Below are positions 1 through 64,000 of a stretch of DNA of 64,000 nucleotides, piece after piece. Below the pieces are notes generated by a model, which worked only from the letters and a program-made list of their open reading frames with translations, was not told the DNA's origin and did no database searches. Source of the DNA: Neptunicoccus cionae (GTDB lineage Bacteria > Pseudomonadota > Alphaproteobacteria > Rhodobacterales > Rhodobacteraceae); the NCBI RefSeq assembly GCF_002860325.1, contig NZ_PKOJ01000005.1, forward strand, positions 248,001-312,000. Direction: 5' to 3'. Both the position numbers and the translations under genes were made by a program. Position 1 is the stretch's first letter. Each line of letters opens with the position of its first letter.

Positions 1-791
1 TCGATCGGGGCATGGGCAGAGATGATCATCGGGTCTGATCCTCCGGCCTCTATTACGGCGGGTTTCAGGCGCCGCGCCGCTGCTTCGGCCACCGCCTGCC
101 CTGCCTTGACCGATCCGGTAAAGGCCACTGCATGGGTTTTGGGGCTGTCGACCAAGGCACGCCCAGTCCCTGCATCGCCGGGCACACAGGCGATCAGGTC
201 TTGGGGCATGTCGCTGAACACTTTCATGAATTCCAGCGTAGAGAGGGTTGTCGCCTCGGCCGGTTTGATCACCGCCCCGTTGCCCGCCGCCAGCGATGCG
301 GCAACCGTCCAGCACATCAGCAGGATCGGAAAGTTGAACGGCATGATATGTGCCGACACCCCCAAAGGTTCGTATCGCGCGAACTGGAGAGAACCGATTT
401 GCGTTGTGCCTGCCACTTTTCCCGCCTCGTCACGGGCCATTTCCGCGTAATAACGAAAGATTGGTGCGCAATTGGCGACCTCTCCTATGGCTTCGGGATA
501 GGGTTTGCCCATCTCGCGGCTCATCAGGATGGCGCAATCGGTCATGTCATGGGATTCAATCCGGTTGGCAAGTTGATGCAAACGTGCGGCACGGGTCTTG
601 GCATCGGTCTGCGCCCAGAGCTTTTGCGCCGCATTCACGCGGTCTAACACGCTTACCAGTTCCGGTCCCGAGACAACCGCCCGCTGCCCGACCTGTTCCA
701 GCGTTGCAGGGTCAGTCACATCGCAGGTCTCTCCCGCCGCGGCATGAAAGTCGGGGGTAAGAAAATAGCAGGGTTTGGTCACATCAGACAT
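1..791 (-). CDS. aldehyde dehydrogenase family protein (3' part outside window)
   Basis: NAD(P)-dependent oxidation of an aldehyde to an acid. Only the first ~263 residues are present; the gene runs off the left edge, so the catalytic Cys cannot be seen. Visible family marks are the Rossmann/cofactor segment MPFNFPI...AAGNGAVIKPAE (~residues 155-185), the FTGS loop (~235) and EAGGSDP (~250), whose Glu is the usual general base (normally ELGG). The GGSDP form resembles succinate-semialdehyde-type members, but the substrate cannot be fixed. The ATG at 791 is the first Met in frame. It lies about 15 bp after the phosphotransferase stop, so it is the last visible gene of the leftward unit that starts with the ABC importer. 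An aldehyde dehydrogenase beside a polyamine-type importer would fit oxidation of an aminoaldehyde; that is inference. Confidence 0.9.
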   Translation of the reverse strand, partial: MSDVTKPCYFLTPDFHAAAGETCDVTDPATLEQVGQRAVVSGPELVSVLDRVNAAQKLWAQTDAKTRAARLHQLANRIESHDMTDCAILMSREMGKPYPEAIGEVANCAPIFRYYAEMARDEAGKVAGTTQIGSLQFARYEPLGVSAHIMPFNFPILLMCWTVAASLAAGNGAVIKPAEATTLSTLEFMKVFSDMPQDLIACVPGDAGTGRALVDSPKTHAVAFTGSVKAGQAVAEAAARRLKPAVIEAGGSDPMIISAHAPI

Positions 792-805
792 GGCGGGACT
801 TCTTT

Positions 806-1840
806 TCAAGGGTTGAGACGGGTGGGGAGTGTCGCGGCTACACTGCGCCAGTCGCCAAGGGTTTGGTCGAGCAAAGTTTCGATTTCGGTCAGCTTGGCAG
901 CCGTAAGCGCGGTCTGGAACTGCGCCAGAACGCGGCGCAGGAATTGCAGGTAGCGGGGCTTGGCATCGCGCTGGCAGAGCCGCACAAAAACGCCCAGAAT
1001 GCGGGCGTGCCGCTGCGCGCCCAGCAGGTGATAGCGCCGCCGGATCGCATCCCCGCCGCCCAGAAATTCCGGTGCGCTGGCGATATACCGCTTGAGCATT
1101 TTGTCTTCCAGTCCGGCCCGAAGATCGCGTCTGGCGTCCTGCAGCAGCGAAACCAGATCATATTCGCAAGGCCCGATCAAAGCGTCCTGAAAATCCAGCA
1201 ACCCGCAACGGGCAATACCGCTACGCCCCGCAAGCAGCATCAAGTTGTCCACATGGAAATCCCGCAGCACAAGCGTGTGCCTGTGCTCTGCAAGAGGTGC
1301 CAGTGTGACCCGCCACAGATTGCGCCACTTTGAGCGGAACGCGGCCACCTTTAAATCCGGTAGGACAGCGGGGGCGAACCAGTCCGTAAACAGGTCCAGT
1401 TCATTCAGAAAAACATCGGGATCATAATCCGGCTGGTCCACCTGTGCGGCGCGGATGTCATGGTGCAGGTGCAACAGCGCATCCACTGCCAGTTCGTAAA
1501 GCGCGGTTTCGTCCTGTCCCTGTGCCAGCGGATTGGAATAGGTACCGTCGCGAAAATCCTCGATCAGCGCCACGCCCTGCTCCTGCGCTGCTGCAATCAC
1601 ACGCGGGGCAGACAGGCCAAGGCCGTTCAGATGCGCTGACAGCCGCAGGTAGGCGGCAAAACCCGCCGGATCGGCGGGATCTTCCATCAGGATCAGACCC
1701 TGCCCTTCCAGCCGGAAATACCGGCGCGGTGAAGCGTCCGAGGCAAAAGCCGTCAGATGCGCCCCGCCCTGCCCCTGTGCCGCCAGAAGTGCCGCAGAGG
1801 CCGGAAGGATCGGAACCGCTGATCGCACGGGCTGGTTCAT
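806..1840 (-). CDS. COG3178-type phosphotransferase (AmgK/APH-like kinase fold)
   Basis: A 344-aa kinase-fold protein of the aminoglycoside-phosphotransferase superfamily. The catalytic loop LRDFHVDNLM (~residue 205) and metal-binding LDFQDA (~225) are intact, and the segment EYDLVSLLQDARRD is typical of COG3178, which includes the amino-sugar kinase AmgK. It is not a close match to antibiotic-resistance kinases. Its ATG overlaps the stop of the upstream cupin gene (ATGA), so translation is probably coupled. The co-transcribed neighbours are a glycosyltransferase, two cupins and an importer, not the tsaE/nucleotidyltransferase neighbours of the housekeeping COG3178 gene. A specialised small-molecule kinase is therefore inferred; the substrate is unknown. 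Confidence 0.8.
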   Translation of the reverse strand: MNQPVRSAVPILPASAALLAAQGQGGAHLTAFASDASPRRYFRLEGQGLILMEDPADPAGFAAYLRLSAHLNGLGLSAPRVIAAAQEQGVALIEDFRDGTYSNPLAQGQDETALYELAVDALLHLHHDIRAAQVDQPDYDPDVFLNELDLFTDWFAPAVLPDLKVAAFRSKWRNLWRVTLAPLAEHRHTLVLRDFHVDNLMLLAGRSGIARCGLLDFQDALIGPCEYDLVSLLQDARRDLRAGLEDKMLKRYIASAPEFLGGGDAIRRRYHLLGAQRHARILGVFVRLCQRDAKPRYLQFLRRVLAQFQTALTAAKLTEIETLLDQTLGDWRSVAATLPTRLNP

Positions 1841-2181
1841 CGGATCATATAGACCTTTTTGATGGTCTCATGAACGGTGCAGACACCTTTCCAGTCCTTG
1901 GGGAAGAAGGCTGCGGTGTCGGGAGTGACTTCGATCACATCGCCGGATTCATGCACATAGGTGCAGCGCCCCTCCAGAAAGTGGCAGAATTCGTCGCTGG
2001 TGACGTGGCATTCCCACTTGCCGGGGGTGCAGATCCACAGGCCGCATTCGCTCTGCCCGTCCGGACCCTTGTGCAGAACCTTTCCCGACACATGGCTTTC
2101 GCCCTCGATCATCGTCGGGATGGTGCCCCAATCCGCCAGATCGCTCACGTCCAGCGGGTTTTTCATTACCGGTGCTTTCAA
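1837..2181 (-). CDS. small cupin-domain protein (copy 1)
   Basis: A 114-aa single-domain cupin of the DUF861/Cupin_3 type (like the EutQ and ureidoglycine aminohydrolase barrels). The pattern CTPGKWECHVTSDEFCHFLEG followed by a PDTAAFFP strand is typical. The usual His-rich metal motif is reduced, so catalysis is uncertain; binding or sensing of a small ligand is possible. The likely start is TTG at 2181, preceded at good distance by AAAGGA; an internal ATG at 2166 has no good ribosome site. It is a tandem paralogue of the next gene (both carry LHKGPD, DEFCHF and a similar C-terminus) and overlaps the phosphotransferase start. Confidence 0.8.
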   Translation of the reverse strand: MKAPVMKNPLDVSDLADWGTIPTMIEGESHVSGKVLHKGPDGQSECGLWICTPGKWECHVTSDEFCHFLEGRCTYVHESGDVIEVTPDTAAFFPKDWKGVCTVHETIKKVYMIR

Positions 2182-2193
2182 CGGTCTATCCTT

Positions 2194-2556
2194 TCAAACA
2201 AGCATGTAGATATTGCGCAGGGTTTCGGTGATTTCGGCGGTGCCTTCCCAACCGGCGGGAAACAGGACACAGGTGCCCGGCCCCGCCTCGATCACCTCGT
2301 CGCTGTCCTTGCGCCGGTAGGTAACGCGCCCTGCAACAAAGTGGCAGAATTCGTCGCGCGGCACCGAAATTTTCCACGTGCCGGGGCTGCAGACCCAGAT
2401 GCCGGTTTCCGGCGAATTGTCCGGCCCCTTGTGCAAAAGCCGACCCGTAGAATGGGACTGTCCGTCAATCATGTCGGGCTGTGGCCCCCAGTCTAGCAGG
2501 TCGTCATAGGTTGTCGCCCCGTGGATATGGGGGGCTGAGGATTTGAGATTTGCCAC
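2194..2556 (-). CDS. small cupin-domain protein (copy 2)
   Basis: About 120 aa, Cupin_3/DUF861 type, clearly paralogous to the following cupin: shared LLHKGPD, a CSPGTWK/CTPGKWE strand, DEFCHF and the FPAGWEG/FPKDWKG turn. The frame opens at TTG 2562, overlapping the glycosyltransferase stop as TTGA, but GTG at 2556 sits 7 nt after GAGG and is the better start. Keeping both copies side by side suggests either a heterodimer or two ligands. Its position directly after the glycosyltransferase and before the kinase points to the same unknown substrate. No function is assigned. Confidence 0.78.
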   Translation of the reverse strand: MANLKSSAPHIHGATTYDDLLDWGPQPDMIDGQSHSTGRLLHKGPDNSPETGIWVCSPGTWKISVPRDEFCHFVAGRVTYRRKDSDEVIEAGPGTCVLFPAGWEGTAEITETLRNIYMLV

Positions 2557-2558
2557 TG

Positions 2559-3839
2559 TCAATCCTCAACCAGACCGACAAGCAGCTTGGCCGCTTTTTC
2601 CTGACCGTTCTGCGATTGCATATGCGCCGAGGTCTTTTGCAGCCGAGCGGCAATGTCTTTGTCGTTCAGACAGGCCTCGATCTTATCGATCATCTCGGCG
2701 TCGGTCCAGTCATAGCGGTCAGAGCGGAAGCCGTGGCCGGTTTCTTCAACCCGCATAGCGTTGTCATGGCCGTCCCAGACATAAGGCATGATGATCGCGG
2801 GTTTTCCGAAATAAAGGCACTCGGTAAAGGAATTGTTGCCGCCGTGATGGATCACCGCATCGACCTGCGGGATGACCGAAGGTTGGGGGAACCAGCTGCC
2901 TATAACGATATTATCCGGAATGTCGGAATATTCGCTTTCGTAATCCCCCACATTCACCAAAGCGCGATAGCGGGTGGTGGCCAGCAGGTCGATGATCCGT
3001 TTCAACAAATCCGTATCCCCCGCGCCGAGAGAGCCGAAAGACACATAGAGCAGCGGGCCGTCGTTATTCTTTTTGAACGTCGGGATTTCGTAATCCTTGT
3101 CCTGCCGCACGCAACCCTCAAGATACTGGAAACGCTTTGGGTCAAGCGGTTCGGCCCGTTCGTATTTCACCTGCTCGGGGTACAGCAGCAGGTTCAGATA
3201 GGGGGATGCCTCAAAGAACTCGCCGGTTTCATAGGGCGCCTCATTGGCGGTTTTCAGGAATTCGTTAAAATCGTCGTGGATCGGTTTGATGACCTCATGA
3301 AACTTGTCGCGAAATGCTGCGTGGCCTGCTTTGTCATTGACGGACATGCCAGACAGATGGGGCGGGATCAGTTCGTCTTCGATCTCGTTTTCGGAACAGG
3401 AAATGATGCGCACCCAAGGCACACCGAACTGTTTGATGGCGGGAAACAGGATCACGTTATCCACTGCAATCACATCCGGTTTAATTTTCGCAAGGATGCC
3501 CGGCAGGTCCTTTTCGGCCCATTTTGCACTGTCCACGATCGCTTCCCAGCATTCCTTTACATAATTGTCGAGCTGGTCGATCGGGGCCTTGCGAAAGTTC
3601 GGGATATGGCTGTTGATGAAATCCTCCCAGAACTTTGCCATCTGTTCGGGGGGCATGGGTTCGCTCAGGTTTACCGGATAGGCTTCGAATCCGTAATCCT
3701 TATACACATCGACAAAGCCCGGATCGGACAGAAAGACAGCCTTATGGCCCATCCGCTCTACCGCTTGGGCGATACCGACCGAATTAAGTGCAGGGCCAAA
3801 GGCGGCCTCGGGGAAAAAAGCAAAGGTTTTCTGGGTCAT
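2559..3839 (-). CDS. family-1 (UGT-like) glycosyltransferase, copy 1
   Basis: A 426-aa GT-B fold enzyme of the UDP-glycosyltransferase superfamily, likely cytoplasmic, transferring a sugar to a small acceptor. The N-terminal acceptor domain starts FFPEAAFGPALN. The C-terminal donor domain has LLYVSFGSLG (~280), WFPQPSVI (~335), IHHGGNNSFTE (~350) and PYVWDGHDNAMR (~375). In classical UGTs the last motif ends in an Asp/Glu-Gln pair that binds the donor sugar; here it reads WDGHDN, as in the paralogue at 8870-10165. ATG at 3839 is chosen because it follows AAGGAG at good spacing and because longer starts would run into the ABC ATPase gene. It is co-oriented with the importer upstream and coupled to the cupin downstream. 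Confidence 0.85.
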   Translation of the reverse strand: MTQKTFAFFPEAAFGPALNSVGIAQAVERMGHKAVFLSDPGFVDVYKDYGFEAYPVNLSEPMPPEQMAKFWEDFINSHIPNFRKAPIDQLDNYVKECWEAIVDSAKWAEKDLPGILAKIKPDVIAVDNVILFPAIKQFGVPWVRIISCSENEIEDELIPPHLSGMSVNDKAGHAAFRDKFHEVIKPIHDDFNEFLKTANEAPYETGEFFEASPYLNLLLYPEQVKYERAEPLDPKRFQYLEGCVRQDKDYEIPTFKKNNDGPLLYVSFGSLGAGDTDLLKRIIDLLATTRYRALVNVGDYESEYSDIPDNIVIGSWFPQPSVIPQVDAVIHHGGNNSFTECLYFGKPAIIMPYVWDGHDNAMRVEETGHGFRSDRYDWTDAEMIDKIEACLNDKDIAARLQKTSAHMQSQNGQEKAAKLLVGLVED

Positions 3840-3892
3840 ATCTTGTCTCCTTGTTGTAAATCTGCGCCGCCTCCCGCGGCGCGCGAATGTGT

Positions 3893-4951
3893 TCAGACGG
3901 CAAAAACGCGGGTGTCTTTGGCCGCCCAATGCACTGTCAGACTGTCCCCAACGCCAATCGGCGCCTGTTCCGCAACATCGGCGGTCAGGCGGATCAGGAC
4001 GGGATCGGGGGATGCGGGCGTGTTCAGGTGAACCTGCAAATCCAGCCCGTGATAGGCGATGGCGCTGACGGTTCCGGATATCGAATTATCCCTGTCGTTG
4101 CCGCCTATGTGCAACCGTTCGGGGCGCACCGCAGCAACGCCGCGCGCGGCGCTTTCTAACGGGGTGTTCGCGGTTATCGTGCTGCCGTCCTGCGCCCGCA
4201 GGACACCGTTTTCTTGCGTCACCGGAAAGAAATTCATCACCCCGATGAAATCCGCGGCAAAGCGGCTTTCGGGGTGTTCGTAGATCTCTTGCGGTGTCCC
4301 TGACTGCAACAATCGGCCGTCCTTCAGGATCGCCACACGATCCGCCATAACCAGCGCTTCTTCCTGATCGTGGGTGACGATAATAAAGGTGATGCCGAAT
4401 TCGTTTTGGATGCGTTTCAGCTCCAGTTGCATCTCGCCCCGCAGCTTTTTGTCGAGCGCACCAAGCGGTTCATCCAGCAACAACAGACGGGGCCGTTTGA
4501 CCAGTGCCCGCGCCAGAGCAACCCGCTGCCTCTGCCCGCCTGACAGTTGATCCGGCTTGCGGTTTGCCAGATGGGACAGCTGGATCACCTCTAGAATCTC
4601 GTCCACACGGGACCGGATTTCCGCCTTGGGCAGTTTTTCCATCTCAAGCCCGTAGGCGATATTGCGGGCCACACTCATGTTCGGGAACAGGGCGTAGGAC
4701 TGGAACATCAGGTTCACGGGGCGGTGGTTTGGTGGCACCTGACTGACATCCTTGCCGTCAAGAATGATCTCGCCATCGTCAGGCAGTTCGAACCCCGCTA
4801 GCATCCGCAGAAGTGTTGTCTTGCCGCTGCCCGAGGCCCCGAGAAGGGCAAAAAACTCGTTCTCGTGAATATCAAGGTCGATCCCGTCGATTGCCTTAAC
4901 AGAGCCGAAGTTCTTCCGGACATTGCGTATTGTGAGCAAGGGCTGGGTCAT
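3893..4951 (-). CDS. potA-like: ABC transporter ATP-binding protein, PotA-like
   Basis: ATPase of a spermidine/putrescine-type importer, 352 aa, the usual length for PotA. Walker A GASGSGKTT (~40), Q-loop (MFQSYALFP), signature LSGGQRQR (~138), Walker B LLLLDEPLGALD (~160) and H-loop THDQEEAL (~195) are all present. The C-terminal ~110 residues form a TOBE-type regulatory domain. Its ATG overlaps the stop of the permease gene upstream (ATGA), as expected for a four-gene importer operon. The solute is inferred from the receptor family only. Confidence 0.92.
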   Translation of the reverse strand: MTQPLLTIRNVRKNFGSVKAIDGIDLDIHENEFFALLGASGSGKTTLLRMLAGFELPDDGEIILDGKDVSQVPPNHRPVNLMFQSYALFPNMSVARNIAYGLEMEKLPKAEIRSRVDEILEVIQLSHLANRKPDQLSGGQRQRVALARALVKRPRLLLLDEPLGALDKKLRGEMQLELKRIQNEFGITFIIVTHDQEEALVMADRVAILKDGRLLQSGTPQEIYEHPESRFAADFIGVMNFFPVTQENGVLRAQDGSTITANTPLESAARGVAAVRPERLHIGGNDRDNSISGTVSAIAYHGLDLQVHLNTPASPDPVLIRLTADVAEQAPIGVGDSLTVHWAAKDTRVFAV

Positions 4952-5739
4952 TGTCCCGGAAGGCCTCCACGGTTCAGGCGCTGGGACAGGGCAAGAATGA
5001 CAACAGAGAGCGTCATTACAATGGCCGCGAGCGCATTAATTTCTGGGGTGACGCCAAAACGGATCATGGCAAAGATCTGCATCGGCAGTGTGATGGAATC
5101 CCGTCCGGCACCGGCGGTGAAAAAGGCGATGATAAATTCGTCCAGTGACAGGGTAAACGCCAGCAGCGCACCGGCAATTACCGCAGGCATCATCACCGGC
5201 AGCACAACCCGCCACAGCGTCACAACCATCGGCGCACCCAGATCGGTAGAGGCTTCGACAACGGACCAGTCAAAGGTTTTCAGACGCGCCCGCACCACCG
5301 AACAGACAAAAGCAAGGTTAAAGACCACATGGCTCAGGATCACGGTATGCAGGCCCAATGTGACGTTCAGCAGGGAAAAGAAGCTTAGCAGCGCGATGGC
5401 CAGAACGATATCGGGAATGATCATCGGCGCAAAGATGATGGTTTCAAGAAAGCGGCCCTTGCGCCGGCGGATTTCAACCCCGACCGCCAGCAACGTCCCG
5501 AGGATCGTGGCAAGAATGGTGGAAATCACCGCAACGACCAGCGTGTTCAGCGCCGCCCCCATGATGTCACTGTTGCGAAACAGCGCGCCATACCATTTCA
5601 CCGAAAATCCGGTCCATGCGGTGGGCAGGCCGCCTTCGTTGAAGGACAGTGCAAACAGCACCGAAATCGGGATGTAGAGGAATGCAAAGACCGCAGAAAG
5701 GACCATCAGCATCAGGCGGGGATTTGCAACACTGCGCAT
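4948..5739 (-). CDS. potC-like: ABC transporter permease, PotC-like
   Basis: Inner-membrane permease of 263 aa with about six hydrophobic helices (first at ~10-30). A BPD_transp_1 EAA-type loop is visible around EASTDLGAPMVVTLWRVVLP (~165), the contact site for the ATPase. SD GGGAGGAATAAC precedes the ATG at 5739. It lies directly after the second permease gene (1-bp gap) and overlaps the ATPase gene. Together with 5741-6631 it forms the channel of the polyamine/opine-class importer. Confidence 0.9.
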   Translation of the reverse strand: MRSVANPRLMLMVLSAVFAFLYIPISVLFALSFNEGGLPTAWTGFSVKWYGALFRNSDIMGAALNTLVVAVISTILATILGTLLAVGVEIRRRKGRFLETIIFAPMIIPDIVLAIALLSFFSLLNVTLGLHTVILSHVVFNLAFVCSVVRARLKTFDWSVVEASTDLGAPMVVTLWRVVLPVMMPAVIAGALLAFTLSLDEFIIAFFTAGAGRDSITLPMQIFAMIRFGVTPEINALAAIVMTLSVVILALSQRLNRGGLPGQ

Positions 5740-5740
5740 G

Positions 5741-6631
5741 TTATTCCTCCCGCCCTGCGCCCGAGGCCCGCTCGCTTGCGTAGGTTTGCAAGGTCAAAAG
5801 CCCCATCATGATTGCAATCAGGAACATCGACAGGGCGGCACCAAAGGGCCAGTCGTTCGCCGTCAGGAACTGGGCATAGACAAGATTGCCGATCATCTGG
5901 AACTGCCCGCCGCCCAGCAAGGCAGGGGTCACAAAGTTCCCGATGGACAGGACGAACACAAAGACAAACCCCGTCGCGATGCCCGGAACCGTCATCGGCA
6001 GGATCACGCGGCGGAAGGTGGTCCAGCCGTTGCCGCCCAGATCACGGGAGGCTTCCGCAATTTCAGGGTTCAACCGTGACAGCGGCGCATAACAGGCCAG
6101 AATTACGAAGGGCAGATAGTTATAGACCAGCCCGATCACCACCGCCGTTTCGGTGTAAAGCATCTTGGGCAGTTCCCCGTCATAGCCAAGCCACTGGGCC
6201 GCGCCCGCGATCAGGCCCTCGCGGTTCAGCATGACGATCCACGCATAGGTGCGCACCAGATAATTCGACCAGAAGGGCAGTACCGCAAAAAACAGCAGCA
6301 TGGCCTGCCGGTTGGCCGGAGCTGCGGCAATCGCAAAGGCGGCAGCGTAACCGATCACGACCGCAATTGTGGCGGACAGCCCTGCGATGAAGGCCGATTT
6401 TAGAAAGATATTCGCGTAAAGCGGATCAAACACCAGCGCAATGTTTTCCAGCGTAAACGTGTAATCGATACCCCCGTAAATCCCGCGCTGAAAAAAGGCG
6501 AGCGCGAGGATCATCAGACAGGGTACGACCATAAAGGCCGTCAGCCACGCCAGCGCGGGCGTCATCAGGTAAAGAGGTTTGCGGTCGATCATCCGGCGGG
6601 CCTGTATTTGAGGGGCGATGCGCCAATGCAT
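5741..6631 (-). CDS. potB-like: ABC transporter permease, PotB-like
   Basis: Inner-membrane permease of 296 aa with a first membrane helix at ~25-45 and five more. The EAA loop reads EASRDLGGNGWTTFRRVILP (~195). The start at 6631 follows GGAGGGGCC; an internal Met at residue 14 would also give a complete permease. It pairs with the PotC-like permease immediately downstream. Confidence 0.9.
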   Translation of the reverse strand: MHWRIAPQIQARRMIDRKPLYLMTPALAWLTAFMVVPCLMILALAFFQRGIYGGIDYTFTLENIALVFDPLYANIFLKSAFIAGLSATIAVVIGYAAAFAIAAAPANRQAMLLFFAVLPFWSNYLVRTYAWIVMLNREGLIAGAAQWLGYDGELPKMLYTETAVVIGLVYNYLPFVILACYAPLSRLNPEIAEASRDLGGNGWTTFRRVILPMTVPGIATGFVFVFVLSIGNFVTPALLGGGQFQMIGNLVYAQFLTANDWPFGAALSMFLIAIMMGLLTLQTYASERASGAGREE

Positions 6632-6690
6632 GGCCCCTCCGTTAAAACTCTGCCTGCGGTCCGGCGCCGAAACGCCGCACCGTTACGGCT

Positions 6691-7740
6691 TTAGTTGCTG
6701 GCTTTGATCTCGGAGACGATGCGCGAATAGGCACGCTGGGATTCCCCCACATCGCGCAGTTGCTCGAACGCCATCAACTCGTCCGGTGCCATCCCCATGT
6801 TGGGAAACTGGGCGATAAATTCCTCAGAGAGCGTTTCCATCGCCGGTTTGTTCGGCACTTTGTAAAGAATGTTTTCCGCCGCCCAGCCGTGGTTTTCCGG
6901 TGCTAGGATGAAGTTCACAAAGGCGTAGGCCGCATCCTTGTGTTCGGAGTTTTTGAGGATCACCATCGTATCCGCCCAAAGGTCAGAGCCTTCTTTTGGA
7001 ATGGTGTATTTGATGTCGGCATTTTCCGCGATGCCATAGTTGCACCAGCCGTCCCACGCATGAACCATCTCCGCCTCGCCCGACACCAGTTTGGCGTAGA
7101 ATGTGGTGTCATCATAGGCCAGCAGCGTGCCTTTGGTTTCAATCAACTGGTCGCGCACGGCTGCCAGCTCCGCGTCGTCGGTGGTGTTGACAGAATAGCC
7201 TTTGGCCAGCATCGCCGCCCCCAGCAGCCAGCGGTCCGTGGCAAGCATGGTGGTCTTGCCTTTCAAATCATCGCTTGGTGCCAGCAGGTCCATCCAACTG
7301 TCGGGCGTGCCTTCCACCAGATCGGATCGATAGCACAGTCCCGTTGTTCCCCAAGCGTAGGGAATGGAAAACGTGTTGCCGGTATCGTGGCTCAGTTCCA
7401 TCGCTTCGGGATAAAGGTTCTTGATGTTGGGAATCTTGGAATGGTCCAGTGTCTCTGCCAGCCCCAGATTGTTCAGCGCCTCGGCAAAGGGCGAGGATAC
7501 AAAGACCACGTCATAGCCTTTGCCTTTTGACGCGATCAGCTTGCCCATGATTTCTTCGTTGGTCCCGTGCAGGACCAGTTCGGCCTCATTGTCGGTGGCT
7601 TTGTTAAAGGCGTCGATTGCGTCAGGGGCCATATAGCCGTCCCAGTTCGACACAACCAGCGTTTCCGCTGACAGCATTCCGGCGCTTACGGCAAGTCCCG
7701 CGGTCACGGCAACGCCGCGGAGGGTGAAGTCCTTAATCAT
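6691..7740 (-). CDS. potD-like: periplasmic substrate-binding protein, PotD/PotF-like
   Basis: Extracellular solute-binding protein of 349 aa with an N-terminal signal peptide (hydrophobic core to ~22, SAETL cleavage region). The mature start LVVSNWDGYMAP is the classic opening of polyamine-binding proteins, and the hinge regions YDVVFVSSP, IPYAWGTTGLCY and HAWDGWCNYGIAE fit the family. Acidic residues in the pocket would favour a cationic ligand such as a polyamine or guanidino compound, but the exact solute is unknown. It is the first gene of the leftward operon, with SD GGGAG. The divergent GntR regulator lies 200 bp away and probably controls it. Confidence 0.9.
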   Translation of the reverse strand: MIKDFTLRGVAVTAGLAVSAGMLSAETLVVSNWDGYMAPDAIDAFNKATDNEAELVLHGTNEEIMGKLIASKGKGYDVVFVSSPFAEALNNLGLAETLDHSKIPNIKNLYPEAMELSHDTGNTFSIPYAWGTTGLCYRSDLVEGTPDSWMDLLAPSDDLKGKTTMLATDRWLLGAAMLAKGYSVNTTDDAELAAVRDQLIETKGTLLAYDDTTFYAKLVSGEAEMVHAWDGWCNYGIAENADIKYTIPKEGSDLWADTMVILKNSEHKDAAYAFVNFILAPENHGWAAENILYKVPNKPAMETLSEEFIAQFPNMGMAPDELMAFEQLRDVGESQRAYSRIVSEIKASN

Positions 7741-7840
7741 CTTTGTACTCCCTTATGGGTTCTGTTGGTATCCTTGCCGGCTTTGGTATTGCCCGAAGCA
7801 CTACTGCTGCATCAGGGTTGTTGCCGGTCTCTGCCAAACA

Positions 7841-7879
7841 CTGTATTAAGACGATAGAAAGTACGTCAAACTGTATTAG
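7841..7879. promoter_or_regulatory. direct repeat, candidate GntR operator
   Basis: ACTGTATTA occurs at 7841-7849 and again at 7871-7879, exactly 30 bp (about three helical turns) apart, in the 200-bp divergent region between the importer operon and the GntR gene. Flanks are also similar (AAACACTGTATTAAGA and GTCAAACTGTATTAGA). The placement suits a shared operator for the divergent promoters. Confidence 0.4.
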
Positions 7880-7940
7880 ATGTTCTTTTTCTCAAACACC
7901 TGGAACCTACAGGCATTACAACAAGACGGATCCACCCCAG

Positions 7941-8873
7941 ATGCCAGAACCGCGCAAAAAAGTCAGACAAAACCACCTGACCCTCGCTCAGAAAATCCTG
8001 AGCGTTGCGCTGGATCAGGGCCTGCGCAAAGGGGATCATTTGCCGGAACAAAGCTTCTCGGATGCCTGCGGCGTGTCCAGAACCCCGATACGATCGGCAT
8101 TTAGGCTGTTGGAAGAAAGGGATATTCTGGAATGGCGGGCTGATGAGGGGTATTTTCTGGCGCTCGATTCCGCCGAAGATGTCAGCATGACGATCCGCGC
8201 ACTGGAAGATGCCGAACACTCCATAGCGCATCAGATCCTTTCGGACCGCGCAGAGCGCCGGATTGGCGCCGTGCAATCCGCAAGCGCGTTGATGCGTCGG
8301 TACAAGGCACCACGTACCGCTGTACTAAATGCGTTAAAAATACTGTCCAATGACGGACTCGTGCGGCAATTACCCGGTCGGGCATGGGCTTTCCAGCCGA
8401 TGATAGACTCACCTGACGCCATAGAAGAAAGCCTCGACTTTCGTATTACGATGGAACGGCAGGCCGTTCTCGCCCCCGATTTCGTGCTCGATTCCCAGCG
8501 GGCGGGGCTGTTGCGCGAACAAATGAACAGCTTTCTGAACACGCCTCAGGGCGGGGTTACACCTGCCGGATTCCGGCGGATAGACATAGAATTCCATACG
8601 CTGGTGGCCGAATGTTCGGGAAACCGTTTCCTGCGCGGCAGCCTGACTGCGCATCACCGTTTGCGTCAGGCCTCCCAGAAGATCGCGCCCAGTCCGGAGT
8701 TCCGCCTGCGTCAGGCCATGATCGAACATCTGGAAATTCTTGACAGTCTGGAACGCAAGCAATTTGAACTGGCCGCCGACCAGCTTGTCGTGCATTTAAG
8801 GCGGTCACGCATTCGCAAGCCTCAGGCGGCGAACCGTGGCATTCCCCCGCTGGCGAAAGGACCGCGCCCATGA
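7941..8873 (+). CDS. GntR-family regulator with two winged helices and an FCD domain
   Basis: A 310-aa transcription factor. The first winged helix-turn-helix is at ~10-70 (DACGVSRTPIRSAFRLLEE recognition segment). A second HTH-like segment is at ~115-155 (MRRYKAPRTAVLNALKILS). An all-helical FCD effector domain fills ~165-295 (FHTLVAECSGNRFL with metal/ligand-type His and Asn). ATG 7941 is chosen over the upstream in-frame Met at 7743 because the extra 66 residues are low-complexity and lie in the promoter region. The stop overlaps the next glycosyltransferase start (ATGA). It probably senses the imported compound or a derivative. Confidence 0.85.
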   Translation: MPEPRKKVRQNHLTLAQKILSVALDQGLRKGDHLPEQSFSDACGVSRTPIRSAFRLLEERDILEWRADEGYFLALDSAEDVSMTIRALEDAEHSIAHQILSDRAERRIGAVQSASALMRRYKAPRTAVLNALKILSNDGLVRQLPGRAWAFQPMIDSPDAIEESLDFRITMERQAVLAPDFVLDSQRAGLLREQMNSFLNTPQGGVTPAGFRRIDIEFHTLVAECSGNRFLRGSLTAHHRLRQASQKIAPSPEFRLRQAMIEHLEILDSLERKQFELAADQLVVHLRRSRIRKPQAANRGIPPLAKGPRP

Positions 8874-10165
8874 GACCGTCACCGGAAATCGCCTTCTTTC
8901 CAGAAGCCAGTTTCGGCGCCGCACTGAATTGTGTAGGCATCGCGCAGGAATTACAAAAACTGGGCGCAACGCCCGTTTTTATATGCCATCCGGGGTTTAC
9001 CGGAGTGTTTGCGGAATACGGGTTTAAAGAATTTCACTTGCCCGAAAGCCCGTCCAGCAGCGATGAATCCATTGCAGACTACTGGCAGGACTTTACCAAC
9101 ACACATGTTCCCCATTTCAATCTGGACCCGCTGGCCCAACTGGACACTTATGTGGAGCCCACATGGAAGGCGATTGTGGATACGGCCATCGCGGTAGAGG
9201 ATGATCTTGCAAGGCTTCTCGCTCAGATCCGGCCTGATGCCGTCGTTCTCGATAACGTCATTATGTTTCCTGCAATTGCACGGGCCGGTTGCCCGTGGAT
9301 CAGGATTGTCTCCTGCGCAGAAACCGAAATCCCCGATCCGGCTGTGCCACCGTATCTGTCTGGGCTGGCACCGGAAAACAAAGCGGAAGCGGCGGCTTAC
9401 TCCGAAGCCTATGAAACGGTCACAGCTGCAGTACACCGGCGGTACAACAGTTTTCGCAAAAAACAGGGCCTGCCTCCACTGCCCGCACCGTTGTTTCTTG
9501 AAAACTCGCCAGTTCTCAATCTTCTCCTTGCTCCAAGTGTTGTGCGTTACGAACGTAAGACACCCCTGCCGGAAGACCGCTTTGTATTCCTTGAAGGCTG
9601 TGTACGGCACGAAAGCCATTTCGAGATGCCCCGCCTTCCCGTCAGCGACGGGCCACTGGTCTATGTCGGGTTCGGATCTCTCGGAGCGGTCGATACCGGC
9701 ATGATGAAACGGATGATCGACGTGTTTGAAGGGATACAAGCGCGGTTCCTTGTCAATGTCGGAGCGATGAGCGAAGCATATGAACGTGTCCCCGATAATG
9801 TGCATCTGGGAAGCTGGTTTCCCCAACCTTCAGTGATTGAACAGGCAGATCTGGTCATCCATCACGGCGGCAACAACACCTTTTGCGAAGCCCTTTTTCA
9901 CGGGGTGCCGTCGCTGGTCCTGCCCTATTGCTGGGACGGCCACGACAACGCGCAGCGGGCTGAAACAGTAGAGGTAGGCAGGCACATCAACCGCGCAAAC
10001 TGGACGGCTGACTCCTTGCGATCGGCAATTATTGAGACACTCACAGATACCGCGATGCGCCAAAAACTGAAAAAAGTCTCCGGAAAGATGCAGCAAAACC
10101 GGGGCACCGAACAGGCCGCGCGAAAAATTTTGGGCGCTCTCAACGGCAATAGCATCGCGCCATAG
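8870..10165 (+). CDS. family-1 (UGT-like) glycosyltransferase, copy 2
   Basis: A 431-aa paralogue of the enzyme at 2559-3839. It shares the opening FFPEASFGAALNCVGIAQ, the middle block KPDV/RPDAVVLDNVIMFPAI, VYVGFGSLG, GSWFPQPSVIEQ and HHGGNN(T)F, and again ends the donor motif as WDGHDNAQR. Both therefore likely use the same sugar donor and related acceptors. It is translationally coupled to the GntR gene. Two copies on either side of the same importer are the main reason to read 1-12 kb as one functional island. The acceptor is unknown. Confidence 0.85.
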   Translation: MRPSPEIAFFPEASFGAALNCVGIAQELQKLGATPVFICHPGFTGVFAEYGFKEFHLPESPSSSDESIADYWQDFTNTHVPHFNLDPLAQLDTYVEPTWKAIVDTAIAVEDDLARLLAQIRPDAVVLDNVIMFPAIARAGCPWIRIVSCAETEIPDPAVPPYLSGLAPENKAEAAAYSEAYETVTAAVHRRYNSFRKKQGLPPLPAPLFLENSPVLNLLLAPSVVRYERKTPLPEDRFVFLEGCVRHESHFEMPRLPVSDGPLVYVGFGSLGAVDTGMMKRMIDVFEGIQARFLVNVGAMSEAYERVPDNVHLGSWFPQPSVIEQADLVIHHGGNNTFCEALFHGVPSLVLPYCWDGHDNAQRAETVEVGRHINRANWTADSLRSAIIETLTDTAMRQKLKKVSGKMQQNRGTEQAARKILGALNGNSIAP

Positions 10166-10240
10166 GTTTCAGCATCAATGCGGGGACAGGCGTTCCCTAC
10201 ACAAACGGCAGCCTGCAGAACAGGGGGCGGATCAACAATT

Positions 10241-10263
10241 CCGGTCAGCTTTTTGCAGACCGG
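10241..10263 (+). terminator. stem-loop after glycosyltransferase copy 2
   Basis: CCGGTC and GACCGG can pair across an 11-nt T-rich loop, about 75 bp after the glycosyltransferase stop. No U-tract follows, so this is a weak terminator or an mRNA 3'-end structure. Confidence 0.3.
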
Positions 10264-10431
10264 TGGGATCACCCCCATTATATTGAAAACTCATAAAGTG
10301 AACTCGATTATCAGCGGTTTTTTCTGAAATCCGCAGACCATATCCTTTCAGACAGCGCAGCATTGCGTTTACGCGTTGAAATATCGCCCCCTGCCGTAAT
10401 CGGGGGCATGTTTTCACAAAAGGAGTTTAGG

Positions 10432-11208
10432 ATGTCTCAGATTGGAACTGTAAACTATCACGTGCACAAGCCGTTCCGCCAAGCGTTTGAAATCGACGCA
10501 GGCGGCATAGTTGGTAATCTTGTGTCCCCTGAACTCTCCCCCACAGAAGTCGCCGTGCTGGATCAGCGCGAAAGCGGTGTAACGGTGGATTTTGCAAGAG
10601 ACGGTTTTGATTTTGCCCGCAGCCCTACCTTTGTGGAAGACTTTGAAACCGGCAATTGGCAGGCCCGCTATAACAGCGAACTGACGGATTTTTTGCAGCG
10701 GAAAACAGGTGCCAAAGACGTTGTGGTTTTTGACCACACTGTGCGCGCGGACGATCCGCACGCCGAACGGCGGCCGGCCCGTAACGTCCACAGCGATTAC
10801 AGCCCCGAAGGGGCCGGAAAACGGATTGTCGATATTTTGGGTGAAGAAAAAGCCGTTGAATGGGCAGCGGGCCACTACGCATTTATCAATGTCTGGCGTC
10901 CCGTGGAAAATCCTATCAACTCTGCTCCTCTGGGCTTTGTTCGCCCCTCCAGCGTTGCCGCAAAAGACTGGATCGAAATTGACCTGCTCTATCCTGACCG
11001 CACAGGGCAGATCATGGGTCTGGCGGCGGGTGCGGCCCACGAATGGGTCTACCGGTCGCGGATGTCCCCCGACGAAGTGGCCTTCTTTAACATTTATGAC
11101 AATTCGGGACGGCCTTCCGTCGGGCACAGTGCGCTTGATCTGATCGAAGATCCCGCTGTTACCACCATCCGGAAGAGCATCGAGAGCCGCACGCTGGTGC
11201 GGTTCTGA
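10432..11208 (+). CDS. CmcJ/NvfI-family oxygenase-like protein
   Basis: A 258-aa protein of the family that includes cephamycin CmcJ and fungal NvfI. The family core is visible: VVVFDHTVR (~99), RPARNVHSDYSPEGAGKR with its His-x-Asp pair (~118), FINVWRPVENPINSAPL (~150), AHEWVYRSRM (~205) and DEVAFFNIYD (~215). Known members are non-heme Fe(II)/2-oxoglutarate-dependent or related oxidases acting on secondary metabolites. The ATG at 10432 follows AAAGGAG. It is followed at 44 bp by an SDR in the same direction. A hydroxylation-then-oxidation pair is an attractive reading but is inference. Confidence 0.75.
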   Translation: MSQIGTVNYHVHKPFRQAFEIDAGGIVGNLVSPELSPTEVAVLDQRESGVTVDFARDGFDFARSPTFVEDFETGNWQARYNSELTDFLQRKTGAKDVVVFDHTVRADDPHAERRPARNVHSDYSPEGAGKRIVDILGEEKAVEWAAGHYAFINVWRPVENPINSAPLGFVRPSSVAAKDWIEIDLLYPDRTGQIMGLAAGAAHEWVYRSRMSPDEVAFFNIYDNSGRPSVGHSALDLIEDPAVTTIRKSIESRTLVRF

Positions 11209-11252
11209 CAACGGCTTCTACGCGCCGCCTTGAACCAACAGGAGAAGAACAT

Positions 11253-12035
11253 ATGACCAAGACCATTCTTATCACCGGCGCAACCGACGGGATCGGGTTA
11301 TTGACCGCGCGGACTTTGGCGGCCGAAGGACACACCCTTCTTTTACACGGGCGCAGCACTGATAAACTGCAGGCTGCCGCGCAGCAGGTTGGAGGCAACC
11401 CCGAGACCTACCGCGCAGACCTTTCCCGGCCGGAAGAGGTTGAATCCTTGATCGGGGCAGTTCTTGCCAAACATGACCGCCTTGATGTGCTGATTAATAA
11501 CGCAGGTGTGCTCAAGACGCCCGACACACGCACAGACAACGGGCTGGATCTGCGGTTTATGGTCAACACGATTGCGCCATGGATACTGACGCAAGGGCTG
11601 CTGCCGATTATCCCCAAGGACGGGCGGGTGGTAAACCTGTCCTCGGCGGCGCAAGCCCCTGTGGATGTGGAGGCGTTGCGCGGAACCGTCGGGCTGGGCC
11701 ATTCCAGCGCCTATGCGCAAAGCAAGCTGGCCCTGACGATCTGGACCCAGGAACTGGCAAAAGCCCATCCTCAAGGGCCGGTTTTTGTTGCGGTCAATCC
11801 GGGGTCGCTACTGGCTTCAAAGATGGTGAAGGAATCTTATGGCATCTCGGGCAACGACCTAGAGATCGGCGCGGATATCCTGCGCCGCGCCGCCCTGTCC
11901 ACTGAATTTGCCGAAGCCTCGGGCCACTATTTTGATAACGATTCAGGCCGCTTTGCACTGCCCCACGCAGCGGCCCGTGACCCGAGGCAGGTGGAACAGG
12001 TCATGGCAACTATCCGTGAACTGGCTAGCACCTAG
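11253..12035 (+). CDS. short-chain dehydrogenase/reductase
   Basis: A 260-aa SDR. It has the nucleotide-binding TGATDGIG (~8-15), NNAGV (~83), catalytic Ser in NLSS (~125) and YAQSK (~152). Retinol-dehydrogenase-like features are LHGRS after beta-2, which favours NADPH, and the VNPGSLLASKM loop. SD AGGAGAAGAACAT precedes ATG 11253. It likely acts with the CmcJ-like oxygenase just upstream. The substrate is unknown. Confidence 0.85.
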   Translation: MTKTILITGATDGIGLLTARTLAAEGHTLLLHGRSTDKLQAAAQQVGGNPETYRADLSRPEEVESLIGAVLAKHDRLDVLINNAGVLKTPDTRTDNGLDLRFMVNTIAPWILTQGLLPIIPKDGRVVNLSSAAQAPVDVEALRGTVGLGHSSAYAQSKLALTIWTQELAKAHPQGPVFVAVNPGSLLASKMVKESYGISGNDLEIGADILRRAALSTEFAEASGHYFDNDSGRFALPHAAARDPRQVEQVMATIRELAST

Positions 12036-12101
12036 CGGGAGTTAAAAAAGCTTTACCAATCGGGAGATCAGGCGATAGCATATAAAGCAGGAGGAGAACG
12101 G

Positions 12102-13964
12102 ATGGGAGGTTTCGGAACCTCGAACCCGAAGGATGCGATTGCAGCGTCCTGGGATCGATGCGCGCGGCAGTATAAACTGCTGTCGGACACAGGTCGGCCT
12201 ATCCTTCGCCTGCAAACTTCCGAAGTCACCCCACGCCTTGAACAAATCGTAGAGCGGACGGGCGGACGGCAGGGTTTCTTCCAGAGCCTTGCGTCAGTGG
12301 CAGGGGAGATCGGGCATTGTCTCGTTGTGACAGATGCAGATGGCGTTTTGGTTCGGCTTGAACACAGCGGATCCAGAGATTCTCTTGACGGTTGGAACGG
12401 CATTGCCCTTGGGTCATGCTGGAACGAGCAAGTAGCCGGAACAAACGGCGTTTCCATGGCACTTCAAACCGGTCAGGCCTTTACAGTGCGCGGGGCCGAC
12501 CACTTTTTTTCAAAGCTGAGGCAGTTTGCCTGCACGGGCGTTCCGATGCTGGATGCCAATGGTGTTGTGATCGGCGCGATCAATCTGGTTTCTGTCGATC
12601 GGGGCCATCGCGCGGACTATATGTTCAGCCAGCAACTGCTGGAAAAAACCGCAAATCGCATCCAGAGAAACCTGTTCGAGAGGGAATTCAACGAGGCAAT
12701 GCTGGTCACAGTATCACGCAGCGGAAGCCAGAATGTGCTTTCCGACGATGCTCTGGTTGCGGTCGACGACACCGGAGTGGTTCTTGGCGCGACCTCCACG
12801 ATTGCCAACTTTCTTGAAAACGGGACCACGCAAAACTTAATCGGGCAGTCCTTTGAAGCTGTCTTTAACGTGGATAGCGGTATGCTGGTCAAGGTGCCCG
12901 AACGGGTACTTTCGATGCCCGGCAACAGGGGCGCAGCATTGAACCTGTCGGTGACGTTACCTGGCACCGCAGGGCCGAAACGCCCCGCCCGCCCCGTTGC
13001 TGAAAACGCGCCACGACAACGGCGGCTGCCCCCGTCCTTGCAGCAACTGGCCACCGGGAGCCGCAGCATGGCGGCTGCCTGCCGTCATGCACAAGAGGTG
13101 TTTACGAACGCCGCGGTGCTTCATCTGGAAGGTGAAACAGGCACCGGAAAATCTGCACTTGTTGCGGCTCTGTTGGATAAACATGCGCAGGGTGCCGCAG
13201 TGTTCGATCTTGATTGTGCAACCCTTGGTGACAGTGAGGCCGACAAAGACCACTTGCGCAGGCTGCTGGAGCAGGCGCGTGTCCTTTCAACACTCCCCGC
13301 TGCCGAAAACGAGGGTGCGGCGCTGGTTTTAGACAATGTAGATGAACTCTCCGGTTCCGCCCAAGCAGAGATCCGGCGCTTTCTGGACGCACAGGAAGAA
13401 GAACGGCTGCGTCAGGGGGCACTACCGCCCGAACACCGCCTGCGCATTGTGTCCACCTGTCGCAAACCTTTGATTGAAGCTGTTTACAGCGGCCGTTTTA
13501 GGGATGATCTCTATTATCTTTTGACAGCCGCAAGGATCGTGCTGCCACCCCTTCGGCAAAGAGAGCATCCCGAGGTGCTGGCGCAGGCGGTTTGTGCACA
13601 GATCACGGGGCGGACTATTGAACTGAGTGAAGAGGCCAAGGAAGCGCTCCGCAGCCTTCCGTTTCACGGCAATGTGCGCGAATTGCGCGGTATCCTCCAG
13701 AATGCCTTGATGTCCTGTCAGAACAGCCGGATCACCCTGCTTGATTTACAGCAGGCTGGGGGTTTTGCCCCCCTGTCCGGACCCGTAAACGCCACACCGG
13801 CAAGGTCAATGTCACCTGTACCTGTTTACGATGAACGGACTATGATCCTTGACGCTCTGGCCGGCAATCGCTGGAACGTCAGCGCAGCCGCCCGCGTGCT
13901 TGGAATGGGACGGGCGACGCTTAACCGGAAACTCAAAACCTACAAGATCAGGCGACCGGCCTAA
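12102..13964 (+). CDS. acoR-like: AcoR-like regulator (GAF, PAS-like, AAA+, Fis HTH) lacking GAFTGA
   Basis: A 620-aa transcriptional regulator in the AcoR mould. It has a GAF-type sensor (~55-205, with LGSCWNEQVAGTNG), a PAS-like segment (~210-290), an AAA+ domain (~320-540; Walker A GETGTGKS at ~344-351, Walker B LVLDNVDE at ~407, sensor/arginine region GRFRDDLYYLL at ~463) and a C-terminal Fis helix-turn-helix (~578-616). The sigma-54 contact loop GAFTGA, expected between Walker A and B, is absent and that stretch is shortened. It therefore may not activate sigma-54 polymerase in the usual way. SD GGAGGAG precedes ATG 12102. It converges on the acetoin-dehydrogenase-like operon, which it probably controls. 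Confidence 0.88.
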   Translation: MGGFGTSNPKDAIAASWDRCARQYKLLSDTGRPILRLQTSEVTPRLEQIVERTGGRQGFFQSLASVAGEIGHCLVVTDADGVLVRLEHSGSRDSLDGWNGIALGSCWNEQVAGTNGVSMALQTGQAFTVRGADHFFSKLRQFACTGVPMLDANGVVIGAINLVSVDRGHRADYMFSQQLLEKTANRIQRNLFEREFNEAMLVTVSRSGSQNVLSDDALVAVDDTGVVLGATSTIANFLENGTTQNLIGQSFEAVFNVDSGMLVKVPERVLSMPGNRGAALNLSVTLPGTAGPKRPARPVAENAPRQRRLPPSLQQLATGSRSMAAACRHAQEVFTNAAVLHLEGETGTGKSALVAALLDKHAQGAAVFDLDCATLGDSEADKDHLRRLLEQARVLSTLPAAENEGAALVLDNVDELSGSAQAEIRRFLDAQEEERLRQGALPPEHRLRIVSTCRKPLIEAVYSGRFRDDLYYLLTAARIVLPPLRQREHPEVLAQAVCAQITGRTIELSEEAKEALRSLPFHGNVRELRGILQNALMSCQNSRITLLDLQQAGGFAPLSGPVNATPARSMSPVPVYDERTMILDALAGNRWNVSAAARVLGMGRATLNRKLKTYKIRRPA

Positions 13965-13996
13965 ACCGGACCGGTCCCCTGCCCTGCTGCGCTTGA

Positions 13997-14299
13997 TCAG
14001 GTTAGATCGTCCTTTCCGTCAACGACAAAGTGAAAACTGGTCGAACCCTCGGTGCGGGCTTTGAGAAAGGGCGCATACTCGGGATCATTGACGAAATTGC
14101 GCGCGGCGTCTGCATCCGGCCACTCCAGAATGACCCGCAGCGCTGCGGGTTGGTCGGACCCTTCAAGCTGTTCGTGACTGGTGGTGCGGGCAATATACCG
14201 GCCACCGTGTTTTTCAATGATCTTGCCCACAGGCTCGATATAGGTGGGAATCCAGTCTTCGGACGTCGGTGTTACCGCGAGAATGGAATATGCAGTCAT
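13997..14299 (-). CDS. DUF1330-family protein
   Basis: A 100-aa ferredoxin-like alpha/beta-barrel protein of the DUF1330 family (VTPTSEDWIPTYIEPVGKII opening, GGRYIART, ILEWPDADAARNF). Members have no firmly established role. It is the last gene of the leftward E1-E2 operon, 56 bp after the lipoate ligase, with its own good SD (AGGAGGAACACACCC), so it may also be made on its own. Confidence 0.8.
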   Translation of the reverse strand: MTAYSILAVTPTSEDWIPTYIEPVGKIIEKHGGRYIARTTSHEQLEGSDQPAALRVILEWPDADAARNFVNDPEYAPFLKARTEGSTSFHFVVDGKDDLT

Positions 14300-14331
14300 G
14301 GGTGTGTTCCTCCTGATTGGTCTATAGTGCC

Positions 14332-14346
14332 CGTGTGTGTCACACG
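14332..14346. promoter_or_regulatory. short inverted repeat between lplA-like and DUF1330 genes
   Basis: CGTGTG-TGT-CACACG is a perfect 6-bp inverted repeat in the 56-bp gap ahead of the DUF1330 gene. It could be an operator or simply a small hairpin. Support is only its symmetry and position. Confidence 0.22.
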
Positions 14347-14355
14347 AGTTCGGCT

Positions 14356-15054
14356 TCAGGCAGCAAGGCTACCGGAATGCGGGGTAACGCGGATGACTTC
14401 GCGCCGCGCTGCAATGTAAAGGGAAGCAGCCAGTGATTTCACCGTAGCGCGCGGTGTCGGAAGGGCTGTTTCCAGTGTTGTATGTACTTCGGCTTTGACC
14501 GGCCCGAGCCCGAGGTCGCGATGGAATGCCCCCACCGCCGCAGCCCCGGCAGGAATATCGCCTTCGACCAAGATCAACGCATGGGCCAGAATGCGCCGCC
14601 GCCCGCCGCCGATCGGGCGGATACGTTGTGCAGTGCCCACCACCTTGCGATCCGTCAGGGACATGTTCCACGCGCCATCGCAAAAGCTATAAGGTGTCGC
14701 ACCGGTTGTCCATCCAGCAGGTATCGCATCGCAAATGACCCGCGTTATCAGACGGTATCCGTCTTCTATCGTGAATTTCCTGTCTGCGGTAAATGCCAGC
14801 GCTAGGTTCAATACACCCGGTCCCTGCGGCACGGCCCCGCCCCCTGTGGGGCGCAGATAGACCGGCCATCCATTGGCAGCGGACCTGTGCCGCGCTTTGT
14901 CAAATCCCTCTGAACGCCGCAGGTTTGCCGGACAAACGAGCGCGCGGCGGCGCGGCGTCCACAGTCGGATCACCGGACCGTCTGCGGCAAAAGCCGCTGC
15001 CTCAAGTGCCAGCCCGTCCGCGGCGCTGTCCACAGGGGTGAAGGCGCTGTTCAC
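14356..15054 (-). CDS. lplA-like: lipoate-protein ligase A-like protein
   Basis: A 232-aa member of the BPL/LplA/LipB fold. RPTGGGAVPQGPGVLNLAL (~72-90) is the conserved RRxxGGG.V..D-G..N segment in relaxed form. Lys in DRKVVGTAQ (~135) is the usual lipoyl-AMP lysine. It is shorter than E. coli LplA (no C-terminal accessory domain), so it could be an octanoyl/lipoyl transferase or a ligase needing a partner. The GTG start overlaps the E2-core stop (GTGA), placing it firmly in this operon. Its obvious target is the lipoyl protein two genes upstream. Confidence 0.82.
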   Translation of the reverse strand: MNSAFTPVDSAADGLALEAAAFAADGPVIRLWTPRRRALVCPANLRRSEGFDKARHRSAANGWPVYLRPTGGGAVPQGPGVLNLALAFTADRKFTIEDGYRLITRVICDAIPAGWTTGATPYSFCDGAWNMSLTDRKVVGTAQRIRPIGGGRRRILAHALILVEGDIPAGAAAVGAFHRDLGLGPVKAEVHTTLETALPTPRATVKSLAASLYIAARREVIRVTPHSGSLAA

Positions 15055-15722
15055 GCCTGCATCCCTTCGATTTCCTCGCAGATTGTCGTCAGAAGATCGC
15101 CTGCCGGTGCGCCATCCAGTGCGCGATGGTCAAAGGTCAGCGACAGGCCCACATGGGGGCGCAGTTCGATGCCGCCCTCCGCACTGCGCACGGCACGGTC
15201 GGTCATGCAACCAATGCCAAGAATGCAGATTTGTGATGCGTTGATAATCGGCGTGAAGTGTTCAACCCGTGTAAGACCAAGGTTCGAGACGGTAAATGTC
15301 CCGCCCGTCATTTCGGTCACCGTCAGCTTGTTGATACGGGCGCGGGCCGCGAGATCCTGACGCGCCGCGCGAAGGGCGCTGACGTCCATTGCATCCGCCC
15401 CGGTCATGGCCGGAGCCACCAGCAAATTTCCGGGCAGGGCAATGGCGACAGACAGATCAACCGTATCTGACAAATGCACCTCGCGGCCTTCGACACGGCC
15501 ATTTGCCTCTGGGTGTTTTTTCAGCGCCCGCACCACGGCCAGCATCAAAAGATCCTCAACCGAAACCTTGGTGCCTTCCGCGCCAAGTCGCGCTTTTTCT
15601 GCCAATAGCGCGGTGGCATCGGCGCTGCCGTGATGGGTCAGCTGCGCACCGGTTGCAAGGCTTTTGACCATGGCGTCCGCGATCATGCCGCGCACGCCTT
15701 TCAAGGGAATGACCTCGGTCAT
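15051..15722 (-). CDS. acoC-like: 2-oxoacid dehydrogenase acyltransferase (E2) core without lipoyl domain
   Basis: A 223-aa protein that is only the catalytic domain of an E2 subunit, where a normal E2 has about 400 residues with lipoyl and E1/E3-binding domains. It has GVRGMIADAMVKSL (~8-21), the SNLG strand (~152) and the active site FDHRALDGAPAGDLL (~203), with catalytic His and Asp present. It transfers the acyl group from lipoate to CoA in an acetoin/branched-chain-type complex. ATGA overlap with the lipoyl gene upstream and GTGA overlap with the ligase downstream. No peripheral-subunit-binding domain is visible, so how E1 and E3 attach is open. Confidence 0.85.
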   Translation of the reverse strand: MTEVIPLKGVRGMIADAMVKSLATGAQLTHHGSADATALLAEKARLGAEGTKVSVEDLLMLAVVRALKKHPEANGRVEGREVHLSDTVDLSVAIALPGNLLVAPAMTGADAMDVSALRAARQDLAARARINKLTVTEMTGGTFTVSNLGLTRVEHFTPIINASQICILGIGCMTDRAVRSAEGGIELRPHVGLSLTFDHRALDGAPAGDLLTTICEEIEGMQA

Positions 15723-15952
15723 TCGATTGTTCCGATCACAGCGCCTTTGGGCACAACGGCATCGGCGTCTTCCTTGATGCGCAAGATGCCAGAGGCCGGT
15801 GCGTTGATTTCATACTGTACCTTGGCCGTCATGATCTCAGCCACGAGCGCGCCTTCCTCGACGCTTGCCCCGTCATCTGCCAGCCAGCCGGTGATGACGG
15901 TTTCCTCGTCCTCGTCCCAGAGATCGGATGGTATTACAATATCGGTTGCCAT
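15719..15952 (-). CDS. free-standing lipoyl-domain protein (77 aa)
   Basis: A single lipoyl/biotinyl domain of 77 aa. The barrel ends with GAVIGTIE, and EIMTAKVQYEI (~42-52) carries the lysine expected to be lipoylated (consensus E-T-D-K-A, here T-A-K-V). ATG 15952 is chosen because the frame upstream overlaps the E1-beta region without family similarity. It supplies the swinging arm missing from the E2 core encoded next to it, with which it is coupled by ATGA. Confidence 0.85.
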   Translation of the reverse strand: MATDIVIPSDLWDEDEETVITGWLADDGASVEEGALVAEIMTAKVQYEINAPASGILRIKEDADAVVPKGAVIGTIE

Positions 15953-16023
15953 TGGGTGTCCTTTCCCGTGCGGGGACGCCGTCCGCGCCCCCGTCTTTGT
16001 TGAAGTTCTGATAAGTGTCCGGC

Positions 16024-17043
16024 CTAGGCCGCTTTCATTTCGTCCCACGCGGCGACAATCTTGTCGGGGTTGGGCAGGCAGAACTGCTCCATCACCCGCG
16101 CAAAGGGGATTGGCACATCAGGGAAGGCCACCCGTTTGGGCGCGGATTTCAGGACGGAGATGTCATGCTCTGTAACGCTGGCGATGATCTCTCCAGACAG
16201 GCCGTAGCTCATGTAGTCCTCATCCACGACGATCAGTCTGCCGGTCTTGGCCACGCTGGCGCGGATCGTCTCGCGGTCCAGCGGTACAAGACTGACAAGA
16301 TCTACAACCTCCGCGCTGACCCCTTGCGCTTCCAATGTCTTGGCCGCCTTCAGCGCGTTGTGAACACCCATTCCGACGCTCACAATCGAAACGTCCTTGC
16401 CCTCGCGCACGACCTTGGCCTTGCCGATTTCAAGGGTGTAGCTTTCTTCGGGGACATGCACGGTGGCGCCTGCTTCGGTCCCAAGCCAGCCCATCCCCTG
16501 AAGGCCCTTGTGATACATGTAAACAACAGGTGAGTCATCGCGCATGGCGGCAGTCATCAACCCTTTGGCGTCATAGGCGTTGGACGGTGCCACCACCTTC
16601 ATTCCGGGCAGGTGGGCGAATGTACCATAAAGACATTGCGAGTGTTGCCCCCCGTCGGAATACCCGCCGCCGGTAGAGGTCATCAGCACCATAGGAACCT
16701 TGAACTTACCACCGGAAAAATAGGTGTTCTTTGCCATCAGATTGTAAATCGCATCGAAACAGACGCCAAAGAAATCCACGAACATCAGTTCCACCACGGG
16801 CCGCATTCCGTCCTGCGCCGCCCCGACGGCAGCTCCGATAAAGGCGGTTTCGGAAATCGGCGTATCGCGGATACGTTCGGCCCCGAATTCTTCAATCAAC
16901 CCGCGGGTATTGCCGTAAACTCCCCCCAAAGGTCCGATATCCTCTCCCATAACAAAGACCTTCGGGTCGATCCGCATCTCTTGGGCCGTTGCTTCTGCCA
17001 TGGCACGGGCGATGGTCAGTTTTCTCTCGTTTGATTTGGTCAT
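16024..17043 (-). CDS. acoB-like: TPP-dependent 2-oxoacid/acetoin dehydrogenase E1 beta subunit
   Basis: A 339-aa transketolase-type beta subunit, normal length. It has the FVMGEDIG segment (~28) and the pyrimidine-binding RIRDTPISE-AFIGAAVGAA region (~75-95). The C-terminal transketolase domain starts near VREGKDVSIVSVG (~205) and includes IVVDEDYMSYG. The ATG at 17043 follows GGGAGG. It sits 15 bp after the alpha-subunit gene. The family covers acetoin, pyruvate and branched-chain 2-oxoacid complexes; the AcoR-like regulator nearby favours acetoin or a related acyloin. Confidence 0.88.
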   Translation of the reverse strand: MTKSNERKLTIARAMAEATAQEMRIDPKVFVMGEDIGPLGGVYGNTRGLIEEFGAERIRDTPISETAFIGAAVGAAQDGMRPVVELMFVDFFGVCFDAIYNLMAKNTYFSGGKFKVPMVLMTSTGGGYSDGGQHSQCLYGTFAHLPGMKVVAPSNAYDAKGLMTAAMRDDSPVVYMYHKGLQGMGWLGTEAGATVHVPEESYTLEIGKAKVVREGKDVSIVSVGMGVHNALKAAKTLEAQGVSAEVVDLVSLVPLDRETIRASVAKTGRLIVVDEDYMSYGLSGEIIASVTEHDISVLKSAPKRVAFPDVPIPFARVMEQFCLPNPDKIVAAWDEMKAA

Positions 17044-17058
17044 TTTCTTTCCTCCCAA

Positions 17059-18048
17059 TCAGGCCGCGAACACACGCGTCAGCGCGTCTTCGGGGGCTGC
17101 ATCATCGCTCTCGCGGGCAAATTTGATCGCGGCGTCCACACGGGCCGCAGCTTCGGCTTCGATCCGGTCGAGTTCTTCTTCACTGGCCATGCCATCCCCG
17201 ATCATGCGCGCCCGCATTTTCGGGATTGGGTCTTTTTCAAACAGCGCGTCTTTCTCCCCCTCGGGGCGATAGCCTTCGGCATCCCCCATGAAGTGACCGG
17301 CAAGGCGATAGGTCTCTACTTCGATCAGGGACGGTCCGTTGCCGGCACGGGCGCGGGCAATTGCCTCGCCGGCGGCCTCGTGGATTGCATAAGGATCATT
17401 GCCCTCGATCCGCTTGCCCGGAATACCGTAAGCTGCTGCGCGGTCTGCGTTATTCGCCACCGCGCTGGAGGTCTCCTTGGACACTGAAATGCCCCACGCG
17501 TTATCCTCGATCACGCAAACAAATGGCAGGTTCCATACCGCGGCTAGGTTCATCGCCTCGTGCCAGCCGCCCTGATTGACGGCACCCTCACCGACAAAGG
17601 CAACAGCCACACCGGATTTGCCCTGCATCTTGCGCGACAGGGCCGCACCCACGGCAGGCCCCATGCCTTGGGCGATGATCCCGGAACAGGCAAAGTTCAC
17701 ATCGGCATCAAAAATATGCATGTGCCCGCCGCGTCCGCCGGACAGCCCTGTTGCCTTGCCAAAAATCTCGGCGGCCATCTTGTCCAGATCAACACCCTTT
17801 GCGATGGCCTGATGATGCGGGCGGTGGGTGGCTGTGACCACATCCTCGGGAGTCAGGTGCGCACAGACCCCCACCGCCACCGGCTCCTGTCCGTCGGACA
17901 GATGCATTTCGCCCGGTATTGGCCCGTTGGCCATGTTGAAGGCAGGTGATTTGCCCTCGAAATAGATCTTCGCAATGGCCTCCTCGAACCGGCGGCTCGT
18001 GACCATGTTACAATACATCCAATGCTGGTCTTCGCGTGTTGGTGACAT
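17059..18048 (-). CDS. acoA-like: TPP-dependent 2-oxoacid/acetoin dehydrogenase E1 alpha subunit
   Basis: A 329-aa alpha subunit. The thiamine-diphosphate motif GEGAVNQG...LPFVCVIEDNAWG (GDG-N26-NN type, ~155-188) is intact, with the RGGHMHIFD region (~108) and the family opening MYCNMVTSRRFEEAI. ATG 18048 is preceded by GAGGAGGAATTC, an unusually strong SD; a longer frame to 18093 lacks support. First gene of the leftward operon. No E3 gene lies nearby, so the complex must use a shared dihydrolipoamide dehydrogenase from elsewhere. Confidence 0.88.
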   Translation of the reverse strand: MSPTREDQHWMYCNMVTSRRFEEAIAKIYFEGKSPAFNMANGPIPGEMHLSDGQEPVAVGVCAHLTPEDVVTATHRPHHQAIAKGVDLDKMAAEIFGKATGLSGGRGGHMHIFDADVNFACSGIIAQGMGPAVGAALSRKMQGKSGVAVAFVGEGAVNQGGWHEAMNLAAVWNLPFVCVIEDNAWGISVSKETSSAVANNADRAAAYGIPGKRIEGNDPYAIHEAAGEAIARARAGNGPSLIEVETYRLAGHFMGDAEGYRPEGEKDALFEKDPIPKMRARMIGDGMASEEELDRIEAEAAARVDAAIKFARESDDAAPEDALTRVFAA

Positions 18049-18162
18049 GAATTCCTCCTCCCATGTGAACGGCATACTCGCCGCTAGAAACACTGGGAGG
18101 AGCGTCGCGCCGGACCATCAGCAAAACAACTCGGGTTTTATCGGATAGCTGTGTGTCTGCAA

Positions 18163-18197
18163 AAACTGTCTCAACATGAGACAGTTTGAGACAGTTT
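18163..18197. promoter_or_regulatory. triple half-site operator upstream of the acoA-like gene
   Basis: AAACTGTCTCA (18163-18173) and TGAGACAGTTT (18177-18187) form a perfect 11-bp inverted repeat with a 3-bp spacer. It is followed at once by a third copy of the right half, GAGACAGTTT (18188-18197). It lies about 115 bp before the E1-alpha start, the usual distance for an upstream activator site. The AcoR-like Fis-HTH protein is the most likely binder (inference). The 381-bp gap 18049-18429 also holds the element at 18285 and otherwise nothing recognisable. Confidence 0.6.
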
Positions 18198-18284
18198 CGC
18201 CCTTCGCCGAGACAGGCGAACAGCTGGAAGCCCGACTGACAGGCGGATCTTGAACGGGCTCGGAGCGCCGGAACCGACTCACAC

Positions 18285-18332
18285 TATATGTAAAAACCGA
18301 ATTATGAAGAAGCTTTCGCATAGTTTATTCGA
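18285..18332. promoter_or_regulatory. shared long operator-like element (copy 1, before crotonase gene)
   Basis: Matches consensus TATATRNWAWARCCGAAT at 18285-18302, and 42 bp after its start has TATTCGATTTT (inverted counterpart of the CCGAATA core). The same arrangement occurs at 48330, and the left half also at 47109, each about 100-145 bp before a rightward gene. No other gene in the window shows it. Confidence 0.55.
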
Positions 18333-18429
18333 TTTTGAAATTCAATAAGGCTCTTGGGGGGAAGACCAGAGAATTTCCGGCCACGGCCCGAAACGCTGCG
18401 TCATCGCCAGATTGAAACAGGAGAGAACC

Positions 18430-19275
18430 ATGAAGTACGAAAATTTTACAACATTCACCGTGGACGTCAAAGACGCCATCGCAACCGTTACCTTCGATTT
18501 CGGGGCGGTAAACGTTCAGGGGCAGGAGATGCTCGCCGATCTGAACAGCCTTGCCATGCGGCTTGAACGGGACCACACCACAAAGGTTGTCATCTTCCAG
18601 TCCGCAAATCCCGAAATCTGGGTTTGCCATTACGATACCGAATTGTTGAAGGACATGGCTATGGAAGCGGTCGCGCGCGAGGATGCCGTCCTGCTTGATC
18701 TGCAAGCGGTGTGCGAACGCATCAGCAAGGTGCCGCAGGCAACCATCGCCAAGCTGGAAGGTTTTGCACGGGGCGGCGGACATGAACTGGCTCTGGCCCT
18801 TGATATGCGCTTTGCCGCCCGTGGTAAATTCAAATTCATGCAGATGGAAGTGGGCATGGGTATCCTTCCCTGTGGTGGCGGCGCTTCACGGATGGCCCGC
18901 CAGACCGGGCTCGGGCGCGCGCTCGAAATCATTCTGAGTGCGCAAGACTACGATGCGGATGACGCGGAACGTATGGGCACCATCAACAAAGCTCTCGATC
19001 CGGAGGAAATCGGCCCTTACGTGTACGCCCTTGCAAAACGCATCTCCAAATTTCCGGCGGCGTCGATCAATGCCTGCAAGCAGATGGTCTACGAATCCAT
19101 CGACAAACCGATCAGTGAAGCACTGAAGGCAGAGGCCTACTGGCTCTATCAGGCGACAAGCAAAACACCGGCCATTAAACGCTTCACCATCGCAGACGAG
19201 CAAGGGCTGGAACACGACATCGAGAACCAGCGCAACTGGAACGATTTGGTCATGAAAGTGCAAGACATCAACTAG
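18430..19275 (+). CDS. enoyl-CoA hydratase/isomerase family protein
   Basis: A 281-aa crotonase-fold protein, slightly longer than typical (~260). Both catalytic Glu positions appear kept: GGGHELALALD (~123) and MQMEVGMGILPCGGG (~140), so hydration or a related reaction is feasible. A Cys replaces the usual Gly/Ala in PCGGG. The C-terminal extension (~240-281) is rich in Asp/Asn. ATG 18430 follows AGGAGAGAACC. It stands alone on the plus strand between two leftward operons and carries the long operator element shared with the genes at 47.2 and 48.4 kb. It may therefore belong to a different response from its neighbours. Confidence 0.85.
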   Translation: MKYENFTTFTVDVKDAIATVTFDFGAVNVQGQEMLADLNSLAMRLERDHTTKVVIFQSANPEIWVCHYDTELLKDMAMEAVAREDAVLLDLQAVCERISKVPQATIAKLEGFARGGGHELALALDMRFAARGKFKFMQMEVGMGILPCGGGASRMARQTGLGRALEIILSAQDYDADDAERMGTINKALDPEEIGPYVYALAKRISKFPAASINACKQMVYESIDKPISEALKAEAYWLYQATSKTPAIKRFTIADEQGLEHDIENQRNWNDLVMKVQDIN

Positions 19276-19300
19276 TCTGGCATCTCACCGGAAATGAAGA

Positions 19301-19333
19301 GGCTTCCTTCCCGAATTTTAAGTGAAGGAAGCC
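19301..19333. terminator. stem-loop between converging genes
   Basis: GGCTTCCTTC and GAAGGAAGCC form a perfect 10-bp stem with a 13-nt loop, 25 bp after the crotonase stop and facing the end of the leftward operon. There is no clear U-tract, so termination strength is uncertain; it could serve both directions. Confidence 0.5.
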
Positions 19334-19500
19334 GCAGTAAGGAAATCAAAACTCTTTGGTCAGGCCCTCTGCCAAGGATACGTCCTTTTGAAACCCGCCT
19401 TGCATGTGCCTATTAAGAGCTTGCGCCGATCCCGATACGGTGTGGCCGATGCTGGAAACTGCAACGCACAATTGCGGCACATGGCGTATTGGTGTTCGGG

Positions 19501-20529
19501 TTAACTTTGGGTGATTACATCCAGTCCACGCCGCGCGAAGCATCTGGCAAGATATTCGGGGTCGGCACCATCCGCACCGGCCGCATTACCGGCGCGCACG
19601 CGATCAGCGATTCCAACCCAGATGACCGAAAACCGGAATAAGGCAAAAGCCTTGTGAAACGGGGTTAAGGGCGGCAGGTTGGGACATTTTGACATGTAGC
19701 GCTCTACGAACGCCTCTTCGGTCGGCAAGTTCTCTGCCGCCAGATCAAGCCCGAGGATTCCACCGTATTCTTCCGGTGCCGTGTGCCATGCCATGCAACA
19801 ATAGCCAAGATCGGCCAGCGGATGCCCCAGTGTCGAAAGTTCCCAATCCAGAATGGCCGCAACACGTGGTTCTGTCGGATGAAAGATGACGTTCCCCATC
19901 CGGTAGTCACCATGAGCCAGACTAACATGACCGTCATCCTGTGGTTGGTGTTCGACAAGCCAAGCCGCCAATTCGTCCAACTCGGGGATCGGTTCGCTCT
20001 GGCTTTCCTGCCATTGCCGCGACCAGCGTGCGATCTGTCGGGCGAAATAGTTCCCCGGCCGGCCGAAATCTTCCAGCCCGACGGCTTCGGGACGGACATT
20101 GTGCATGGCGGCCATTGCATCTGCCAGCCCCATCCACAGCGCGTGACGGTCCTGTTTATCCGCCGCGGCCAGAGCACCATCTGCAAAAACCCGTCCCTCG
20201 ATCCGTTCCATAAGATAAAACGGAGTGCCTAAAAGATCGGGATCGCCATTATACAGAACCGGACGCGCCACCGGCACACCTTCGGGGTAGAGAGCTTCCA
20301 GCACGCGGTACTCGCGATCAATGGCATGAGCCCCGCGCAGGATCGGCCCGCCCGGTTGTTTGCGCAAAACCAGCCGCGCGTCGTCACGGGTAATGAAATA
20401 CGTCGGATTTGATTGCCCGCCAGCGATCCGCTCTATCGTAACCGGCGCCTTGCCACCGAAAGTGTCAGCCAGATATTCGGCAAGGACCTCCGGCTGGAAA
20501 TCAATTGCACCTTTAGTAATCGTATTCAT
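19501..20529 (-). CDS. ACAD10/11-type phosphotransferase (possible acyl-CoA kinase)
   Basis: A 342-aa APH-fold kinase of the kind fused to acyl-CoA dehydrogenase in mammalian ACAD10/ACAD11. It has the glycine-rich AGGQSNPTYFI (~43), LRKQPGG (~60), catalytic LAHGDYRMGN (~207), and ILDWELSTLGHPLADLGYC (~228). For this family, phosphorylation of 4-hydroxyacyl-CoA (as by LvaA) is the best-supported activity. Unlike the copy at 34794, it has no DUF6285 partner next to it. Start ATG 20529 is favoured over 20541. It is the last gene of the eight-gene operon 27529-19501. Confidence 0.82.
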   Translation of the reverse strand: MNTITKGAIDFQPEVLAEYLADTFGGKAPVTIERIAGGQSNPTYFITRDDARLVLRKQPGGPILRGAHAIDREYRVLEALYPEGVPVARPVLYNGDPDLLGTPFYLMERIEGRVFADGALAAADKQDRHALWMGLADAMAAMHNVRPEAVGLEDFGRPGNYFARQIARWSRQWQESQSEPIPELDELAAWLVEHQPQDDGHVSLAHGDYRMGNVIFHPTEPRVAAILDWELSTLGHPLADLGYCCMAWHTAPEEYGGILGLDLAAENLPTEEAFVERYMSKCPNLPPLTPFHKAFALFRFSVIWVGIADRVRAGNAAGADGADPEYLARCFARRGLDVITQS

Positions 20530-20573
20530 ACACGCCCCCATAGGCCGGAACCCCGACAGTCTGCGACAATTCT

Positions 20574-21344
20574 TCAGAACACCATATAACCGCCGTCAAT
20601 GATGAACTCCTGACCGTTATGCCATGCGCTGGCATCGCTCATGATGTAGGCGGCAATTGCGCTGAAATCCGATCCCTGCCCTAGACGCCGCACCGGAATA
20701 CGGGGCAACACCTTGTCGGCAAACGCCTTGGAGGCAAAGCTTTCGTCAGTCAGCGGTGTTTCAACAAACCCCGGCAGGATGCTGTGTGCGGTCACACCGT
20801 AACGGGCATATTCCACCGCCAGTGACCGGATCATGGAAATCAGGGCGCCTTTGGCGGCTGCATAATGCTGGTTGCGCGGCATACCGCTCAGCGCACCGAT
20901 ACTGGATGTGCCGACCAAACGACCGAACCGATCACCGTTTTCTGCACGCTCCCGCATATGGCCCGACGCCGCCCGCAGGACGTAATAGACACCGTTGAGG
21001 TTGATGTCGATCATCTGGTGCCAATGCGCATCCGTCGATTTGTCAAAACCGGCGCTCGGGGTGGAAAATCCGGCATTCGCGAAGCAACCGTCAACGCGAC
21101 CATGATCTTCCAGTGTGCGCGCAAACGTATCGTTTACGGCCTCGGCGCTGGTCACATCACAGATATAGGCGCTGACCTTTGTGCCGTGGGCAGACAGCGT
21201 TTCCAACGCTTCTGCGTTCTTGTCAGCGTTCCTGCCCCAAATCGCAATGTCGCAGCCGCAACGGGCGAGACCTTCGGCCATGCCCAGACCGATCCCGCTG
21301 TTGCCGCCTGTGATCAAGGCGGTTTTTCCTGTCAGATCAAACAT
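20574..21344 (-). CDS. short-chain dehydrogenase/reductase
   Basis: A 256-aa classical SDR. It has TGGNSGIG (~12), NAG (~90, preceded by CFA), catalytic Ser in GTSSIGA (~144), YAAAK (~160) and GGYMV at the C-terminus. WGRNADKN after beta-2 suggests NADP(H) preference. Within the operon it could oxidise a 3-hydroxyacyl-CoA or reduce a 4-oxoacyl-CoA (the LvaD role); the sequence alone does not decide. Confidence 0.85.
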   Translation of the reverse strand: MFDLTGKTALITGGNSGIGLGMAEGLARCGCDIAIWGRNADKNAEALETLSAHGTKVSAYICDVTSAEAVNDTFARTLEDHGRVDGCFANAGFSTPSAGFDKSTDAHWHQMIDINLNGVYYVLRAASGHMRERAENGDRFGRLVGTSSIGALSGMPRNQHYAAAKGALISMIRSLAVEYARYGVTAHSILPGFVETPLTDESFASKAFADKVLPRIPVRRLGQGSDFSAIAAYIMSDASAWHNGQEFIIDGGYMVF

Positions 21345-21383
21345 CTACCGACTCAGTTCTGCATAAGTTTGCCGCCGTGATAT

Positions 21384-22472
21384 TCATCCGGACTTCTTAG
21401 CCTCATCCAGCGCCCGACGGATTTCGGCGGTATCCCCACCGATTGCACGTGGCGTGTTGATCCCCGCAGGTTTGCTGCGAGAGAACCGTGGAGCCGGCGC
21501 CGCTTGCAACACGCCGTCAACCTCGAAAAGTGTTTGACGCGCCGCCATGTGAGGATGGGATGCCGCCTCGGTCATGCTCAGCACGGGGGCTACACAAGCA
21601 TCCGTGCCCTCGAATATCTCCGACCACTCTGCTTGTGTCTTACGTGCGAAAGCCTGCGCATAAAGCTCCGCACGCTCGGCCCAGTTTGAAGGGTCGTTCT
21701 GATCCGCGCCATGTTCGGCAGGCAATGACGCTTTTTGTAGCAGCAGCGCAAAGAACTGTGGCTCCAACGGGCCGACGGACATGAAAAGATCGTCCTTGGT
21801 CCGGTAGCACCGGTAGAACGGGGCACCCCCGTCCAGCAGGTTGGACGCACGATTTTCATTCCATGCTCCGCGTGCTTTGAAGGTGTGAAAAAGCCCCATC
21901 ATCGCACTTACGCCGTCGATCATGGCGGCATCAACCACCTGACCTTTGCCGGATGTCTGCCGCTCGTACACAGCGGCGAGTATCCCGAGCAACAGGAACA
22001 TGGTGCCCCCGCCATAATCCGCAACCAGATTTAACGGTGGCGGCGGCGGGTTTTCCACGTTGCCCATAGCAGCCAGCGCCCCTGTCAGGCCGAGGTAATT
22101 AATATCGTGACCTGCCGACTGGCTGAGCGGGCCGTCCTGCCCCCAACCGGTAATCCGGCCGAAAATGACAGACTCGTCAAGATCATCCGGTCCCAGACCC
22201 AGCCGTTCCATTACGCCCGGTCTGAAGCCTTCAATGACGATGCCTGCACGGTTGATCAACGTCTGTGCTGTGCTGCGCCCCTCTTCGGATTTCAGGTCCA
22301 GACAGACCGATCGCTTCCCGCGCCGGTTTACATCCGTTTTATCGGCAGGGGCTTCGGTGCGATCAATAACGATAACATCCGCACCCAGATCGGCAAGCAA
22401 CTGTCCGGCAAGAGGTCCGGGACCAATCCCGGCCATCTCGATAACATCCAGCCCGTTTAATGGTCCCGACAT
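21384..22472 (-). CDS. CaiB/BaiF family, alpha-methylacyl-CoA racemase-like
   Basis: About 362 aa, family III CoA-transferase fold. The racemase-type residues are visible: His and Asp in AGHDINYLGLTGAL (~125) and Asp in NLVADYGGGTM (~150), which correspond to the acid/base pair and loop of AMACR and its mycobacterial homologue. It probably epimerises 2-methylacyl-CoA so that the (2S)-specific dehydrogenase can act, which argues for a methyl-branched substrate. The frame opens at GTG 22478, but ATG 22472 has the better SD spacing (GAGGGG). Starts 9 bp after the dehydrogenase stop. Confidence 0.85.
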   Translation of the reverse strand: MSGPLNGLDVIEMAGIGPGPLAGQLLADLGADVIVIDRTEAPADKTDVNRRGKRSVCLDLKSEEGRSTAQTLINRAGIVIEGFRPGVMERLGLGPDDLDESVIFGRITGWGQDGPLSQSAGHDINYLGLTGALAAMGNVENPPPPPLNLVADYGGGTMFLLLGILAAVYERQTSGKGQVVDAAMIDGVSAMMGLFHTFKARGAWNENRASNLLDGGAPFYRCYRTKDDLFMSVGPLEPQFFALLLQKASLPAEHGADQNDPSNWAERAELYAQAFARKTQAEWSEIFEGTDACVAPVLSMTEAASHPHMAARQTLFEVDGVLQAAPAPRFSRSKPAGINTPRAIGGDTAEIRRALDEAKKSG

Positions 22473-22481
22473 ATTCACCCC

Positions 22482-23639
22482 TCAGCTTTTGACGCGATCG
22501 TCCAGCCCAAGGCCGCGACCGATGATTTCACGCATGATTTCGGACGTGCCAGCGTAGATCCGGCTGATCCGCGCATCGACATACAGGCGCGAGATTTCAT
22601 ATTCTTCCATGTATCCCGCCCCGCCGTGCAATTGCAGGCACGCGTCAATGATTTCGCCTTCGATTTCCGAACAGAACAACTTGGCCTGAGCCGCCATTTC
22701 CGAGGTACACTCCCCCTCAACATGGGCCATCGCGCAATGGTCCAGAAACGCCCAGCCAACATCCAGTTTGGTCCGCACGTCAGCCATCACGAAGCGGCTG
22801 TTCTGGAAGGTGCCCACCGGTTTTCCAAACGCCTTGCGCTCTTGGATGAACTCCATCGTAATTTCGAATGCACGTTCCGCACGGGCCAGATAACCGTCGG
22901 CACCAATGAGCCGCTCTTCGGCCAGATTGGTCATCATCAGTTTGAAACCGTTGGTCCCGTCGCCCACCAGATCCGAAGCGGGCACCTTCACGTTATCAAA
23001 GAACAGTTCCGAGGTGTCTTGGGCCTGTAGCCCCATCTTCTTGAGGTTCTGCCCCTTAGAGAACCCTTCCGCGCCTTCTTCCACCCAGAACAGGCCGATA
23101 GAGCGCGGATTATCAGGGTCCGTTTTCGCGGCAATCAAATAGAGCCCCGCGATCTGACCGTTTGAAATAAAGGTTTTGGACCCGTTAAGCACCCAGTGGT
23201 TCCCCTGCTTTTCAGCGCGGGTTTTGATAGCAGCCAGGTCAGACCCACATCCCGGTTCCGTCATCCCGATTGCAAGGATGGTGTCCCCCGAAACGATACC
23301 CGGCATGTACCGGTCCCGCTGGTCGTCTGTCCCGAAATTCTGCAGATAGGGCGCTACGATGCGATTGTGCAGAGGAATGAAAAAGGAACTTTCCACCTTG
23401 CCCAGTTCTTCGTTGAGAACCATGTCAAAGCGGAAATCATCAAGACCCATCCCGCCGTATTTTTCGTCAGCAAACATCGCCAGAAAGCCGTTTTCACCTG
23501 CGGATTTCCAAGCCTCTTTGCTGACCTGCTTGTTCTGGCGCCAGCTTTCGGCATGGGGGGCGATTTCAGCGGCGATCCATTTGCGAACACTGTCGCGGAA
23601 CATCTCGTGCTCTTCTTCAAAAATGCGTCTTTTGATCAT
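22482..23639 (-). CDS. acyl-CoA dehydrogenase (LCAD/IVD type)
   Basis: A 385-aa FAD enzyme of normal length. FAD/substrate signatures are IGMTEPGCGSDLAAI (~128) and QLHGGAGYMEEYEISRLYVDARI (~335). The C-terminal motif is YAGTSEIMRE, with Ala where medium-chain enzymes have the catalytic Glu. The LAEERLIGA segment (~235) holds Glu in helix G, as in long-chain and isovaleryl-CoA dehydrogenases. It introduces the 2,3 double bond. It lies between the racemase and the crotonase gene, in the expected order for oxidation of branched acyl-CoA. Confidence 0.9.
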   Translation of the reverse strand: MIKRRIFEEEHEMFRDSVRKWIAAEIAPHAESWRQNKQVSKEAWKSAGENGFLAMFADEKYGGMGLDDFRFDMVLNEELGKVESSFFIPLHNRIVAPYLQNFGTDDQRDRYMPGIVSGDTILAIGMTEPGCGSDLAAIKTRAEKQGNHWVLNGSKTFISNGQIAGLYLIAAKTDPDNPRSIGLFWVEEGAEGFSKGQNLKKMGLQAQDTSELFFDNVKVPASDLVGDGTNGFKLMMTNLAEERLIGADGYLARAERAFEITMEFIQERKAFGKPVGTFQNSRFVMADVRTKLDVGWAFLDHCAMAHVEGECTSEMAAQAKLFCSEIEGEIIDACLQLHGGAGYMEEYEISRLYVDARISRIYAGTSEIMREIIGRGLGLDDRVKS

Positions 23640-23690
23640 GGGACATCCCTCATTTGTCTGGTGGGTCTGGGCATCAGTGGCGCGAATGGT

Positions 23691-24515
23691 TTAGCTGTTG
23701 GTCCAGTTGGGCGCGCGCTTCTCGACAAAGGCTTTTACGCCTTCCTTACCGTCGTTGGTTTTCAGTACGGCATCGAATTCGGCCATGTTGCCTGCAAAGG
23801 CTTCGGGCAGACGCTCGATGTCTTCTTCAAGATTGTTAAGCACACGTTTTGATGCCCTGACAGCGGTGGGCGACACCATCGTGATTTCTCTGGCGATTTC
23901 GCGCGCAATATCCATCGCCGTTTCACCTTCGCCCGCGACGCGGTTAATGATGCCAAGCTCGCAGGCACGTTCGGCTGTGATCGTGCGGCCGGTCAGGATC
24001 AACTCCATCGCTGCTTTCCGGCCAATCTGACGGGACAGGCGCTGCACCCCGCCTGCGGCAGCGAACAAGCCGACTTTAACCTCGGGCAGCGCGAATTTGG
24101 CATGTGCGTCCGCCACGGCAATATCAGAGGCCAGAACAATCTCGCATCCGCCGCCCATAGCAACGCCATTCACTGCAGCGATAACCGGCTTTTCACGGCC
24201 CCAACGCTGGGTGATCCCGCCAAAGCCGGAGCTGGCCATTTCGATATCCTGACCTTCGCTCGTTGCTTTCAGATCGTTGCCCGAACAGAAGGCTTTTTCA
24301 CCGGCCCCAGTGACAATGGCGACCCAAAGATCGGGATCCTGCTCATACCCGTTGAAAATGTCGTGCAGTTCCTGATGTGCCCCGCCGTGAAGGGCGTTGT
24401 AGCGATCCGCTCGGTCGAATGTGACCTCAAGAATATGCCCGTCCCGCTTGACCGAAATGTATTCGAAGTCGCGGGCCCAGATATCGCTGGTATCTTTTGT
24501 TTTTACGTCAGTCAT
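23691..24515 (-). CDS. enoyl-CoA hydratase
   Basis: A 274-aa crotonase. Both catalytic glutamates are in place: GGGCEIVLASD (~118) and FALPEVKVGLFAAAGG (~138). The oxyanion loop GEKAFCSGNDLKA (~68) is also normal. It hydrates the enoyl-CoA made by the dehydrogenase encoded just upstream. Good SD and ATG at 24515. In the thiolase-led operon. Confidence 0.88.
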   Translation of the reverse strand: MTDVKTKDTSDIWARDFEYISVKRDGHILEVTFDRADRYNALHGGAHQELHDIFNGYEQDPDLWVAIVTGAGEKAFCSGNDLKATSEGQDIEMASSGFGGITQRWGREKPVIAAVNGVAMGGGCEIVLASDIAVADAHAKFALPEVKVGLFAAAGGVQRLSRQIGRKAAMELILTGRTITAERACELGIINRVAGEGETAMDIAREIAREITMVSPTAVRASKRVLNNLEEDIERLPEAFAGNMAEFDAVLKTNDGKEGVKAFVEKRAPNWTNS

Positions 24516-24622
24516 TCCGTTCTCCTGTTTCTCGCGGCGCCGTCAGGTTTCCGCTGTAGCCTTGGCAATGTCGTCAATGTCGAGGGAGGAAACGCCTTCC
24601 CCCCAAGATGTCCAAAGACGGA

Positions 24623-25402
24623 TCAGCGCGGTGCCATCCGGATAGACCCGTCCAGACGGATGTCTTCGCCGTTCAGGTAGGGGTTACGCACCATCTCCAG
24701 CGCCAGAGACGCGTATTCTTCCGGTTTTCCAAGCCGCGCCGGATTTGGCACCATAGCCCCGAGGGACTGGCGCACATTTTCGGGCAGGCTCATCAGAAGC
24801 GGAGTCTCGAACAGACCGGGCAGGATTGTATTGACGCGAATATGCTCGGCTGAAAGATCACGCGCGATCGGCAGGGTCATACCGACAATTGCCGCTTTGG
24901 ACGCCGAATAGGCCACCTGACCGATCTGCCCGTCTTCTGCCGCAACGGACGCGGTCGAGATGATCGCACCCCGTTCGCCATCTACGGGATCAAGCGTCAT
25001 CATTCCGGCCGCCGATTTCACGGTGCAGATGAACGTCCCGATCTGGTTCACTTCGATAATCTTGCGGTATTCGGCGATGGGAAACTGAGAGATGCCGCCG
25101 GTTTTGCGATCCCGTCCAGCGGTCTTGAACGCATTGCCGATGCCTGCGCAATTGACCAGAATACGTTCCTGTCCGTTGGCCGCACGTGCCTTTTCAAAGC
25201 CTGCCTCAACGCTGGCCTCGTCTGACACGTTCACCTTGCAAAACACGCCGCCCAGTTCGGATGCAATCGCTTCACCGGCTTCCTCGTTCAGATCAAACAA
25301 TGCGACCTTGACGCCTTGCGCCGACAAAGCGCGTGCAGTGGCAAGGCCAAGCCCGGAAGCGCCCCCGGTGATGACTGCCGAAATTGAGCTATCTAGTTTC
25401 AT
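24623..25402 (-). CDS. SDR, 3-hydroxyacyl-CoA dehydrogenase (HSD17B10-like)
   Basis: A 259-aa SDR closest by eye to type-2 3-hydroxyacyl-CoA dehydrogenases (HSD10). It has TGGASGLG (~12), Asp after beta-2 (LFDLNEEAGE, favouring NAD+), CAGIGNA (~87), the long variable loop with GERGAIISTASVAAEDGQIGQ, YSASK (~164) and LPGLFETPLL. It oxidises a 3-hydroxyacyl-CoA to the 3-oxo form ahead of the thiolase. A 105-bp gap separates it from the crotonase gene downstream. Confidence 0.86.
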   Translation of the reverse strand: MKLDSSISAVITGGASGLGLATARALSAQGVKVALFDLNEEAGEAIASELGGVFCKVNVSDEASVEAGFEKARAANGQERILVNCAGIGNAFKTAGRDRKTGGISQFPIAEYRKIIEVNQIGTFICTVKSAAGMMTLDPVDGERGAIISTASVAAEDGQIGQVAYSASKAAIVGMTLPIARDLSAEHIRVNTILPGLFETPLLMSLPENVRQSLGAMVPNPARLGKPEEYASLALEMVRNPYLNGEDIRLDGSIRMAPR

Positions 25403-25423
25403 TTACGTTCTCCGTGTTTAATT

Positions 25424-26185
25424 TCAAAGGGCGTTGATACTGTGGCCGCCATCGACCGTTAGTGTCGCGCCGGTCATGTAGGTGTTCTGATTTGCAACCA
25501 GCATCAGCAAAGGCAGGTTCAACTCTTCCAGCCTGCCGAACCTGCGTTGTGGAACGCGTGCAGCCATACGCTGGCCTGCTTCGGATGCCAGAAAATCCGC
25601 GTTCAGCTCTGTCTGGAAATAGCCGGGAGCCAAGGCATTCACACGAATGCCATCGCGCGCGACCTCTATCGCAAGTGATTTGGTCAAATGGGTGACACCG
25701 GCTTTGGTCACGGCATATGCACCGGACTTAAGCGCCGTTCGCGACCCCGTAATCGACGCAATGTTAAGGATTATTCCGGCGGTCTTGGCCTGTCGAAACA
25801 TCGCGACGGCCTGTTTGGACACCCGCCAGACACCGCTCAGGTTGATGTCGACCAGTTGCTGCCATTCGTCTTCGTCCATGTCGGCAAGCCAGGAATTCTG
25901 GCCGATGCCCGAATTGTTGATGACGATGTCACAGGAAGGCATGTCTGCAAATGCCGCTTTCACTGCATCCGTAGAGCCCACATCCATTGAAACGACATGC
26001 ACATCGCGCCCCATTGCACGCAAGGGTTCTGCCACCGCTTCGAGCTTTTCAATGCGTCGCGCGGCAAGGACCAGATCGGCCCCCTGCGCCGCGAGAACAG
26101 AGGCAAAATGTTCACCCAGACCACTGGATGCGCCTGTGACAAGGGCCCGCTTGCCGCTCAAGTCAATGCTCAGTGGTTGGGTCAT
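25424..26185 (-). CDS. short-chain dehydrogenase/reductase
   Basis: A 253-aa classical SDR. It has TGASSGLG (~16), AARRIEKL after beta-2 (two Arg, NADP(H) type), NNSGIG (~93; Ser replaces the usual Ala), Ser in NIASITGS (~143), YAVTK (~160) and GGHSINAL at the C-terminus. Because the neighbouring SDR looks NAD+-linked and this one NADP(H)-linked, the pair may do different steps, for example 3-hydroxy oxidation and 4-oxo reduction. This assignment is speculative. Confidence 0.85.
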   Translation of the reverse strand: MTQPLSIDLSGKRALVTGASSGLGEHFASVLAAQGADLVLAARRIEKLEAVAEPLRAMGRDVHVVSMDVGSTDAVKAAFADMPSCDIVINNSGIGQNSWLADMDEDEWQQLVDINLSGVWRVSKQAVAMFRQAKTAGIILNIASITGSRTALKSGAYAVTKAGVTHLTKSLAIEVARDGIRVNALAPGYFQTELNADFLASEAGQRMAARVPQRRFGRLEELNLPLLMLVANQNTYMTGATLTVDGGHSINAL

Positions 26186-26281
26186 CCTGCTTCTCTTCTT
26201 CGGGTAATGGGGTTCTGGGAGGAAAGATTTTTACAGAAGCCCGTCAGTTGCGACCGGTCGGGCCCCTGTTTTGGTGCGGGT

Positions 26282-27529
26282 TTAAATCCGCTCGATGATG
26301 ATCGCGGGGGCCATGCCACCGGCGGCACACATTGTGATCAGCCCGTAACGACCACCTGAACGTTCCAGTTCATCCAAAGCAGTGCCGATCAGAATGGAAC
26401 CTGTCGCACCGATCGGATGGCCAAGCGCCATCGCGCCACCGTTGATGTTCACTTTGAAGCGGTCCAGTTTAAGATCGCGAATGAACTTTTCCGCAACAAC
26501 GGCAAAGGCTTCGTTGATTTCATAAACATCTATATCGTCGGTTGTCAGGCCCGCTTTTTCCAGAACCTTGCGGGCCGCTGGCACAGGTGCATTCAGCATC
26601 AATGTCGGGTCATCGCCGATGTTTGCAGTCGCCACAATGCGCGCACGGGGCTTCATGCCTGTCTTTTTCACATAGCTTTCCGACGCCAGCAAAAGCGCCG
26701 CTGCGCCGTCAACCACACCCGAGGAATTGCCCGCATGGTGGATGTGCTGCATCTTACCCTTCAGTTCGGGATACCGCGCGTAGATCATATCGCCGTAGGT
26801 GGTACCTTCGTCGTCAATCGGAAATTCCATGAACTTGTCGAATACGGTGTTGAGCGTGGAAAGGGATTCAACCGTCGTTCCGGGACGCGGAAACTCTTCC
26901 TTGTCCAACACCAGTTCGCCTGTCTCTGGGTCACGAACCGGTACAATCGAGCCGTCAAAACGCCCTTCGGCAATGGCCTTGGCCGCACGTTCCTGACTGG
27001 TCACGGCAAGCTGGTCTGCCGCGGCGCGGTCAATGCTTTCAATCGTTGCGATGGCGTCTGCACTACATCCCTGCTGTGTCTGAGGATGCTTCGCGCGCAG
27101 GCTCAGGTTGCCGGCATCCATCATGAAAGGCTTTTTCGGGTCTGCGATCTGGGCCGTGTAGCTCATCATTTCGGTGCCACCGGCAATCACGACATCTTCC
27201 ATACCAGACATGATCTGGGCGGCAGCCAGTGAAACGGTTGTGATACCGGAGCCACAGAAACGGTCCAGCGTGACACCGGACGCCTTGATGTCATAACCTG
27301 CATCAAGCGCGGCCATACGTCCAAGGTCGCCGCCCTGTTTGTCTTTCTGGGTGCTTGTTCCCCAGATGATATCGTCAACATCGGCAGTGTTCAGATTGTT
27401 GCGATCCCGCAGCGCGGCAAGCACCGTCGCCCCCAGATGTTGGGGATGCAGGTGTGCAAGCGCACCCTTGCCGACTTTTCCAACGCCGCGAGGAGTGCGG
27501 CATGCGTCAATGATATAGGCCTCTGCCAT
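26282..27529 (-). CDS. acetyl-CoA C-acyltransferase (thiolase)
   Basis: A 415-aa degradative thiolase, normal length. The nucleophilic Cys is in [11 protein letters not shown] (~92), the base His in [15 protein letters not shown] (~372), and the second Cys in [12 protein letters not shown] (~402). It cleaves 3-oxoacyl-CoA to acetyl- or propionyl-CoA. First gene of the leftward operon and directly behind the AT-rich inverted repeat at 27663-27704. Confidence 0.9.
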
Positions 27530-27662
27530 TGGGGTATTCCTTCTGAAAGTCCGAACAGCCGGCGTCGGTGCTACATGCAGCCGAAGGCCTGCCAGTTCGC
27601 GTTCGCAACAGCATCTGACAAACGATGCCGTTTCTTTTGATTTGCTGCTTTCGATATTCCAC

Positions 27663-27704
27663 CGGCCAGTTAGTTAGTCAAGTAGTTAATTAACTAACTG
27701 GCCG
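27663..27704. promoter_or_regulatory. large inverted repeat, candidate TetR operator
   Basis: CGGCCAGTTAGTTA (27663-27676) and TAACTAACTGGCCG (27691-27704) form a perfect 14-bp inverted repeat with a 14-bp centre. The centre and right arm contain the perfect palindrome TAGTTAATTAACTA (27683-27696). It lies about 135 bp before the thiolase-led operon. On the other strand it reads ATTAACTACT, which also occurs at 37515-37524 in front of the acyl-CoA synthetase operon beside a TetR gene. It may double as a terminator structure for the convergent-side TRAP genes, but these run away from it, so an operator is preferred. Confidence 0.6.
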
Positions 27705-27787
27705 ATTAATCGCACAATTAATTTACCCTTCGATCCTTTCTTGCCCTTGCACCCGGCAAGGTCACGTTTCGAATTCCGGTTTGCAGA

Positions 27788-29092
27788 TCAGTTCATTATC
27801 GCAGGCAGGAACAGGGTGATCGAAGGCCAGATGGCCAGTATCCCCAACACAATGAGATCCATGAAAATAAACCACATAACCCCACGGAAAATCTGCGTTG
27901 TGGTTGCGATATTGCCGACCACGCCCTTGATGACAAAGATGTTCATCCCGATCGGCGGCGTCACCATTCCGATCTCAAGCAGTTTGGTCAGCACGATTCC
28001 GAACCACAGCAACGACCAGTCCAGATCCTGCACAATCGGCAGCACAATCGGCATCGTCAGCAACATCGCGCCAATCGGTTCAAGGAACATCCCCAGCAGG
28101 AGATAGACCAATATGATACCAAGCAGGATGATGGCCGGATTGGCTGACAGCCCGATAATGGAGTCAGACAGGAAGTCTCCGGCACCCGATAGGGTCAGGA
28201 ATCTTGTCAGCAAGGTTGCACCCACGCCAATAACGATCAGCGCGGCGGTTGTGATCATGGTTTCTTCGACCGCAAGACGGAACCGGCGCCAGGTCAGCGT
28301 CCGGCGCGCAAGTCCGACAAGACAGGACAAAAATGCACCGATTGCGCCCGCTTCGGTCGGTGTGAATGCGCCCGAGAAAAGCCCGCCGAAAATCCCGATC
28401 ATCACCACAAGAATTGGCCAGGTGTCTTTCAGCGCCGCGATACGCTCGGACCAAGGGGCCCGGACCCCGACAGGTGCCAGATCGGGGTTGATCTTGACCC
28501 TGATGAGGATGACCAGACAATAACCTATCGCGGAAATAAGCCCAGCCGTTATTCCGCCAAGGAAAAGTTGGGGCACCGATACCTGTGCGATCACGCCGTA
28601 AAGGATCAGAATGATCGAAGGCGGGATCAAGGCTCCGATGGTCCCCGCGACAGCAACCGTACCTGTCGCAAGTTCGGCATTATAGCGCGCGCGCATCATC
28701 TCGGGGACGGCGATGCGCCCCATTGCGGCGGCACAGGCGACGGATGATCCACACACAGCCGCAAAGCCGGCGGACCCGAAAACAGCTGCGATAGCCAATC
28801 CACCGGGAAGGGCCGATGTCCACACCCTTGCGGCCCTGAACATCCCTTGGGTCAATTCCGCATGATAGCAAATAAATCCGAGCAACAGGAACATGGGGAC
28901 CGAGCTAAGCACCCAGTTCGCCGAGAACTGGTAGGGCATCACCGCAAGCGCCCCCCATGCAACACGCCAGCCCAGCAGAACATAAAGACCCGCAAAGCTG
29001 ACGCCGATCAGGGAAACGCCAATCGGCACGCGCAACGCGATCAGGACAAACAGCAGCCCAAGTCCGCTCAGACCAATTCCGATATCATCCAT
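27788..29092 (-). CDS. dctM-like: TRAP transporter large permease, DctM-like
   Basis: A 434-aa polytopic membrane protein with about 12-13 hydrophobic segments. TRAP/DctM marks include PMFLLLGFICYHAELTQG (~62), FGSAGFAAVCGSSVACAAAMG (~95) and PSIILILYGV. It forms the Na+-coupled channel of the DctPQM importer. ATG 29092 overlaps the DctQ stop by 8 bp (ATGGATGA). Last gene of the operon starting at 37369. Confidence 0.92.
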   Translation of the reverse strand: MDDIGIGLSGLGLLFVLIALRVPIGVSLIGVSFAGLYVLLGWRVAWGALAVMPYQFSANWVLSSVPMFLLLGFICYHAELTQGMFRAARVWTSALPGGLAIAAVFGSAGFAAVCGSSVACAAAMGRIAVPEMMRARYNAELATGTVAVAGTIGALIPPSIILILYGVIAQVSVPQLFLGGITAGLISAIGYCLVILIRVKINPDLAPVGVRAPWSERIAALKDTWPILVVMIGIFGGLFSGAFTPTEAGAIGAFLSCLVGLARRTLTWRRFRLAVEETMITTAALIVIGVGATLLTRFLTLSGAGDFLSDSIIGLSANPAIILLGIILVYLLLGMFLEPIGAMLLTMPIVLPIVQDLDWSLLWFGIVLTKLLEIGMVTPPIGMNIFVIKGVVGNIATTTQIFRGVMWFIFMDLIVLGILAIWPSITLFLPAIMN

Positions 29093-29633
29093 TGCTAAGT
29101 TCCTCTGCGCCGAGTTCGTGATCAATTTCAGGGCCAAAAGTCGACTTTGCGCCCTTTGAGATTGCCCATGCACGCCACAACGCGGTCACGGCCATCAGGC
29201 CACAGCCTACGGGCAGTGCAAAATAGCTGGGCCATACAGGAATAGTGAGCGACCCTTGCTGGATCGCCGCGCTGATTTCCATTTTGTGGATCGCCTCCAG
29301 CCATGTGCGCACGGCAACAAAACCGAAAACAATAGCCGCCAGAAATCCGGCCATCGCCGCTAGCCCGCTTTGTACATTGCGAGGCATCAGTTCGGTAAAG
29401 ACCTCGACCGACACATGAGCATCGCGTGATTCAGCAACCGCAAGCGAGCAGAAGCCGAGTATCACCATGTAATAGTGAGACACGATGGTGATCGTGCCCC
29501 TGATTGGCGAGTTGAAAACAAATCGCAAAACCACATCAAATGTGATGTGCAGCATCATCAGCGTCACACAAATTATTCCGATCAGCCCCATCGCCAAGAC
29601 CAACGGTTCAAGAACGCGTTGAAAAAACTTCAT
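29085..29633 (-). CDS. dctQ-like: TRAP transporter small permease, DctQ-like
   Basis: A 182-aa protein with four predicted membrane helices, starting MKFFQRVLEPLVLAMG. The internal Met is chosen because the frame upstream (GTG 29669) lies inside the dctP/dctQ hairpin. It associates with DctM as the membrane helper subunit. The C-terminal tail after ~160 is soluble and acidic. Confidence 0.88.
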   Translation of the reverse strand: MKFFQRVLEPLVLAMGLIGIICVTLMMLHITFDVVLRFVFNSPIRGTITIVSHYYMVILGFCSLAVAESRDAHVSVEVFTELMPRNVQSGLAAMAGFLAAIVFGFVAVRTWLEAIHKMEISAAIQQGSLTIPVWPSYFALPVGCGLMAVTALWRAWAISKGAKSTFGPEIDHELGAEELSNG

Positions 29634-29664
29634 GTAACCCTCACGATTCCAATAAAAACGGTGC

Positions 29665-29697
29665 TGCACCGGACACGCTGGCAGCGCATCCGGTGCA
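29665..29697 (-). other. intercistronic stem-loop between dctP and dctQ
   Basis: TGCACCGGA and TCCGGTGCA (9 bp) plus an inner CGCT/AGCG stem form a strong hairpin just after the DctP stop. Such structures in binding-protein operons usually protect the upstream message and lower read-through. This would let the periplasmic receptor be made in excess over the permeases. Confidence 0.5.
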
Positions 29698-29706
29698 ACA
29701 GATTAC

Positions 29707-30864
29707 TCAATGCCCGTAGGTAGAAACATCGACCTTGGAGAGAACTTCGGTCCAGTACAGGTCAGCAAGCTGTTCGGCGGATTGAACGTCTTTCACCAGC
29801 GCCACCCATTTGGTCATCAGCTCGCGAATTTTCGCGGCGCCTTCCTCACCGTTTCCGACACCACGTTCTGCATAGATCGCTACCAGATTCTCCACATCCT
29901 TGCCGATCCATTCCACGCTTTGGCTGCGCAAGGCTGCATCGGCTTCGCGGAAGGTGATGCCCCGCTCTTTGGCTTTGGCAATGTTGTCCCGCGCCTCGTT
30001 GTAATAGGCATAGCTCATTTCAGCAGCAGCAACGGCCGAACCCTTCAGCAAAGCCGTACGGCCCGCGTCATCCAGCCCGCGCCACGTGTCCCCGTTCACA
30101 TTGGTCAGCGCGGAAACAAAGGACGATCCCGGCAGGTTTGTGGTCACGTCGGTAACAACGTCGATGAAGCTGAAATTGGTAAGCTCTGACGCGGAAGACG
30201 CGGTACAATCAATGACACCTTGGTTAAGGGCTTCGAATGTCTCGTTGATCGAAATGGATACAGGGATGGCGCCCATTGCTTCGATCCAGCGGCTCCAGAA
30301 CGCGCCGGGCGTGCGAATCCGCGTCCCCTTCAGATCCTCTTCCGTGGCAACAGGTTTGGTACACTGAAGCATATAGGGAGGTGTACCGGCACCGGCCGTA
30401 TAGACATGGTTTTGTGCTGCGAATTCGTTAACGCAATCTTTGCAGTTGAACATGACGTAGTCCATGATCGCGCCGGAAAAGGCGAAGGCCATGCGGTCTG
30501 CGTCCCCCTCAACCAGCTCGCTCAGGCTGGCCAACTCGGTTGCAAAGTTTGTCGCCGGAAACTCGGACAGGAAATAGGGTGTCAGGACTGTCGTCATATC
30601 CGCGATGCCATCGCGCACGCCGGATGTCGATTCCAAAAAGTTAAGCAGTGAAAGCGGGTAAACCTTGACTGTCACATCACCACCGGACGCCTCCCCGACT
30701 TCACTGGCATATGTCTCGATCACTTCAGTCGGCAGCGCACCGGCAGGCCAGCCAATCGCATAGCGCAGATCACGTGCTTCGGCTGCTGTCGAAACCATAC
30801 CTGCGGATGCGACAGCAAGAACCAACGCGGATGCGCTGCTTTTGAAAAATTTTGAAACCTTCAT
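29707..30864 (-). CDS. dctP-like: TRAP transporter periplasmic binding protein, DctP-like
   Basis: A 385-aa extracytoplasmic receptor with a clear signal peptide (AGMVSTAAEARD cleavage region, ~31). The TRAP-receptor core includes the central GTRIRTPGAFWSRWIEAMGA (~175), whose Arg normally binds the carboxylate of the solute. It has two nearby Cys in FNCKDCVNEF (~140), unusual and possibly a disulfide. The solute is therefore an organic acid, probably the substrate of the acyl-CoA synthetase in the same operon. Confidence 0.9.
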   Translation of the reverse strand: MKVSKFFKSSASALVLAVASAGMVSTAAEARDLRYAIGWPAGALPTEVIETYASEVGEASGGDVTVKVYPLSLLNFLESTSGVRDGIADMTTVLTPYFLSEFPATNFATELASLSELVEGDADRMAFAFSGAIMDYVMFNCKDCVNEFAAQNHVYTAGAGTPPYMLQCTKPVATEEDLKGTRIRTPGAFWSRWIEAMGAIPVSISINETFEALNQGVIDCTASSASELTNFSFIDVVTDVTTNLPGSSFVSALTNVNGDTWRGLDDAGRTALLKGSAVAAAEMSYAYYNEARDNIAKAKERGITFREADAALRSQSVEWIGKDVENLVAIYAERGVGNGEEGAAKIRELMTKWVALVKDVQSAEQLADLYWTEVLSKVDVSTYGH

Positions 30865-30928
30865 TTAACTTCTCCCTTTTCGTCAATCAGTTGCCGGGTA
30901 ACACCCGACAGTTTCGGTAATCGTCTGT

Positions 30929-30952
30929 GCTCTTTCAGTGTTCGGAAAGAGC
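30929..30952 (-). other. stem-loop upstream of dctP
   Basis: GCTCTTTC and GAAAGAGC form a perfect 8-bp stem with an 8-nt loop, and CGGGT-AAC-ACCCG (30895-30907) follows. Both lie in the 131-bp gap between the thiolase and dctP. With the hairpin after dctP, they bracket the receptor gene as an mRNA segment. Confidence 0.35.
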
Positions 30953-30995
30953 GATGATCGGACTGCCCCCGTTTAGAGGGCAACCCGAATTCCGG

Positions 30996-32156
30996 TCAGA
31001 GTGCTTCTACGATCGTGACGTTCGCCACCCCGCCGCCTTCGCACATTGTCTGCAATCCGTAGCGTTTTCCCCGCGCGCGCAATCCATGCACCAGCGTAGC
31101 CATGAGTTTCGTCCCCGAAGCACCCAGCGGATGCCCCAAGGCAATAGCGCCCCCATTAACGTTCATTTTTTCAGGATCGGCACCTGTGTGCTTGAGCCAG
31201 GCAAGCGGTATCGAAGCAAAGGCTTCGTTGACCTCGTAAAGGTCGATTTCATCAATCGACATACCGGCGCGGGACAGTGCCCGATCGGTGGCGAACAGTG
31301 GCTCTTCCAGCATGATCACCGGATCACCGGCAGTCACCGTCATCGACCGGATCCGCGCAAGGGGTGTCAGTCCGTGGGCTTTGACCGCTGCGGCACTGGC
31401 GACCAGAACCGCCGAAGCGCCATCACAAATCTGGCTGGCGTTGCCCGCAGTGATAACACCACCTTCCTTGAGAACCTTCACGCCGGCGAGCGCTTCCATA
31501 GAGGCATCGGTTCGGATGCCTTCATCCGTCCGGTGAATTTCACCGTTCTCCAGATCAAGCGGCACGATCTCCTGATCAAATGCTCCCTCTGCTGTAGCCT
31601 TGGCCGCACGCTGGTGGCTTAGCAGGGCGTAGGCGTCCAGATCCTCACGGCTGAAATTATGCTTGCGTGCAATTGCTTCCGCGCCGGAAAACTGACTGAA
31701 GGCAACACCGGGGTATCTGGCATCCAGTCCCGGTGATTTTGGTGAACCGGGCTCGAATTTTCGTGAAAACGCGCCAGTCGTTCCCATCGGAACCCGCGAC
31801 ATGGATTCAACACCTGCCGCAATCACAAGATCCTGCGTGCCGGACATGACAGCCTGCGCTGCAAACTGAATGGACTGCTGGGAAGACCCGCATTGGCGGT
31901 CAATTGACACCGCTGGCACGCTTTCGGGCAAGGACGAGGCCAGAACTGCATTACGACCGATGTGAAGACCCTGTTCGCCGCTTTGGCCGACACAGCCCAT
32001 AATGACATCTTCGATGGCGGATGGATCAACGCCGGTATTCTGCACTGTGGCGTCCAGCACACGCGCGGCAAGATCAACGGGATGCCACCCTGCAACCTTG
32101 CCACCTCGGCGGCCACCGGCTGTACGCAATGCGGAACAAATATAAGCTTCAGACAT
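30996..32156 (-). CDS. acetyl-CoA acetyltransferase (thiolase)
   Basis: A 386-aa thiolase. The nucleophilic Cys is in DRQCGSSQQSI (~89), His in GGAIALGHPLGASGT (~342) and the second Cys in QTMCEGGG (~373). Closest in style to the FadA6/steroid-type degradative thiolases with CGSSQQ rather than CGSG. It completes the beta-oxidation set of the 37369-27788 operon. The C-terminal TIVEAL is intact. Confidence 0.9.
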   Translation of the reverse strand: MSEAYICSALRTAGGRRGGKVAGWHPVDLAARVLDATVQNTGVDPSAIEDVIMGCVGQSGEQGLHIGRNAVLASSLPESVPAVSIDRQCGSSQQSIQFAAQAVMSGTQDLVIAAGVESMSRVPMGTTGAFSRKFEPGSPKSPGLDARYPGVAFSQFSGAEAIARKHNFSREDLDAYALLSHQRAAKATAEGAFDQEIVPLDLENGEIHRTDEGIRTDASMEALAGVKVLKEGGVITAGNASQICDGASAVLVASAAAVKAHGLTPLARIRSMTVTAGDPVIMLEEPLFATDRALSRAGMSIDEIDLYEVNEAFASIPLAWLKHTGADPEKMNVNGGAIALGHPLGASGTKLMATLVHGLRARGKRYGLQTMCEGGGVANVTIVEAL

Positions 32157-32194
32157 AGTTTTACCTTCCTTTTCGACTGGCGTGTAACGCCTGC

Positions 32195-32986
32195 TCAGCT
32201 GCCAAAGCGGGCAGCGCGCTTTTCTTTGAATGCAGCAACGCCTTCTGCGAAATCGGGATGGTTGCCCGCGTCCCGTTGCAAAATACGTTCAAGTTGCAGG
32301 CTTTCGGTGAAACTGGAATCCGCCGCCGCCCATGAAGACTGACGGATCAGCGCCAGAGCCTGCGTAGGCCCTGCTGCCAGTTTCTGCGCGATCTTCATCG
32401 CTTCCGCCTCTAGGGCGTCATCTTCCACCAGTCGGGTGATCAGCCCCCAATCCAACGCCTTTTCCGCCGGTAGTTTCTCTGCCAGCATCATCAATTCCAT
32501 CGCCCGCACCCGTCCGACAGAACGGGTCAGAAACCAAGCAGCACCGCCATCTGGGATAAGCCCGATCCGCGCGAATGCCTCCAGAAAATAAGCCGATCGA
32601 CCACAGACGATGATGTCCCCTGCCATCGCCAGAGACGCGCCGACCCCGGCGGCCGCGCCGCGCACCGCCGTGATAATGGGCACCGGCAAGGTTCGGATGG
32701 TTTCAACCAAGGGGTTAAAAGCGTCTTCCAGCGCCAGTCCGGCATCGAGCTCCTGATCACCGGGTGCGAGATCACCGGACAAGTTGGCACCAGAGCAAAA
32801 TCCGCGCTCTCCGCCAGCCAGAATGATGCAGGAAGACGTTTTGGCTGCGGCCCGCAATTCGTCGCGCAAGGCCAATGCCATAGGCATATCCATCGAGTTC
32901 ATGGTTTTAGGATCATGCAAACGCACAGTGCTGACCCGCCCTTCGCGGGTGATTACCAGACGGTCATCAAGTGTAGAAATTGTCAT
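32195..32986 (-). CDS. crotonase family, PaaG-like isomerase
   Basis: A 263-aa crotonase. Both hydratase Glu positions are replaced (AAGVGASLAMAGD at ~105; LEAFARIGLIPDGG at ~128). The Asp in IPDGG matches the catalytic Asp of PaaG-type enoyl/oxepin isomerases. It is therefore more likely to move a double bond (for example 3-enoyl to 2-enoyl-CoA) than to add water. That would suit a 4-phospho-elimination route, where a shifted enoyl-CoA may arise; this is inference. Confidence 0.83.
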   Translation of the reverse strand: MTISTLDDRLVITREGRVSTVRLHDPKTMNSMDMPMALALRDELRAAAKTSSCIILAGGERGFCSGANLSGDLAPGDQELDAGLALEDAFNPLVETIRTLPVPIITAVRGAAAGVGASLAMAGDIIVCGRSAYFLEAFARIGLIPDGGAAWFLTRSVGRVRAMELMMLAEKLPAEKALDWGLITRLVEDDALEAEAMKIAQKLAAGPTQALALIRQSSWAAADSSFTESLQLERILQRDAGNHPDFAEGVAAFKEKRAARFGS

Positions 32987-33014
32987 GGGAAAAGGGCCTT
33001 TGTGGTCATTGGTT

Positions 33015-34355
33015 CTACTTGGTCACTGTCATTCCGGACAGGGGCGCCGCAACGCTGCGCGGGGTCGGGTCTGGAATGTTGTCACGACGCGGGCCGAGGT
33101 AACCGAAAAGCCACGCACCCACCTTGCGCATCTGGATCTCTTCCGATCCTTCGGTAATGCGGTAGCGGCGGTGATGACGGTAGATATGCTCGAACGGTTT
33201 GTGCCGGGAATACCCGATACCACCGTGAACCTGCATGGCGCGGTCTGCGGCTTCACAACACAGACGGTTGGCCTGATAATTGCACATGCTCACCTTGTCA
33301 GAGAGTTGTTTGGCTACCTCGGGATGGGGCATGCGGTCCATCTCCCACGCCGTCTTGCGAATAAGCTGGCGCAGCATTTCTGCCTGCGTGGCCAGTTCGA
33401 CCAAGGGGAACTGGATCGCCTGATTGGCAGCCAGTTCTTTGCCAAACGGTTTGCGCGCGCGGGCATAGCGCACGGATTCCTCGATGCAATAGACCGCAGC
33501 GCCCAGCGAACTGGCTGCCTGCCGGATACGGTTTTCATGCACGAACGCCTGCGCCAGTGCCAAGCCGCCACCCTCTGGTCCGAACATCAGATCATCGGGC
33601 ACCCAGACATCATTGAAACTGATCCGCGGGTGGTCGGTGGGCATGTTGAAAGTCCAGAGATATTCTTCGATCTTCAGCCCCGGTGTCGTGGCGGGAACCA
33701 GAAACGCGGTGATCCCGTCCGCCGCGCCATCCTTTCCCGATGTGCGCGCGAAGGTCACGCAATGGGTTGCGGTGTGCATCCCCGTGGTCCACATCTTCTC
33801 GCCGTCAATCCGCCAGCCGGACACACCATCCCGTGTCTCGCGCACTGCGCGGGTTTCCATATGGGTGGCGTCAGATCCGTGCGCTTCCTCGGTCAGGCCG
33901 AATGCCATGCGTATATCGCCATCCAGCGCTCCGGAAATAAATGTCTGCTTTTGCGCCTCTGTCCCGAAATCGCGCAGCATGACAATCACCGGAAAGTTGC
34001 CAACCACGGAATGTTCCGACTGCAGGTCATTGAAAAGCCCCAGCCCTTTGGCCGCCATATGTTCGCGCAGAACAGCCATTGCCAGATTGCCCCCGTCCTG
34101 CCCTCCGAATTCAGCGGGAAGGGAAAAACGGTAAAAACCGGCCTTATCCGCACGCCTGACCGCTTCGGCCATAAGGGCTTCCCATTCGGGTCGGGGCAGC
34201 CCGCCGTTCTCGAAGTCGGTGCGTGCATATTCGCGGCGATGGTCAAAAAACCGCTGGTTATCGTTTTCAGCCTGCAACGGTGCAATTTCCGCTTCGATGA
34301 AAGCATCAAGGCGGTTCAGCATGTCGGTAAGATCAGGTGGTAAATCGAAGTTCAT
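33015..34355 (-). CDS. lvaC-like: acyl-CoA dehydrogenase, LvaC-like
   Basis: A 446-aa acyl-CoA-dehydrogenase-fold enzyme, about 50 residues longer than usual, the extra being spread over the N-terminal half. It has FGLTEEAHGSDATHMETRA (~155), MQVHGGIGYSRHKPFEH (~390) and ITEGSEEIQ with Glu at the MCAD base position (~413). Directly downstream of a kinase and a DUF6285 protein, the same order as lvaA-lvaB-lvaC in Pseudomonas putida. There LvaC converts 4-phosphoacyl-CoA to enoyl- and 3-hydroxyacyl-CoA. The role here follows from family and context. Confidence 0.82.
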   Translation of the reverse strand: MNFDLPPDLTDMLNRLDAFIEAEIAPLQAENDNQRFFDHRREYARTDFENGGLPRPEWEALMAEAVRRADKAGFYRFSLPAEFGGQDGGNLAMAVLREHMAAKGLGLFNDLQSEHSVVGNFPVIVMLRDFGTEAQKQTFISGALDGDIRMAFGLTEEAHGSDATHMETRAVRETRDGVSGWRIDGEKMWTTGMHTATHCVTFARTSGKDGAADGITAFLVPATTPGLKIEEYLWTFNMPTDHPRISFNDVWVPDDLMFGPEGGGLALAQAFVHENRIRQAASSLGAAVYCIEESVRYARARKPFGKELAANQAIQFPLVELATQAEMLRQLIRKTAWEMDRMPHPEVAKQLSDKVSMCNYQANRLCCEAADRAMQVHGGIGYSRHKPFEHIYRHHRRYRITEGSEEIQMRKVGAWLFGYLGPRRDNIPDPTPRSVAAPLSGMTVTK

Positions 34356-34371
34356 AATTGCGTGTCCCTTG

Positions 34372-34794
34372 CTACGGTTGGCGGCTGTTGAGGTTGGTCT
34401 GCAAAGGCACCCCTCGCCTGCGCTGCGCCAATGCCCGCAGGCGCGCTGCTGCGGAAAACTCCGGCTGGTCGATCTTGATCTTGTTGAGTGTGGTTTCGAT
34501 CAACAGCTCCGCCAGTGCCGGAGTCGACAGATCGGTTTCGCCACGTTCGATCTGCGCACAAAGACGTTTTGTCAGCGACTCCTGCTCACCAGTTTCACCC
34601 AGAATTTCCGACAGTATTTTTGTCTCGTCATCTTCGGACGGTTCCGCAGCAATCTGGCGCCGCACGAGGTCAATCACACCAGCCGCAACCTTTGCTTCGA
34701 ACTTCGCATGGGGAGGCAGGGCCGCAGCAGCGGTGCCGCGCAACCATGTGGCAACAGCGGCAAGAATTGCATCAGGGCTCGGTTGATCCTGCAT
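34372..34794 (-). CDS. lvaB-like: DUF6285 protein, LvaB-like kinase partner
   Basis: A 140-aa soluble, mostly helical protein with no catalytic motif. DUF6285 features are the N-terminal LAAVATWLRGT, KFEAKVAAGVIDLVRRQI (~32) and the Asp-Leu-Ser-Thr-Pro-Ala-Leu turn (~93). In the levulinate pathway LvaB binds LvaA and is needed for its kinase activity. ATG 34794 overlaps the kinase stop by one base (TGATG), implying tight co-expression. Longer upstream starts on this frame read through the kinase gene and are spurious. Confidence 0.8.
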   Translation of the reverse strand: MQDQPSPDAILAAVATWLRGTAAAALPPHAKFEAKVAAGVIDLVRRQIAAEPSEDDETKILSEILGETGEQESLTKRLCAQIERGETDLSTPALAELLIETTLNKIKIDQPEFSAAARLRALAQRRRGVPLQTNLNSRQP

Positions 34795-35804
34795 CACGGG
34801 GCCCCTTCCAATAGATGAAGCAACAAAATAGTCTCTGTTTCCGAGGCGCGGCGGGCGATTACATGACGTTCCACGCTGGTATCTGTGCCGTCGCGCACCC
34901 AAGAACCCATTTCTTCGATAATGACGCCCCAGCGCAGCGCCGAGAGGATTTCCCACCAACGAACGGTTTCCAGATCGACAGGGTCTCCGCCAGCCGCTTC
35001 GTACCCTGCAAACAAATCCTCCCGACGCCCCAAGCCGCCAACTGGATCGGCATTTCCAAAGCGCCAGCTTTCCATACACAGCCAGCCCATATCCGCCATC
35101 GGATCACCGACATGGGCCAGTTCCCAATCCAGAACGCCGCGTGTCCCATCGGGGCCAAGCATTAGATTTCCCATGCGAAAATCACCATGCACCAGCTTGG
35201 GCGCGTTTTGATCAGGGGCATGTTCGGCCAGCCAGCGCAAGGCCAGTGAAAAAACAGGCCGTGCATCCCCGCAGGCGCTGTGTCGCTCCGCCAGATCGGC
35301 CAGAACCTCTCGCGGGGACAGAACAGGGACGGGCAGACCGGTCGGGTCGGTCTGATGGATTTTGGCAAGTATTTCGCCTGCCTGACGGGCGAATATCTTT
35401 CGCGCAGGGGCGTAGGTTTCGTCGCGCAAAATGCGATGGGGCAGCGCCTCGCCTTGGATCCGCGTCATGATAAATCCGGTTCCAATCCCGTCGTTCGGGG
35501 TCAGTTCGTATTCGATCCGGGGTGCGGGAACGCCCGCGTTAACCACGCGGTTGATGACTTGGGCTTCAGCCGCCATGCCAATACCGGAGCCACCCGCCCG
35601 CACCGCGGAAGGTTCCCGCCGTAATATCAGGTGCTGGCCTTGCCCGCCGTCCATGCGAAAAGACCAGGTTTCCTGACTGGCGCCGCCCGACAACCTTCGC
35701 AAGCCCGTAATACCCTGCGCGGCAGGGTCAAGGGTGGGCACCAGCCGCGCCAATCCGTCCTCAAGGGACGTCTGGTGATGCAAGATGCCTTGTGCTGCGA
35801 TCAA
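34794..35804 (-). CDS. lvaA-like: APH-fold kinase, LvaA-like (4-hydroxyacyl-CoA kinase)
   Basis: A 336-aa kinase. It has LSGGASQETWSF (~39), LILRREPS (~60), catalytic LVHGDFRMGNLM (~212), VLDWELAHVGDPMADMGW (~233). This is the family of LvaA and the ACAD10/11 kinase domain, which phosphorylate the 4-hydroxyl of acyl-CoA. The frame opens with TTG 35804, overlapping the synthetase stop (TTGA); no ATG exists before the glycine-rich loop. It is therefore read as a coupled TTG start. The synthetase, DUF6285 and dehydrogenase neighbours complete the lva-like set. Confidence 0.84.
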   Translation of the reverse strand: MIAAQGILHHQTSLEDGLARLVPTLDPAAQGITGLRRLSGGASQETWSFRMDGGQGQHLILRREPSAVRAGGSGIGMAAEAQVINRVVNAGVPAPRIEYELTPNDGIGTGFIMTRIQGEALPHRILRDETYAPARKIFARQAGEILAKIHQTDPTGLPVPVLSPREVLADLAERHSACGDARPVFSLALRWLAEHAPDQNAPKLVHGDFRMGNLMLGPDGTRGVLDWELAHVGDPMADMGWLCMESWRFGNADPVGGLGRREDLFAGYEAAGGDPVDLETVRWWEILSALRWGVIIEEMGSWVRDGTDTSVERHVIARRASETETILLLHLLEGAP

Positions 35805-37369
35805 TTGACTTGCCGCTCACGGCCCTCCCAAAAAGGTGCGCGAAGATCCCGCTTGAGAAGTTTTCCCGATGCGTTGCGCGGCATCACATCAATGACGTCT
35901 ATTGCTTTGGGGCATTTGAAGGCAGCCAGCTTTCCGCGCATCCAGTCCAGCACCTCTGCTTCGTCAATGGTGGTATCGGGCTTTAAAGTTACAATTGCCC
36001 TGACAGCCTCGCCCCATTTCGGATCGGGTACGCCAATAACGGCTGCCTCGCGGATAGAGGGATGCGCATAAAGTGTACTTTCAACTTCTGCGGGATAAAC
36101 ATTTTCTCCGCCGGAAATAATCATGTCTTTAATGCGGTCGTGGATAAACAAGTAGCCGTCTTCATCCAGATAACCCGCGTCTCCGGACAGCAGCCATCCA
36201 TCGTCACGCAGGGTCTTTGCCGTCGCATCCGGATTGTTCCAGTATCCGATCATATTGGCAGGAGCGCGTATGGCGATTTCGCCAATTTCCCCTGTCTTGA
36301 CAGGCTGTCCTTCCGGATCGAACACGGCGATTTCACACCCCATCGCAGGCCGACCGGCACTGCGCATCCGCGTCGATCCCTCCGGCTTGTGATCTTCCGG
36401 CGGCAGGATAGCGATTGTACCCGTCGTTTCCGTCATTCCATAGCACTGGATAAACTTGCAGCCGATCACCTCAATCGCCTCCTGCAAGAGGGGCAGAGGC
36501 ATCGGTGCGGCACCATACATCACGGTCGAGATGCAGGAAAAATCCACATCCTTCGCTTTAGAGTGCTGGATGACGATTTGCAGGGCCGCAGGCACGACGA
36601 ACAGCTTCGTTACCCGCTCCTTGTGTATCGCGTCCAATGCGCCAACAGGGTCGAATTCCCGTTGGATGACGCTGGTGCAACCGTTGACGAAGGAAATTAC
36701 CCAGAAACCGATCCCGCCGATATGGGCCAGCGGCATCGCAACATATCCGATGTCATCATTATCCCAGTGATCATAGATGTGTTTGACCGGTAGGGAATCC
36801 AGCTTGGGCTGAAGCAGGTTGGCGTGGCTTATCAAAACGGCTTTCGGCACACCGGTGGTACCGGATGTGAACAGCACCACCGCCGGATCGCCGCTGGATG
36901 ACCGATCTTCAAAAGCTGCATCCGGTTGGGCGTCCCGCCATTCTTCATAAGTGGTCCAGGGTCCGTCGCTGCTTTCCATCGCGAGGATCGGAAGATCCGG
37001 CAAGGCGTTGGAAATTTCCTTGGCCGCTTGCAGAAATTCCGGCCCAAAGAACAGGATTTCCGGTGGATACTGACGTAGAATTTCAATGATTTCGGCAGGT
37101 GCAAGCCGCCAGTTCAGGGGCGCAAATTTCCCACCGAAACGGGTCACCCCGACGAATATCTCGAACACGTGGTCGCAGTTTTTACCCAGATAGGCGACCA
37201 CTTTCGCAGAGCTCGCATCCAAGGCGTTGGCGACCTGATCCACACGGCGATCGAACTCTTTAAAGGTCGTATCGCGCCCCTCGAAGCGGTTGCATATCTT
37301 GTCCGGCGTCCGCTGTGCGACGCTCCTCGATACGGCACTCATCGTGCTCATCGCTTCTGGATCAATCAT
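35801..37369 (-). CDS. AMP-dependent acyl-CoA synthetase, LvaE-like position
   Basis: A 522-aa ANL-superfamily ligase that activates a carboxylic acid to its CoA thioester. Motif A3 LFTSGTTGVPKAV (~168), A5 QCYGMTETTG (~310), A7 LLSGDAGYLDEDGY (~395), A8 RIKDMIISGGENVYP and A10 NASGKLLKRDL with catalytic Lys (~505). ATG 37369 follows GGAGGAGG. First gene of the nine-gene operon that also encodes the TRAP transporter, so the imported acid is its likely substrate. The candidate operator lies 145 bp upstream. Confidence 0.9.
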   Translation of the reverse strand: MIDPEAMSTMSAVSRSVAQRTPDKICNRFEGRDTTFKEFDRRVDQVANALDASSAKVVAYLGKNCDHVFEIFVGVTRFGGKFAPLNWRLAPAEIIEILRQYPPEILFFGPEFLQAAKEISNALPDLPILAMESSDGPWTTYEEWRDAQPDAAFEDRSSSGDPAVVLFTSGTTGVPKAVLISHANLLQPKLDSLPVKHIYDHWDNDDIGYVAMPLAHIGGIGFWVISFVNGCTSVIQREFDPVGALDAIHKERVTKLFVVPAALQIVIQHSKAKDVDFSCISTVMYGAAPMPLPLLQEAIEVIGCKFIQCYGMTETTGTIAILPPEDHKPEGSTRMRSAGRPAMGCEIAVFDPEGQPVKTGEIGEIAIRAPANMIGYWNNPDATAKTLRDDGWLLSGDAGYLDEDGYLFIHDRIKDMIISGGENVYPAEVESTLYAHPSIREAAVIGVPDPKWGEAVRAIVTLKPDTTIDEAEVLDWMRGKLAAFKCPKAIDVIDVMPRNASGKLLKRDLRAPFWEGRERQVN

Positions 37370-37514
37370 CTCGCCTCCTCCTGACGTTGCCAAAGTTTTT
37401 CCCGTTCGACATGCAGCCCGTCTGAAAACAATGCAGCGACGAAAATGAAAAAACTTAACCCTTACTGAATGTGATGAGGGCTGCCTCCCAACCCGAACGA
37501 CATCACTTTCCATT

Positions 37515-37533
37515 ATTAACTACTCAGTTAGTT
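37515..37533. promoter_or_regulatory. candidate TetR operator in divergent region
   Basis: AACTA-CTCAGT-TAGTT is a perfect 5-bp inverted repeat with a 6-bp spacer, inside ATTAACTACTCAGTTAGTT. It shares the 10-mer ATTAACTACT and the TTAGTT half with the large repeat at 27663-27704. It lies in the 398-bp divergent gap 37370-37767 between the synthetase operon and the TetR gene; the rest of that gap shows only AT-rich promoter-like sequence. Confidence 0.55.
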
Positions 37534-37767
37534 CATTTCTGTAAAGTGCTAATTGAGCGTTTAATGAACTTACGCAACAGCAACACATCGTGGTTAAAAT
37601 TCGGATTTGAGACGCTAATCCTGTGTGTTTAGCCGTCAAAACAGCCCGGCAAGGCGGTTTCCCCGCCCCTCTTAATGGTTACCACTGCCCGCAAAGCGGT
37701 TGAATTGACAGTGACAACGAGATTGCCAACATGTAAGACAACATTAACCACAGGAGTTAGTTGAGCA

Positions 37768-38412
37768 ATGAATTCAAAGGTAGTCGCAGCCAACGCCCCC
37801 GTCGAAGAGCGCGCATCAACAAGGGATGATCTGCTTACAGCGGCAAGTGAACTCATGTGCGAACGTGATACATTGTTAGTGCCGATCATCGATATTGCAG
37901 CGAAAGCAGGTGTGAACTCTGCTCTGGTGAAATACTATTTCGGCAACAAAAGCGGCCTGATGCGCGCGCTGCTTCACCGGGATCTGGCAGAGGCTGTTAC
38001 CCAGCTTGAAGCACTGGTTGAAATGGATATGCGCCCGACTGCCAAAATGCGCTATCACCTTTCCGGCCTGATCAATATGTACTTCAAATACCCGTATTTG
38101 CAGCGCCTGTTGACCGTTACGATGCGCAACGAAACGGAGCAGGTCAGATCTGATATGATCAAATCATACATCGAACCGATCCACCGCGCTTACAAGCGGA
38201 TGATTTCAGAGGGGGTCGCGGCAGGAGAATTCCAGCCCGTAGACTACAAATATTTCTATTTCATCGTCATTGGCGCCTGTGACCAGATCTTTTCATCTCG
38301 GGATGTGCTCAATTACATCCACAAAGTCGATAAAATCGACGACAATATACGCCGTTCCTACACAGAGCAGATGATCACGGTTATCCTCGGTGGCCTGGCC
38401 GCACGGACCTGA
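37768..38412 (+). CDS. TetR-family regulator
   Basis: A 214-aa repressor-type protein. The N-terminal HTH (~18-65) has the recognition part AAKAGVNSALVKYYFGNKSGLMRALL. The helical ligand domain has Tyr/Phe-rich stretches (YKYFYFIVIGACDQIFSS, ~165-182), in keeping with an acyl-CoA-type ligand. Divergent from the synthetase operon. It is the best candidate for controlling both operons that carry ATTAACTACT. It converges with the dehydrogenase operon behind it, with only a short GGTAG/CTACC stem (38433) between. Confidence 0.88.
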   Translation: MNSKVVAANAPVEERASTRDDLLTAASELMCERDTLLVPIIDIAAKAGVNSALVKYYFGNKSGLMRALLHRDLAEAVTQLEALVEMDMRPTAKMRYHLSGLINMYFKYPYLQRLLTVTMRNETEQVRSDMIKSYIEPIHRAYKRMISEGVAAGEFQPVDYKYFYFIVIGACDQIFSSRDVLNYIHKVDKIDDNIRRSYTEQMITVILGGLAART

Positions 38413-38469
38413 TTCAGCCCCTGAACCGCAGAGGTAGGACTACCCCACCTCCACATTTTGCCTTCTCGG

Positions 38470-39597
38470 TCAGGAAGATGCGAGGGATTGGCCGACTGCA
38501 CGGAAATGGTATTCACTATCACCGAACAGCGCATTGATCGCCAGTATCCGCTTGTGGAAGTGTCCGATGCTGATCTCATCGGTCATTCCGACACCGCCAT
38601 GGGTTTGAATGGCGGCTTCGCCAATCTGCCGGCCCAATGTGCCGATCTGCCCTTTCAGAACCGAGACATCCAATGGGCTTGCATGTCCCGCATCCTTAAG
38701 CGCGGTCGTGTACAGCAAATTGGAACGGGCCTTCACATAGGCAATTTTCATATCTGCCAGACGGTGCGAAATCGTCTGGAACGCCGCGATCGGCGTACCG
38801 AACTGCTTTCGGGTCGAAGCATATTCGCCCGTCAGCCGGAGCAATGCGCCCATGGCACCGACCGCTTCGGCGCAAAGTGCTATGATCGCCTTTGAAATTA
38901 CCTGTTCAAGTACATCATAGCCTTCGGCCACGATCCTGCGCGCGGCAGGAATCCGGACCCCGTCGAATGTGATATGCGCAGCGTGGCGACCGTCTATCGT
39001 AACGAAAGGTTTTATACGCACACCTTTCTGATCCGGATCGACCATAAAGACCGACAAACCATCTTTGGCTGGTGCAGCGCCGCGCGCCCTTGCCGATACA
39101 ACAAGAACATCTGCCTGCGCTCCGCCAAGGACCATCCGCTTTTCACCGTTCAGGGTGAAGCCGCCGTCAGACTCCGATGCTGCCAGTGACACAAGTGCGG
39201 GGTCGGCCGTCCCCCTGCCCTCTTCATGGGCAAACGCGGCTGTCTGTTCGCCTGTCAAAATCCTGGCAAGTTGGGCCTCGGCCGCGGGACCTTCACCATG
39301 CGCCAAACACTGTCCCCCCAAGAGAATGGAAGAGACAAAGGGTTCAATCAGCAGATGCGCCCCGAATGGTTCAGCGATTGAAACAATATCCGCCATTGAC
39401 CCGCCGAAGCCGCCGGACTCTTCGGAAATGGGTAATCCGAGGATACCCATCTCCGCCAGTGACTGCCAGGTGTCGGGCGACCACGGCTGACCGGACGCCA
39501 GCAGCTTTTGCCGTGCTTCAAAATCATAGCTCCGCTCCAGAAGACGCGTAACGCTGTCCTGCAACATCTTCTGTTCGTCTGTTTGAGAAATATCCAT
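38470..39597 (-). CDS. acyl-CoA dehydrogenase subunit, PimD-like
   Basis: A 375-aa acyl-CoA-dehydrogenase-like protein with a shortened, divergent C-terminus. Where active enzymes have Y-E/A-G-T-x-E-I, it reads LFGDSEYH, so the canonical base is not evident. QTHGGVGMTDEISIGHFHKR (~340) is kept. Directly after a full-length dehydrogenase gene (13 bp gap). This matches heteromeric pairs such as PimC/PimD and the steroid-degrading FadE pairs, where both subunits form one enzyme. Confidence 0.86.
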   Translation of the reverse strand: MDISQTDEQKMLQDSVTRLLERSYDFEARQKLLASGQPWSPDTWQSLAEMGILGLPISEESGGFGGSMADIVSIAEPFGAHLLIEPFVSSILLGGQCLAHGEGPAAEAQLARILTGEQTAAFAHEEGRGTADPALVSLAASESDGGFTLNGEKRMVLGGAQADVLVVSARARGAAPAKDGLSVFMVDPDQKGVRIKPFVTIDGRHAAHITFDGVRIPAARRIVAEGYDVLEQVISKAIIALCAEAVGAMGALLRLTGEYASTRKQFGTPIAAFQTISHRLADMKIAYVKARSNLLYTTALKDAGHASPLDVSVLKGQIGTLGRQIGEAAIQTHGGVGMTDEISIGHFHKRILAINALFGDSEYHFRAVGQSLASS

Positions 39598-39610
39598 CCG
39601 CTTTGTCCTT

Positions 39611-40816
39611 TCAAGCGACCTGCAAGCTGCGTGCGATCAAGTCCCGTTGAATCTCATTGGTGCCCGCATAAATCGTCGTTGCGCGGCTGTTCAGATAAAA
39701 CGGCATAGCGATCAGATCCAATTCGCTTCCCATCGGGTCCACCCCCGACCCCACGGTCAGCGCGTCAAGCTGCAAGGACAGACCTTCAAGACCCGCAATC
39801 CGCGTCATCATCAGGGATACGCGTTGGGTCAGTTCTGTTGTCATGGTCTTGGCAACGGAGGGCAACGCAGGATCGTTGGCCATCTCGTGACCGCCCATAA
39901 TCAGCCGTTCAAAATGGGCGAGTGTTGTAACATCGGCATGCAGTGCGCCCAGATCGCGCTGGAACACAGGGTCATCAGACAACCTGCCCCCGAAAGGTGA
40001 CATCTCTTCCCGCGCCGACTCAGTGATCCTTTGCAGATAGCGCACCAGAACAGGACTATTGGACGATCCGTTACGTTCGTGTTTGAGCAGGTGTTTTGCA
40101 ACGCTCCACCCTTCGTTTTCGGCCCCGACCCGACCGGATTGCGGCACGCGAACATTGTCGAAAAACACCTCGCAAAATTCCGCATTGCCATCGAGCCCCC
40201 TGATCGGACGAATGTCCATGCCGGGAAAATCGGTTCTATCCAGCAACAGAAAGGTGATGCCCTGCTGTTTCTTGCCTTCAGCGCTGGTGCGCACCAGCAT
40301 GAACATCCGGTTCGACTTATGTGCGAAGGTTGTCCAGATCTTGCTGCCGTTGATGATGTAATCTTCACCATCGGCAACTGCACTACATTTCAGCGATGCC
40401 AGATCGGAACCGGAGTTCGGCTCCGAATACCCTTGCGTCCAGTAATCCTCGCCCGACAGGATCCGCGGCAGGTATTTCGCCTTTTGTTCCTCCGTGCCCA
40501 AATCAATCAGCAACGGCCCCACCATCTTTAACGAATTCGGCAGTAAAGGGGGTAGATCCCGTTTGCGATATTCCTCTTCAAAGATTGTCCGTTGTGCGCC
40601 GGACCAGCCCGTACCGCCATATTCTTCGGGCCAGTCAGGCGCGGCCCAGCCTTTTTCGTTCAAGATGACCTGCCACGCCACTGCTTGCTCGAACGGCGGG
40701 AATGCACTGGTCGTTTTACGCCCTGCTTCGCGGATCGCGTCGGTCGGTGCCGTATCCAGAAACGCCGCGACTTCGTCCCGGAACGCGTCCAGTTCCGCTT
40801 TGGTCTGGCTGGTCAT
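39611..40816 (-). CDS. acyl-CoA dehydrogenase subunit, PimC-like
   Basis: A 401-aa dehydrogenase. It has WTQGYSEPNSGSDLASL (~127), IWTTFAHKSNRMFMLVRT (~165) and the C-terminal YAGTNEIQRDLIARSL (~383). The opening (RDEVAAFLDT) and WPEEYGGTGWS (~78) match the large subunit of pimeloyl-CoA-type dehydrogenases. Probably forms a heteromer with the product of the next gene. The substrate could be a dicarboxyl, alicyclic or side-chain acyl-CoA. Confidence 0.87.
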   Translation of the reverse strand: MTSQTKAELDAFRDEVAAFLDTAPTDAIREAGRKTTSAFPPFEQAVAWQVILNEKGWAAPDWPEEYGGTGWSGAQRTIFEEEYRKRDLPPLLPNSLKMVGPLLIDLGTEEQKAKYLPRILSGEDYWTQGYSEPNSGSDLASLKCSAVADGEDYIINGSKIWTTFAHKSNRMFMLVRTSAEGKKQQGITFLLLDRTDFPGMDIRPIRGLDGNAEFCEVFFDNVRVPQSGRVGAENEGWSVAKHLLKHERNGSSNSPVLVRYLQRITESAREEMSPFGGRLSDDPVFQRDLGALHADVTTLAHFERLIMGGHEMANDPALPSVAKTMTTELTQRVSLMMTRIAGLEGLSLQLDALTVGSGVDPMGSELDLIAMPFYLNSRATTIYAGTNEIQRDLIARSLQVA

Positions 40817-40858
40817 TCTGCAAGTCTCCTGTGGAAGTTCATCTGAAACGTGCCGCTT

Positions 40859-41596
40859 TTACTTCTTGGTAAAGGCGGCGATCCTTTCCGCCATATCCGG
40901 CCCGGTGCCTTCGGTTTCCATCACCTCCCATTGCAACCCCGCATCCAGCGGCCGCATATCGGTCGCTTCAAGCAACTGCTTGTTCGCAGCATGGGAAAAC
41001 GGTGAATTTGCAATGATGCGGCCGACCAGACGTTCGATCTCGGCCTCGAATTCATCGGCAGGAACTGCATATTCGGCAAGTCCGATCCTTACGGCCTCGT
41101 CAGCTCCGATCATATCCGCCGTAAACATCAACCGCTTGGCTGTGGCGATACCGACCCGCCGCGGCAGCCGCTGGCTCATTCCCCATATGGGGGTCAGCGC
41201 CCATTTTGCGTGGGTGTCCCCGAAACGCGCCGTATCTGCCGCGACGATAAAATCAGCGGCCAGTGCCACTTCAAGCGCACCTGTATAGCAATGCCCGTGC
41301 ACCGCAGCGATCACCGGCTTTGGCAATTTTTCCATCAGTCGCAGGGTTTCGGAATGCCACCCTTGAGAAGGCACCTCCTCCCCTTCTGCGATATCGCCGA
41401 GGTCGTGACCGGCCGAGAAACACTTTCCAGCCCCCCGCAGCACAACGCAACGGATTGCATCATCGTCCCGCAGGTCAAGAATGTGCTGGCGCAACTCTTT
41501 AAACAACGGAACGTTAAGAGAATTCAACTTCTCCGGCCTGTTCATCGTCAGAACAGTCCAACCAACTTTATCTTCCCGAATTACCAGATCAGCCAT
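40859..41596 (-). CDS. enoyl-CoA hydratase/isomerase family protein
   Basis: A 245-aa crotonase. GALEVALAADFIVAADTARFG (~108) keeps the first Glu, but the second position reads THAKWALTPIWGMSQRL, so the second hydratase Glu is missing. The oxyanion loop GKCFSAGHDL (~60) is normal. Activity could be isomerisation, retro-Claisen cleavage or hydration by one base. ATG 41596 follows AAGAAGG; the upstream in-frame ATG (41626) is disfavoured. Confidence 0.84.
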   Translation of the reverse strand: MADLVIREDKVGWTVLTMNRPEKLNSLNVPLFKELRQHILDLRDDDAIRCVVLRGAGKCFSAGHDLGDIAEGEEVPSQGWHSETLRLMEKLPKPVIAAVHGHCYTGALEVALAADFIVAADTARFGDTHAKWALTPIWGMSQRLPRRVGIATAKRLMFTADMIGADEAVRIGLAEYAVPADEFEAEIERLVGRIIANSPFSHAANKQLLEATDMRPLDAGLQWEVMETEGTGPDMAERIAAFTKK

Positions 41597-41635
41597 GTTT
41601 ACCTTCTTTAAATCATTGCAACACAACGGAGGCGT

Positions 41636-42658
<1,023 letters not shown>

Positions 42659-42665
42659 TCAGGGC

Positions 42666-43856
42666 TTACGCGCCCTGTGCTTTCTTCCAATCCCGTTTAA
42701 CTTTTTTGGCGAGCGACCATTTGTGCACTTCGGTCGGTCCGTCATAAATTCTGAACGCCCGTATCTCGCGGAAGACCTGTTCGACGATTGTGTCGCCGGA
42801 CACGCCCTGCCCGCCCATCACCTGAACGCAGCGGTCGGCAACGCGCATCAGCGCTTCGGAAACGGCGACTTTCGTCATGGAGCTTTCGACCGTGCCCAGA
42901 ACACCGGTATCCAGTACATCCGCGCACCAATAAACCATCTGTTCGGCCTGCTTCAGGTCGATCATGTTTTCAGCCAGCATAAAGCCGACACCTTCGTGAT
43001 CCACCAGCGGCTTGCCAAAGGCCATGCGGCGGTTGGCATAATCGCTCGCGATCTCGTTCGCGCGGATCGCAGCCCCGAGCCAGCGCATGCAATGGGTCAG
43101 GCGCGCAGGCGACAGACGGACCTGAGCATAGCGGAACCCTTCACCGCTTTCGCCCAGCATCTGGCTTGCCGGAACCCGCAAATTGTCGATATTGATGACC
43201 GAATGTCCACCGATCATGGAATTGTCGATGGTGTCCAGCACCCTTTCGATCCGGATCGCGGGATCGGGCAGATCGACAAGGAACATGCAGGCCCCGTCCT
43301 CGGATTTGGCCATTACGATGCCCAGTCCTGCCCCGTCGGCCCCCGTGATAAGCGTCTTGCGCCCGTTGATGACCCAGTGGTTCCCGTCCATTTTACAGGT
43401 CGTCTGCATCATCATCGGGTCTGACCCGGCACCCCCCTCGTCCGCAGGCTCCGTCATGAAAAAGGCAGAACGCATCTTGCCCTCGACCATCGGCTTCAGG
43501 AACCGCTCTTTCATCTCGGCAGAGCCGACCTGACCCAGAAGATACATATTACCTTCGTCGGGCGCACCCACATTGCACGCGATCGGACCAAGCGGCGAAA
43601 GCCCCGAGCGTATCAGCACACATGCGGTTTCAAGATGGCTCAGGTGCGTGCCGTCGTCCAGAATATGAGGGGTCATCACCCCGGCTTTTCGGGCTGCCTC
43701 TTTCATTTCATCGCCAAGCGCCTCTGTCGGGCCGTGGCTGTTTTTGCGATCGTCCTTTTCATAGGGAACGATCTGCTCGCGCACAAAGCTTTCCACGCGG
43801 TCCGCGATTTGCAATGCCCGTTCGGACATCCGGCTGTTATCAATAGTAAACGTCAT
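42666..43856 (-). CDS. acyl-CoA dehydrogenase, ACAD10/11-like C-terminus
   Basis: A 396-aa dehydrogenase. It has FFMTEPADEGGAGSDPMM (~135), CVQVMGGQGVSGDTIVEQVFREIRAF (~345) and the end motif IYDGPTEVHKWSLAKK. The D-G-P-x-E-V-H form is characteristic of the ACAD10/ACAD11 group rather than YEGTxxI. That group works on 4-hydroxy/phospho acyl-CoA in mammals, so this enzyme is a second candidate partner for the two kinases. ATG 43856 is preferred; 43874 is a possible alternative. Confidence 0.85.
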   Translation of the reverse strand: MTFTIDNSRMSERALQIADRVESFVREQIVPYEKDDRKNSHGPTEALGDEMKEAARKAGVMTPHILDDGTHLSHLETACVLIRSGLSPLGPIACNVGAPDEGNMYLLGQVGSAEMKERFLKPMVEGKMRSAFFMTEPADEGGAGSDPMMMQTTCKMDGNHWVINGRKTLITGADGAGLGIVMAKSEDGACMFLVDLPDPAIRIERVLDTIDNSMIGGHSVINIDNLRVPASQMLGESGEGFRYAQVRLSPARLTHCMRWLGAAIRANEIASDYANRRMAFGKPLVDHEGVGFMLAENMIDLKQAEQMVYWCADVLDTGVLGTVESSMTKVAVSEALMRVADRCVQVMGGQGVSGDTIVEQVFREIRAFRIYDGPTEVHKWSLAKKVKRDWKKAQGA

Positions 43857-43907
43857 TTTTGTGATCCATTTCATGTCATCAGAGCTGTCGGTTCCGGCGC
43901 CTGTTTG

Positions 43908-45455
43908 TCAGCCGCCCGCCCCTGAAGCCCGTTTCCAATATTCGTCCTTAAGCTTTCGTTTGGTAAGTTTACCCGTTGGTGTCCGTGGCAACTCCTTGCG
44001 AAAGTCGATACTCTTTGGCGCCTTGATCCGAGACAGACGGGCGCGGCAGTATTCCATCAGCTCCTCCGCCTTGGCTGGCAAGGGTTCGACACCGCACTCA
44101 AGCTGTACAACCGCTTTGACCTCTTCACCCAAGTCTTCATTGGGAACGCCAAACACGGCAACATCCGCTACGTCGGGATGACAGGCAAGCAAATCTTCCG
44201 TTTCCTGCGGATAGATGTTCACGCCACCGGAAATGATCGTGTAGGACGCGCGATCTGTCAGGAAAAGGAAACCTTCCTCATTCACATGCCCGACATCGCC
44301 CAGCGTTGAACATCCGGGGCGTAAATATGCCTTGGCGGTTTTTTCAGGGTCTGCGCGATAGGAAAACTCTATACCGCTGTCGAAATAGACATCGCCGATC
44401 TCACCAGCAGGCAGTTCCGTCCCGTCCTTGCCGACCACCACTATATCCCCGATCAGCGACCGCCCCACGGTGCCCGGATACTTCAGCCAGTCTTGAGAAG
44501 TTGAAACGGTCACACCATTGGCCTCCGAACCGGCGTAATATTCGATCAGGATCGGCCCCACCCAATCCAAAATCTGCCGCTTGACCTCTTGCGGGCACGG
44601 TGCTGCTGCGTGGAAAATTACTTTGAGCGAGGACAGGTCAGATGCTTCGCGTTCGGCACGGGGCAGACGCAGCATTCGGACAAACATCGTCGGAACAACC
44701 TGAGTATGCGTGACCTGATGTTTCTCAATCAATCGCAGCATTTCACCGGCGTCAAACCGTTCCATGATGATCGATTTACCGCCCAGCATGACCGCCATCA
44801 TCGACGTTCGTAAAGGTGCTGCATGATAAAGCGGGGCCGGAGACAGATAGACACTTTGGCCATCCATATCTGCCATTGTTTCACAAAGCACCGTCATCAG
44901 CGGCGGGATCACTGTGTCGACGGGCGCTTCGGTAAACTCGCGCACCACACCCTTTGGGCGCCCCGTCGTGCCGGAGGAATACAACAGATCAGCGCCCGCC
45001 ATCTCATCATTGACCGGAGCCGTCGGCAGGGAACGCACAAAGGCGTTCCAATCCCGTTCGGCATCGTCACCGGCCCCGCTCACAAAGATGCGAACATCCG
45101 GACAAGCGGTTTGGATCGCAGGTAAAAAACCGGCATACTTCGCGGACACAACCAGTACCTTTGCCGCGCAATCCCCGACGATATAGCTGACTTCCTCTGC
45201 GGTCAGGTGACAACTTATAGCGGTGTAAAACAGTCCCGACCGTTGCGCAGCCCATGTCAGAACAACAAAATCCAGACAGTTTTCAAACAGCAAAGCGATG
45301 TTTTCACCCGGCCCGACACCGAGCGTTCGAAACCCATGCGCCGCCTGATTGGATCGGCTGTCAAGCTGCGCAAAGCTTAGGGTTTCGCCGCTCCCTGCCA
45401 TTTCATAGGCAATTTTATCGGGGGCAATTTTCGCCGTGTAGGACGGATGCTTCAT
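43908..45455 (-). CDS. AMP-dependent acyl-CoA synthetase (FadD-like)
   Basis: A 515-aa ANL ligase. It has A3 LYSSGTTGRPKGV (~160), A5-like EYYAGSEANGV (~300; Ala-Gly-Ser-Glu replaces the usual Gly-Met/Tyr-Thr-Glu), A7/A8 LGDVGHVNEEGF and RASYTIISGGVNIYP (~400) and A10 PTGKLTKRKL (~500). The YAGSEA variant is seen in FadD3/FadD13-type ligases for bulky ring or side-chain acids. First gene of the 45455-38470 operon. Confidence 0.88.
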   Translation of the reverse strand: MKHPSYTAKIAPDKIAYEMAGSGETLSFAQLDSRSNQAAHGFRTLGVGPGENIALLFENCLDFVVLTWAAQRSGLFYTAISCHLTAEEVSYIVGDCAAKVLVVSAKYAGFLPAIQTACPDVRIFVSGAGDDAERDWNAFVRSLPTAPVNDEMAGADLLYSSGTTGRPKGVVREFTEAPVDTVIPPLMTVLCETMADMDGQSVYLSPAPLYHAAPLRTSMMAVMLGGKSIIMERFDAGEMLRLIEKHQVTHTQVVPTMFVRMLRLPRAEREASDLSSLKVIFHAAAPCPQEVKRQILDWVGPILIEYYAGSEANGVTVSTSQDWLKYPGTVGRSLIGDIVVVGKDGTELPAGEIGDVYFDSGIEFSYRADPEKTAKAYLRPGCSTLGDVGHVNEEGFLFLTDRASYTIISGGVNIYPQETEDLLACHPDVADVAVFGVPNEDLGEEVKAVVQLECGVEPLPAKAEELMEYCRARLSRIKAPKSIDFRKELPRTPTGKLTKRKLKDEYWKRASGAGG

Positions 45456-45611
45456 CCTGCGACCGCACTATGGGAAGTTCTGCGATCAACAGAAATCTCA
45501 CCATTCCGCCTGCTGTTGTGAAACATCATCCCCTCCCAAGGCACGTATCAAAACGCTTTTTCCGGTCAGGGAATCCTCCAACAACACCCTGCTTGCCCCC
45601 ATATTTACGCG

Positions 45612-45634
45612 TTGCTTAATTTTAATTCAAGCAA
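45612..45634. promoter_or_regulatory. inverted repeat in divergent promoter region
   Basis: TTGCTT-N11-AAGCAA with an A/T-only core (AATTTTAATTC) in the 324-bp gap 45456-45779 between the synthetase operon and the ABM gene. Placement and symmetry suit a TetR operator, possibly for the regulator at 46249. Nothing else stands out in this gap. Confidence 0.4.
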
Positions 45635-45779
45635 TGCTTTACTTTTTCGGGAAAAATGCAATTCTTCCTACGAAGCATAGAAGTTCGAATTACGCTCGAC
45701 GGTTCCAAAAGGGTCCTTCTGCGTTCCGCATCTTCTTGACCCGAAGAACTGAACCCAAACAGAATGGAGCAATCCAGCC

Positions 45780-46094
45780 ATGTCCAACATTCACGTCATC
45801 GCAGTAATCACGGCCAAACCGGGCCAACGCGCCGCCCTTCTTGAACTGTTCAACCAGAACGTTCCGGCGGTAAAAGCCGAAGAAGGCTGCATCGCATACG
45901 AAGCCACAATCGACACCCAGAATGCCGGCCCGATGCAAACCGAATTCGGACCCGACACATTTGTCGTTGTCGAACAGTGGGAAAGCATGAAGGCGCTTGG
46001 CGCACATGCTGCTGCGCCCCACATGAAAGACTATAGCGCGCGGACCAAAGGCATGGTTGCAGACAGCAAAATCCACATCCTGTCACCGGCATAG
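45780..46094 (+). CDS. antibiotic biosynthesis monooxygenase (ABM)-domain protein
   Basis: A 104-aa dimeric alpha/beta-barrel protein of the ABM/YgiN/LsrG type. It has AVITAKPGQRAALLELF (~9), EEGCIAYEATID (~35), FVVVEQWESMKALGAHAAAPHM (~62). Such proteins are cofactor-free quinol monooxygenases, isomerases or heme-binding proteins. Its position ahead of a TetR and opposite the synthetase operon suggests a role in handling a quinone-like or reactive intermediate. The TetR start is 154 bp downstream. Confidence 0.83.
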   Translation: MSNIHVIAVITAKPGQRAALLELFNQNVPAVKAEEGCIAYEATIDTQNAGPMQTEFGPDTFVVVEQWESMKALGAHAAAPHMKDYSARTKGMVADSKIHILSPA

Positions 46095-46248
46095 GTGCCA
46101 AAACCGAAGTCGCGGGGTGCCTGTACCCACTCCGCGACGAAATCAGGGCGCTATATGCCTGAGCAATTCAATACTTCGATCCAACCCTTTTTCTCGGCCG
46201 CGCTTTGCTGATATTCCTGTCACCACAGACGGCTCAAGAGGCAAGCAC

Positions 46249-46926
46249 ATGGATGAAAATGGCAACCTTAGAAAAGGCGAACGGACCCGTAACCGTTTGA
46301 AAGAAGCCGCGCTGAAGCTTTTTGCCGAAAACGGTTTGGAAAATGTATCGATCCGGGACATCCAGCTTGCGGCGGGACAAAAGAAAAACGGCTCGATAAC
46401 CTATCACTTCTCTTCCCGAGACGCGCTGATCCGTGAACTGGTTCAGGATGTTGGCAAAATTCTTGATGCTGGCAATAATCAACGATTGGACGCGCTGGAG
46501 GCCAACGGCGGTCCACGTTCTGTCCGTGACGTGACAGAGATCATGATCCCATCACTTCCGGACAGCAGCGACATGTCGTCCAAGCAACAGACTTACGGGC
46601 TGCGGTTTTTCACATCTGTTATGTTAAGCCGCCGCGATCTGTTGTTTGAAGCAACCGCCGGTCAGGACCGTGGTACAAGACGCTGTTTTGAAGCCATCCG
46701 GAGTTTGGCACCTGACATGCCGCCCGAAATATTGCGGCAGCGGATGATGTTAACGCTTATGTTCGGGCTTTCGGCAGGTGCATCCATGGAAGCGGCTGCG
46801 AAAGATCAGGATGTTTGGAAGCACCTCTGGGGTCAGGCATCCGCCCGATCCAACCTTGCAGACACAATGGCAGGGATCATTCTGGCGCCAATCTCTGACG
46901 AAACACGCACGATTTTAAAGTCTTGA
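46249..46926 (+). CDS. TetR-family regulator
   Basis: A 225-aa regulator. The HTH is at ~12-60 (RLKEAALKLFAENGLENVSIRDIQLAAGQ); the spacer QKKNGSITYHFSSRDALI is the usual helix-4 entry. The C-terminal ligand domain has the acidic stretch SDMSSKQ and ends near residue 225. ATG 46249 is preceded by AAGAGG; the in-frame Met at 46057 overlaps the ABM gene and is rejected. It may control the flanking synthetase operon (operator at 45612) or the three-gene regulon marked by the 47109/48330/18285 element. Confidence 0.85.
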   Translation: MDENGNLRKGERTRNRLKEAALKLFAENGLENVSIRDIQLAAGQKKNGSITYHFSSRDALIRELVQDVGKILDAGNNQRLDALEANGGPRSVRDVTEIMIPSLPDSSDMSSKQQTYGLRFFTSVMLSRRDLLFEATAGQDRGTRRCFEAIRSLAPDMPPEILRQRMMLTLMFGLSAGASMEAAAKDQDVWKHLWGQASARSNLADTMAGIILAPISDETRTILKS

Positions 46927-46929
46927 TCA

Positions 46930-46942
46930 CGGAAAATTTCCG
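46930..46942. other. short palindrome after tetR stop
   Basis: CGGAAA-A-TTTCCG lies 4 bp after the TetR stop. It is too short and lacks a U-tract for a convincing terminator. The remaining sequence to 47108 shows nothing recognisable. Confidence 0.2.
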
Positions 46943-47108
46943 AGGCTTGGCTCGTAACATTAACTGACGCAGGGGCTACCTGTGACAGCAGATGCGCTTT
47001 TAAGATGGTCAAACATCCGGTGACGGTGCCTGTTGCGGTTTGGTGAAGAATTCCGCCAGAGAACCGCAAATGCCGAGTGCGGCGATGCTCCAGCACCTTA
47101 GAACAAAT

Positions 47109-47129
47109 TATATACAATAGCCGAATACT
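47109..47129. promoter_or_regulatory. shared long operator-like element (copy 2, before quinone oxidoreductase)
   Basis: Fits TATATRNWAWARCCGAAT followed by ACT, 101 bp before the start of the oxidoreductase gene. The second half (ATTCGA at 47159) is at 50 bp instead of the 42 bp seen in the other two copies, and is less well kept. Confidence 0.5.
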
Positions 47130-47209
47130 GTACTCCAATATATCCTGATTATATCCACATTCGAACGTGTTAGGTCAGACAGGACACAACACATCGAAAG
47201 GAACATCCG

Positions 47210-48196
47210 ATGAAAGCCATGGCTCTTTCCGAATACGGCCCCGAAGCCCCCTTCGCGCAGATTGACCTGCCCAAACCGACAGCTGGTGCCGGTCAGGTGA
47301 TCGTGCGTATTGAAGCAACAAGCGTAAACACAATCGACACCATGATCCGCAATATGGGAACCGACCTCGGGTTCGCTCCGAAAGCACCTGCTGTTCTGGG
47401 CATGGATTTTGCCGGTACCATTGAAGAGATTGGTGCAGGCGTGACAGATTTCGCCGTGGGCGACGAAGTATACGGTTGCGCTGGCGGCCTTGCCGATCTT
47501 CAGGGTGCTCTGGCTGAATACATGCCCGCAGACGCGCGACTGATTGCCAAGAAGCCAATATCCCTGTCCATGCGTGAAGCAGCCGCCATTCCGCTTGTGG
47601 GGATCACCGCTTACGAAGGGTTGAAACGGGCAGGCGTGACCGGAGGCCAAAAAGTGCTGGTGCACGGCGGTTCCGGTGGCGTAGGGCATATTGGCGTGCA
47701 ACTGGCACAAGCCTTCGGCGCAGAGGTTTATGCCACGGATGGTGGCGAAGAACGGCTGTCTGTTGTGCGCGAACTCGGGGCGGAGGCCATCGACTTCAAG
47801 GCGGAAACCGTTGAGGATTATGTAGCCAAACACACCGACGGTGCCGGATTTGATGCCGTCCTTGATACTGTGGGCGCCGCCAACCTGACAAACTCTTTCA
47901 ATGCCGTTGCCTTGAACGGGCATGTGGCGACCACTTTGGCACTGGCCGAACTTGACCTGTCGCCCGCGCATCTGAAAGGCGCGTCCCTGCATGTTGTCTT
48001 TATGCTTATCCCGATGCTGCACGACAAAGATCGCGCCGAACATGGCGCGATCCTTGCTGAACTGGCGAGGCTTGTGGACAATGGCGCATTGAAACCGATC
48101 GTAGACGCGCCCCGTTTCACCCTTGAAGAAGTCGGTGCCGCATACGCGCGCCTGAGCAGCGGCAAGGCAATCGGCAAGGTTGTTATTGAAGTCTGA
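47210..48196 (+). CDS. zinc-free medium-chain oxidoreductase (quinone oxidoreductase-like)
   Basis: A 328-aa MDR-family enzyme that lacks the zinc-ligand Cys cluster, as in NADPH:quinone reductases. The N-terminal GroES-like domain includes VLGMDFAGTIEEIGAGV (~63). The Rossmann domain has VLVHGGSGGVGHIGVQLAQAFG (~150), the nucleotide-binding AxxGxxG type. The C-terminal LSSGKAIGKVVIEV is the family ending. Likely reduces a quinone or an alpha,beta-unsaturated carbonyl with NADPH. It precedes a strong terminator, so it is transcribed on its own. Confidence 0.88.
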   Translation: MKAMALSEYGPEAPFAQIDLPKPTAGAGQVIVRIEATSVNTIDTMIRNMGTDLGFAPKAPAVLGMDFAGTIEEIGAGVTDFAVGDEVYGCAGGLADLQGALAEYMPADARLIAKKPISLSMREAAAIPLVGITAYEGLKRAGVTGGQKVLVHGGSGGVGHIGVQLAQAFGAEVYATDGGEERLSVVRELGAEAIDFKAETVEDYVAKHTDGAGFDAVLDTVGAANLTNSFNAVALNGHVATTLALAELDLSPAHLKGASLHVVFMLIPMLHDKDRAEHGAILAELARLVDNGALKPIVDAPRFTLEEVGAAYARLSSGKAIGKVVIEV

Positions 48197-48222
48197 TTGG
48201 ATTTCAACTCCGACACAGAACC

Positions 48223-48256
48223 GGCGTGGTGGGCGAGATGCTCACCGCGCCTTTTT
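48223..48256 (+). terminator. rho-independent terminator
   Basis: GGCG.GGTGGGC pairs with GCTCACC.CGCC (one G.U and one mismatch) around a 5-nt loop, followed immediately by CTTTTTATT. It lies 26 bp after the oxidoreductase stop. Confidence 0.85.
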
Positions 48257-48329
48257 ATTGTCAGGGCTTGCGGACGCAACCCGAATTCCGGTGTTGCCCC
48301 CTTTGTGAGACACTCACGGCCATTAAAAT

Positions 48330-48390
48330 TATATAGTAAAACCGAATACTAATTCAATTTTCACGCCATTTATTCGAAATCAACTACATA
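48330..48390. promoter_or_regulatory. shared long operator-like element (copy 3, before 2OG oxygenase)
   Basis: Fits TATATRNWAWARCCGAAT and is followed 42 bp later by TTATTCGAAATCAACTACATA, which is a diverged inverted copy of the first half. The two halves make a large, interrupted inverted repeat 112 bp before the oxygenase ATG. Confidence 0.6.
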
Positions 48391-48441
48391 ATATCTGTTG
48401 AACATCACTGATGAACCAGACCAAACAAAGGATAACCTTCC

Positions 48442-49353
48442 ATGTCACTCAACGCGCTCCAACACGCCCGCGCTGTACCCAGACCTTCGCGCGAAGAAAT
48501 GCTCCACCGCGATGTATCCGTCCAGCACTTCTGGTCCCAGAACCGTGACCTGTTCGAACAAGCATGGTCCGAATGGGAAACAGGGAAAGGGGCGGAATTA
48601 CCCCAACTCGACACCTCTCTGTTTGATCCCCAACTGCGCGCGGCTGTAGAACAGGCGTGGGCGGACCCGACCACTGAAACCGGAGTAAAAGACCGGTGGG
48701 AAGAGGTTTTTCCCGGTGTATACCGCACACAATTCTTTAACGTTGAACGCCTTTCTGCCCTGCGCGATTATCTCGACGGGGTAGCGGATGCCGGAATTCC
48801 CTTGCGTCCGCCCTATGGTATCGTGCTCAACCGTGGCGGCGCGATGCTGGACCCCCGTTCTGAAGGCTATCTTGCTGCCCCCGGTTTCCAGAGCTTCTAC
48901 CGCACGCTGATGGACCAATACATGCGTCCCGTTTCGCGACTGCTTTTTCCGGATGTAACGGGCTATGACAGCCAGACTTTTGGCTTTTCGATCCGCTGGC
49001 AGGCCAGCAAAGACACTTCGCTGCGCCCCCATACTGATGCATCTGCTGTTACGCTGAACATAAACCTGAACCTGCCAGACGAAGATTATTCTGGTTCCGC
49101 AGTAAGTTTTATCGATCCGGTGTCTCGCAAGGTAGAGAAACTGACCTTCGAGCCGGGCACTGCCCTGATCCACCACGGCAGCGTGCCTCATGCGTCCGAA
49201 CCGATCACTGCGGGCGAACGTTACAATTTTGTCCTGTGGCTATACGGTGAACACGGGCAAATCCCGCAACCTGGCGCGCCCATACGCCAGATCACTCCGA
49301 AGGAGAGATGGAGCCTTCCAGCAACAGAATCCGACGGCTTCGCGCCATTCTAA
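48442..49353 (+). CDS. 2-oxoglutarate/Fe(II)-dependent oxygenase family protein
   Basis: A 303-aa protein with the jelly-roll iron site. It has His-x-Asp in LRPHTDASAVTLNINL (~195), distal His in HHGSVPHASEPITAGERYNFVLWLYGE (~246-262), with the Arg expected to hold 2-oxoglutarate. The family hydroxylates a wide range of small molecules. ATG 48442 has a modest SD (GGATAACC). It is a single-gene unit between two terminators, with the long shared operator upstream. The substrate is unknown. Confidence 0.82.
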   Translation: MSLNALQHARAVPRPSREEMLHRDVSVQHFWSQNRDLFEQAWSEWETGKGAELPQLDTSLFDPQLRAAVEQAWADPTTETGVKDRWEEVFPGVYRTQFFNVERLSALRDYLDGVADAGIPLRPPYGIVLNRGGAMLDPRSEGYLAAPGFQSFYRTLMDQYMRPVSRLLFPDVTGYDSQTFGFSIRWQASKDTSLRPHTDASAVTLNINLNLPDEDYSGSAVSFIDPVSRKVEKLTFEPGTALIHHGSVPHASEPITAGERYNFVLWLYGEHGQIPQPGAPIRQITPKERWSLPATESDGFAPF

Positions 49354-49380
49354 GACACTTGGGACTGCGATTCCCAAAAT

Positions 49381-49420
49381 GGCTCGGGCGGTCTTTCTGC
49401 CCGGGCCTTTCCTTCTTTTT
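49381..49420 (+). terminator. rho-independent terminator
   Basis: GGC.CGGGC and GCCCG.GCC form an 8-bp stem (one wobble) with a 9-nt loop, followed by TTTCCTTCTTTTTT. It ends the oxygenase transcript. The rest of the 445-bp gap 49354-49798 holds the inverted repeat at 49577 and the repA promoter region. Confidence 0.82.
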
Positions 49421-49576
49421 TACGACGTTTCCATTTTAAAGAGGCAACGCTTCTTTACTGCGAAATTTGTTGAACCACCCCGCCCCCATCCAGCTTTCGC
49501 GATTCGAAATCCGGCCCTCACGTCCATTTGTTGCGGTGTGAAAGACTTTAGATACTAAATGTTGCGCGGCCGTTGC

Positions 49577-49601
49577 GTTAACCTTAGATTGTAAGGTTAA
49601 C
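49577..49601. repeat. perfect inverted repeat upstream of repA (operator or parS candidate)
   Basis: GTTAACCTTA and TAAGGTTAAC, 10 bp each, are separated by GATTG. It lies about 200 bp before repA. repABC replicons carry symmetric sites there that bind RepA (autorepression) or RepB (centromere). The GTT...AAC ends resemble the published parS pattern of the family. Confidence 0.6.
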
Positions 49602-49798
49602 AATAACTTACTCCTTCAATCCGGTTAATTGCGTCTACCCCCGAAAACAAAGCAGGACAGGGTGCGCAAAAAATGGTTGATTGGGGATAACTTGCGTGTC
49701 ATGAGGTTAGTAGTCGCAAAAATCCGTAAATAACGCGGTTTGGCGACGAAAGCAAAATGACCCAATAAGAGGTCGGTAAGGGCAGAGCGAACACAATA

Positions 49799-50989
49799 AT
49801 GGCAACAGAACACCCGAATTCCATCGCTGCATCAATTGCATCAAATGCTGCCCGCCTGTCGGAAGCGTTGAACAATCATATGCGCAACAGCTTCCAGCCG
49901 GAAAGTAGAAAAACGCTGCGCAAATTCCACCCTGCGGAAGTGTCGGAGCTGACCGGAATCAGCATGTCGAATCTGCGCACACGGCATCAGGAGGGCGACT
50001 TCCCCGATGTAGAGACCGATTCAAGGGGTCGCAGGCTCTATACTGCGGAAGAAATAGACCAGATCCGCCATGTCATGGCCAAAACCGGACGCAACGGAGA
50101 GGCCTACCTCCCCGGGCGGCGGGAAGGCGATGGTCTTCAGGTGATCTCTATCGTCAACTTCAAAGGTGGTTCCAGTAAAACCACCAGCGCGATCCATCTC
50201 GCCCAGCGGTATGCCTTGCGGGGCTACAGGGTTCTGGCAATAGATATGGACCCGCAAGCTAGCTTGACGACTATGTTCGGATATCGACCGGAGATTGAAT
50301 TCGCAGAGAGCGGTACAATCTATGATGCATTAAAATATGAAGATCCGGTCCCTCTCAGTCAGGTTGTCCGGAAGACATATTTCCACAACCTCGACCTCGC
50401 ACCGGCCGGTTTGCTGTTGTCCGAATATGAAACTGAAACCGCCTATGCGCTCCAGCATAAACTTGATCCACCTTTCACACAGCGGCTCGCCATTGCTCTG
50501 GACGAGATCGAGTCGCAGTACGATCTGGTCATTATCGATTGTCCCCCGCAGCTCGGCTTTACCACAATGACAGCGCTTCTGGCATCGACGGGTCTTTTGA
50601 TTACAGTCGTCCCCAGTATGCTTGACGTGGCTTCAATGGCCCAATTCCTTGAAATGGCTGGAGAAACTGTTCAGACACTGGAGGAGGCCGCCGGACCGAT
50701 CGATTGGAATTTCCTAAAATTCCTCGTCGCACGGTACGAGCCTACAGATGTTCCACAATCCCAAATGGCGGGCTTTCTGCGGTCCATTCTGCTGGATCAG
50801 GTGCTCAACACGCCAATGTTGAAATCCACCGCGATTTCCGATGCAGGGATGACCCAACAAACGATTTATGAACTTGAACCGTCACAGGTCGTCAAGAAAA
50901 CGCTAAGCCGCATTCTGGAAAGCGTGAACGGCGTGGCCGATGAATTCGAGAAAACGATCCAACATGCATGGGGAAGGGAGACTGACTGA
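49799..50989 (+). CDS. repA: plasmid partitioning ATPase RepA (ParA family)
   Basis: A 396-aa ParA-type ATPase of repABC replicons. The N-terminal HTH (~40-95, EVSELTGISMSNLRTRHQEGDFP) is used for operon autoregulation. The deviant Walker A KGGSSKTT is at ~122-129, Walker A' DMDPQASLT at ~152 and Walker B LVIIDCPPQLG at ~245. It segregates the replicon together with RepB bound at parS. The stop overlaps the repB start by one base (TGATG), as usual for the operon. The SD is weak. Confidence 0.95.
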   Translation: MATEHPNSIAASIASNAARLSEALNNHMRNSFQPESRKTLRKFHPAEVSELTGISMSNLRTRHQEGDFPDVETDSRGRRLYTAEEIDQIRHVMAKTGRNGEAYLPGRREGDGLQVISIVNFKGGSSKTTSAIHLAQRYALRGYRVLAIDMDPQASLTTMFGYRPEIEFAESGTIYDALKYEDPVPLSQVVRKTYFHNLDLAPAGLLLSEYETETAYALQHKLDPPFTQRLAIALDEIESQYDLVIIDCPPQLGFTTMTALLASTGLLITVVPSMLDVASMAQFLEMAGETVQTLEEAAGPIDWNFLKFLVARYEPTDVPQSQMAGFLRSILLDQVLNTPMLKSTAISDAGMTQQTIYELEPSQVVKKTLSRILESVNGVADEFEKTIQHAWGRETD

Positions 50990-51957
50990 TGGCCCGGAGA
51001 AACCTGTTCCAGCCCCCTCCCCCACCCGAAACGGACGCTGCTCCGGCAACAGTTGAAAAACAGAAGTCCCGGTTCCCGAACACCGGCGCGATGAGTGGGG
51101 TCAAATCGACACTCAAAGACGTGGCCAGCAATGCTGTCCGCGAAATTGCTGTGAACATGATCGAGGAAGACGGCCCGAAAGACCGGCTGGATTTCACCGA
51201 TGCCGATGTCATTTCCCTTGCCGAAAGCATCAAGACCCACGGTCAGCAAGTGCCAATCATGGTGCGCCCGATTGCGGACAAGCCCGGACATTACCGGATC
51301 ATCTATGGCCGCCGCCGGTTGCGCGCGCTGCGTTTTCTCGGCCAACCTGCAAAGGCACTTGTACGGTCCCTGACGGACGAACAGGCGATTCTTGCACAGG
51401 GTCAGGAAAACACCCAGCGGTTGGACCCCAGCTTCATTGAAAAGGCATTGTTTGCAACAGAACTGGCCGACAGCGGCTATGAACAGGCTGTCATTCTGGA
51501 CGCTCTGGCTGTGGACAAACCCATGCTGTCGCGCATGACCAAGGTTGCGCGAACCATTCCAAAATCCGTGATCGAGCAGATCGGCTCGGCCCATGGTGTC
51601 GGGCGGAGACGTTGGGAAACCCTCGCCGATCAAACCCGTTCATCAGATCTCGATCTGGACCAAATTGTCCAATCCATCGAACTTTCGGCTATAGCAAGCT
51701 CCGAGGACCGTTTCGGAAAAGTCAGTGATGCGGTGACACGATCCCTGCGCAATGACACAAGCGAAGCGCAAGTCCCCTCCCCTACTCTGTCAATCACACT
51801 TGGCGATGGAACGGCCCTGGCCGAGGTTAAGGACACAGCGCGGTCTTTGTCCATCAAGCTGTCAAAGACCGAGACACCCGAATTTGCCCGTTGGATGCGT
51901 GACAACGCAGAAGCCGAGCTAACGCGTCTGTATAAGGCGTGGCAGTCAGAGCAATAG
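50989..51957 (+). CDS. repB: plasmid partitioning protein RepB (ParB family)
   Basis: A 322-aa centromere-binding protein. The ParB N-terminal domain has IYGRRRLRALRFLGQPAKALVR (~103; arginine-rich box II, a CTP-binding motif) and QGQENTQRLDPSFIEKA (~138). The HTH lies at ~155-185 (ILDALAVDKPMLSRMTKVA). It is expected to bind the palindromes near repC or the inverted repeat before repA. Starts on the last base of the repA stop. Confidence 0.95.
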   Translation: MARRNLFQPPPPPETDAAPATVEKQKSRFPNTGAMSGVKSTLKDVASNAVREIAVNMIEEDGPKDRLDFTDADVISLAESIKTHGQQVPIMVRPIADKPGHYRIIYGRRRLRALRFLGQPAKALVRSLTDEQAILAQGQENTQRLDPSFIEKALFATELADSGYEQAVILDALAVDKPMLSRMTKVARTIPKSVIEQIGSAHGVGRRRWETLADQTRSSDLDLDQIVQSIELSAIASSEDRFGKVSDAVTRSLRNDTSEAQVPSPTLSITLGDGTALAEVKDTARSLSIKLSKTETPEFARWMRDNAEAELTRLYKAWQSEQ

Positions 51958-52010
51958 CCTGACTAAACCCTAACCGAGCAGTCAAAACAAAGGAGCACGA
52001 TCAGCAGCCC

Positions 52011-52066
52011 AAAAAAGAAAGAGCCCCCCAAGGTATTCCAAGGAGAGCCCAATCTGTTCTTAGCAC
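52011..52066 (-). ncRNA. antisense RNA of the repABC operon (ctRNA)
   Basis: In the 235-bp repB-repC gap the minus strand carries TTGACT (52099-52094) and TAAATC (52077-52072), spaced 16 bp, a plausible promoter. About 20-50 bp further a stem GGGCTCTCC..GG/CC..GGGGGGCTC (52050-52021, loop AATA, two U-U mismatches) is followed by TTTCTTTTTT (52020-52011). That predicts a ~55-nt RNA. repABC plasmids regulate RepC with such an RNA at exactly this place. Start point is estimated. Confidence 0.65.
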
Positions 52067-52192
52067 TTTCAGATTTATCATCTTCTTCACATCAGTCAAC
52101 AGCTACCGATTCGGTAAATGAAGAATTGCGGACTTTTTTCTGATTAACCGGGATACCGGAGCATTTTCACATCAGGTTGTCGTGAAAAACAC

Positions 52193-53287
52193 ATGGCATT
52201 TACACAAATCTCCGCGCCCGACGGGTTGCGGACCGGTGAACTATTGTCCGCGGACAACTCTATCCCCGAGCGACACATCGTTATCGAAACCCTTAGGACT
52301 GCAGCACCACGTCTCGGCCTTAGCGCCTCTGTAATTTCTACTCTGGATGCAATGCTCTCCTGTCTGGCACCAAAACGGAACCACCACACCGTCTTTGCTT
52401 CAAACGCGACACTCACCTTCCGGCGCAACGGTATCTCTGACCGGACCATTCGCCGTCACGCTGCTATCCTGCAAGATGTTGGCCTGCTGGAACGCCGGGA
52501 CAGCCCGAACCGGAAACGCTACACGAAGCGCAACCCAGTGGAACAGACCGCCCTGCGGTTTGGGTTTGACCTCACCCCCCTGTTCAAGCGCCTTAACCAT
52601 ATAGCGGCATTGGCGGCCGAGGTTCTAAGCGAACGGGAGCAGATCAACTATATGCGCACCAAGATCCGTGCTGCAGCTCAGGAACACCTTAGACTGGACC
52701 CGGACAACCCTTCGGCCTTCAACGTCTTGCGGCTGCTTCGTCGAAAACTGACTCTGCAGGATTGCGAAGATATTTTTGCCCACTTGGGAACGAATGATCT
52801 GGAAGCCGAAGTTTCAACAAAAGACGAACCTTCAGAAACATCAAAAATGGCCACCAGTAACGGCCAAAATGTCCGGCACCATCATAACTCAAATAAAGAA
52901 CTTATTGAAAAAGAAGAGACCCCAGTAAAAAAAGAAATGCCTTCTCATTGTCCGGAGAGCCCGCTCTCAGTTCAAGAACTGCTTACTGCATGTCCTGAAG
53001 CAGCGAAGTTTGCTTTAGAAAAAGTAAGGACAACCGAAGATGTGATTTCACATGCAAGAACGCTGGCGCCTATGATCGGTATCACAAACCAGACCTATGA
53101 AAGCGCCATACAGCGACTGGGCCCGTTCAGAACAGCGGTGACGCTCTGGGCCATCATGCAATTTCATAGCAAGATCAAATCGGTCGGAGCGTATTTCAGA
53201 TCCATCACAACAGGCGCAAAGAGCATGGATTTCAGTCCTGAAAATTTGGTGCGACGTCTGATGAAAGGGCAATCTCTAGCAGCGTAG
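52193..53287 (+). CDS. repC: replication initiator RepC
   Basis: A 364-aa initiator of repABC replicons. The N-terminal DNA-binding domain is at ~1-170 (TFRRNGISDRTIRRHAAILQDVGLLERRDSPNRKRY winged helix at ~75-110). A linker of low complexity and AT-rich DNA follows (~220-265), then a conserved C-terminal domain ending FRSITTGAKSMDFSPENLVRRLM. RepC binds within its own gene to start replication. Translation is likely repressed by the antisense RNA upstream. Confidence 0.94.
   Translation: MAFTQISAPDGLRTGELLSADNSIPERHIVIETLRTAAPRLGLSASVISTLDAMLSCLAPKRNHHTVFASNATLTFRRNGISDRTIRRHAAILQDVGLLERRDSPNRKRYTKRNPVEQTALRFGFDLTPLFKRLNHIAALAAEVLSEREQINYMRTKIRAAAQEHLRLDPDNPSAFNVLRLLRRKLTLQDCEDIFAHLGTNDLEAEVSTKDEPSETSKMATSNGQNVRHHHNSNKELIEKEETPVKKEMPSHCPESPLSVQELLTACPEAAKFALEKVRTTEDVISHARTLAPMIGITNQTYESAIQRLGPFRTAVTLWAIMQFHSKIKSVGAYFRSITTGAKSMDFSPENLVRRLMKGQSLAA
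52244..52257. repeat. 14-bp palindrome, copy 1 (5' end of repC)
   Basis: TTGTCCGCGGACAA, a perfect palindrome inside codons ~18-22 of repC. An identical copy stands right after the repC stop, and a 13/14 match lies 446 bp further on. A centromere (parS) role is the most likely; repABC replicons of Rhodobacterales are known for group-specific palindromes of this size. Confidence 0.7.
52855..52945. other. AT-rich linker of repC, putative oriV region
   Basis: An AT-rich stretch with A-runs interrupts otherwise GC-rich coding in the middle of repC. In repABC replicons the origin lies within repC at an AT-rich segment. The assignment here rests on composition and position only. Confidence 0.35.
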
Positions 53288-53296
53288 TTGGCGTTT

Positions 53297-53310
53297 TTGT
53301 CCGCGGACAA
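53297..53310. repeat. 14-bp palindrome, copy 2 (after repC)
   Basis: TTGTCCGCGGACAA, identical to 52244-52257, 10 bp after the repC stop. The rest of the 345-bp gap 53288-53632 shows no gene or clear terminator. Confidence 0.7.
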
Positions 53311-53632
53311 TTTCTTCAAGATACATAGAAGGGTAGGGGGCTTCACCGGGCAAAATGACGTTAGAAAAAATAAAATGACCCCACCTAGAACCGCAGGCGA
53401 AACCGCTCAAAAAGCTGTTCCCGTTTTACACGCTTTCCAGACCCGCAAGCCACGGCGGTTTTGTAGAGATTATAACAGGCAAAGCGCCGTTATGGGGGAG
53501 GGGGATTGCTTCAGGTTCTTTTCAGGAAATAACCGAACTCCCTTTTCACATTAGATTAATCGACGGCAAAGGTCATCAGTGTGCCGTCAAAAAATATAAG
53601 AAACCGTGGCTTCTAAGCCGACAGAGCAGGGA

Positions 53633-54394
53633 TCAGGCCAGCACGCGCATCAGCCCGGCTTGAGTTCGTAAAAGCGGCTCTGCAAACTGTTCTTTCATTG
53701 CGGCCGCGGTGGTTTGTGTGGCCGCAACCCCAGTGTTCAGCGCTGCCACCACTTGTCCGCGGACATTCTTGAGGGGCACAGCCAGAGAGCGCAGGCCTAT
53801 CTCGACCTCCTGATCTATCAACGCATAGCCGTTCTGCCTGATAAGCTCCAGTTCGGACAGGATATCGTCGGGCGCAGTCAGGCTGTAGGGCGTGCGGGGC
53901 GACAGGTCGGAACGCTCTAACAGAGCCCGCGCCTCTTCCACAGGCAAGGCTGCCAGAAGAACCCGACCCATAGAGGTGCAATGGGCGGGCAAACGCGAAC
54001 CGGGCATCAGGCCGATGGACATCACCTTGCGCTGTGCCGCCCGTGCCAGATAGACGATTTCGGTTTCATCAAGAATGGAAACGGATGTGGACTCTCCGAT
54101 CTGTTCGGACAGTTGGTCAAGCCATGGCTGCACCAGTTGCGGGAGGGGCAGGGCGGCCAGTGCCCCCATACCCAGACGCAGGATACGCGGTGTCGCGGTA
54201 AAGAACTTGCCGTCGTAGTCGGTGTAACCCTGTTGGTGCAGCGTCAAAAGGCAACGCCGCGCGCTGGCACGGTCAAACCCTGTGCGCTGCGCGACCTCGC
54301 TGATAGTCAGGCGCGGTGTATCGGCACCGAAGCATTCGATGACCTGAAGGCCCTTGGCCAGTGACGCGATAAAGTCGGTGGGTTTGTTCGGCAT
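53633..54394 (-). CDS. IclR-family regulator, PcaR/PobR-like
   Basis: A 253-aa regulator. The N-terminal winged helix is at ~10-65 (TISEVAQRTGFDRASARRCLLTLHQQGY) and the IclR effector domain at ~80-245 (PGSRLPAHCTSMGRVLLAALP and EVEIGLRSLAVPL). This is the subgroup that includes PcaR, PcaU and PobR, which respond to beta-ketoadipate or aromatic acids. Divergent from pcaIJF with a 105-bp gap, so it probably activates that operon. ATG 54394 is preferred over 54448, which overlaps the operator. It contains a near copy of the repC palindrome at 53753-53766. Confidence 0.87.
   Translation of the reverse strand: MPNKPTDFIASLAKGLQVIECFGADTPRLTISEVAQRTGFDRASARRCLLTLHQQGYTDYDGKFFTATPRILRLGMGALAALPLPQLVQPWLDQLSEQIGESTSVSILDETEIVYLARAAQRKVMSIGLMPGSRLPAHCTSMGRVLLAALPVEEARALLERSDLSPRTPYSLTAPDDILSELELIRQNGYALIDQEVEIGLRSLAVPLKNVRGQVVAALNTGVAATQTTAAAMKEQFAEPLLRTQAGLMRVLA
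53753..53766. repeat. 14-bp palindrome, near-copy (13/14) inside the iclR gene
   Basis: TTGTCCGCGGACAT differs in the last base from the two copies around repC. It may be a third RepB site or a chance match within a conserved coding stretch (NVRGQVVA). Confidence 0.4.
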
Positions 54395-54414
54395 GCGACC
54401 AAACCAAGTCTCTA

Positions 54415-54443
54415 TTTGAACAAATGTCAATATGTGAGCAAAG
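54415..54443. promoter_or_regulatory. candidate IclR operator between iclR and pcaI
   Basis: TTTGAACAAA (54415-54424) is an inverted repeat and GTGAGCAAAG (54434-54443) is a related half 19 bp on. A further GAACAAA half occurs on the other strand at 54383-54389. PcaU/PobR-type regulators bind sets of three such repeats. Confidence 0.45.
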
Positions 54444-54499
54444 ATCATGGCAAAGCCGGCTGCAAAAGGTTAACCACCACTCCCGTAGGAGGATTTAGT

Positions 54500-55207
54500 A
54501 TGGATATAACCGTTGCGACCCCCCATGAGGTCATTCAACAAATACCGGACGGTGCGACCGTTATGATTGGCGGTTTTGGCGGCTCCGGTGCGCCGATCGA
54601 ACTGATCCACGCATTGATCGACCACGGAGCCAAACATCTGACCGTTGTGAATAACAACGCCGGAAACGGACACGTCGGTCTTGCGGCTTTGATTGAACAG
54701 GGGCAGGTGGACAAACTGATCTGCTCCTTCCCGCGCTCGGCTGATCCCACGGTTTTTGTCGAGGCTTATAAGGCCAATAAAATCGCGCTGGAAATTGTGC
54801 CGCAAGGCACCCTTGCCGAACGAATCCGCTGTGGCGGTGCCGGCATCCCCGCGTTTTACACGCCCACGGCCTATGGAACCGAAGTGGCCGAAGGAAAACC
54901 GGTCGAAGAATTTGAGGGACGCTCCTACATCCGCGAACGTTGGCTGAAAGCGGATTTTGCGCTGATCAAGGGCGATGTGGGGGACAGGCACGGCAACATG
55001 ACCTACCGGATGGCTGCGCGCAACTTCAACCCGATCATGGCAACAGCCGCCAAAGTGACGATTGCGCAGGTTTCCCGCGTGGTTGATCCGGGCGGGATTG
55101 ATCCCGAACACGTGGTGACACCGGGCATTTTCGTCAATCATCTTGTGGAAATCCGCAACCCTGCACAGGAAGAAGAACTGAACCGGGCGGAGGCCGTTTA
55201 CCCATGA
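54500..55207 (+). CDS. pcaI: 3-oxoadipate CoA-transferase subunit A
   Basis: A 235-aa alpha subunit of a succinyl-CoA:3-oxoacid CoA-transferase. The GGFGGSGAPIELIHALI (~29) oxyanion-type glycine motif, VNNNAGNGHVGLAALI (~52) and GAGIPAFYTPTAYGTEVAEG (~115) are intact. It moves CoA from succinyl-CoA to beta-ketoadipate. ATG 54500 follows AGGAGG at ideal spacing. The stop overlaps pcaJ (ATGA). The adjacent pcaJ, thiolase and IclR gene make the beta-ketoadipate assignment better than acetoacetate. Confidence 0.88.
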   Translation: MDITVATPHEVIQQIPDGATVMIGGFGGSGAPIELIHALIDHGAKHLTVVNNNAGNGHVGLAALIEQGQVDKLICSFPRSADPTVFVEAYKANKIALEIVPQGTLAERIRCGGAGIPAFYTPTAYGTEVAEGKPVEEFEGRSYIRERWLKADFALIKGDVGDRHGNMTYRMAARNFNPIMATAAKVTIAQVSRVVDPGGIDPEHVVTPGIFVNHLVEIRNPAQEEELNRAEAVYP

Positions 55208-55893
55208 TCGAAATTTCCGACATCAAACTTTCAAATGCCCAGATCGCCTGGCGCGCGGCGCAAGACATTCACGACGGCGCTTACGTGAACCTTGGCATTG
55301 GTTTTCCTGAAATGGTGGCCTCTTACCAACCCGAAGGTCGGGAGGTAATCTTCCACACGGAAAATGGCGTTCTGGGTTTTGGTGCAGCCCCCGCGCCCGG
55401 AGAAGAGGACTGGGATCTGATCAACGCCGGTAAAAAAGCGATCACCCAAAAGCTCGGAACCTCTTTCTTTCACCACGCGGACAGCTTTGCGATGGTGCGG
55501 GGCGGTCATCTGGATGTGGCCATTCTGGGCGCTTACCAGATTGCGCAGAACGGCGACCTTGCCAACTGGTCCACGGGGAAGGGTGGTATTCCGGCTGTCG
55601 GCGGCGCAATGGATCTGGTCCAGTCGGCCAAACGTGTGGCCGTTGTGACGGACCACATCACCAAAAAGGGCGATCCCAAACTGGTAGAAAGCTGCACCAT
55701 GCCCCTGACGGGCGTGGGCTGTGTGACCCGCATTTACAGTTCGCTTGCGGTAGTCGATATTGAGGGCAACCGTTTCGTGCTGCGCGAAAAAATTCCGGCG
55801 ATTTCCTTTGATGACCTGCAAGCGCTGACCGGAGCCGAACTTTACACAAACGAAGGGGTGGATGATCTGATCTGCCCGGAGGACCTCGTATGA
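55204..55893 (+). CDS. pcaJ: 3-oxoadipate CoA-transferase subunit B
   Basis: A 229-aa beta subunit. The catalytic Glu is in HTENGVLGFG (~57; S/T-E-N-G motif). VNLGIGFPEMVASY (~28), FAMVRGGHLDVAILGAYQ (~95) and GVGCVTRIYSSLAVVDI (~176) are typical. Couples on both sides through ATGA overlaps with pcaI and pcaF, giving equal subunit amounts. Confidence 0.88.
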   Translation: MIEISDIKLSNAQIAWRAAQDIHDGAYVNLGIGFPEMVASYQPEGREVIFHTENGVLGFGAAPAPGEEDWDLINAGKKAITQKLGTSFFHHADSFAMVRGGHLDVAILGAYQIAQNGDLANWSTGKGGIPAVGGAMDLVQSAKRVAVVTDHITKKGDPKLVESCTMPLTGVGCVTRIYSSLAVVDIEGNRFVLREKIPAISFDDLQALTGAELYTNEGVDDLICPEDLV

Positions 55894-57083
55894 CTGACGT
55901 ATTTATCTGTGACTATGTCCGAACCCCCATCGGGCGGTTTGGCGGAAGCCTTGCCTCTGTGCGCACCGATGATCTGGGGGCGATCCCGATCAAGGCGTTG
56001 ATGGAGCGCAACGACGTCGACTGGGCCGCTGTGGAAGAGGTCTTTTACGGCTGTGCCAATCAGGCCGGAGAGGACAACCGCAACGTGGCCCGCATGTCGG
56101 CGCTGCTGGCAGGGCTGCCGGAAAGCGTTCCGGGAACGACGATGAACCGGCTTTGCGGGTCGGGTATGGACGCGATCATCACTGCCGCCCGCGCCATCCG
56201 TGCCGGTGAAATTGATCTGGCCATCGCCGGTGGTGTCGAAAGCATGACCCGCGCGCCATTCGTTATGCCCAAGGCAGAATCCGCCTTTTCCCGCAGCAAC
56301 GCCGTTTACGATACCACCATCGGCTGGCGGTTTGTGAACCGTCTGATGAAGGCGCAATACGGCGTGGATTCTATGCCCGAAACGGCCGAAAATGTGGCCG
56401 AGGATTTCGGGATTAACCGCGCCGATCAGGATGCTTTCGCATTCCGCTCGCAGTCGAAAGCGGCGGCTGCACTGGCCAACGGGCGGCTGGCTAAAGAGAT
56501 CACCCCCGTAGTGATCCCCCAACGCAAGGGCGATCCCGTGACAGTAGACACTGACGAACACCCGCGGGAAACCACACCGGAGGCGCTTGCCAAGCTGAAG
56601 ACCTTTGTGAAGGCAGATGGCACCGTCACAGCAGGCAATGCCTCTGGCGTGAATGATGGGGCTGCGGCACTGATCCTTGCTTCGGCGGCGGCTGTGAAGA
56701 AGCACGGTCTTACCCCGCTTGCCCGCGTTCTTGGCGGCGCAACCGCCGGTGTTGCACCGCGTATCATGGGGATCGGACCAGCACCCGCATCGCAAAAGCT
56801 GATGGACCGCCTTGGCCTGACGCCGGATGATTTCGCCAAAATCGAACTGAACGAAGCCTTCGCCAGTCAGGGGCTCGCCACCTTGCGACAGCTTGGTATT
56901 GCGGATGACGACCCGCGCGTGAACCCCAACGGCGGCGCAATCGCACTGGGGCACCCGCTGGGAATGTCAGGGGCACGGATTACAGGGACGACCGTCCACG
57001 ACATGAAATCGGGCGACAAGAGCCTTTCGACCATGTGTATCGGTGTCGGCCAAGGCATCGCCATCGCACTGGAACGGGTCTGA
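55890..57083 (+). CDS. pcaF: beta-ketoadipyl-CoA thiolase
   Basis: A 397-aa thiolase. The nucleophilic Cys is in MNRLCGSGMDAIITAAR (~89), His in GGAIALGHPLGMSGAR (~354) and the second Cys in STMCIGVGQGIA (~385). Length and the CGSGMDA and MCIGVGQG variants match PcaF. It splits beta-ketoadipyl-CoA into succinyl-CoA and acetyl-CoA, closing the pathway. Ring-cleavage genes of the pathway are not in this window. Confidence 0.9.
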   Translation: MTDVFICDYVRTPIGRFGGSLASVRTDDLGAIPIKALMERNDVDWAAVEEVFYGCANQAGEDNRNVARMSALLAGLPESVPGTTMNRLCGSGMDAIITAARAIRAGEIDLAIAGGVESMTRAPFVMPKAESAFSRSNAVYDTTIGWRFVNRLMKAQYGVDSMPETAENVAEDFGINRADQDAFAFRSQSKAAAALANGRLAKEITPVVIPQRKGDPVTVDTDEHPRETTPEALAKLKTFVKADGTVTAGNASGVNDGAAALILASAAAVKKHGLTPLARVLGGATAGVAPRIMGIGPAPASQKLMDRLGLTPDDFAKIELNEAFASQGLATLRQLGIADDDPRVNPNGGAIALGHPLGMSGARITGTTVHDMKSGDKSLSTMCIGVGQGIAIALERV

Positions 57084-57121
57084 CAAGACCCGCAACCGAA
57101 AGTAGAGCTTGTCAGAACCAT

Positions 57122-57157
57122 AGGGTTAAACACACGGATGTGAGGGTGTTTAACCCT
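57122..57157 (+). terminator. stem-loop terminator after pcaF
   Basis: AGGGTTAAACAC and GTGTTTAACCCT form a perfect 12-bp stem with a 12-nt loop, 38 bp after the pcaF stop. Only TTTG follows, so it may act as a bidirectional or weak intrinsic terminator. No gene is seen between it and 57335. Confidence 0.65.
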
Positions 57158-57335
57158 TTGCCTCAAGCAACAGGCAAATTCGCATAGGGCAGTTGGACGT
57201 TGATCTGACCGGCATGGCAAATCTCCGAAGAATGATGTGCAGCACTGCGCATGCTGTGAATTTGGCGCGCTAACAGGGCTGATCCCGCTGTAGGTCAGTC
57301 GATTTCAGCCTCTGTCAGGGTTTGGACTACGCTAG

Positions 57336-58898
57336 TCAGGCAAGTCGGCTGGAGCGGGGGCTCTCATCCATCTGGCCGATAAGATGCTGTGTCAGTTCTG
57401 CAAAGAACTGTGCCTTGATGTCTTTGTACTCCGGGTCGTCCCAAAGGTTGCGGGTCTGGCGCACATCGTCTTTCAGGTTGTACAACTCGCCCCAATCCTG
57501 ATCTTTGTAGACCGAGAATTGCCAGTCCTGCGTGACAACAGATCGAACACGGGCCGGCGCGTCAAAACCCATGCGGGTCAGTCCGTCGTTATACTCGATC
57601 AATAGGGATTTCCGGTGCCGGTTCTTTCCTTGAACACATTCCAGAAAGCTCTGCCCTTGTATGCCAAAGTAGGGATCAACGCCGGCGCGTTCCAGAATGG
57701 TTGCAGAGATATCGATGGTGGAGGCAAGGGCCTGCGTTGTCCGGACCTGACGATCCATCGGGTCAGACCAGATCATTGGTACGCGGTTTATCGATCTGGT
57801 TGCCCACGCGCCTTTTAGCAGCATATTGAAATCACCCATGTAATCGCCATGGTCGGAATTGAAGACGATCACCGTGTTTTCATATTGACCGGTGTCTTTC
57901 AGTGTCTGGAGCAAATCGCCCACAGCATCGTCAATCAGAGTTAACATCCCCGCTGTCAGGGCCATCGCTTCACGCACTTGACGGTCGGACGCCATAAAGG
58001 CGGTTTGCGGTGTTTTCTGCCCCAGCCCGTCCTGATACGCGCGATAAGCCTCCAGCAGGGGAGGCGGCGGGTTTTGATGATCTTCAAACCGGGAAGGCAG
58101 TGTAAAGTCGTCCGGATCATACATCTCCCAATATTTGCCCGGTGGATTAAACGGGTGATGCGGATCACTAAAGGAGACATAGGCAAAGAAAGGCTGACCG
58201 GAGTCCGCCCGTCCAACCAGATAGTCTTGTGCGCGATCCCGTGTGTAGGCTGTAGGGTAAGAGTCTTCCGGAATCGGGGTGCGTCGCGCCTGCGGCACAC
58301 TGTAATTATGCGGCAGTTCGTTTGCCGGATCGCAGAGCTCGCGCCAGTTTGGGTGCTTCTTGCGAAACCATTGTTGATAGTGGCCACCGGCGCGGTCATC
58401 ATGACCTGTCACCATTTCCACATGGTCAAACCCGTAGTAGGGCGTGGGAAAATCGAAGCGGGTGTCATTGGCAAATTTTGCGGGCTCTTCGTATGTATAA
58501 TTCCCGATGTCTGGCTTCCATGCCTCGCTGACTGGCCCGTCGAGAGTTGCGCCTGCCTTTTCGGCCTCGATATCTGTGAAGGGTTGCAGATGACTTTTGC
58601 CGATGGTCGCCGTTGCGTATCCTTCCGCCTTTAGCACATCGACAAAAGTGTTGGCCCTTTCGGACAGAAGACAGCCGTTGTAGCGCAACCCGTGAACCGA
58701 AGGCATGCGTCCGGTCATCAAGCTGGCACGGTTGGGCATGCAGACGGGCGTTGCGACGTGAAACTCGTCAAACCGTGTCCCGTTTGCGGCCAGTGCGTCG
58801 ATGTTGGGGGTCTTCACCACCGGATGGCCATAACAGCCCAGCCAATCCGCCCGGAGTTGATCAACCATGATGTAAAGAAAATTCGGCTTGCCAGTCAT
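57336..58898 (-). CDS. sulfatase (formylglycine-dependent arylsulfatase/choline-sulfatase type)
   Basis: A 520-aa alkaline-phosphatase-superfamily hydrolase. Metal ligands lie in MVDQLRADWLG (~11). The active-site motif is PVCMPNRASLMTGR (~52-64), a C-x-P-x-R motif whose Cys should become formylglycine. FAYVSFSDPHHPF (~225) and VIVFNSDHGDYMGD (~330) complete the metal site. No signal peptide is evident from ATG 58898, so it is probably cytoplasmic, acting on an imported sulfate ester. The start overlaps the stop of the membrane-protein remnant (ATGA), so the two were once one operon: importer plus sulfatase. Confidence 0.88.
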   Translation of the reverse strand: MTGKPNFLYIMVDQLRADWLGCYGHPVVKTPNIDALAANGTRFDEFHVATPVCMPNRASLMTGRMPSVHGLRYNGCLLSERANTFVDVLKAEGYATATIGKSHLQPFTDIEAEKAGATLDGPVSEAWKPDIGNYTYEEPAKFANDTRFDFPTPYYGFDHVEMVTGHDDRAGGHYQQWFRKKHPNWRELCDPANELPHNYSVPQARRTPIPEDSYPTAYTRDRAQDYLVGRADSGQPFFAYVSFSDPHHPFNPPGKYWEMYDPDDFTLPSRFEDHQNPPPPLLEAYRAYQDGLGQKTPQTAFMASDRQVREAMALTAGMLTLIDDAVGDLLQTLKDTGQYENTVIVFNSDHGDYMGDFNMLLKGAWATRSINRVPMIWSDPMDRQVRTTQALASTIDISATILERAGVDPYFGIQGQSFLECVQGKNRHRKSLLIEYNDGLTRMGFDAPARVRSVVTQDWQFSVYKDQDWGELYNLKDDVRQTRNLWDDPEYKDIKAQFFAELTQHLIGQMDESPRSSRLA

Positions 58899-59143
58899 GC
58901 GATGGTTCCTGCTGTGCGATGAGAAAAACGGTGAAAGGTCAAAAGCGCAATACCCGCAATGGCTGCTGCGCCGTGGATGTAGAGCGTTGGAGAGATCAGG
59001 AAGATTGCTGCCCCGAACCGCGCTGCCACCTCCCATGCAGACAGTTTGTGCACGTCAAAGCGGCTCGTGGAACTCGCCAGCAGATAGATCATAAAAGCTG
59101 TGCGCAGGAGAGCCGAACCAAAACCGGCAGCAGAGAACACAGC
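58895..59143 (-). pseudogene. 3' remnant of a membrane transporter gene, cut by an IS6 element
   Basis: About 82 codons of a hydrophobic protein with two to three membrane helices (SALLRTAFMIYLLASS, VAARFGAAIFLISPTLYIHGAAAIAGIALL), ending HRFSHRTAGTIA. The frame is open right up to the insertion-sequence end at 59144. The only start codon is GTG at the boundary, so it is the C-terminus of a longer protein. The helix pattern is like the end of a fused TRAP permease (4TM/12TM), which would suit import of the sulfatase substrate. Family assignment is tentative. Confidence 0.6.
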
Positions 59144-59956
59144 GGGATCGTCAAGTTGTTGTTCGGGATCGAAAGTGGGGGTGCGCTACCTTCTGTCACG
59201 CGGCCATGCTTTTCGCACAGTCGTTCCAGCGCCCGAACGCGGCGGCGAGGCTCTGACGGTATCTGGAGGCGGTCATCTTATGGCGGCGAGGGCGGAACAG
59301 GTTGGCGGTTTCATCATGGGCGCAGAGGAACCTTTGCGCCTGCCTTGCCGATTTGAAACGGCCCTGGATTTTCTCGCGCTTTCGCGTGGGTCTGTGCGAT
59401 CCCTCAATACGATTGTTCAGTCCCTTGTGCGCCCGGTGATCCACGTTCAGCCTGAGCTGCCGCAGGGCCGCGCCGTAGCTGCGCAGTTTGTCCGTCACGA
59501 TGACGCGGGGCTCTCCCCAGCGGGCGATCAGCTGTGAAATGAAACGCATCGCCGCCCGCGCATTGCGGCGCGTTTGCACGAGGATGTCGAGAACTTCGCC
59601 GTTGCTGTCCACGGCGCGCCACAGCCAGTGTCGCACGCCGTTGATCATAATCACCACCTCGTCCAAGTGCCATTTGTCGGTGGGCCGCGGGCGCGTAGCG
59701 CGGACCCGTTTCGCGATCTGCGGCCCGAATTTCCCCTCCCATGCTCGGATTGCCTCATAGCTCACCACGATACCGCGCTCGGCCAGCAGATCCTCGACAT
59801 CACGCAGACTAAGCGAGAAGCGATAATACGCCCAGACCGCGTAGGAAATGATGGAGCGTGGAAAGCGGTGGCCTTTCAGGCGCGGTGCCGAAATCTGACT
59901 GATCATCGCACGGAGCTACATAACTGCCCTCCGGAGGGCAATAACTTGACGATCCC
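59144..59956. mobile_element. IS6-family insertion sequence, complete
   Basis: An 813-bp element with terminal inverted repeats GGGATCGTCAAGTTGTTG (59144-59161) and its complement at 59939-59956 (17 of 18 match). It has one intact transposase gene. Flanking 8-mers AACACAGC and AGTCAGTA do not match, so there is no target duplication. IS6 elements move by cointegration, and a missing duplication points to a rearrangement or deletion at this site. Confidence 0.9.
59196..59906 (-). CDS. IS6-family transposase
   Basis: A 236-aa DDE transposase, normal length for the family, apparently intact. N-terminal zinc-finger-less HTH region (YYRFSLSLRDVEDLLAERGI), catalytic Asp in WHLDEVVIMING (~80), second Asp in VIVTDKLRSYG (~138) and Glu in RIEGSHRPTRKRE (~170). 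Fills most of the element. Its sequence differs clearly from the decayed transposase at 60183, so two different IS6 lineages sit side by side. Confidence 0.92.
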   Translation of the reverse strand: MISQISAPRLKGHRFPRSIISYAVWAYYRFSLSLRDVEDLLAERGIVVSYEAIRAWEGKFGPQIAKRVRATRPRPTDKWHLDEVVIMINGVRHWLWRAVDSNGEVLDILVQTRRNARAAMRFISQLIARWGEPRVIVTDKLRSYGAALRQLRLNVDHRAHKGLNNRIEGSHRPTRKREKIQGRFKSARQAQRFLCAHDETANLFRPRRHKMTASRYRQSLAAAFGRWNDCAKSMAA

Positions 59957-59986
59957 AGTCAGTATGCAACATGTGCCAATGAGCAC

Positions 59987-60946
59987 GCGGGACTGATCTG
60001 ACCTTGAACTTCGAACACCATACGGGCCCGCATCATGTAGTGCGCTGCATCAGAGGCCGGATACATGTCAGCACCCGATAGAGCGTCACAATCAGCTCCA
60101 AAATCATCTCTTGCGCAAGGGGCGGTTATACATTTTGCATTAACCGAGGTATTTGGCCGCGATCATGCTTTTGAAGTCAAGTATGCCGCGTAAATCCCCT
60201 TTTAAGCATCACTCTTTTCCAAGAGGGATCATCCTGTGCGCGGTGCGATGGTATTTACTTTACCCGCTCTCCTATCAAGACGTGGTCGATCTGCTCGCCG
60301 AGCGTGGGATCAGTGTTGATTGATCAACCGTCTATCGCTGGGTGATCACGTTTGGGCCTGAACTCATTAAACGCACAGAGAAACACCTGCGCCGCGCCAG
60401 CCTCGATTGGCACGTGGATGAAACTTACATTCGTGTCGGCGGAGTGTGGCGATATCTATGGCGCGCTGTCGATGCGAATGGGCAAATGATCGGCTTTCGC
60501 CTCACCGCGCGACGAGCTTCGAAAGCAGCCAAGGCCTTTCTGAACAAGGCGATCGAGCGGGTCAGGCTTCATCGCCCGGTCACTATTGTCACGGACAAAG
60601 CACTTGCCTATCGCCGTGTCATTCGTGAGATTAACAGTTGATATGACCCGCATTTCGAAAGCATCAAACACATCGATCATAAGTGGCGAAACAACCTGAT
60701 CGAAAGCGATCACGCAGCAATGAAGCGGCTGCTTGGCTATCGTCAAAATTCCAATCATTGCGATTTGCCAGGGCGACCCTCGGCGGCATTGAAACCATCA
60801 GAACCATCAAACACGGACATATCCATAGCAAGCGATCAGGCGTCAGTGGCGAGGTCTAGTTCATCAGCCAGTTGTTCGAAGTCACTTGATTTGAAAGGCT
60901 GTCTAAGCAAAGTTCTGACCAACAAAAACTAACGCAACAGTCCCGC
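59987..60946. mobile_element. remnant of a second IS6-family element (ends uncertain)
   Basis: Surrounds the decayed transposase gene. The right end probably lies near 60944, where the complement reads GGGACTGTTGCG, like the ends of IS6100-type elements. GCGGGACTG at 59987-59995 has its complement at 60938-60946, a possible degenerate repeat pair. Bases 59957-60182 otherwise show nothing recognisable. Confidence 0.4.
60183..60889 (+). pseudogene. IS6-family transposase, decayed
   Basis: Reading from ATG 60183 gives a typical IS6 start (PRGIILCAVRWYLLYPLSYQDV). It is interrupted by TGA at 60321, a second TGA at 60639, a frameshift near 60745 (after LLGYRQ), and TAG at 60857 before the natural end at 60887-60889. 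DDE pieces remain: WHVDETYIRVGG, IVTDKALAY and NLIESDHAAMKRLL. Not functional. It is more similar to IS26/IS6100-type enzymes than to the intact copy beside it. Confidence 0.85.
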
Positions 60947-60957
60947 TCAGAGTGCAG

Positions 60958-62112
60958 CTAGAAATTCTGCACAAAGGTCAAAGCGCAGTCCTTTGATTTA
61001 TATTCGTACAGTGCAACGTTTGACCGGTTTTGCTCTATCTGGCAGGAGAGTTTCGGTATTGTATCCCAGACGCGGATACGTGCCGAGCTAAAGGAAATTC
61101 CGATGCTGGCAAAACGGTCCTGGCGGGCCTCGGCTAAGGCCGGGAATATACCGTCATAATTACGTCCGCCCAGACTGGCATTCAGGCCCAAAGTGCCCAT
61201 TCCAAACACAGGTGTTGTGATTTCCCCCCAAAGTGAAATGCCTGTGTATTGCAGATGGGCGCGTGTTGGTTTGCTGTGTGTCGTCAGAATGCCAAAACCC
61301 AGACTGGATTGGTCAAAGACAGGAGCAGTGTAAGACGCACCGAGGCTCAGGAGAGGTCCATCCAGATAGTCCAACCCGTCATAATTGCGGTTCTCCACGG
61401 CAATTGTCCCGGTTATGGAACTCTTGTCGGTCAGATAGTGTTCATAGCTCGCTTTGACACCAATTCTGGTGGAATCCGCGTTTTGGGGGCCTGTTTGATC
61501 ATAAAAGTTACGAAACACATAGGGGGTGATCTGTGTGGTTCCTCGCAGCCCGTGTTGGCCCCATGTAACGCTGAGGGTTCCGTCATAGCTGTTCAGACGA
61601 TCCACTGGGTATTGGTTTCGGTTCAGAGCTGCGCTGTATGTCAATGTACCGCCATCATTGGGCAGCACGGTTTCATAGGACATCCGGCCCCCGAAACGCA
61701 GGCCGACACCGCTTTCTTCCTGCCCCCCGCCCACTATGCGAAAGGTACCTGCAAGCGTGTCGAAAATCTGGTTCGAAGACGTGCGGCTGATGTTGGTTGA
61801 CGGCAGGATCGACAAGTTTAATCCAAAGCTAAGCGGTGCGGTTTCAACCACTGTCCCATGAACCCGTTTCAGCAAGGCCAGGTCATCAGCGGCTTTGCTG
61901 GTGCGCATCAATTCCAGCAGGTGAAATTTGGCAGCTCGGTAGTTGCCTGTATGGTAAGAGACTTTCGCATAGCGGAACCGCACGGCCCGGTGATCGGGGT
62001 TTTCGAACAGCAGCCGTGCGGTATCAAAACGCACCTGTTCCAGCGTGCGGTTCTGGGCTAATGCGGTCACGGCAGTGGCGCAAAGGATAAGGCAAATTAG
62101 TAATGACTTCAT
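60958..62112 (-). CDS. surface lipoprotein assembly modifier (Slam, DUF560)-like outer-membrane protein
   Basis: A 384-aa protein with a signal peptide (cleavage ~19-20, ALAQ). A short TPR-like periplasmic part follows (~20-95, FRYAKVSYHTGNYRAAKFHLLELM), then a predicted beta-barrel of alternating strands (~100-384) ending in Phe, as outer-membrane proteins do. The barrel opening (FGLNLSILPSTNISRTS) and ASLGGRNYDGIFPA fit DUF560/Slam, which translocate lipoproteins to the cell surface. The protein is shorter than Neisseria Slam1 because of a reduced N-terminal domain. Its likely client is the lipoprotein encoded directly upstream. Confidence 0.8.
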   Translation of the reverse strand: MKSLLICLILCATAVTALAQNRTLEQVRFDTARLLFENPDHRAVRFRYAKVSYHTGNYRAAKFHLLELMRTSKAADDLALLKRVHGTVVETAPLSFGLNLSILPSTNISRTSSNQIFDTLAGTFRIVGGGQEESGVGLRFGGRMSYETVLPNDGGTLTYSAALNRNQYPVDRLNSYDGTLSVTWGQHGLRGTTQITPYVFRNFYDQTGPQNADSTRIGVKASYEHYLTDKSSITGTIAVENRNYDGLDYLDGPLLSLGASYTAPVFDQSSLGFGILTTHSKPTRAHLQYTGISLWGEITTPVFGMGTLGLNASLGGRNYDGIFPALAEARQDRFASIGISFSSARIRVWDTIPKLSCQIEQNRSNVALYEYKSKDCALTFVQNF

Positions 62113-62295
62113 TTTTTTGAAAGCGCCCCAAGCCTTTTTGCCTGTGAAAGGGGCACGACAGGTTCAAATGACCAGAGAAATGGTGTGAAAATGGCGGTCA
62201 TTCGGGTCTCAACTTCAAGTGTTACAGGGGATGCCCAGTCAGGGCGATCAATTCGTGTTGTTAAAGGTCAAAGGCTAGAACTGCCTATGGCACTG

Positions 62296-62325
62296 AAAAG
62301 GGGGTTACAGGTGCAGCCCCCTTTT
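62296..62325. terminator. stem-loop with T-tract between lipoprotein and Slam genes
   Basis: AAAAGGGGG and CCCCCTTTT form a 9-bp stem with a 12-nt loop, 33 bp after the lipoprotein stop. T-runs on both strands allow termination in either direction. Slam may then need read-through or its own promoter in 62113-62295. Confidence 0.7.
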
Positions 62326-62358
62326 TTAACAGACCCAAACGTTACGGGACCAACTGTG

Positions 62359-63159
62359 TCAGTCCGCGATAAAGGCACCGCGCACAGACACTGCATTTAC
62401 GGTTGTATCGTCAACCACAAAGGCCGCGCCCACCTCGTCGGCATCAGGGCCATAAAATCCGCCGGACAGGGATGTACTGGCCTGTGTGCTAAGCGCATTC
62501 CCGCCGTTTACTGTCGCACTGTCCAGCGAAGCGGTGCCGCCCGAAAAACCGGTGCCGGAAATGCGAGAACCTTCCACCCGAAAGGTTCCCACATCGGTTG
62601 CGGTCTGTGTAGCAGAAAACGCAGGGTTTCGTGTGCCGTTCAGGTCGGTGTAAACCGTATCAACAGTGCCACTGTCAAAGTCTGCGGTCACATTCACCGT
62701 GCCTGTTAGATCCAGAACGTCGAGATTGTCCTGGATCGTCAGGTTTCCGGCACCCGTGTACACCGCGCTCCCTGCTGGCAGGCTTGCGGAATCGATTCCG
62801 ATGACGCCAATGCGTCGGGGGCCGTTTGTCGGATTGACCTCAAAGAAGCGCGCGTAAGTCGCATCGCCTGCAGCGGTGAGTGTGCCTGTCCCACCAGCGT
62901 CCAAATTCAGCTTTGTACGATCACTGTTCAAAGATCCGGATGTTCGTCCCAGTGCCAGTTCGTCCGCAGACAAATCAATCGTTCCGGAGACGCTGCTGCT
63001 GCTTTCTGACAGATTGTCGATAGAAACAGCTGTAACGTTCACAGTGCCCGCCGGAGAGTTGAAATCCCGCTGTGCTGTTCCGCCAGAGCCAAAGCACCCT
63101 GCAAGCAATACCGTACTTAGGGAAAGGGCTGTGGCGGTTGTGATGTGAGTGGTTTTCAT
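62359..63159 (-). CDS. TbpB-like surface lipoprotein, probable Slam client
   Basis: A 266-aa lipoprotein with lipobox LLAGC (Cys at ~22) after a signal sequence, then a Gly/Ser-rich tether. The rest is beta-rich, ending in the eight-stranded-barrel signature LSGGFYGPDADEVGAAFVV (~230), the hallmark of transferrin-binding-protein-B and factor-H-binding-like domains. Such lipoproteins are flipped to the outside by Slam. ATG 63159 is chosen because it starts the signal peptide; the RTX stop lies 10 bp upstream, so both are probably co-transcribed. The ligand is unknown. Confidence 0.8.
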   Translation of the reverse strand: MKTTHITTATALSLSTVLLAGCFGSGGTAQRDFNSPAGTVNVTAVSIDNLSESSSSVSGTIDLSADELALGRTSGSLNSDRTKLNLDAGGTGTLTAAGDATYARFFEVNPTNGPRRIGVIGIDSASLPAGSAVYTGAGNLTIQDNLDVLDLTGTVNVTADFDSGTVDTVYTDLNGTRNPAFSATQTATDVGTFRVEGSRISGTGFSGGTASLDSATVNGGNALSTQASTSLSGGFYGPDADEVGAAFVVDDTTVNAVSVRGAFIAD

Positions 63160-63169
63160 TCTGGTGTCC

Positions 63170-64000
63170 CTAGTAAATAAAGAAGTCAGTTTCAGCGAGG
63201 TCGGCAACGGTAAGACCCGCAAAGCGTATGGTTAACCCTTGATCCGCAAAGGTGGCTTCGCCTTTCACATCGCTCAGGTGTGCAAAGGCTTCTCCGCTAT
63301 CAGTATAGCCAAAGCCGATCAAAGCGACTTTATCCAAACCGGATTGGAAATCCGCGTTATCCACTGTCGAGGCTTGGGTGTCGGTAAAGTCAATATTGAT
63401 ACGCCCGATGGTGTCATTGCCTTGATCCGTGCGGAAAACGAATGTGTCACTGCCAATTCCACCTTCCAGAAGATCGTCACCGCGCCCGCCATTCAGGTGG
63501 TCCCTGCCGCCGATCTGTGCGGAACTGTCGGACTTAAGGATATCATTCCCGGCCCCGCCCTTTAACCTGTCTTTACCAAGGCCACCAAGCAACACGTCAT
63601 TGCCCGCGCCCCCGCTAAGAACATTGCGTCCGTTCATGGCCAGCAGAACATCATCGCCGTTTGCGCCCACAAGAATGTCGTCGCCATCCTTGTCTGTGAT
63701 GGTATCGTTGCCAGCTCCGCCGTTGATGGCATCATTACCGTTCCCGCCTTCGATACGGTCATCGCCAAAGCCTGCAAAGACAATGTCATCCCCGCCAGTG
63801 CCTGTCATCGTGTCATCGCCCGGACCGCCCCGCATTATCCCGTCAGGGCCAACAAGCCCCACAGCAATAAAGTCGGACAGATCAATCGTGTCGGTGACCT
63901 GTTCACCGCCGGCTATTGTCGCCGTCACACCAATATCGAGAGAGCGTATCTTGGTCGGATCAAAATCACCTGTGATGACAATCTGGTCTCCGTCAAGGCC
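63170..64000 (-). CDS. RTX/hemolysin-type calcium-binding protein (N-terminus outside window)
   Basis: At least 276 codons, open to the right edge. About ten GGxGxDxxx-type nonapeptides lie between ~55 and ~185 of the visible part (GGNGNDAING, GGAGNDVLLG, GGRGDDLLEG and others), which fold as a Ca2+-binding beta-roll. The C-terminal ~70 residues (DTFVFRTDQGNDTIGRI and a hydrophobic end DFFIY) fit a type I secretion signal. Likely secreted and held at or released from the surface. Full size and any N-terminal enzyme domain cannot be seen. Confidence 0.88.
   Translation of the reverse strand, partial: GLDGDQIVITGDFDPTKIRSLDIGVTATIAGGEQVTDTIDLSDFIAVGLVGPDGIMRGGPGDDTMTGTGGDDIVFAGFGDDRIEGGNGNDAINGGAGNDTITDKDGDDILVGANGDDVLLAMNGRNVLSGGAGNDVLLGGLGKDRLKGGAGNDILKSDSSAQIGGRDHLNGGRGDDLLEGGIGSDTFVFRTDQGNDTIGRINIDFTDTQASTVDNADFQSGLDKVALIGFGYTDSGEAFAHLSDVKGEATFADQGLTIRFAGLTVADLAETDFFIY

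Follow-up and report, generated by a model that had tools for sequence, protein, structure and literature searches.

The window analysed here is a 64,000-nucleotide stretch of DNA from Neptunicoccus cionae. The original prediction described a tightly packed synthetase-kinase-DUF6285-dehydrogenase row at positions 33015-37369, and this description was borne out: the ligase, the APH-fold kinase, the DUF6285 protein and the acyl-CoA dehydrogenase (ACAD) are all open frames on the minus strand, with the ligase and kinase overlapping by 4 bases, the kinase and DUF6285 genes by 1 base (the DUF6285 start codon shares it with the kinase stop), and 16 bases between the DUF6285 gene and the ACAD. As also predicted, the run continues past the ACAD into a crotonase, a thiolase and then DctPQM, with 28 bases from ACAD to crotonase, 38 from crotonase to thiolase and 131 from thiolase to DctP. 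The genes are as follows:

35801..37369, minus: AMP-forming acyl-CoA ligase, first in the run (Pfam AMP-binding 5e-72; NCBIfam PRK06187 532 bits, above cut-off)
34794..35804, minus: APH-fold kinase, "kinase II" (Pfam APH 5.4e-33; HGD, N and LDWE motifs intact)
34372..34794, minus: DUF6285 protein, 140 aa, LvaB-like helper (PF19802 2.3e-22)
33015..34355, minus: Glu-type acyl-CoA dehydrogenase, "ACAD-II" (Pfam Acyl-CoA_dh_1 1e-40; E402, F271/Q279/S282)
32195..32986, minus: crotonase-family protein, hydratase/isomerase type (Pfam ECH_1 8.5e-51; top NCBIfam models all under their cut-offs)
30996..32156, minus: thiolase (Pfam)
27788..30864, minus: TRAP importer, whole (DctP, DctQ and DctM by Pfam)
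29707-30864, minus: DctP (Pfam DctP 1.8e-24)
29085-29669, minus: DctQ (Pfam DctQ 1e-23)
about 29173 to 27788, minus: DctM (Pfam DctM 9.7e-78)
37768..38412, plus: TetR-type regulator between two minus-strand runs (Pfam TetR_N 2.8e-7, TetR_C_9 1.1e-40)

The same gene order was found again in two Sulfitobacter pontiacus plasmids and in another genome (G579), and it therefore exceeds chance. The counterpart of the regulator is annotated as TetR in the syntenic S. pontiacus plasmid, and the replicon carrying the module in the marine host is probably a plasmid. Two further acyl-CoA runs and a second kinase lie on either side:

38470..45455, minus: neighbouring run holding an LvaC-type ACAD
43908-45455, minus: ligase of this run
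42666-43874, minus: LvaC/ACAD11-type dehydrogenase (R-R-H-R-D; ACAD11 PDB chains E 5.3e-52 to 3.3e-51)
41636-42613, minus: nitronate-monooxygenase-like gene
40859-41626, minus: crotonase
39611-40816 and 38470-39597, minus: two further ACADs
20574..27529, minus: downstream acyl-CoA run
26282-27529, minus: thiolase (Pfam)
25424-26185, 24623-25402 and 20574-21344, minus: SDRs (same order annotated in S. pontiacus)
23691-24515, minus: crotonase (same order annotated in S. pontiacus)
22482-23639, minus: ACAD (Pfam)
21384-22478, minus: CoA-transferase (Pfam)
19501-20541, minus: second kinase, ACAD11-kinase-like (ACAD11 chain 8v3v E 3.6e-64)

The match of the 140-aa protein to the DUF6285 profile had been set beforehand as a test capable of refuting the original prediction, and the profile matched (PF19802, 79.9 bits against a cut-off of 28.1), this protein being the sole DUF6285 match in the window's own genome. 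It is the synteny of lva-type operons that suggests LvaB to be a DUF6285 protein. In a Stutzerimonas plasmid the row reads PrpR regulator, phosphotransferase, DUF6285, histidine phosphatase, ACAD, SDR, acyl-CoA synthetase, DUF485 and symporter, and a similar row is present on an Azotobacter plasmid; direct BLAST between the DUF6285 proteins of the window and of the Stutzerimonas operon gave a weak match (E 0.001). The kinase and DUF6285 are naturally fused in many sphingomonad loci, with both APH and DUF6285 matched in 21 of 21 fused proteins chosen (E <= 0.1), and the structure model of one such fusion (L108) had a pLDDT of 89.2.

The original prediction equated the kinase, the DUF6285 protein and the dehydrogenase with LvaA-LvaB-LvaC. 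The families of the first two members agree with this, but the dehydrogenase does not, nor does the position of the kinase outside the LvaA clade. A catalytic Asp together with R626, H634 and R637 has been named as specific to ACAD10, ACAD11 and LvaC (Rashan et al., PMC12440821). In the proposed comparison with LvaC and ACAD11, ACAD-II reads F-R-Q-S-E at the five ACAD11 positions: Glu402 occupies the site of the catalytic Asp (ACAD11 D753), and F271, Q279 and S282 replace R626, H634 and R637, leaving a Glu base without the R/H/R phosphate pocket. The ACAD that does fit is the one at 42666-43874, which has all five residues (the catalytic Asp plus R/R/H/R) and shares 56% identity with its counterpart in the Stutzerimonas lva-type operon, compared with 28% for ACAD-II. 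Across 65 ACADs, the diagnostic columns read FRQSE in 22/22 ACAD-II proteins and RRHRD in 29/29 of the LvaC type, and in a quick tree ACAD-II formed one clade (17 rows, support 100) separate from the RRHRD clade (36 rows, support 95). The identification of ACAD-II as LvaC is accordingly rejected.

ACAD-II does have the features of a canonical acyl-CoA dehydrogenase, namely the ACAD fold, the Glu base and the arginine shared by all ACADs, and its closest solved relatives by both sequence and fold are ordinary short/medium-chain dehydrogenases; however, it differs from these in its low identity (19-29% to the 50 fold matches listed) and in strongly conserved motifs of its own (RFFDHRRE, WTFNMPT and FVH[EQ]NRIRQAASS). 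Its model fell below pLDDT 50 at residues 155-165, 234-239, 380-384, 399-404 (which include Glu402) and 435-446. We found no published function for the ACAD-II family, which is widespread; record titles place the module in Alpha-, Beta- and Gammaproteobacteria.

The HGD, N and LDWE motifs were present in all 127 kinases selected and aligned. In a quick tree that included 81 of the 127, with long branches and SH-aLRT support only, kinase II fell outside an 18-row clade (99) containing the Stutzerimonas and Azotobacter lva-type kinases; its identity to the Stutzerimonas kinase is 31%.

The gene order, residues, clades, natural fusions and co-occurrence reported here were all computed. In a sample of 398 Pseudomonadota genomes, ACAD-II (E <= 1e-120) was present in 30 and DUF6285 in 39, with both in 29 (table 29/10/1/358; Fisher p 1.9e-34, uncorrected for kinship). 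In the one exception (G359), a 485-aa kinase adjoins ACAD-II, and its C-terminus is a diverged DUF6285 domain: it scores 26.7 bits, just below the cut-off of 28.1, and comparison with the C-terminal part of the 21 fusions gives 116.6 bits. All ten DUF6285 genomes lacking ACAD-II have kinases inside the LvaA clade, and an LvaC-type ACAD lay in the fetched 20 kb of eight of them, being absent from that of the other two (L046 and L051). Thus, in this sample, ACAD-II is the near one-to-one companion of kinase-DUF6285 pairs whose kinase falls outside the LvaA clade. Among 80 titled ACAD-II loci, a same-strand kinase or DUF6285 gene lay directly upstream in 48, a same-strand kinase was upstream or overlapping in 9 more, 4 had one on the other strand, and 19 had none in the locus, although contig ends truncate several of the loci. 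In ten of the 30 genomes, the DUF6285 gene lay far from ACAD-II or on a different contig.

Comparison with known systems helps to place the module. Growth on levulinate needs both lvaA and lvaB (Rand 2017, as described in PMC6692424). Like the P. putida lva operon, the flagged run places a DUF6285 gene after that of an APH-fold kinase and also encodes an acyl-CoA ligase and an ACAD; unlike it, the run has an ACAD and a kinase of other clades, no SDR, and a TRAP importer instead of a cation/acetate symporter. Phosphorylation of hydroxyacyl-CoAs, enabling loss of the oxygen, was linked to enzymes of mammals in reports of 2024 and 2025 (PMC11342911, PMC12440821). For ACAD10/ACAD11, in which a kinase and an ACAD serve one pathway, the window's counterparts are the 19501-20541 kinase and the 42666-43874 ACAD, which most likely perform the cluster's LvaC-type 4-hydroxyacyl-CoA step, whereas the residues specific to ACAD11 are missing from ACAD-II, and kinase II is only distant kin.

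We give about even credence to the view that the flagged genes constitute a second hydroxyacyl-CoA kinase module, beside LvaABC rather than LvaABC itself. Most likely, the kinase and its helper phosphorylate a hydroxyacyl-CoA, and the dedicated Glu-type ACAD-II acts on the same chain. Judging from the protein families: the ligase would form the acyl-CoA; the kinase with bound DUF6285 would, by analogy with LvaA/LvaB and given its intact motifs, phosphorylate a hydroxyl of the acyl chain; ACAD-II, with Glu402 and FAD, would then work on this chain, performing either true alpha,beta-dehydrogenation or phosphate elimination, in the latter case through a pocket unlike that of LvaC; and the crotonase and thiolase would complete the degradation. 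A bolder version, which we put forward tentatively, is that kinase II, DUF6285 and ACAD-II together form a second system for the ATP-driven dehydration of hydroxyacyl-CoAs, in which a Glu-type fold separately acquired phosphate elimination and which may handle a non-C4 hydroxyl or a tertiary alcohol, served neither by LvaC nor by ACAD10/11.

It is possible, though we doubt it, that kinase II and DUF6285 instead make 4-phosphoacyl-CoA for the LvaC-type ACAD at 42666, with ACAD-II serving a different round of that beta-oxidation as an ordinary dehydrogenase. All 8 ACAD-II genomes tested contain an RRHRD ACAD, as do, at E <= 1e-100, 30/30 ACAD-II genomes versus 107/368 others (hand count), so kinase II could feed such an enzyme; ACAD-II may be a plain dehydrogenase, since it has the usual Glu base and its nearest solved relatives are of that kind. 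The LvaC-type ACAD, kinase II and ACAD-II lie together in a single region of the window, and likewise in S. pontiacus, G579 and two Variovorax loci (L079, and L197 with L061, 14 kb apart), and the first lies in the same fetched 20 kb as the other two in 9/10 loci of one family (f31). Against this, only 1/80 titled loci had an LvaC-type ACAD above 150 bits in the fetched stretch, and the near one-to-one pairing described above ties the kinase and DUF6285 to ACAD-II. Furthermore, in Pseudosulfitobacter the LvaC-type ACAD (87% identical) occurs with an ACAD11-like kinase and TRAP genes, no member of the flagged trio being annotated in the 33 kb shown, and no Pseudosulfitobacter record was among the eight plasmids matched by the window's DUF6285.

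An improbable alternative is that kinase II targets a tertiary or otherwise blocked hydroxyl for ATP-driven dehydration before beta-oxidation, as would resemble the 25-hydroxysteroid kinase (25-HSK) of Sterolibacterium denitrificans, a catabolic enzyme that phosphorylates an alcohol so that the phosphate can leave, in a scheme of a kinase and a separate, then unknown, lyase (PMC8449060). Kinase II shares the APH fold with it and is distant in sequence from both the ACAD11 kinase (E 6.6e-9) and 25-HSK (E 1.3e-4, a weak match), and 25-HSK (9fsg, 9ft5) ranked second among the fold matches of the L108 fusion model. However, APH folds are alike, with 3dxp and antibiotic kinases ranking alongside, and no NCBIfam steroid model reached its cut-off among the ten proteins scanned. 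The presence of a ligase hints at a CoA thioester, while the substrate of 25-HSK is a free steroid, and the available part of the published account describes no DUF6285 or ACAD partner for it. Finally, it is very improbable that the trio are LvaA, LvaB and LvaC orthologues degrading levulinate or 4-hydroxyvalerate, as the matching families and the 31% kinase identity would allow, because residues and clade refute LvaC orthology of ACAD-II, and the kinase lies outside the LvaA clade.

The original interpretation, a marine pathway for gamma-hydroxy acids, lactones or 4-oxo acids, is partly upheld: a roseobacter acyl-CoA cluster linked to TRAP genes does contain an APH-fold kinase and an LvaB-like helper, and genes for a 4-hydroxyacyl-CoA route are nearby, but the flagged ACAD is not LvaC. 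The proposed coupling to a TRAP importer is likewise mixed, as TRAP genes adjoin kinase II-DUF6285-ACAD-II in Alloalcanivorax (L133) but accompany the LvaC-type genes in Pseudosulfitobacter.

These results caution against naming LvaC on gene order alone. They also make two questions testable: which hydroxyl is phosphorylated by kinase II; and whether ACAD-II uses the product. The ACAD partner in hydroxyacyl-CoA phosphorylation is currently recognised by one active-site signature and, if a second, near-strictly co-occurring kinase-helper-dehydrogenase set is real, this signature would miss a share of such chemistry in the Proteobacteria.

The original prediction placed ligase, kinase, DUF6285 and acyl-CoA dehydrogenase (ACAD) genes in one run continuing into crotonase, thiolase and DctPQM genes, and this arrangement was confirmed by the open frames, the intergenic gaps and Pfam. 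The first four genes are as follows.

35801-37369, minus strand: ligase, first gene of the flagged run
34794-35804, minus strand: APH-fold kinase (kinase II), ligase/kinase gap of -4 bases
34372-34794, minus strand: DUF6285 protein, kinase/DUF6285 gap of -1 base
33015-34355, minus strand: dehydrogenase (ACAD-II), DUF6285/ACAD gap of 16 bases

The crotonase, thiolase and DctPQM genes (Pfam for the TRAP genes) follow ACAD-II on the same strand, and the DUF6285 protein reaches 79.9 bits, the Pfam cut-off being 28.1. The setting is a roseobacter one, the nearest syntenic records of the window being Sulfitobacter pontiacus plasmids. RepA/ParA-, RepB- and RepC-type genes lie at 49799-53287 (plus strand) on the 314-kb contig, which looks like a RepABC replicon; the cluster is therefore probably plasmid-borne, as in S. 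pontiacus. An IS240-like transposase gene (PF13610) is present at 59196-59906 (minus strand). Elsewhere in the window, a 2-oxoacid dehydrogenase set (15051-18093, minus strand) includes an E2 made up of just its catalytic domain (15051-15722, PF00198); the lipoyl-type domain is encoded apart from it, by a 109-aa ORF (15719-16048, PF00364, 1.5e-8). Two EryCIII/UDPGT-like glycosyltransferase genes (2559-3929, minus strand; 8870-10165, plus strand) flank what by eye looks like a polyamine-type ABC importer.

The dehydrogenase had been equated with LvaC, which in P. putida acts with the kinase LvaA and the helper LvaB on 4-hydroxyvaleryl-CoA, and this identification failed. According to Rashan et al. 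(PMC12440821), ACAD10, ACAD11 and LvaC are marked by a catalytic Asp (D753), R626, H634 and R637, while R631 is common across ACADs. In an alignment of 65 ACADs, the five positions read R-R-H-R-D in all 29 enzymes of the kind encoded at 42666-43874 in the window, and F-R-Q-S-E in all 22 of the ACAD-II kind (33015). Identity to the ACAD from a Stutzerimonas lva-type operon is 28% for the flagged ACAD and 56% for the 42666 protein. Among PDB matches of the 42666 protein, only 4hr3, a putative acyl-CoA dehydrogenase, ranked above the ACAD11 chains (5.3e-52 to 3.3e-51); for the flagged ACAD, ordinary acyl-CoA dehydrogenases came on top and ACAD11 followed at 1.7e-26. In a quick tree that omits seven loci as near copies, and in which 2 of the 17 ACAD-II rows repeat proteins already included, ACAD-II forms one clade (SH-aLRT 100) separate from the RRHRD clade (95). 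The structure model of ACAD-II is weak at the active-site loop. Judged by these sequence comparisons, the flagged dehydrogenase is not LvaC. ACADs with ACAD10/11-type motifs also occur outside the window. A third kinase-SDR-ACAD set in S. pontiacus (L016:30434-33453, minus strand), adjoining the region syntenic with the window, has an ACAD with ACAD11-type GRIHHCMR and DGPDEVH motifs by eye. The window's own genome encodes two further ACADs with ACAD10/11-type motifs (L200:6994-8331, plus strand; L201:6923-8209, minus strand), and no match to either window kinase was found in the 15 kb around each of them.

For the kinase and the helper, the LvaABC reading stood only in part, as the families match and the kinase lies outside the LvaA clade. 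The PDB entry 3dxp is the top match of both window kinases. The ACAD11 kinase is matched at 3.6e-64 by the kinase at 19501-20541 but at only 6.6e-9 by the flagged kinase, which rules out the latter as its counterpart. A quick tree of 81 of the 127 selected kinases (65 of a first set plus every fourth of the 62 others) has a clade of 18 rows (99) that takes in the kinases of lva-type operons and leaves out the flagged kinase; the 19501 kinase falls in its own 7-row group (100), although long branches leave the details unsure. Orthology of the whole trio with LvaABC is ruled out by the ACAD residues together with the clades in the kinase and ACAD trees. Catalytic motifs are intact in 127 of 127 kinases. 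Kinase and DUF6285 are fused in 21 proteins that match both Pfam families; these were picked from a set of 25, all 435-460 aa long, and among the ones excluded L085 is an over-long frame, its DUF6285 being encoded separately. A model of one such fusion (L108) reached a pLDDT of 89.2. The annotation of Thermus, Azospirillum and Stutzerimonas lva-type loci (L013, L014, L072) shows a gene of the histidine phosphatase family next to the kinase-DUF6285 genes.

Across 398 Pseudomonadota genomes, DUF6285 was found in 39, ACAD-II in 30 and both in 29 (table 29/10/1/358; Fisher p 1.9e-34, with the kinship of the genomes ignored). The sole ACAD-II genome without a DUF6285 match (G359) has a 485-aa kinase adjoining ACAD-II, and the C-terminus of this kinase is a diverged DUF6285, scoring 26.7 bits with Pfam (cut-off 28.1) and 116.6 bits when compared with the C-terminal portion of the fused proteins. 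In the quick tree, the kinases of all 10 DUF6285-only genomes fall within the LvaA clade, and the fetched 20 kb contained an LvaC-type ACAD in eight of these genomes, it being absent there in L046 and L051. In the family sample, DUF6285 occurs in 5 of 295 genomes, with ACAD-II in the fetched stretch of only the window's genome and G579. Among 80 titled ACAD-II loci (the best 80 of at least 584 relatives), a kinase or DUF6285 gene lies directly upstream in 48; in 9 more, a kinase gene of the same strand lies upstream of ACAD-II or overlaps it, in 4 the kinase is on the other strand, and 19 loci, some of them incomplete, have none. The ORF finder used the first start codon, giving several over-long frames, and this made some loci fail the strict rule for adjacency. 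The flagged trio is best taken as a second kinase-DUF6285 module with its own dehydrogenase family. A literature search, with most subscription journals outside its scope, found no publication using the term DUF6285 and, apart from the papers on lva and ACAD10/11, none that by title or start of abstract describes this bacterial ACAD-kinase module.

Counting against a module with its own dehydrogenase, the ACAD-II and DUF6285 genes lie apart in 10 of the 30 ACAD-II genomes. As the RRHRD (LvaC-type) enzyme is co-resident in ACAD-II genomes and loci, kinase II may instead feed that enzyme, ACAD-II being an ordinary dehydrogenase. The RRHRD enzyme was found in 8 of 8 tested ACAD-II genomes and, by eye count of a profile search (159 genomes, less 22 whose matches were weaker than 1e-100), in 30 of 30 ACAD-II genomes versus 107 of 368 others. 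Sequenced profile matches of at least 343 bits were RRHRD in 14 of 14 cases; those ranking next, at 273 bits or less, lacked this signature. An RRHRD ACAD also lies within the same 20 kb in 9 of 10 loci of family f31, and both sets share one region in the window's lineage and in two Variovorax loci. The A2 profile was unusable as a screen for genomes without the LvaC-type enzyme, since every ACAD-II genome scores. As a third option, kinase II might be a tertiary-alcohol kinase like 25-HSK (PMC8449060), which ranks second among the fold matches of the L108 fusion model.

The description of LvaA/LvaB in PMC6692424 suggests by analogy that kinase II, helped by the DUF6285 protein, probably phosphorylates a hydroxyl group of an acyl-CoA. 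ACAD-II would then work on that acyl chain, either dehydrogenating it or eliminating the phosphate. For ACAD10, the proposed mechanism (PMC11342911) starts with C2 proton removal and hydride transfer to FAD. The Glu base of ACAD-II could start ACAD10-like chemistry, but this enzyme lacks the known pocket for phosphate.

The original prediction had also coupled the trio to a TRAP importer and suggested a pathway for gamma-hydroxy acids, lactones or 4-oxo acids. DctP, DctM and DctQ genes (Pfam) come after kinase II-DUF6285-ACAD-II-ligase in Alloalcanivorax (L133), the only one of the best 80 of at least 584 ACAD-II relatives with a DctP/DctM match above 40 bits to the window's genes, a comparison in which distant TRAP genes would go unnoticed. 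The module of Variovorax L079 adjoins a branched-chain ABC importer, not TRAP. A plasmid of Pseudosulfitobacter encodes an ACAD of LvaC type, 87% identical to the 42666 protein, and a kinase 42% identical to the 19501 kinase, together with an SDR (55% identity to the window), ACAD (62%), crotonase (59%), thiolase (66%) and DctPQM (46/44/67%); DUF6285, kinase II and ACAD-II are not among the annotated genes in 33 kb of this plasmid. As this row is akin to that of the window, the cluster is consistent with a TRAP-coupled route for 4-hydroxy acids, and the likely actors of this route, as far as gene content indicates, would be genes other than the flagged trio.
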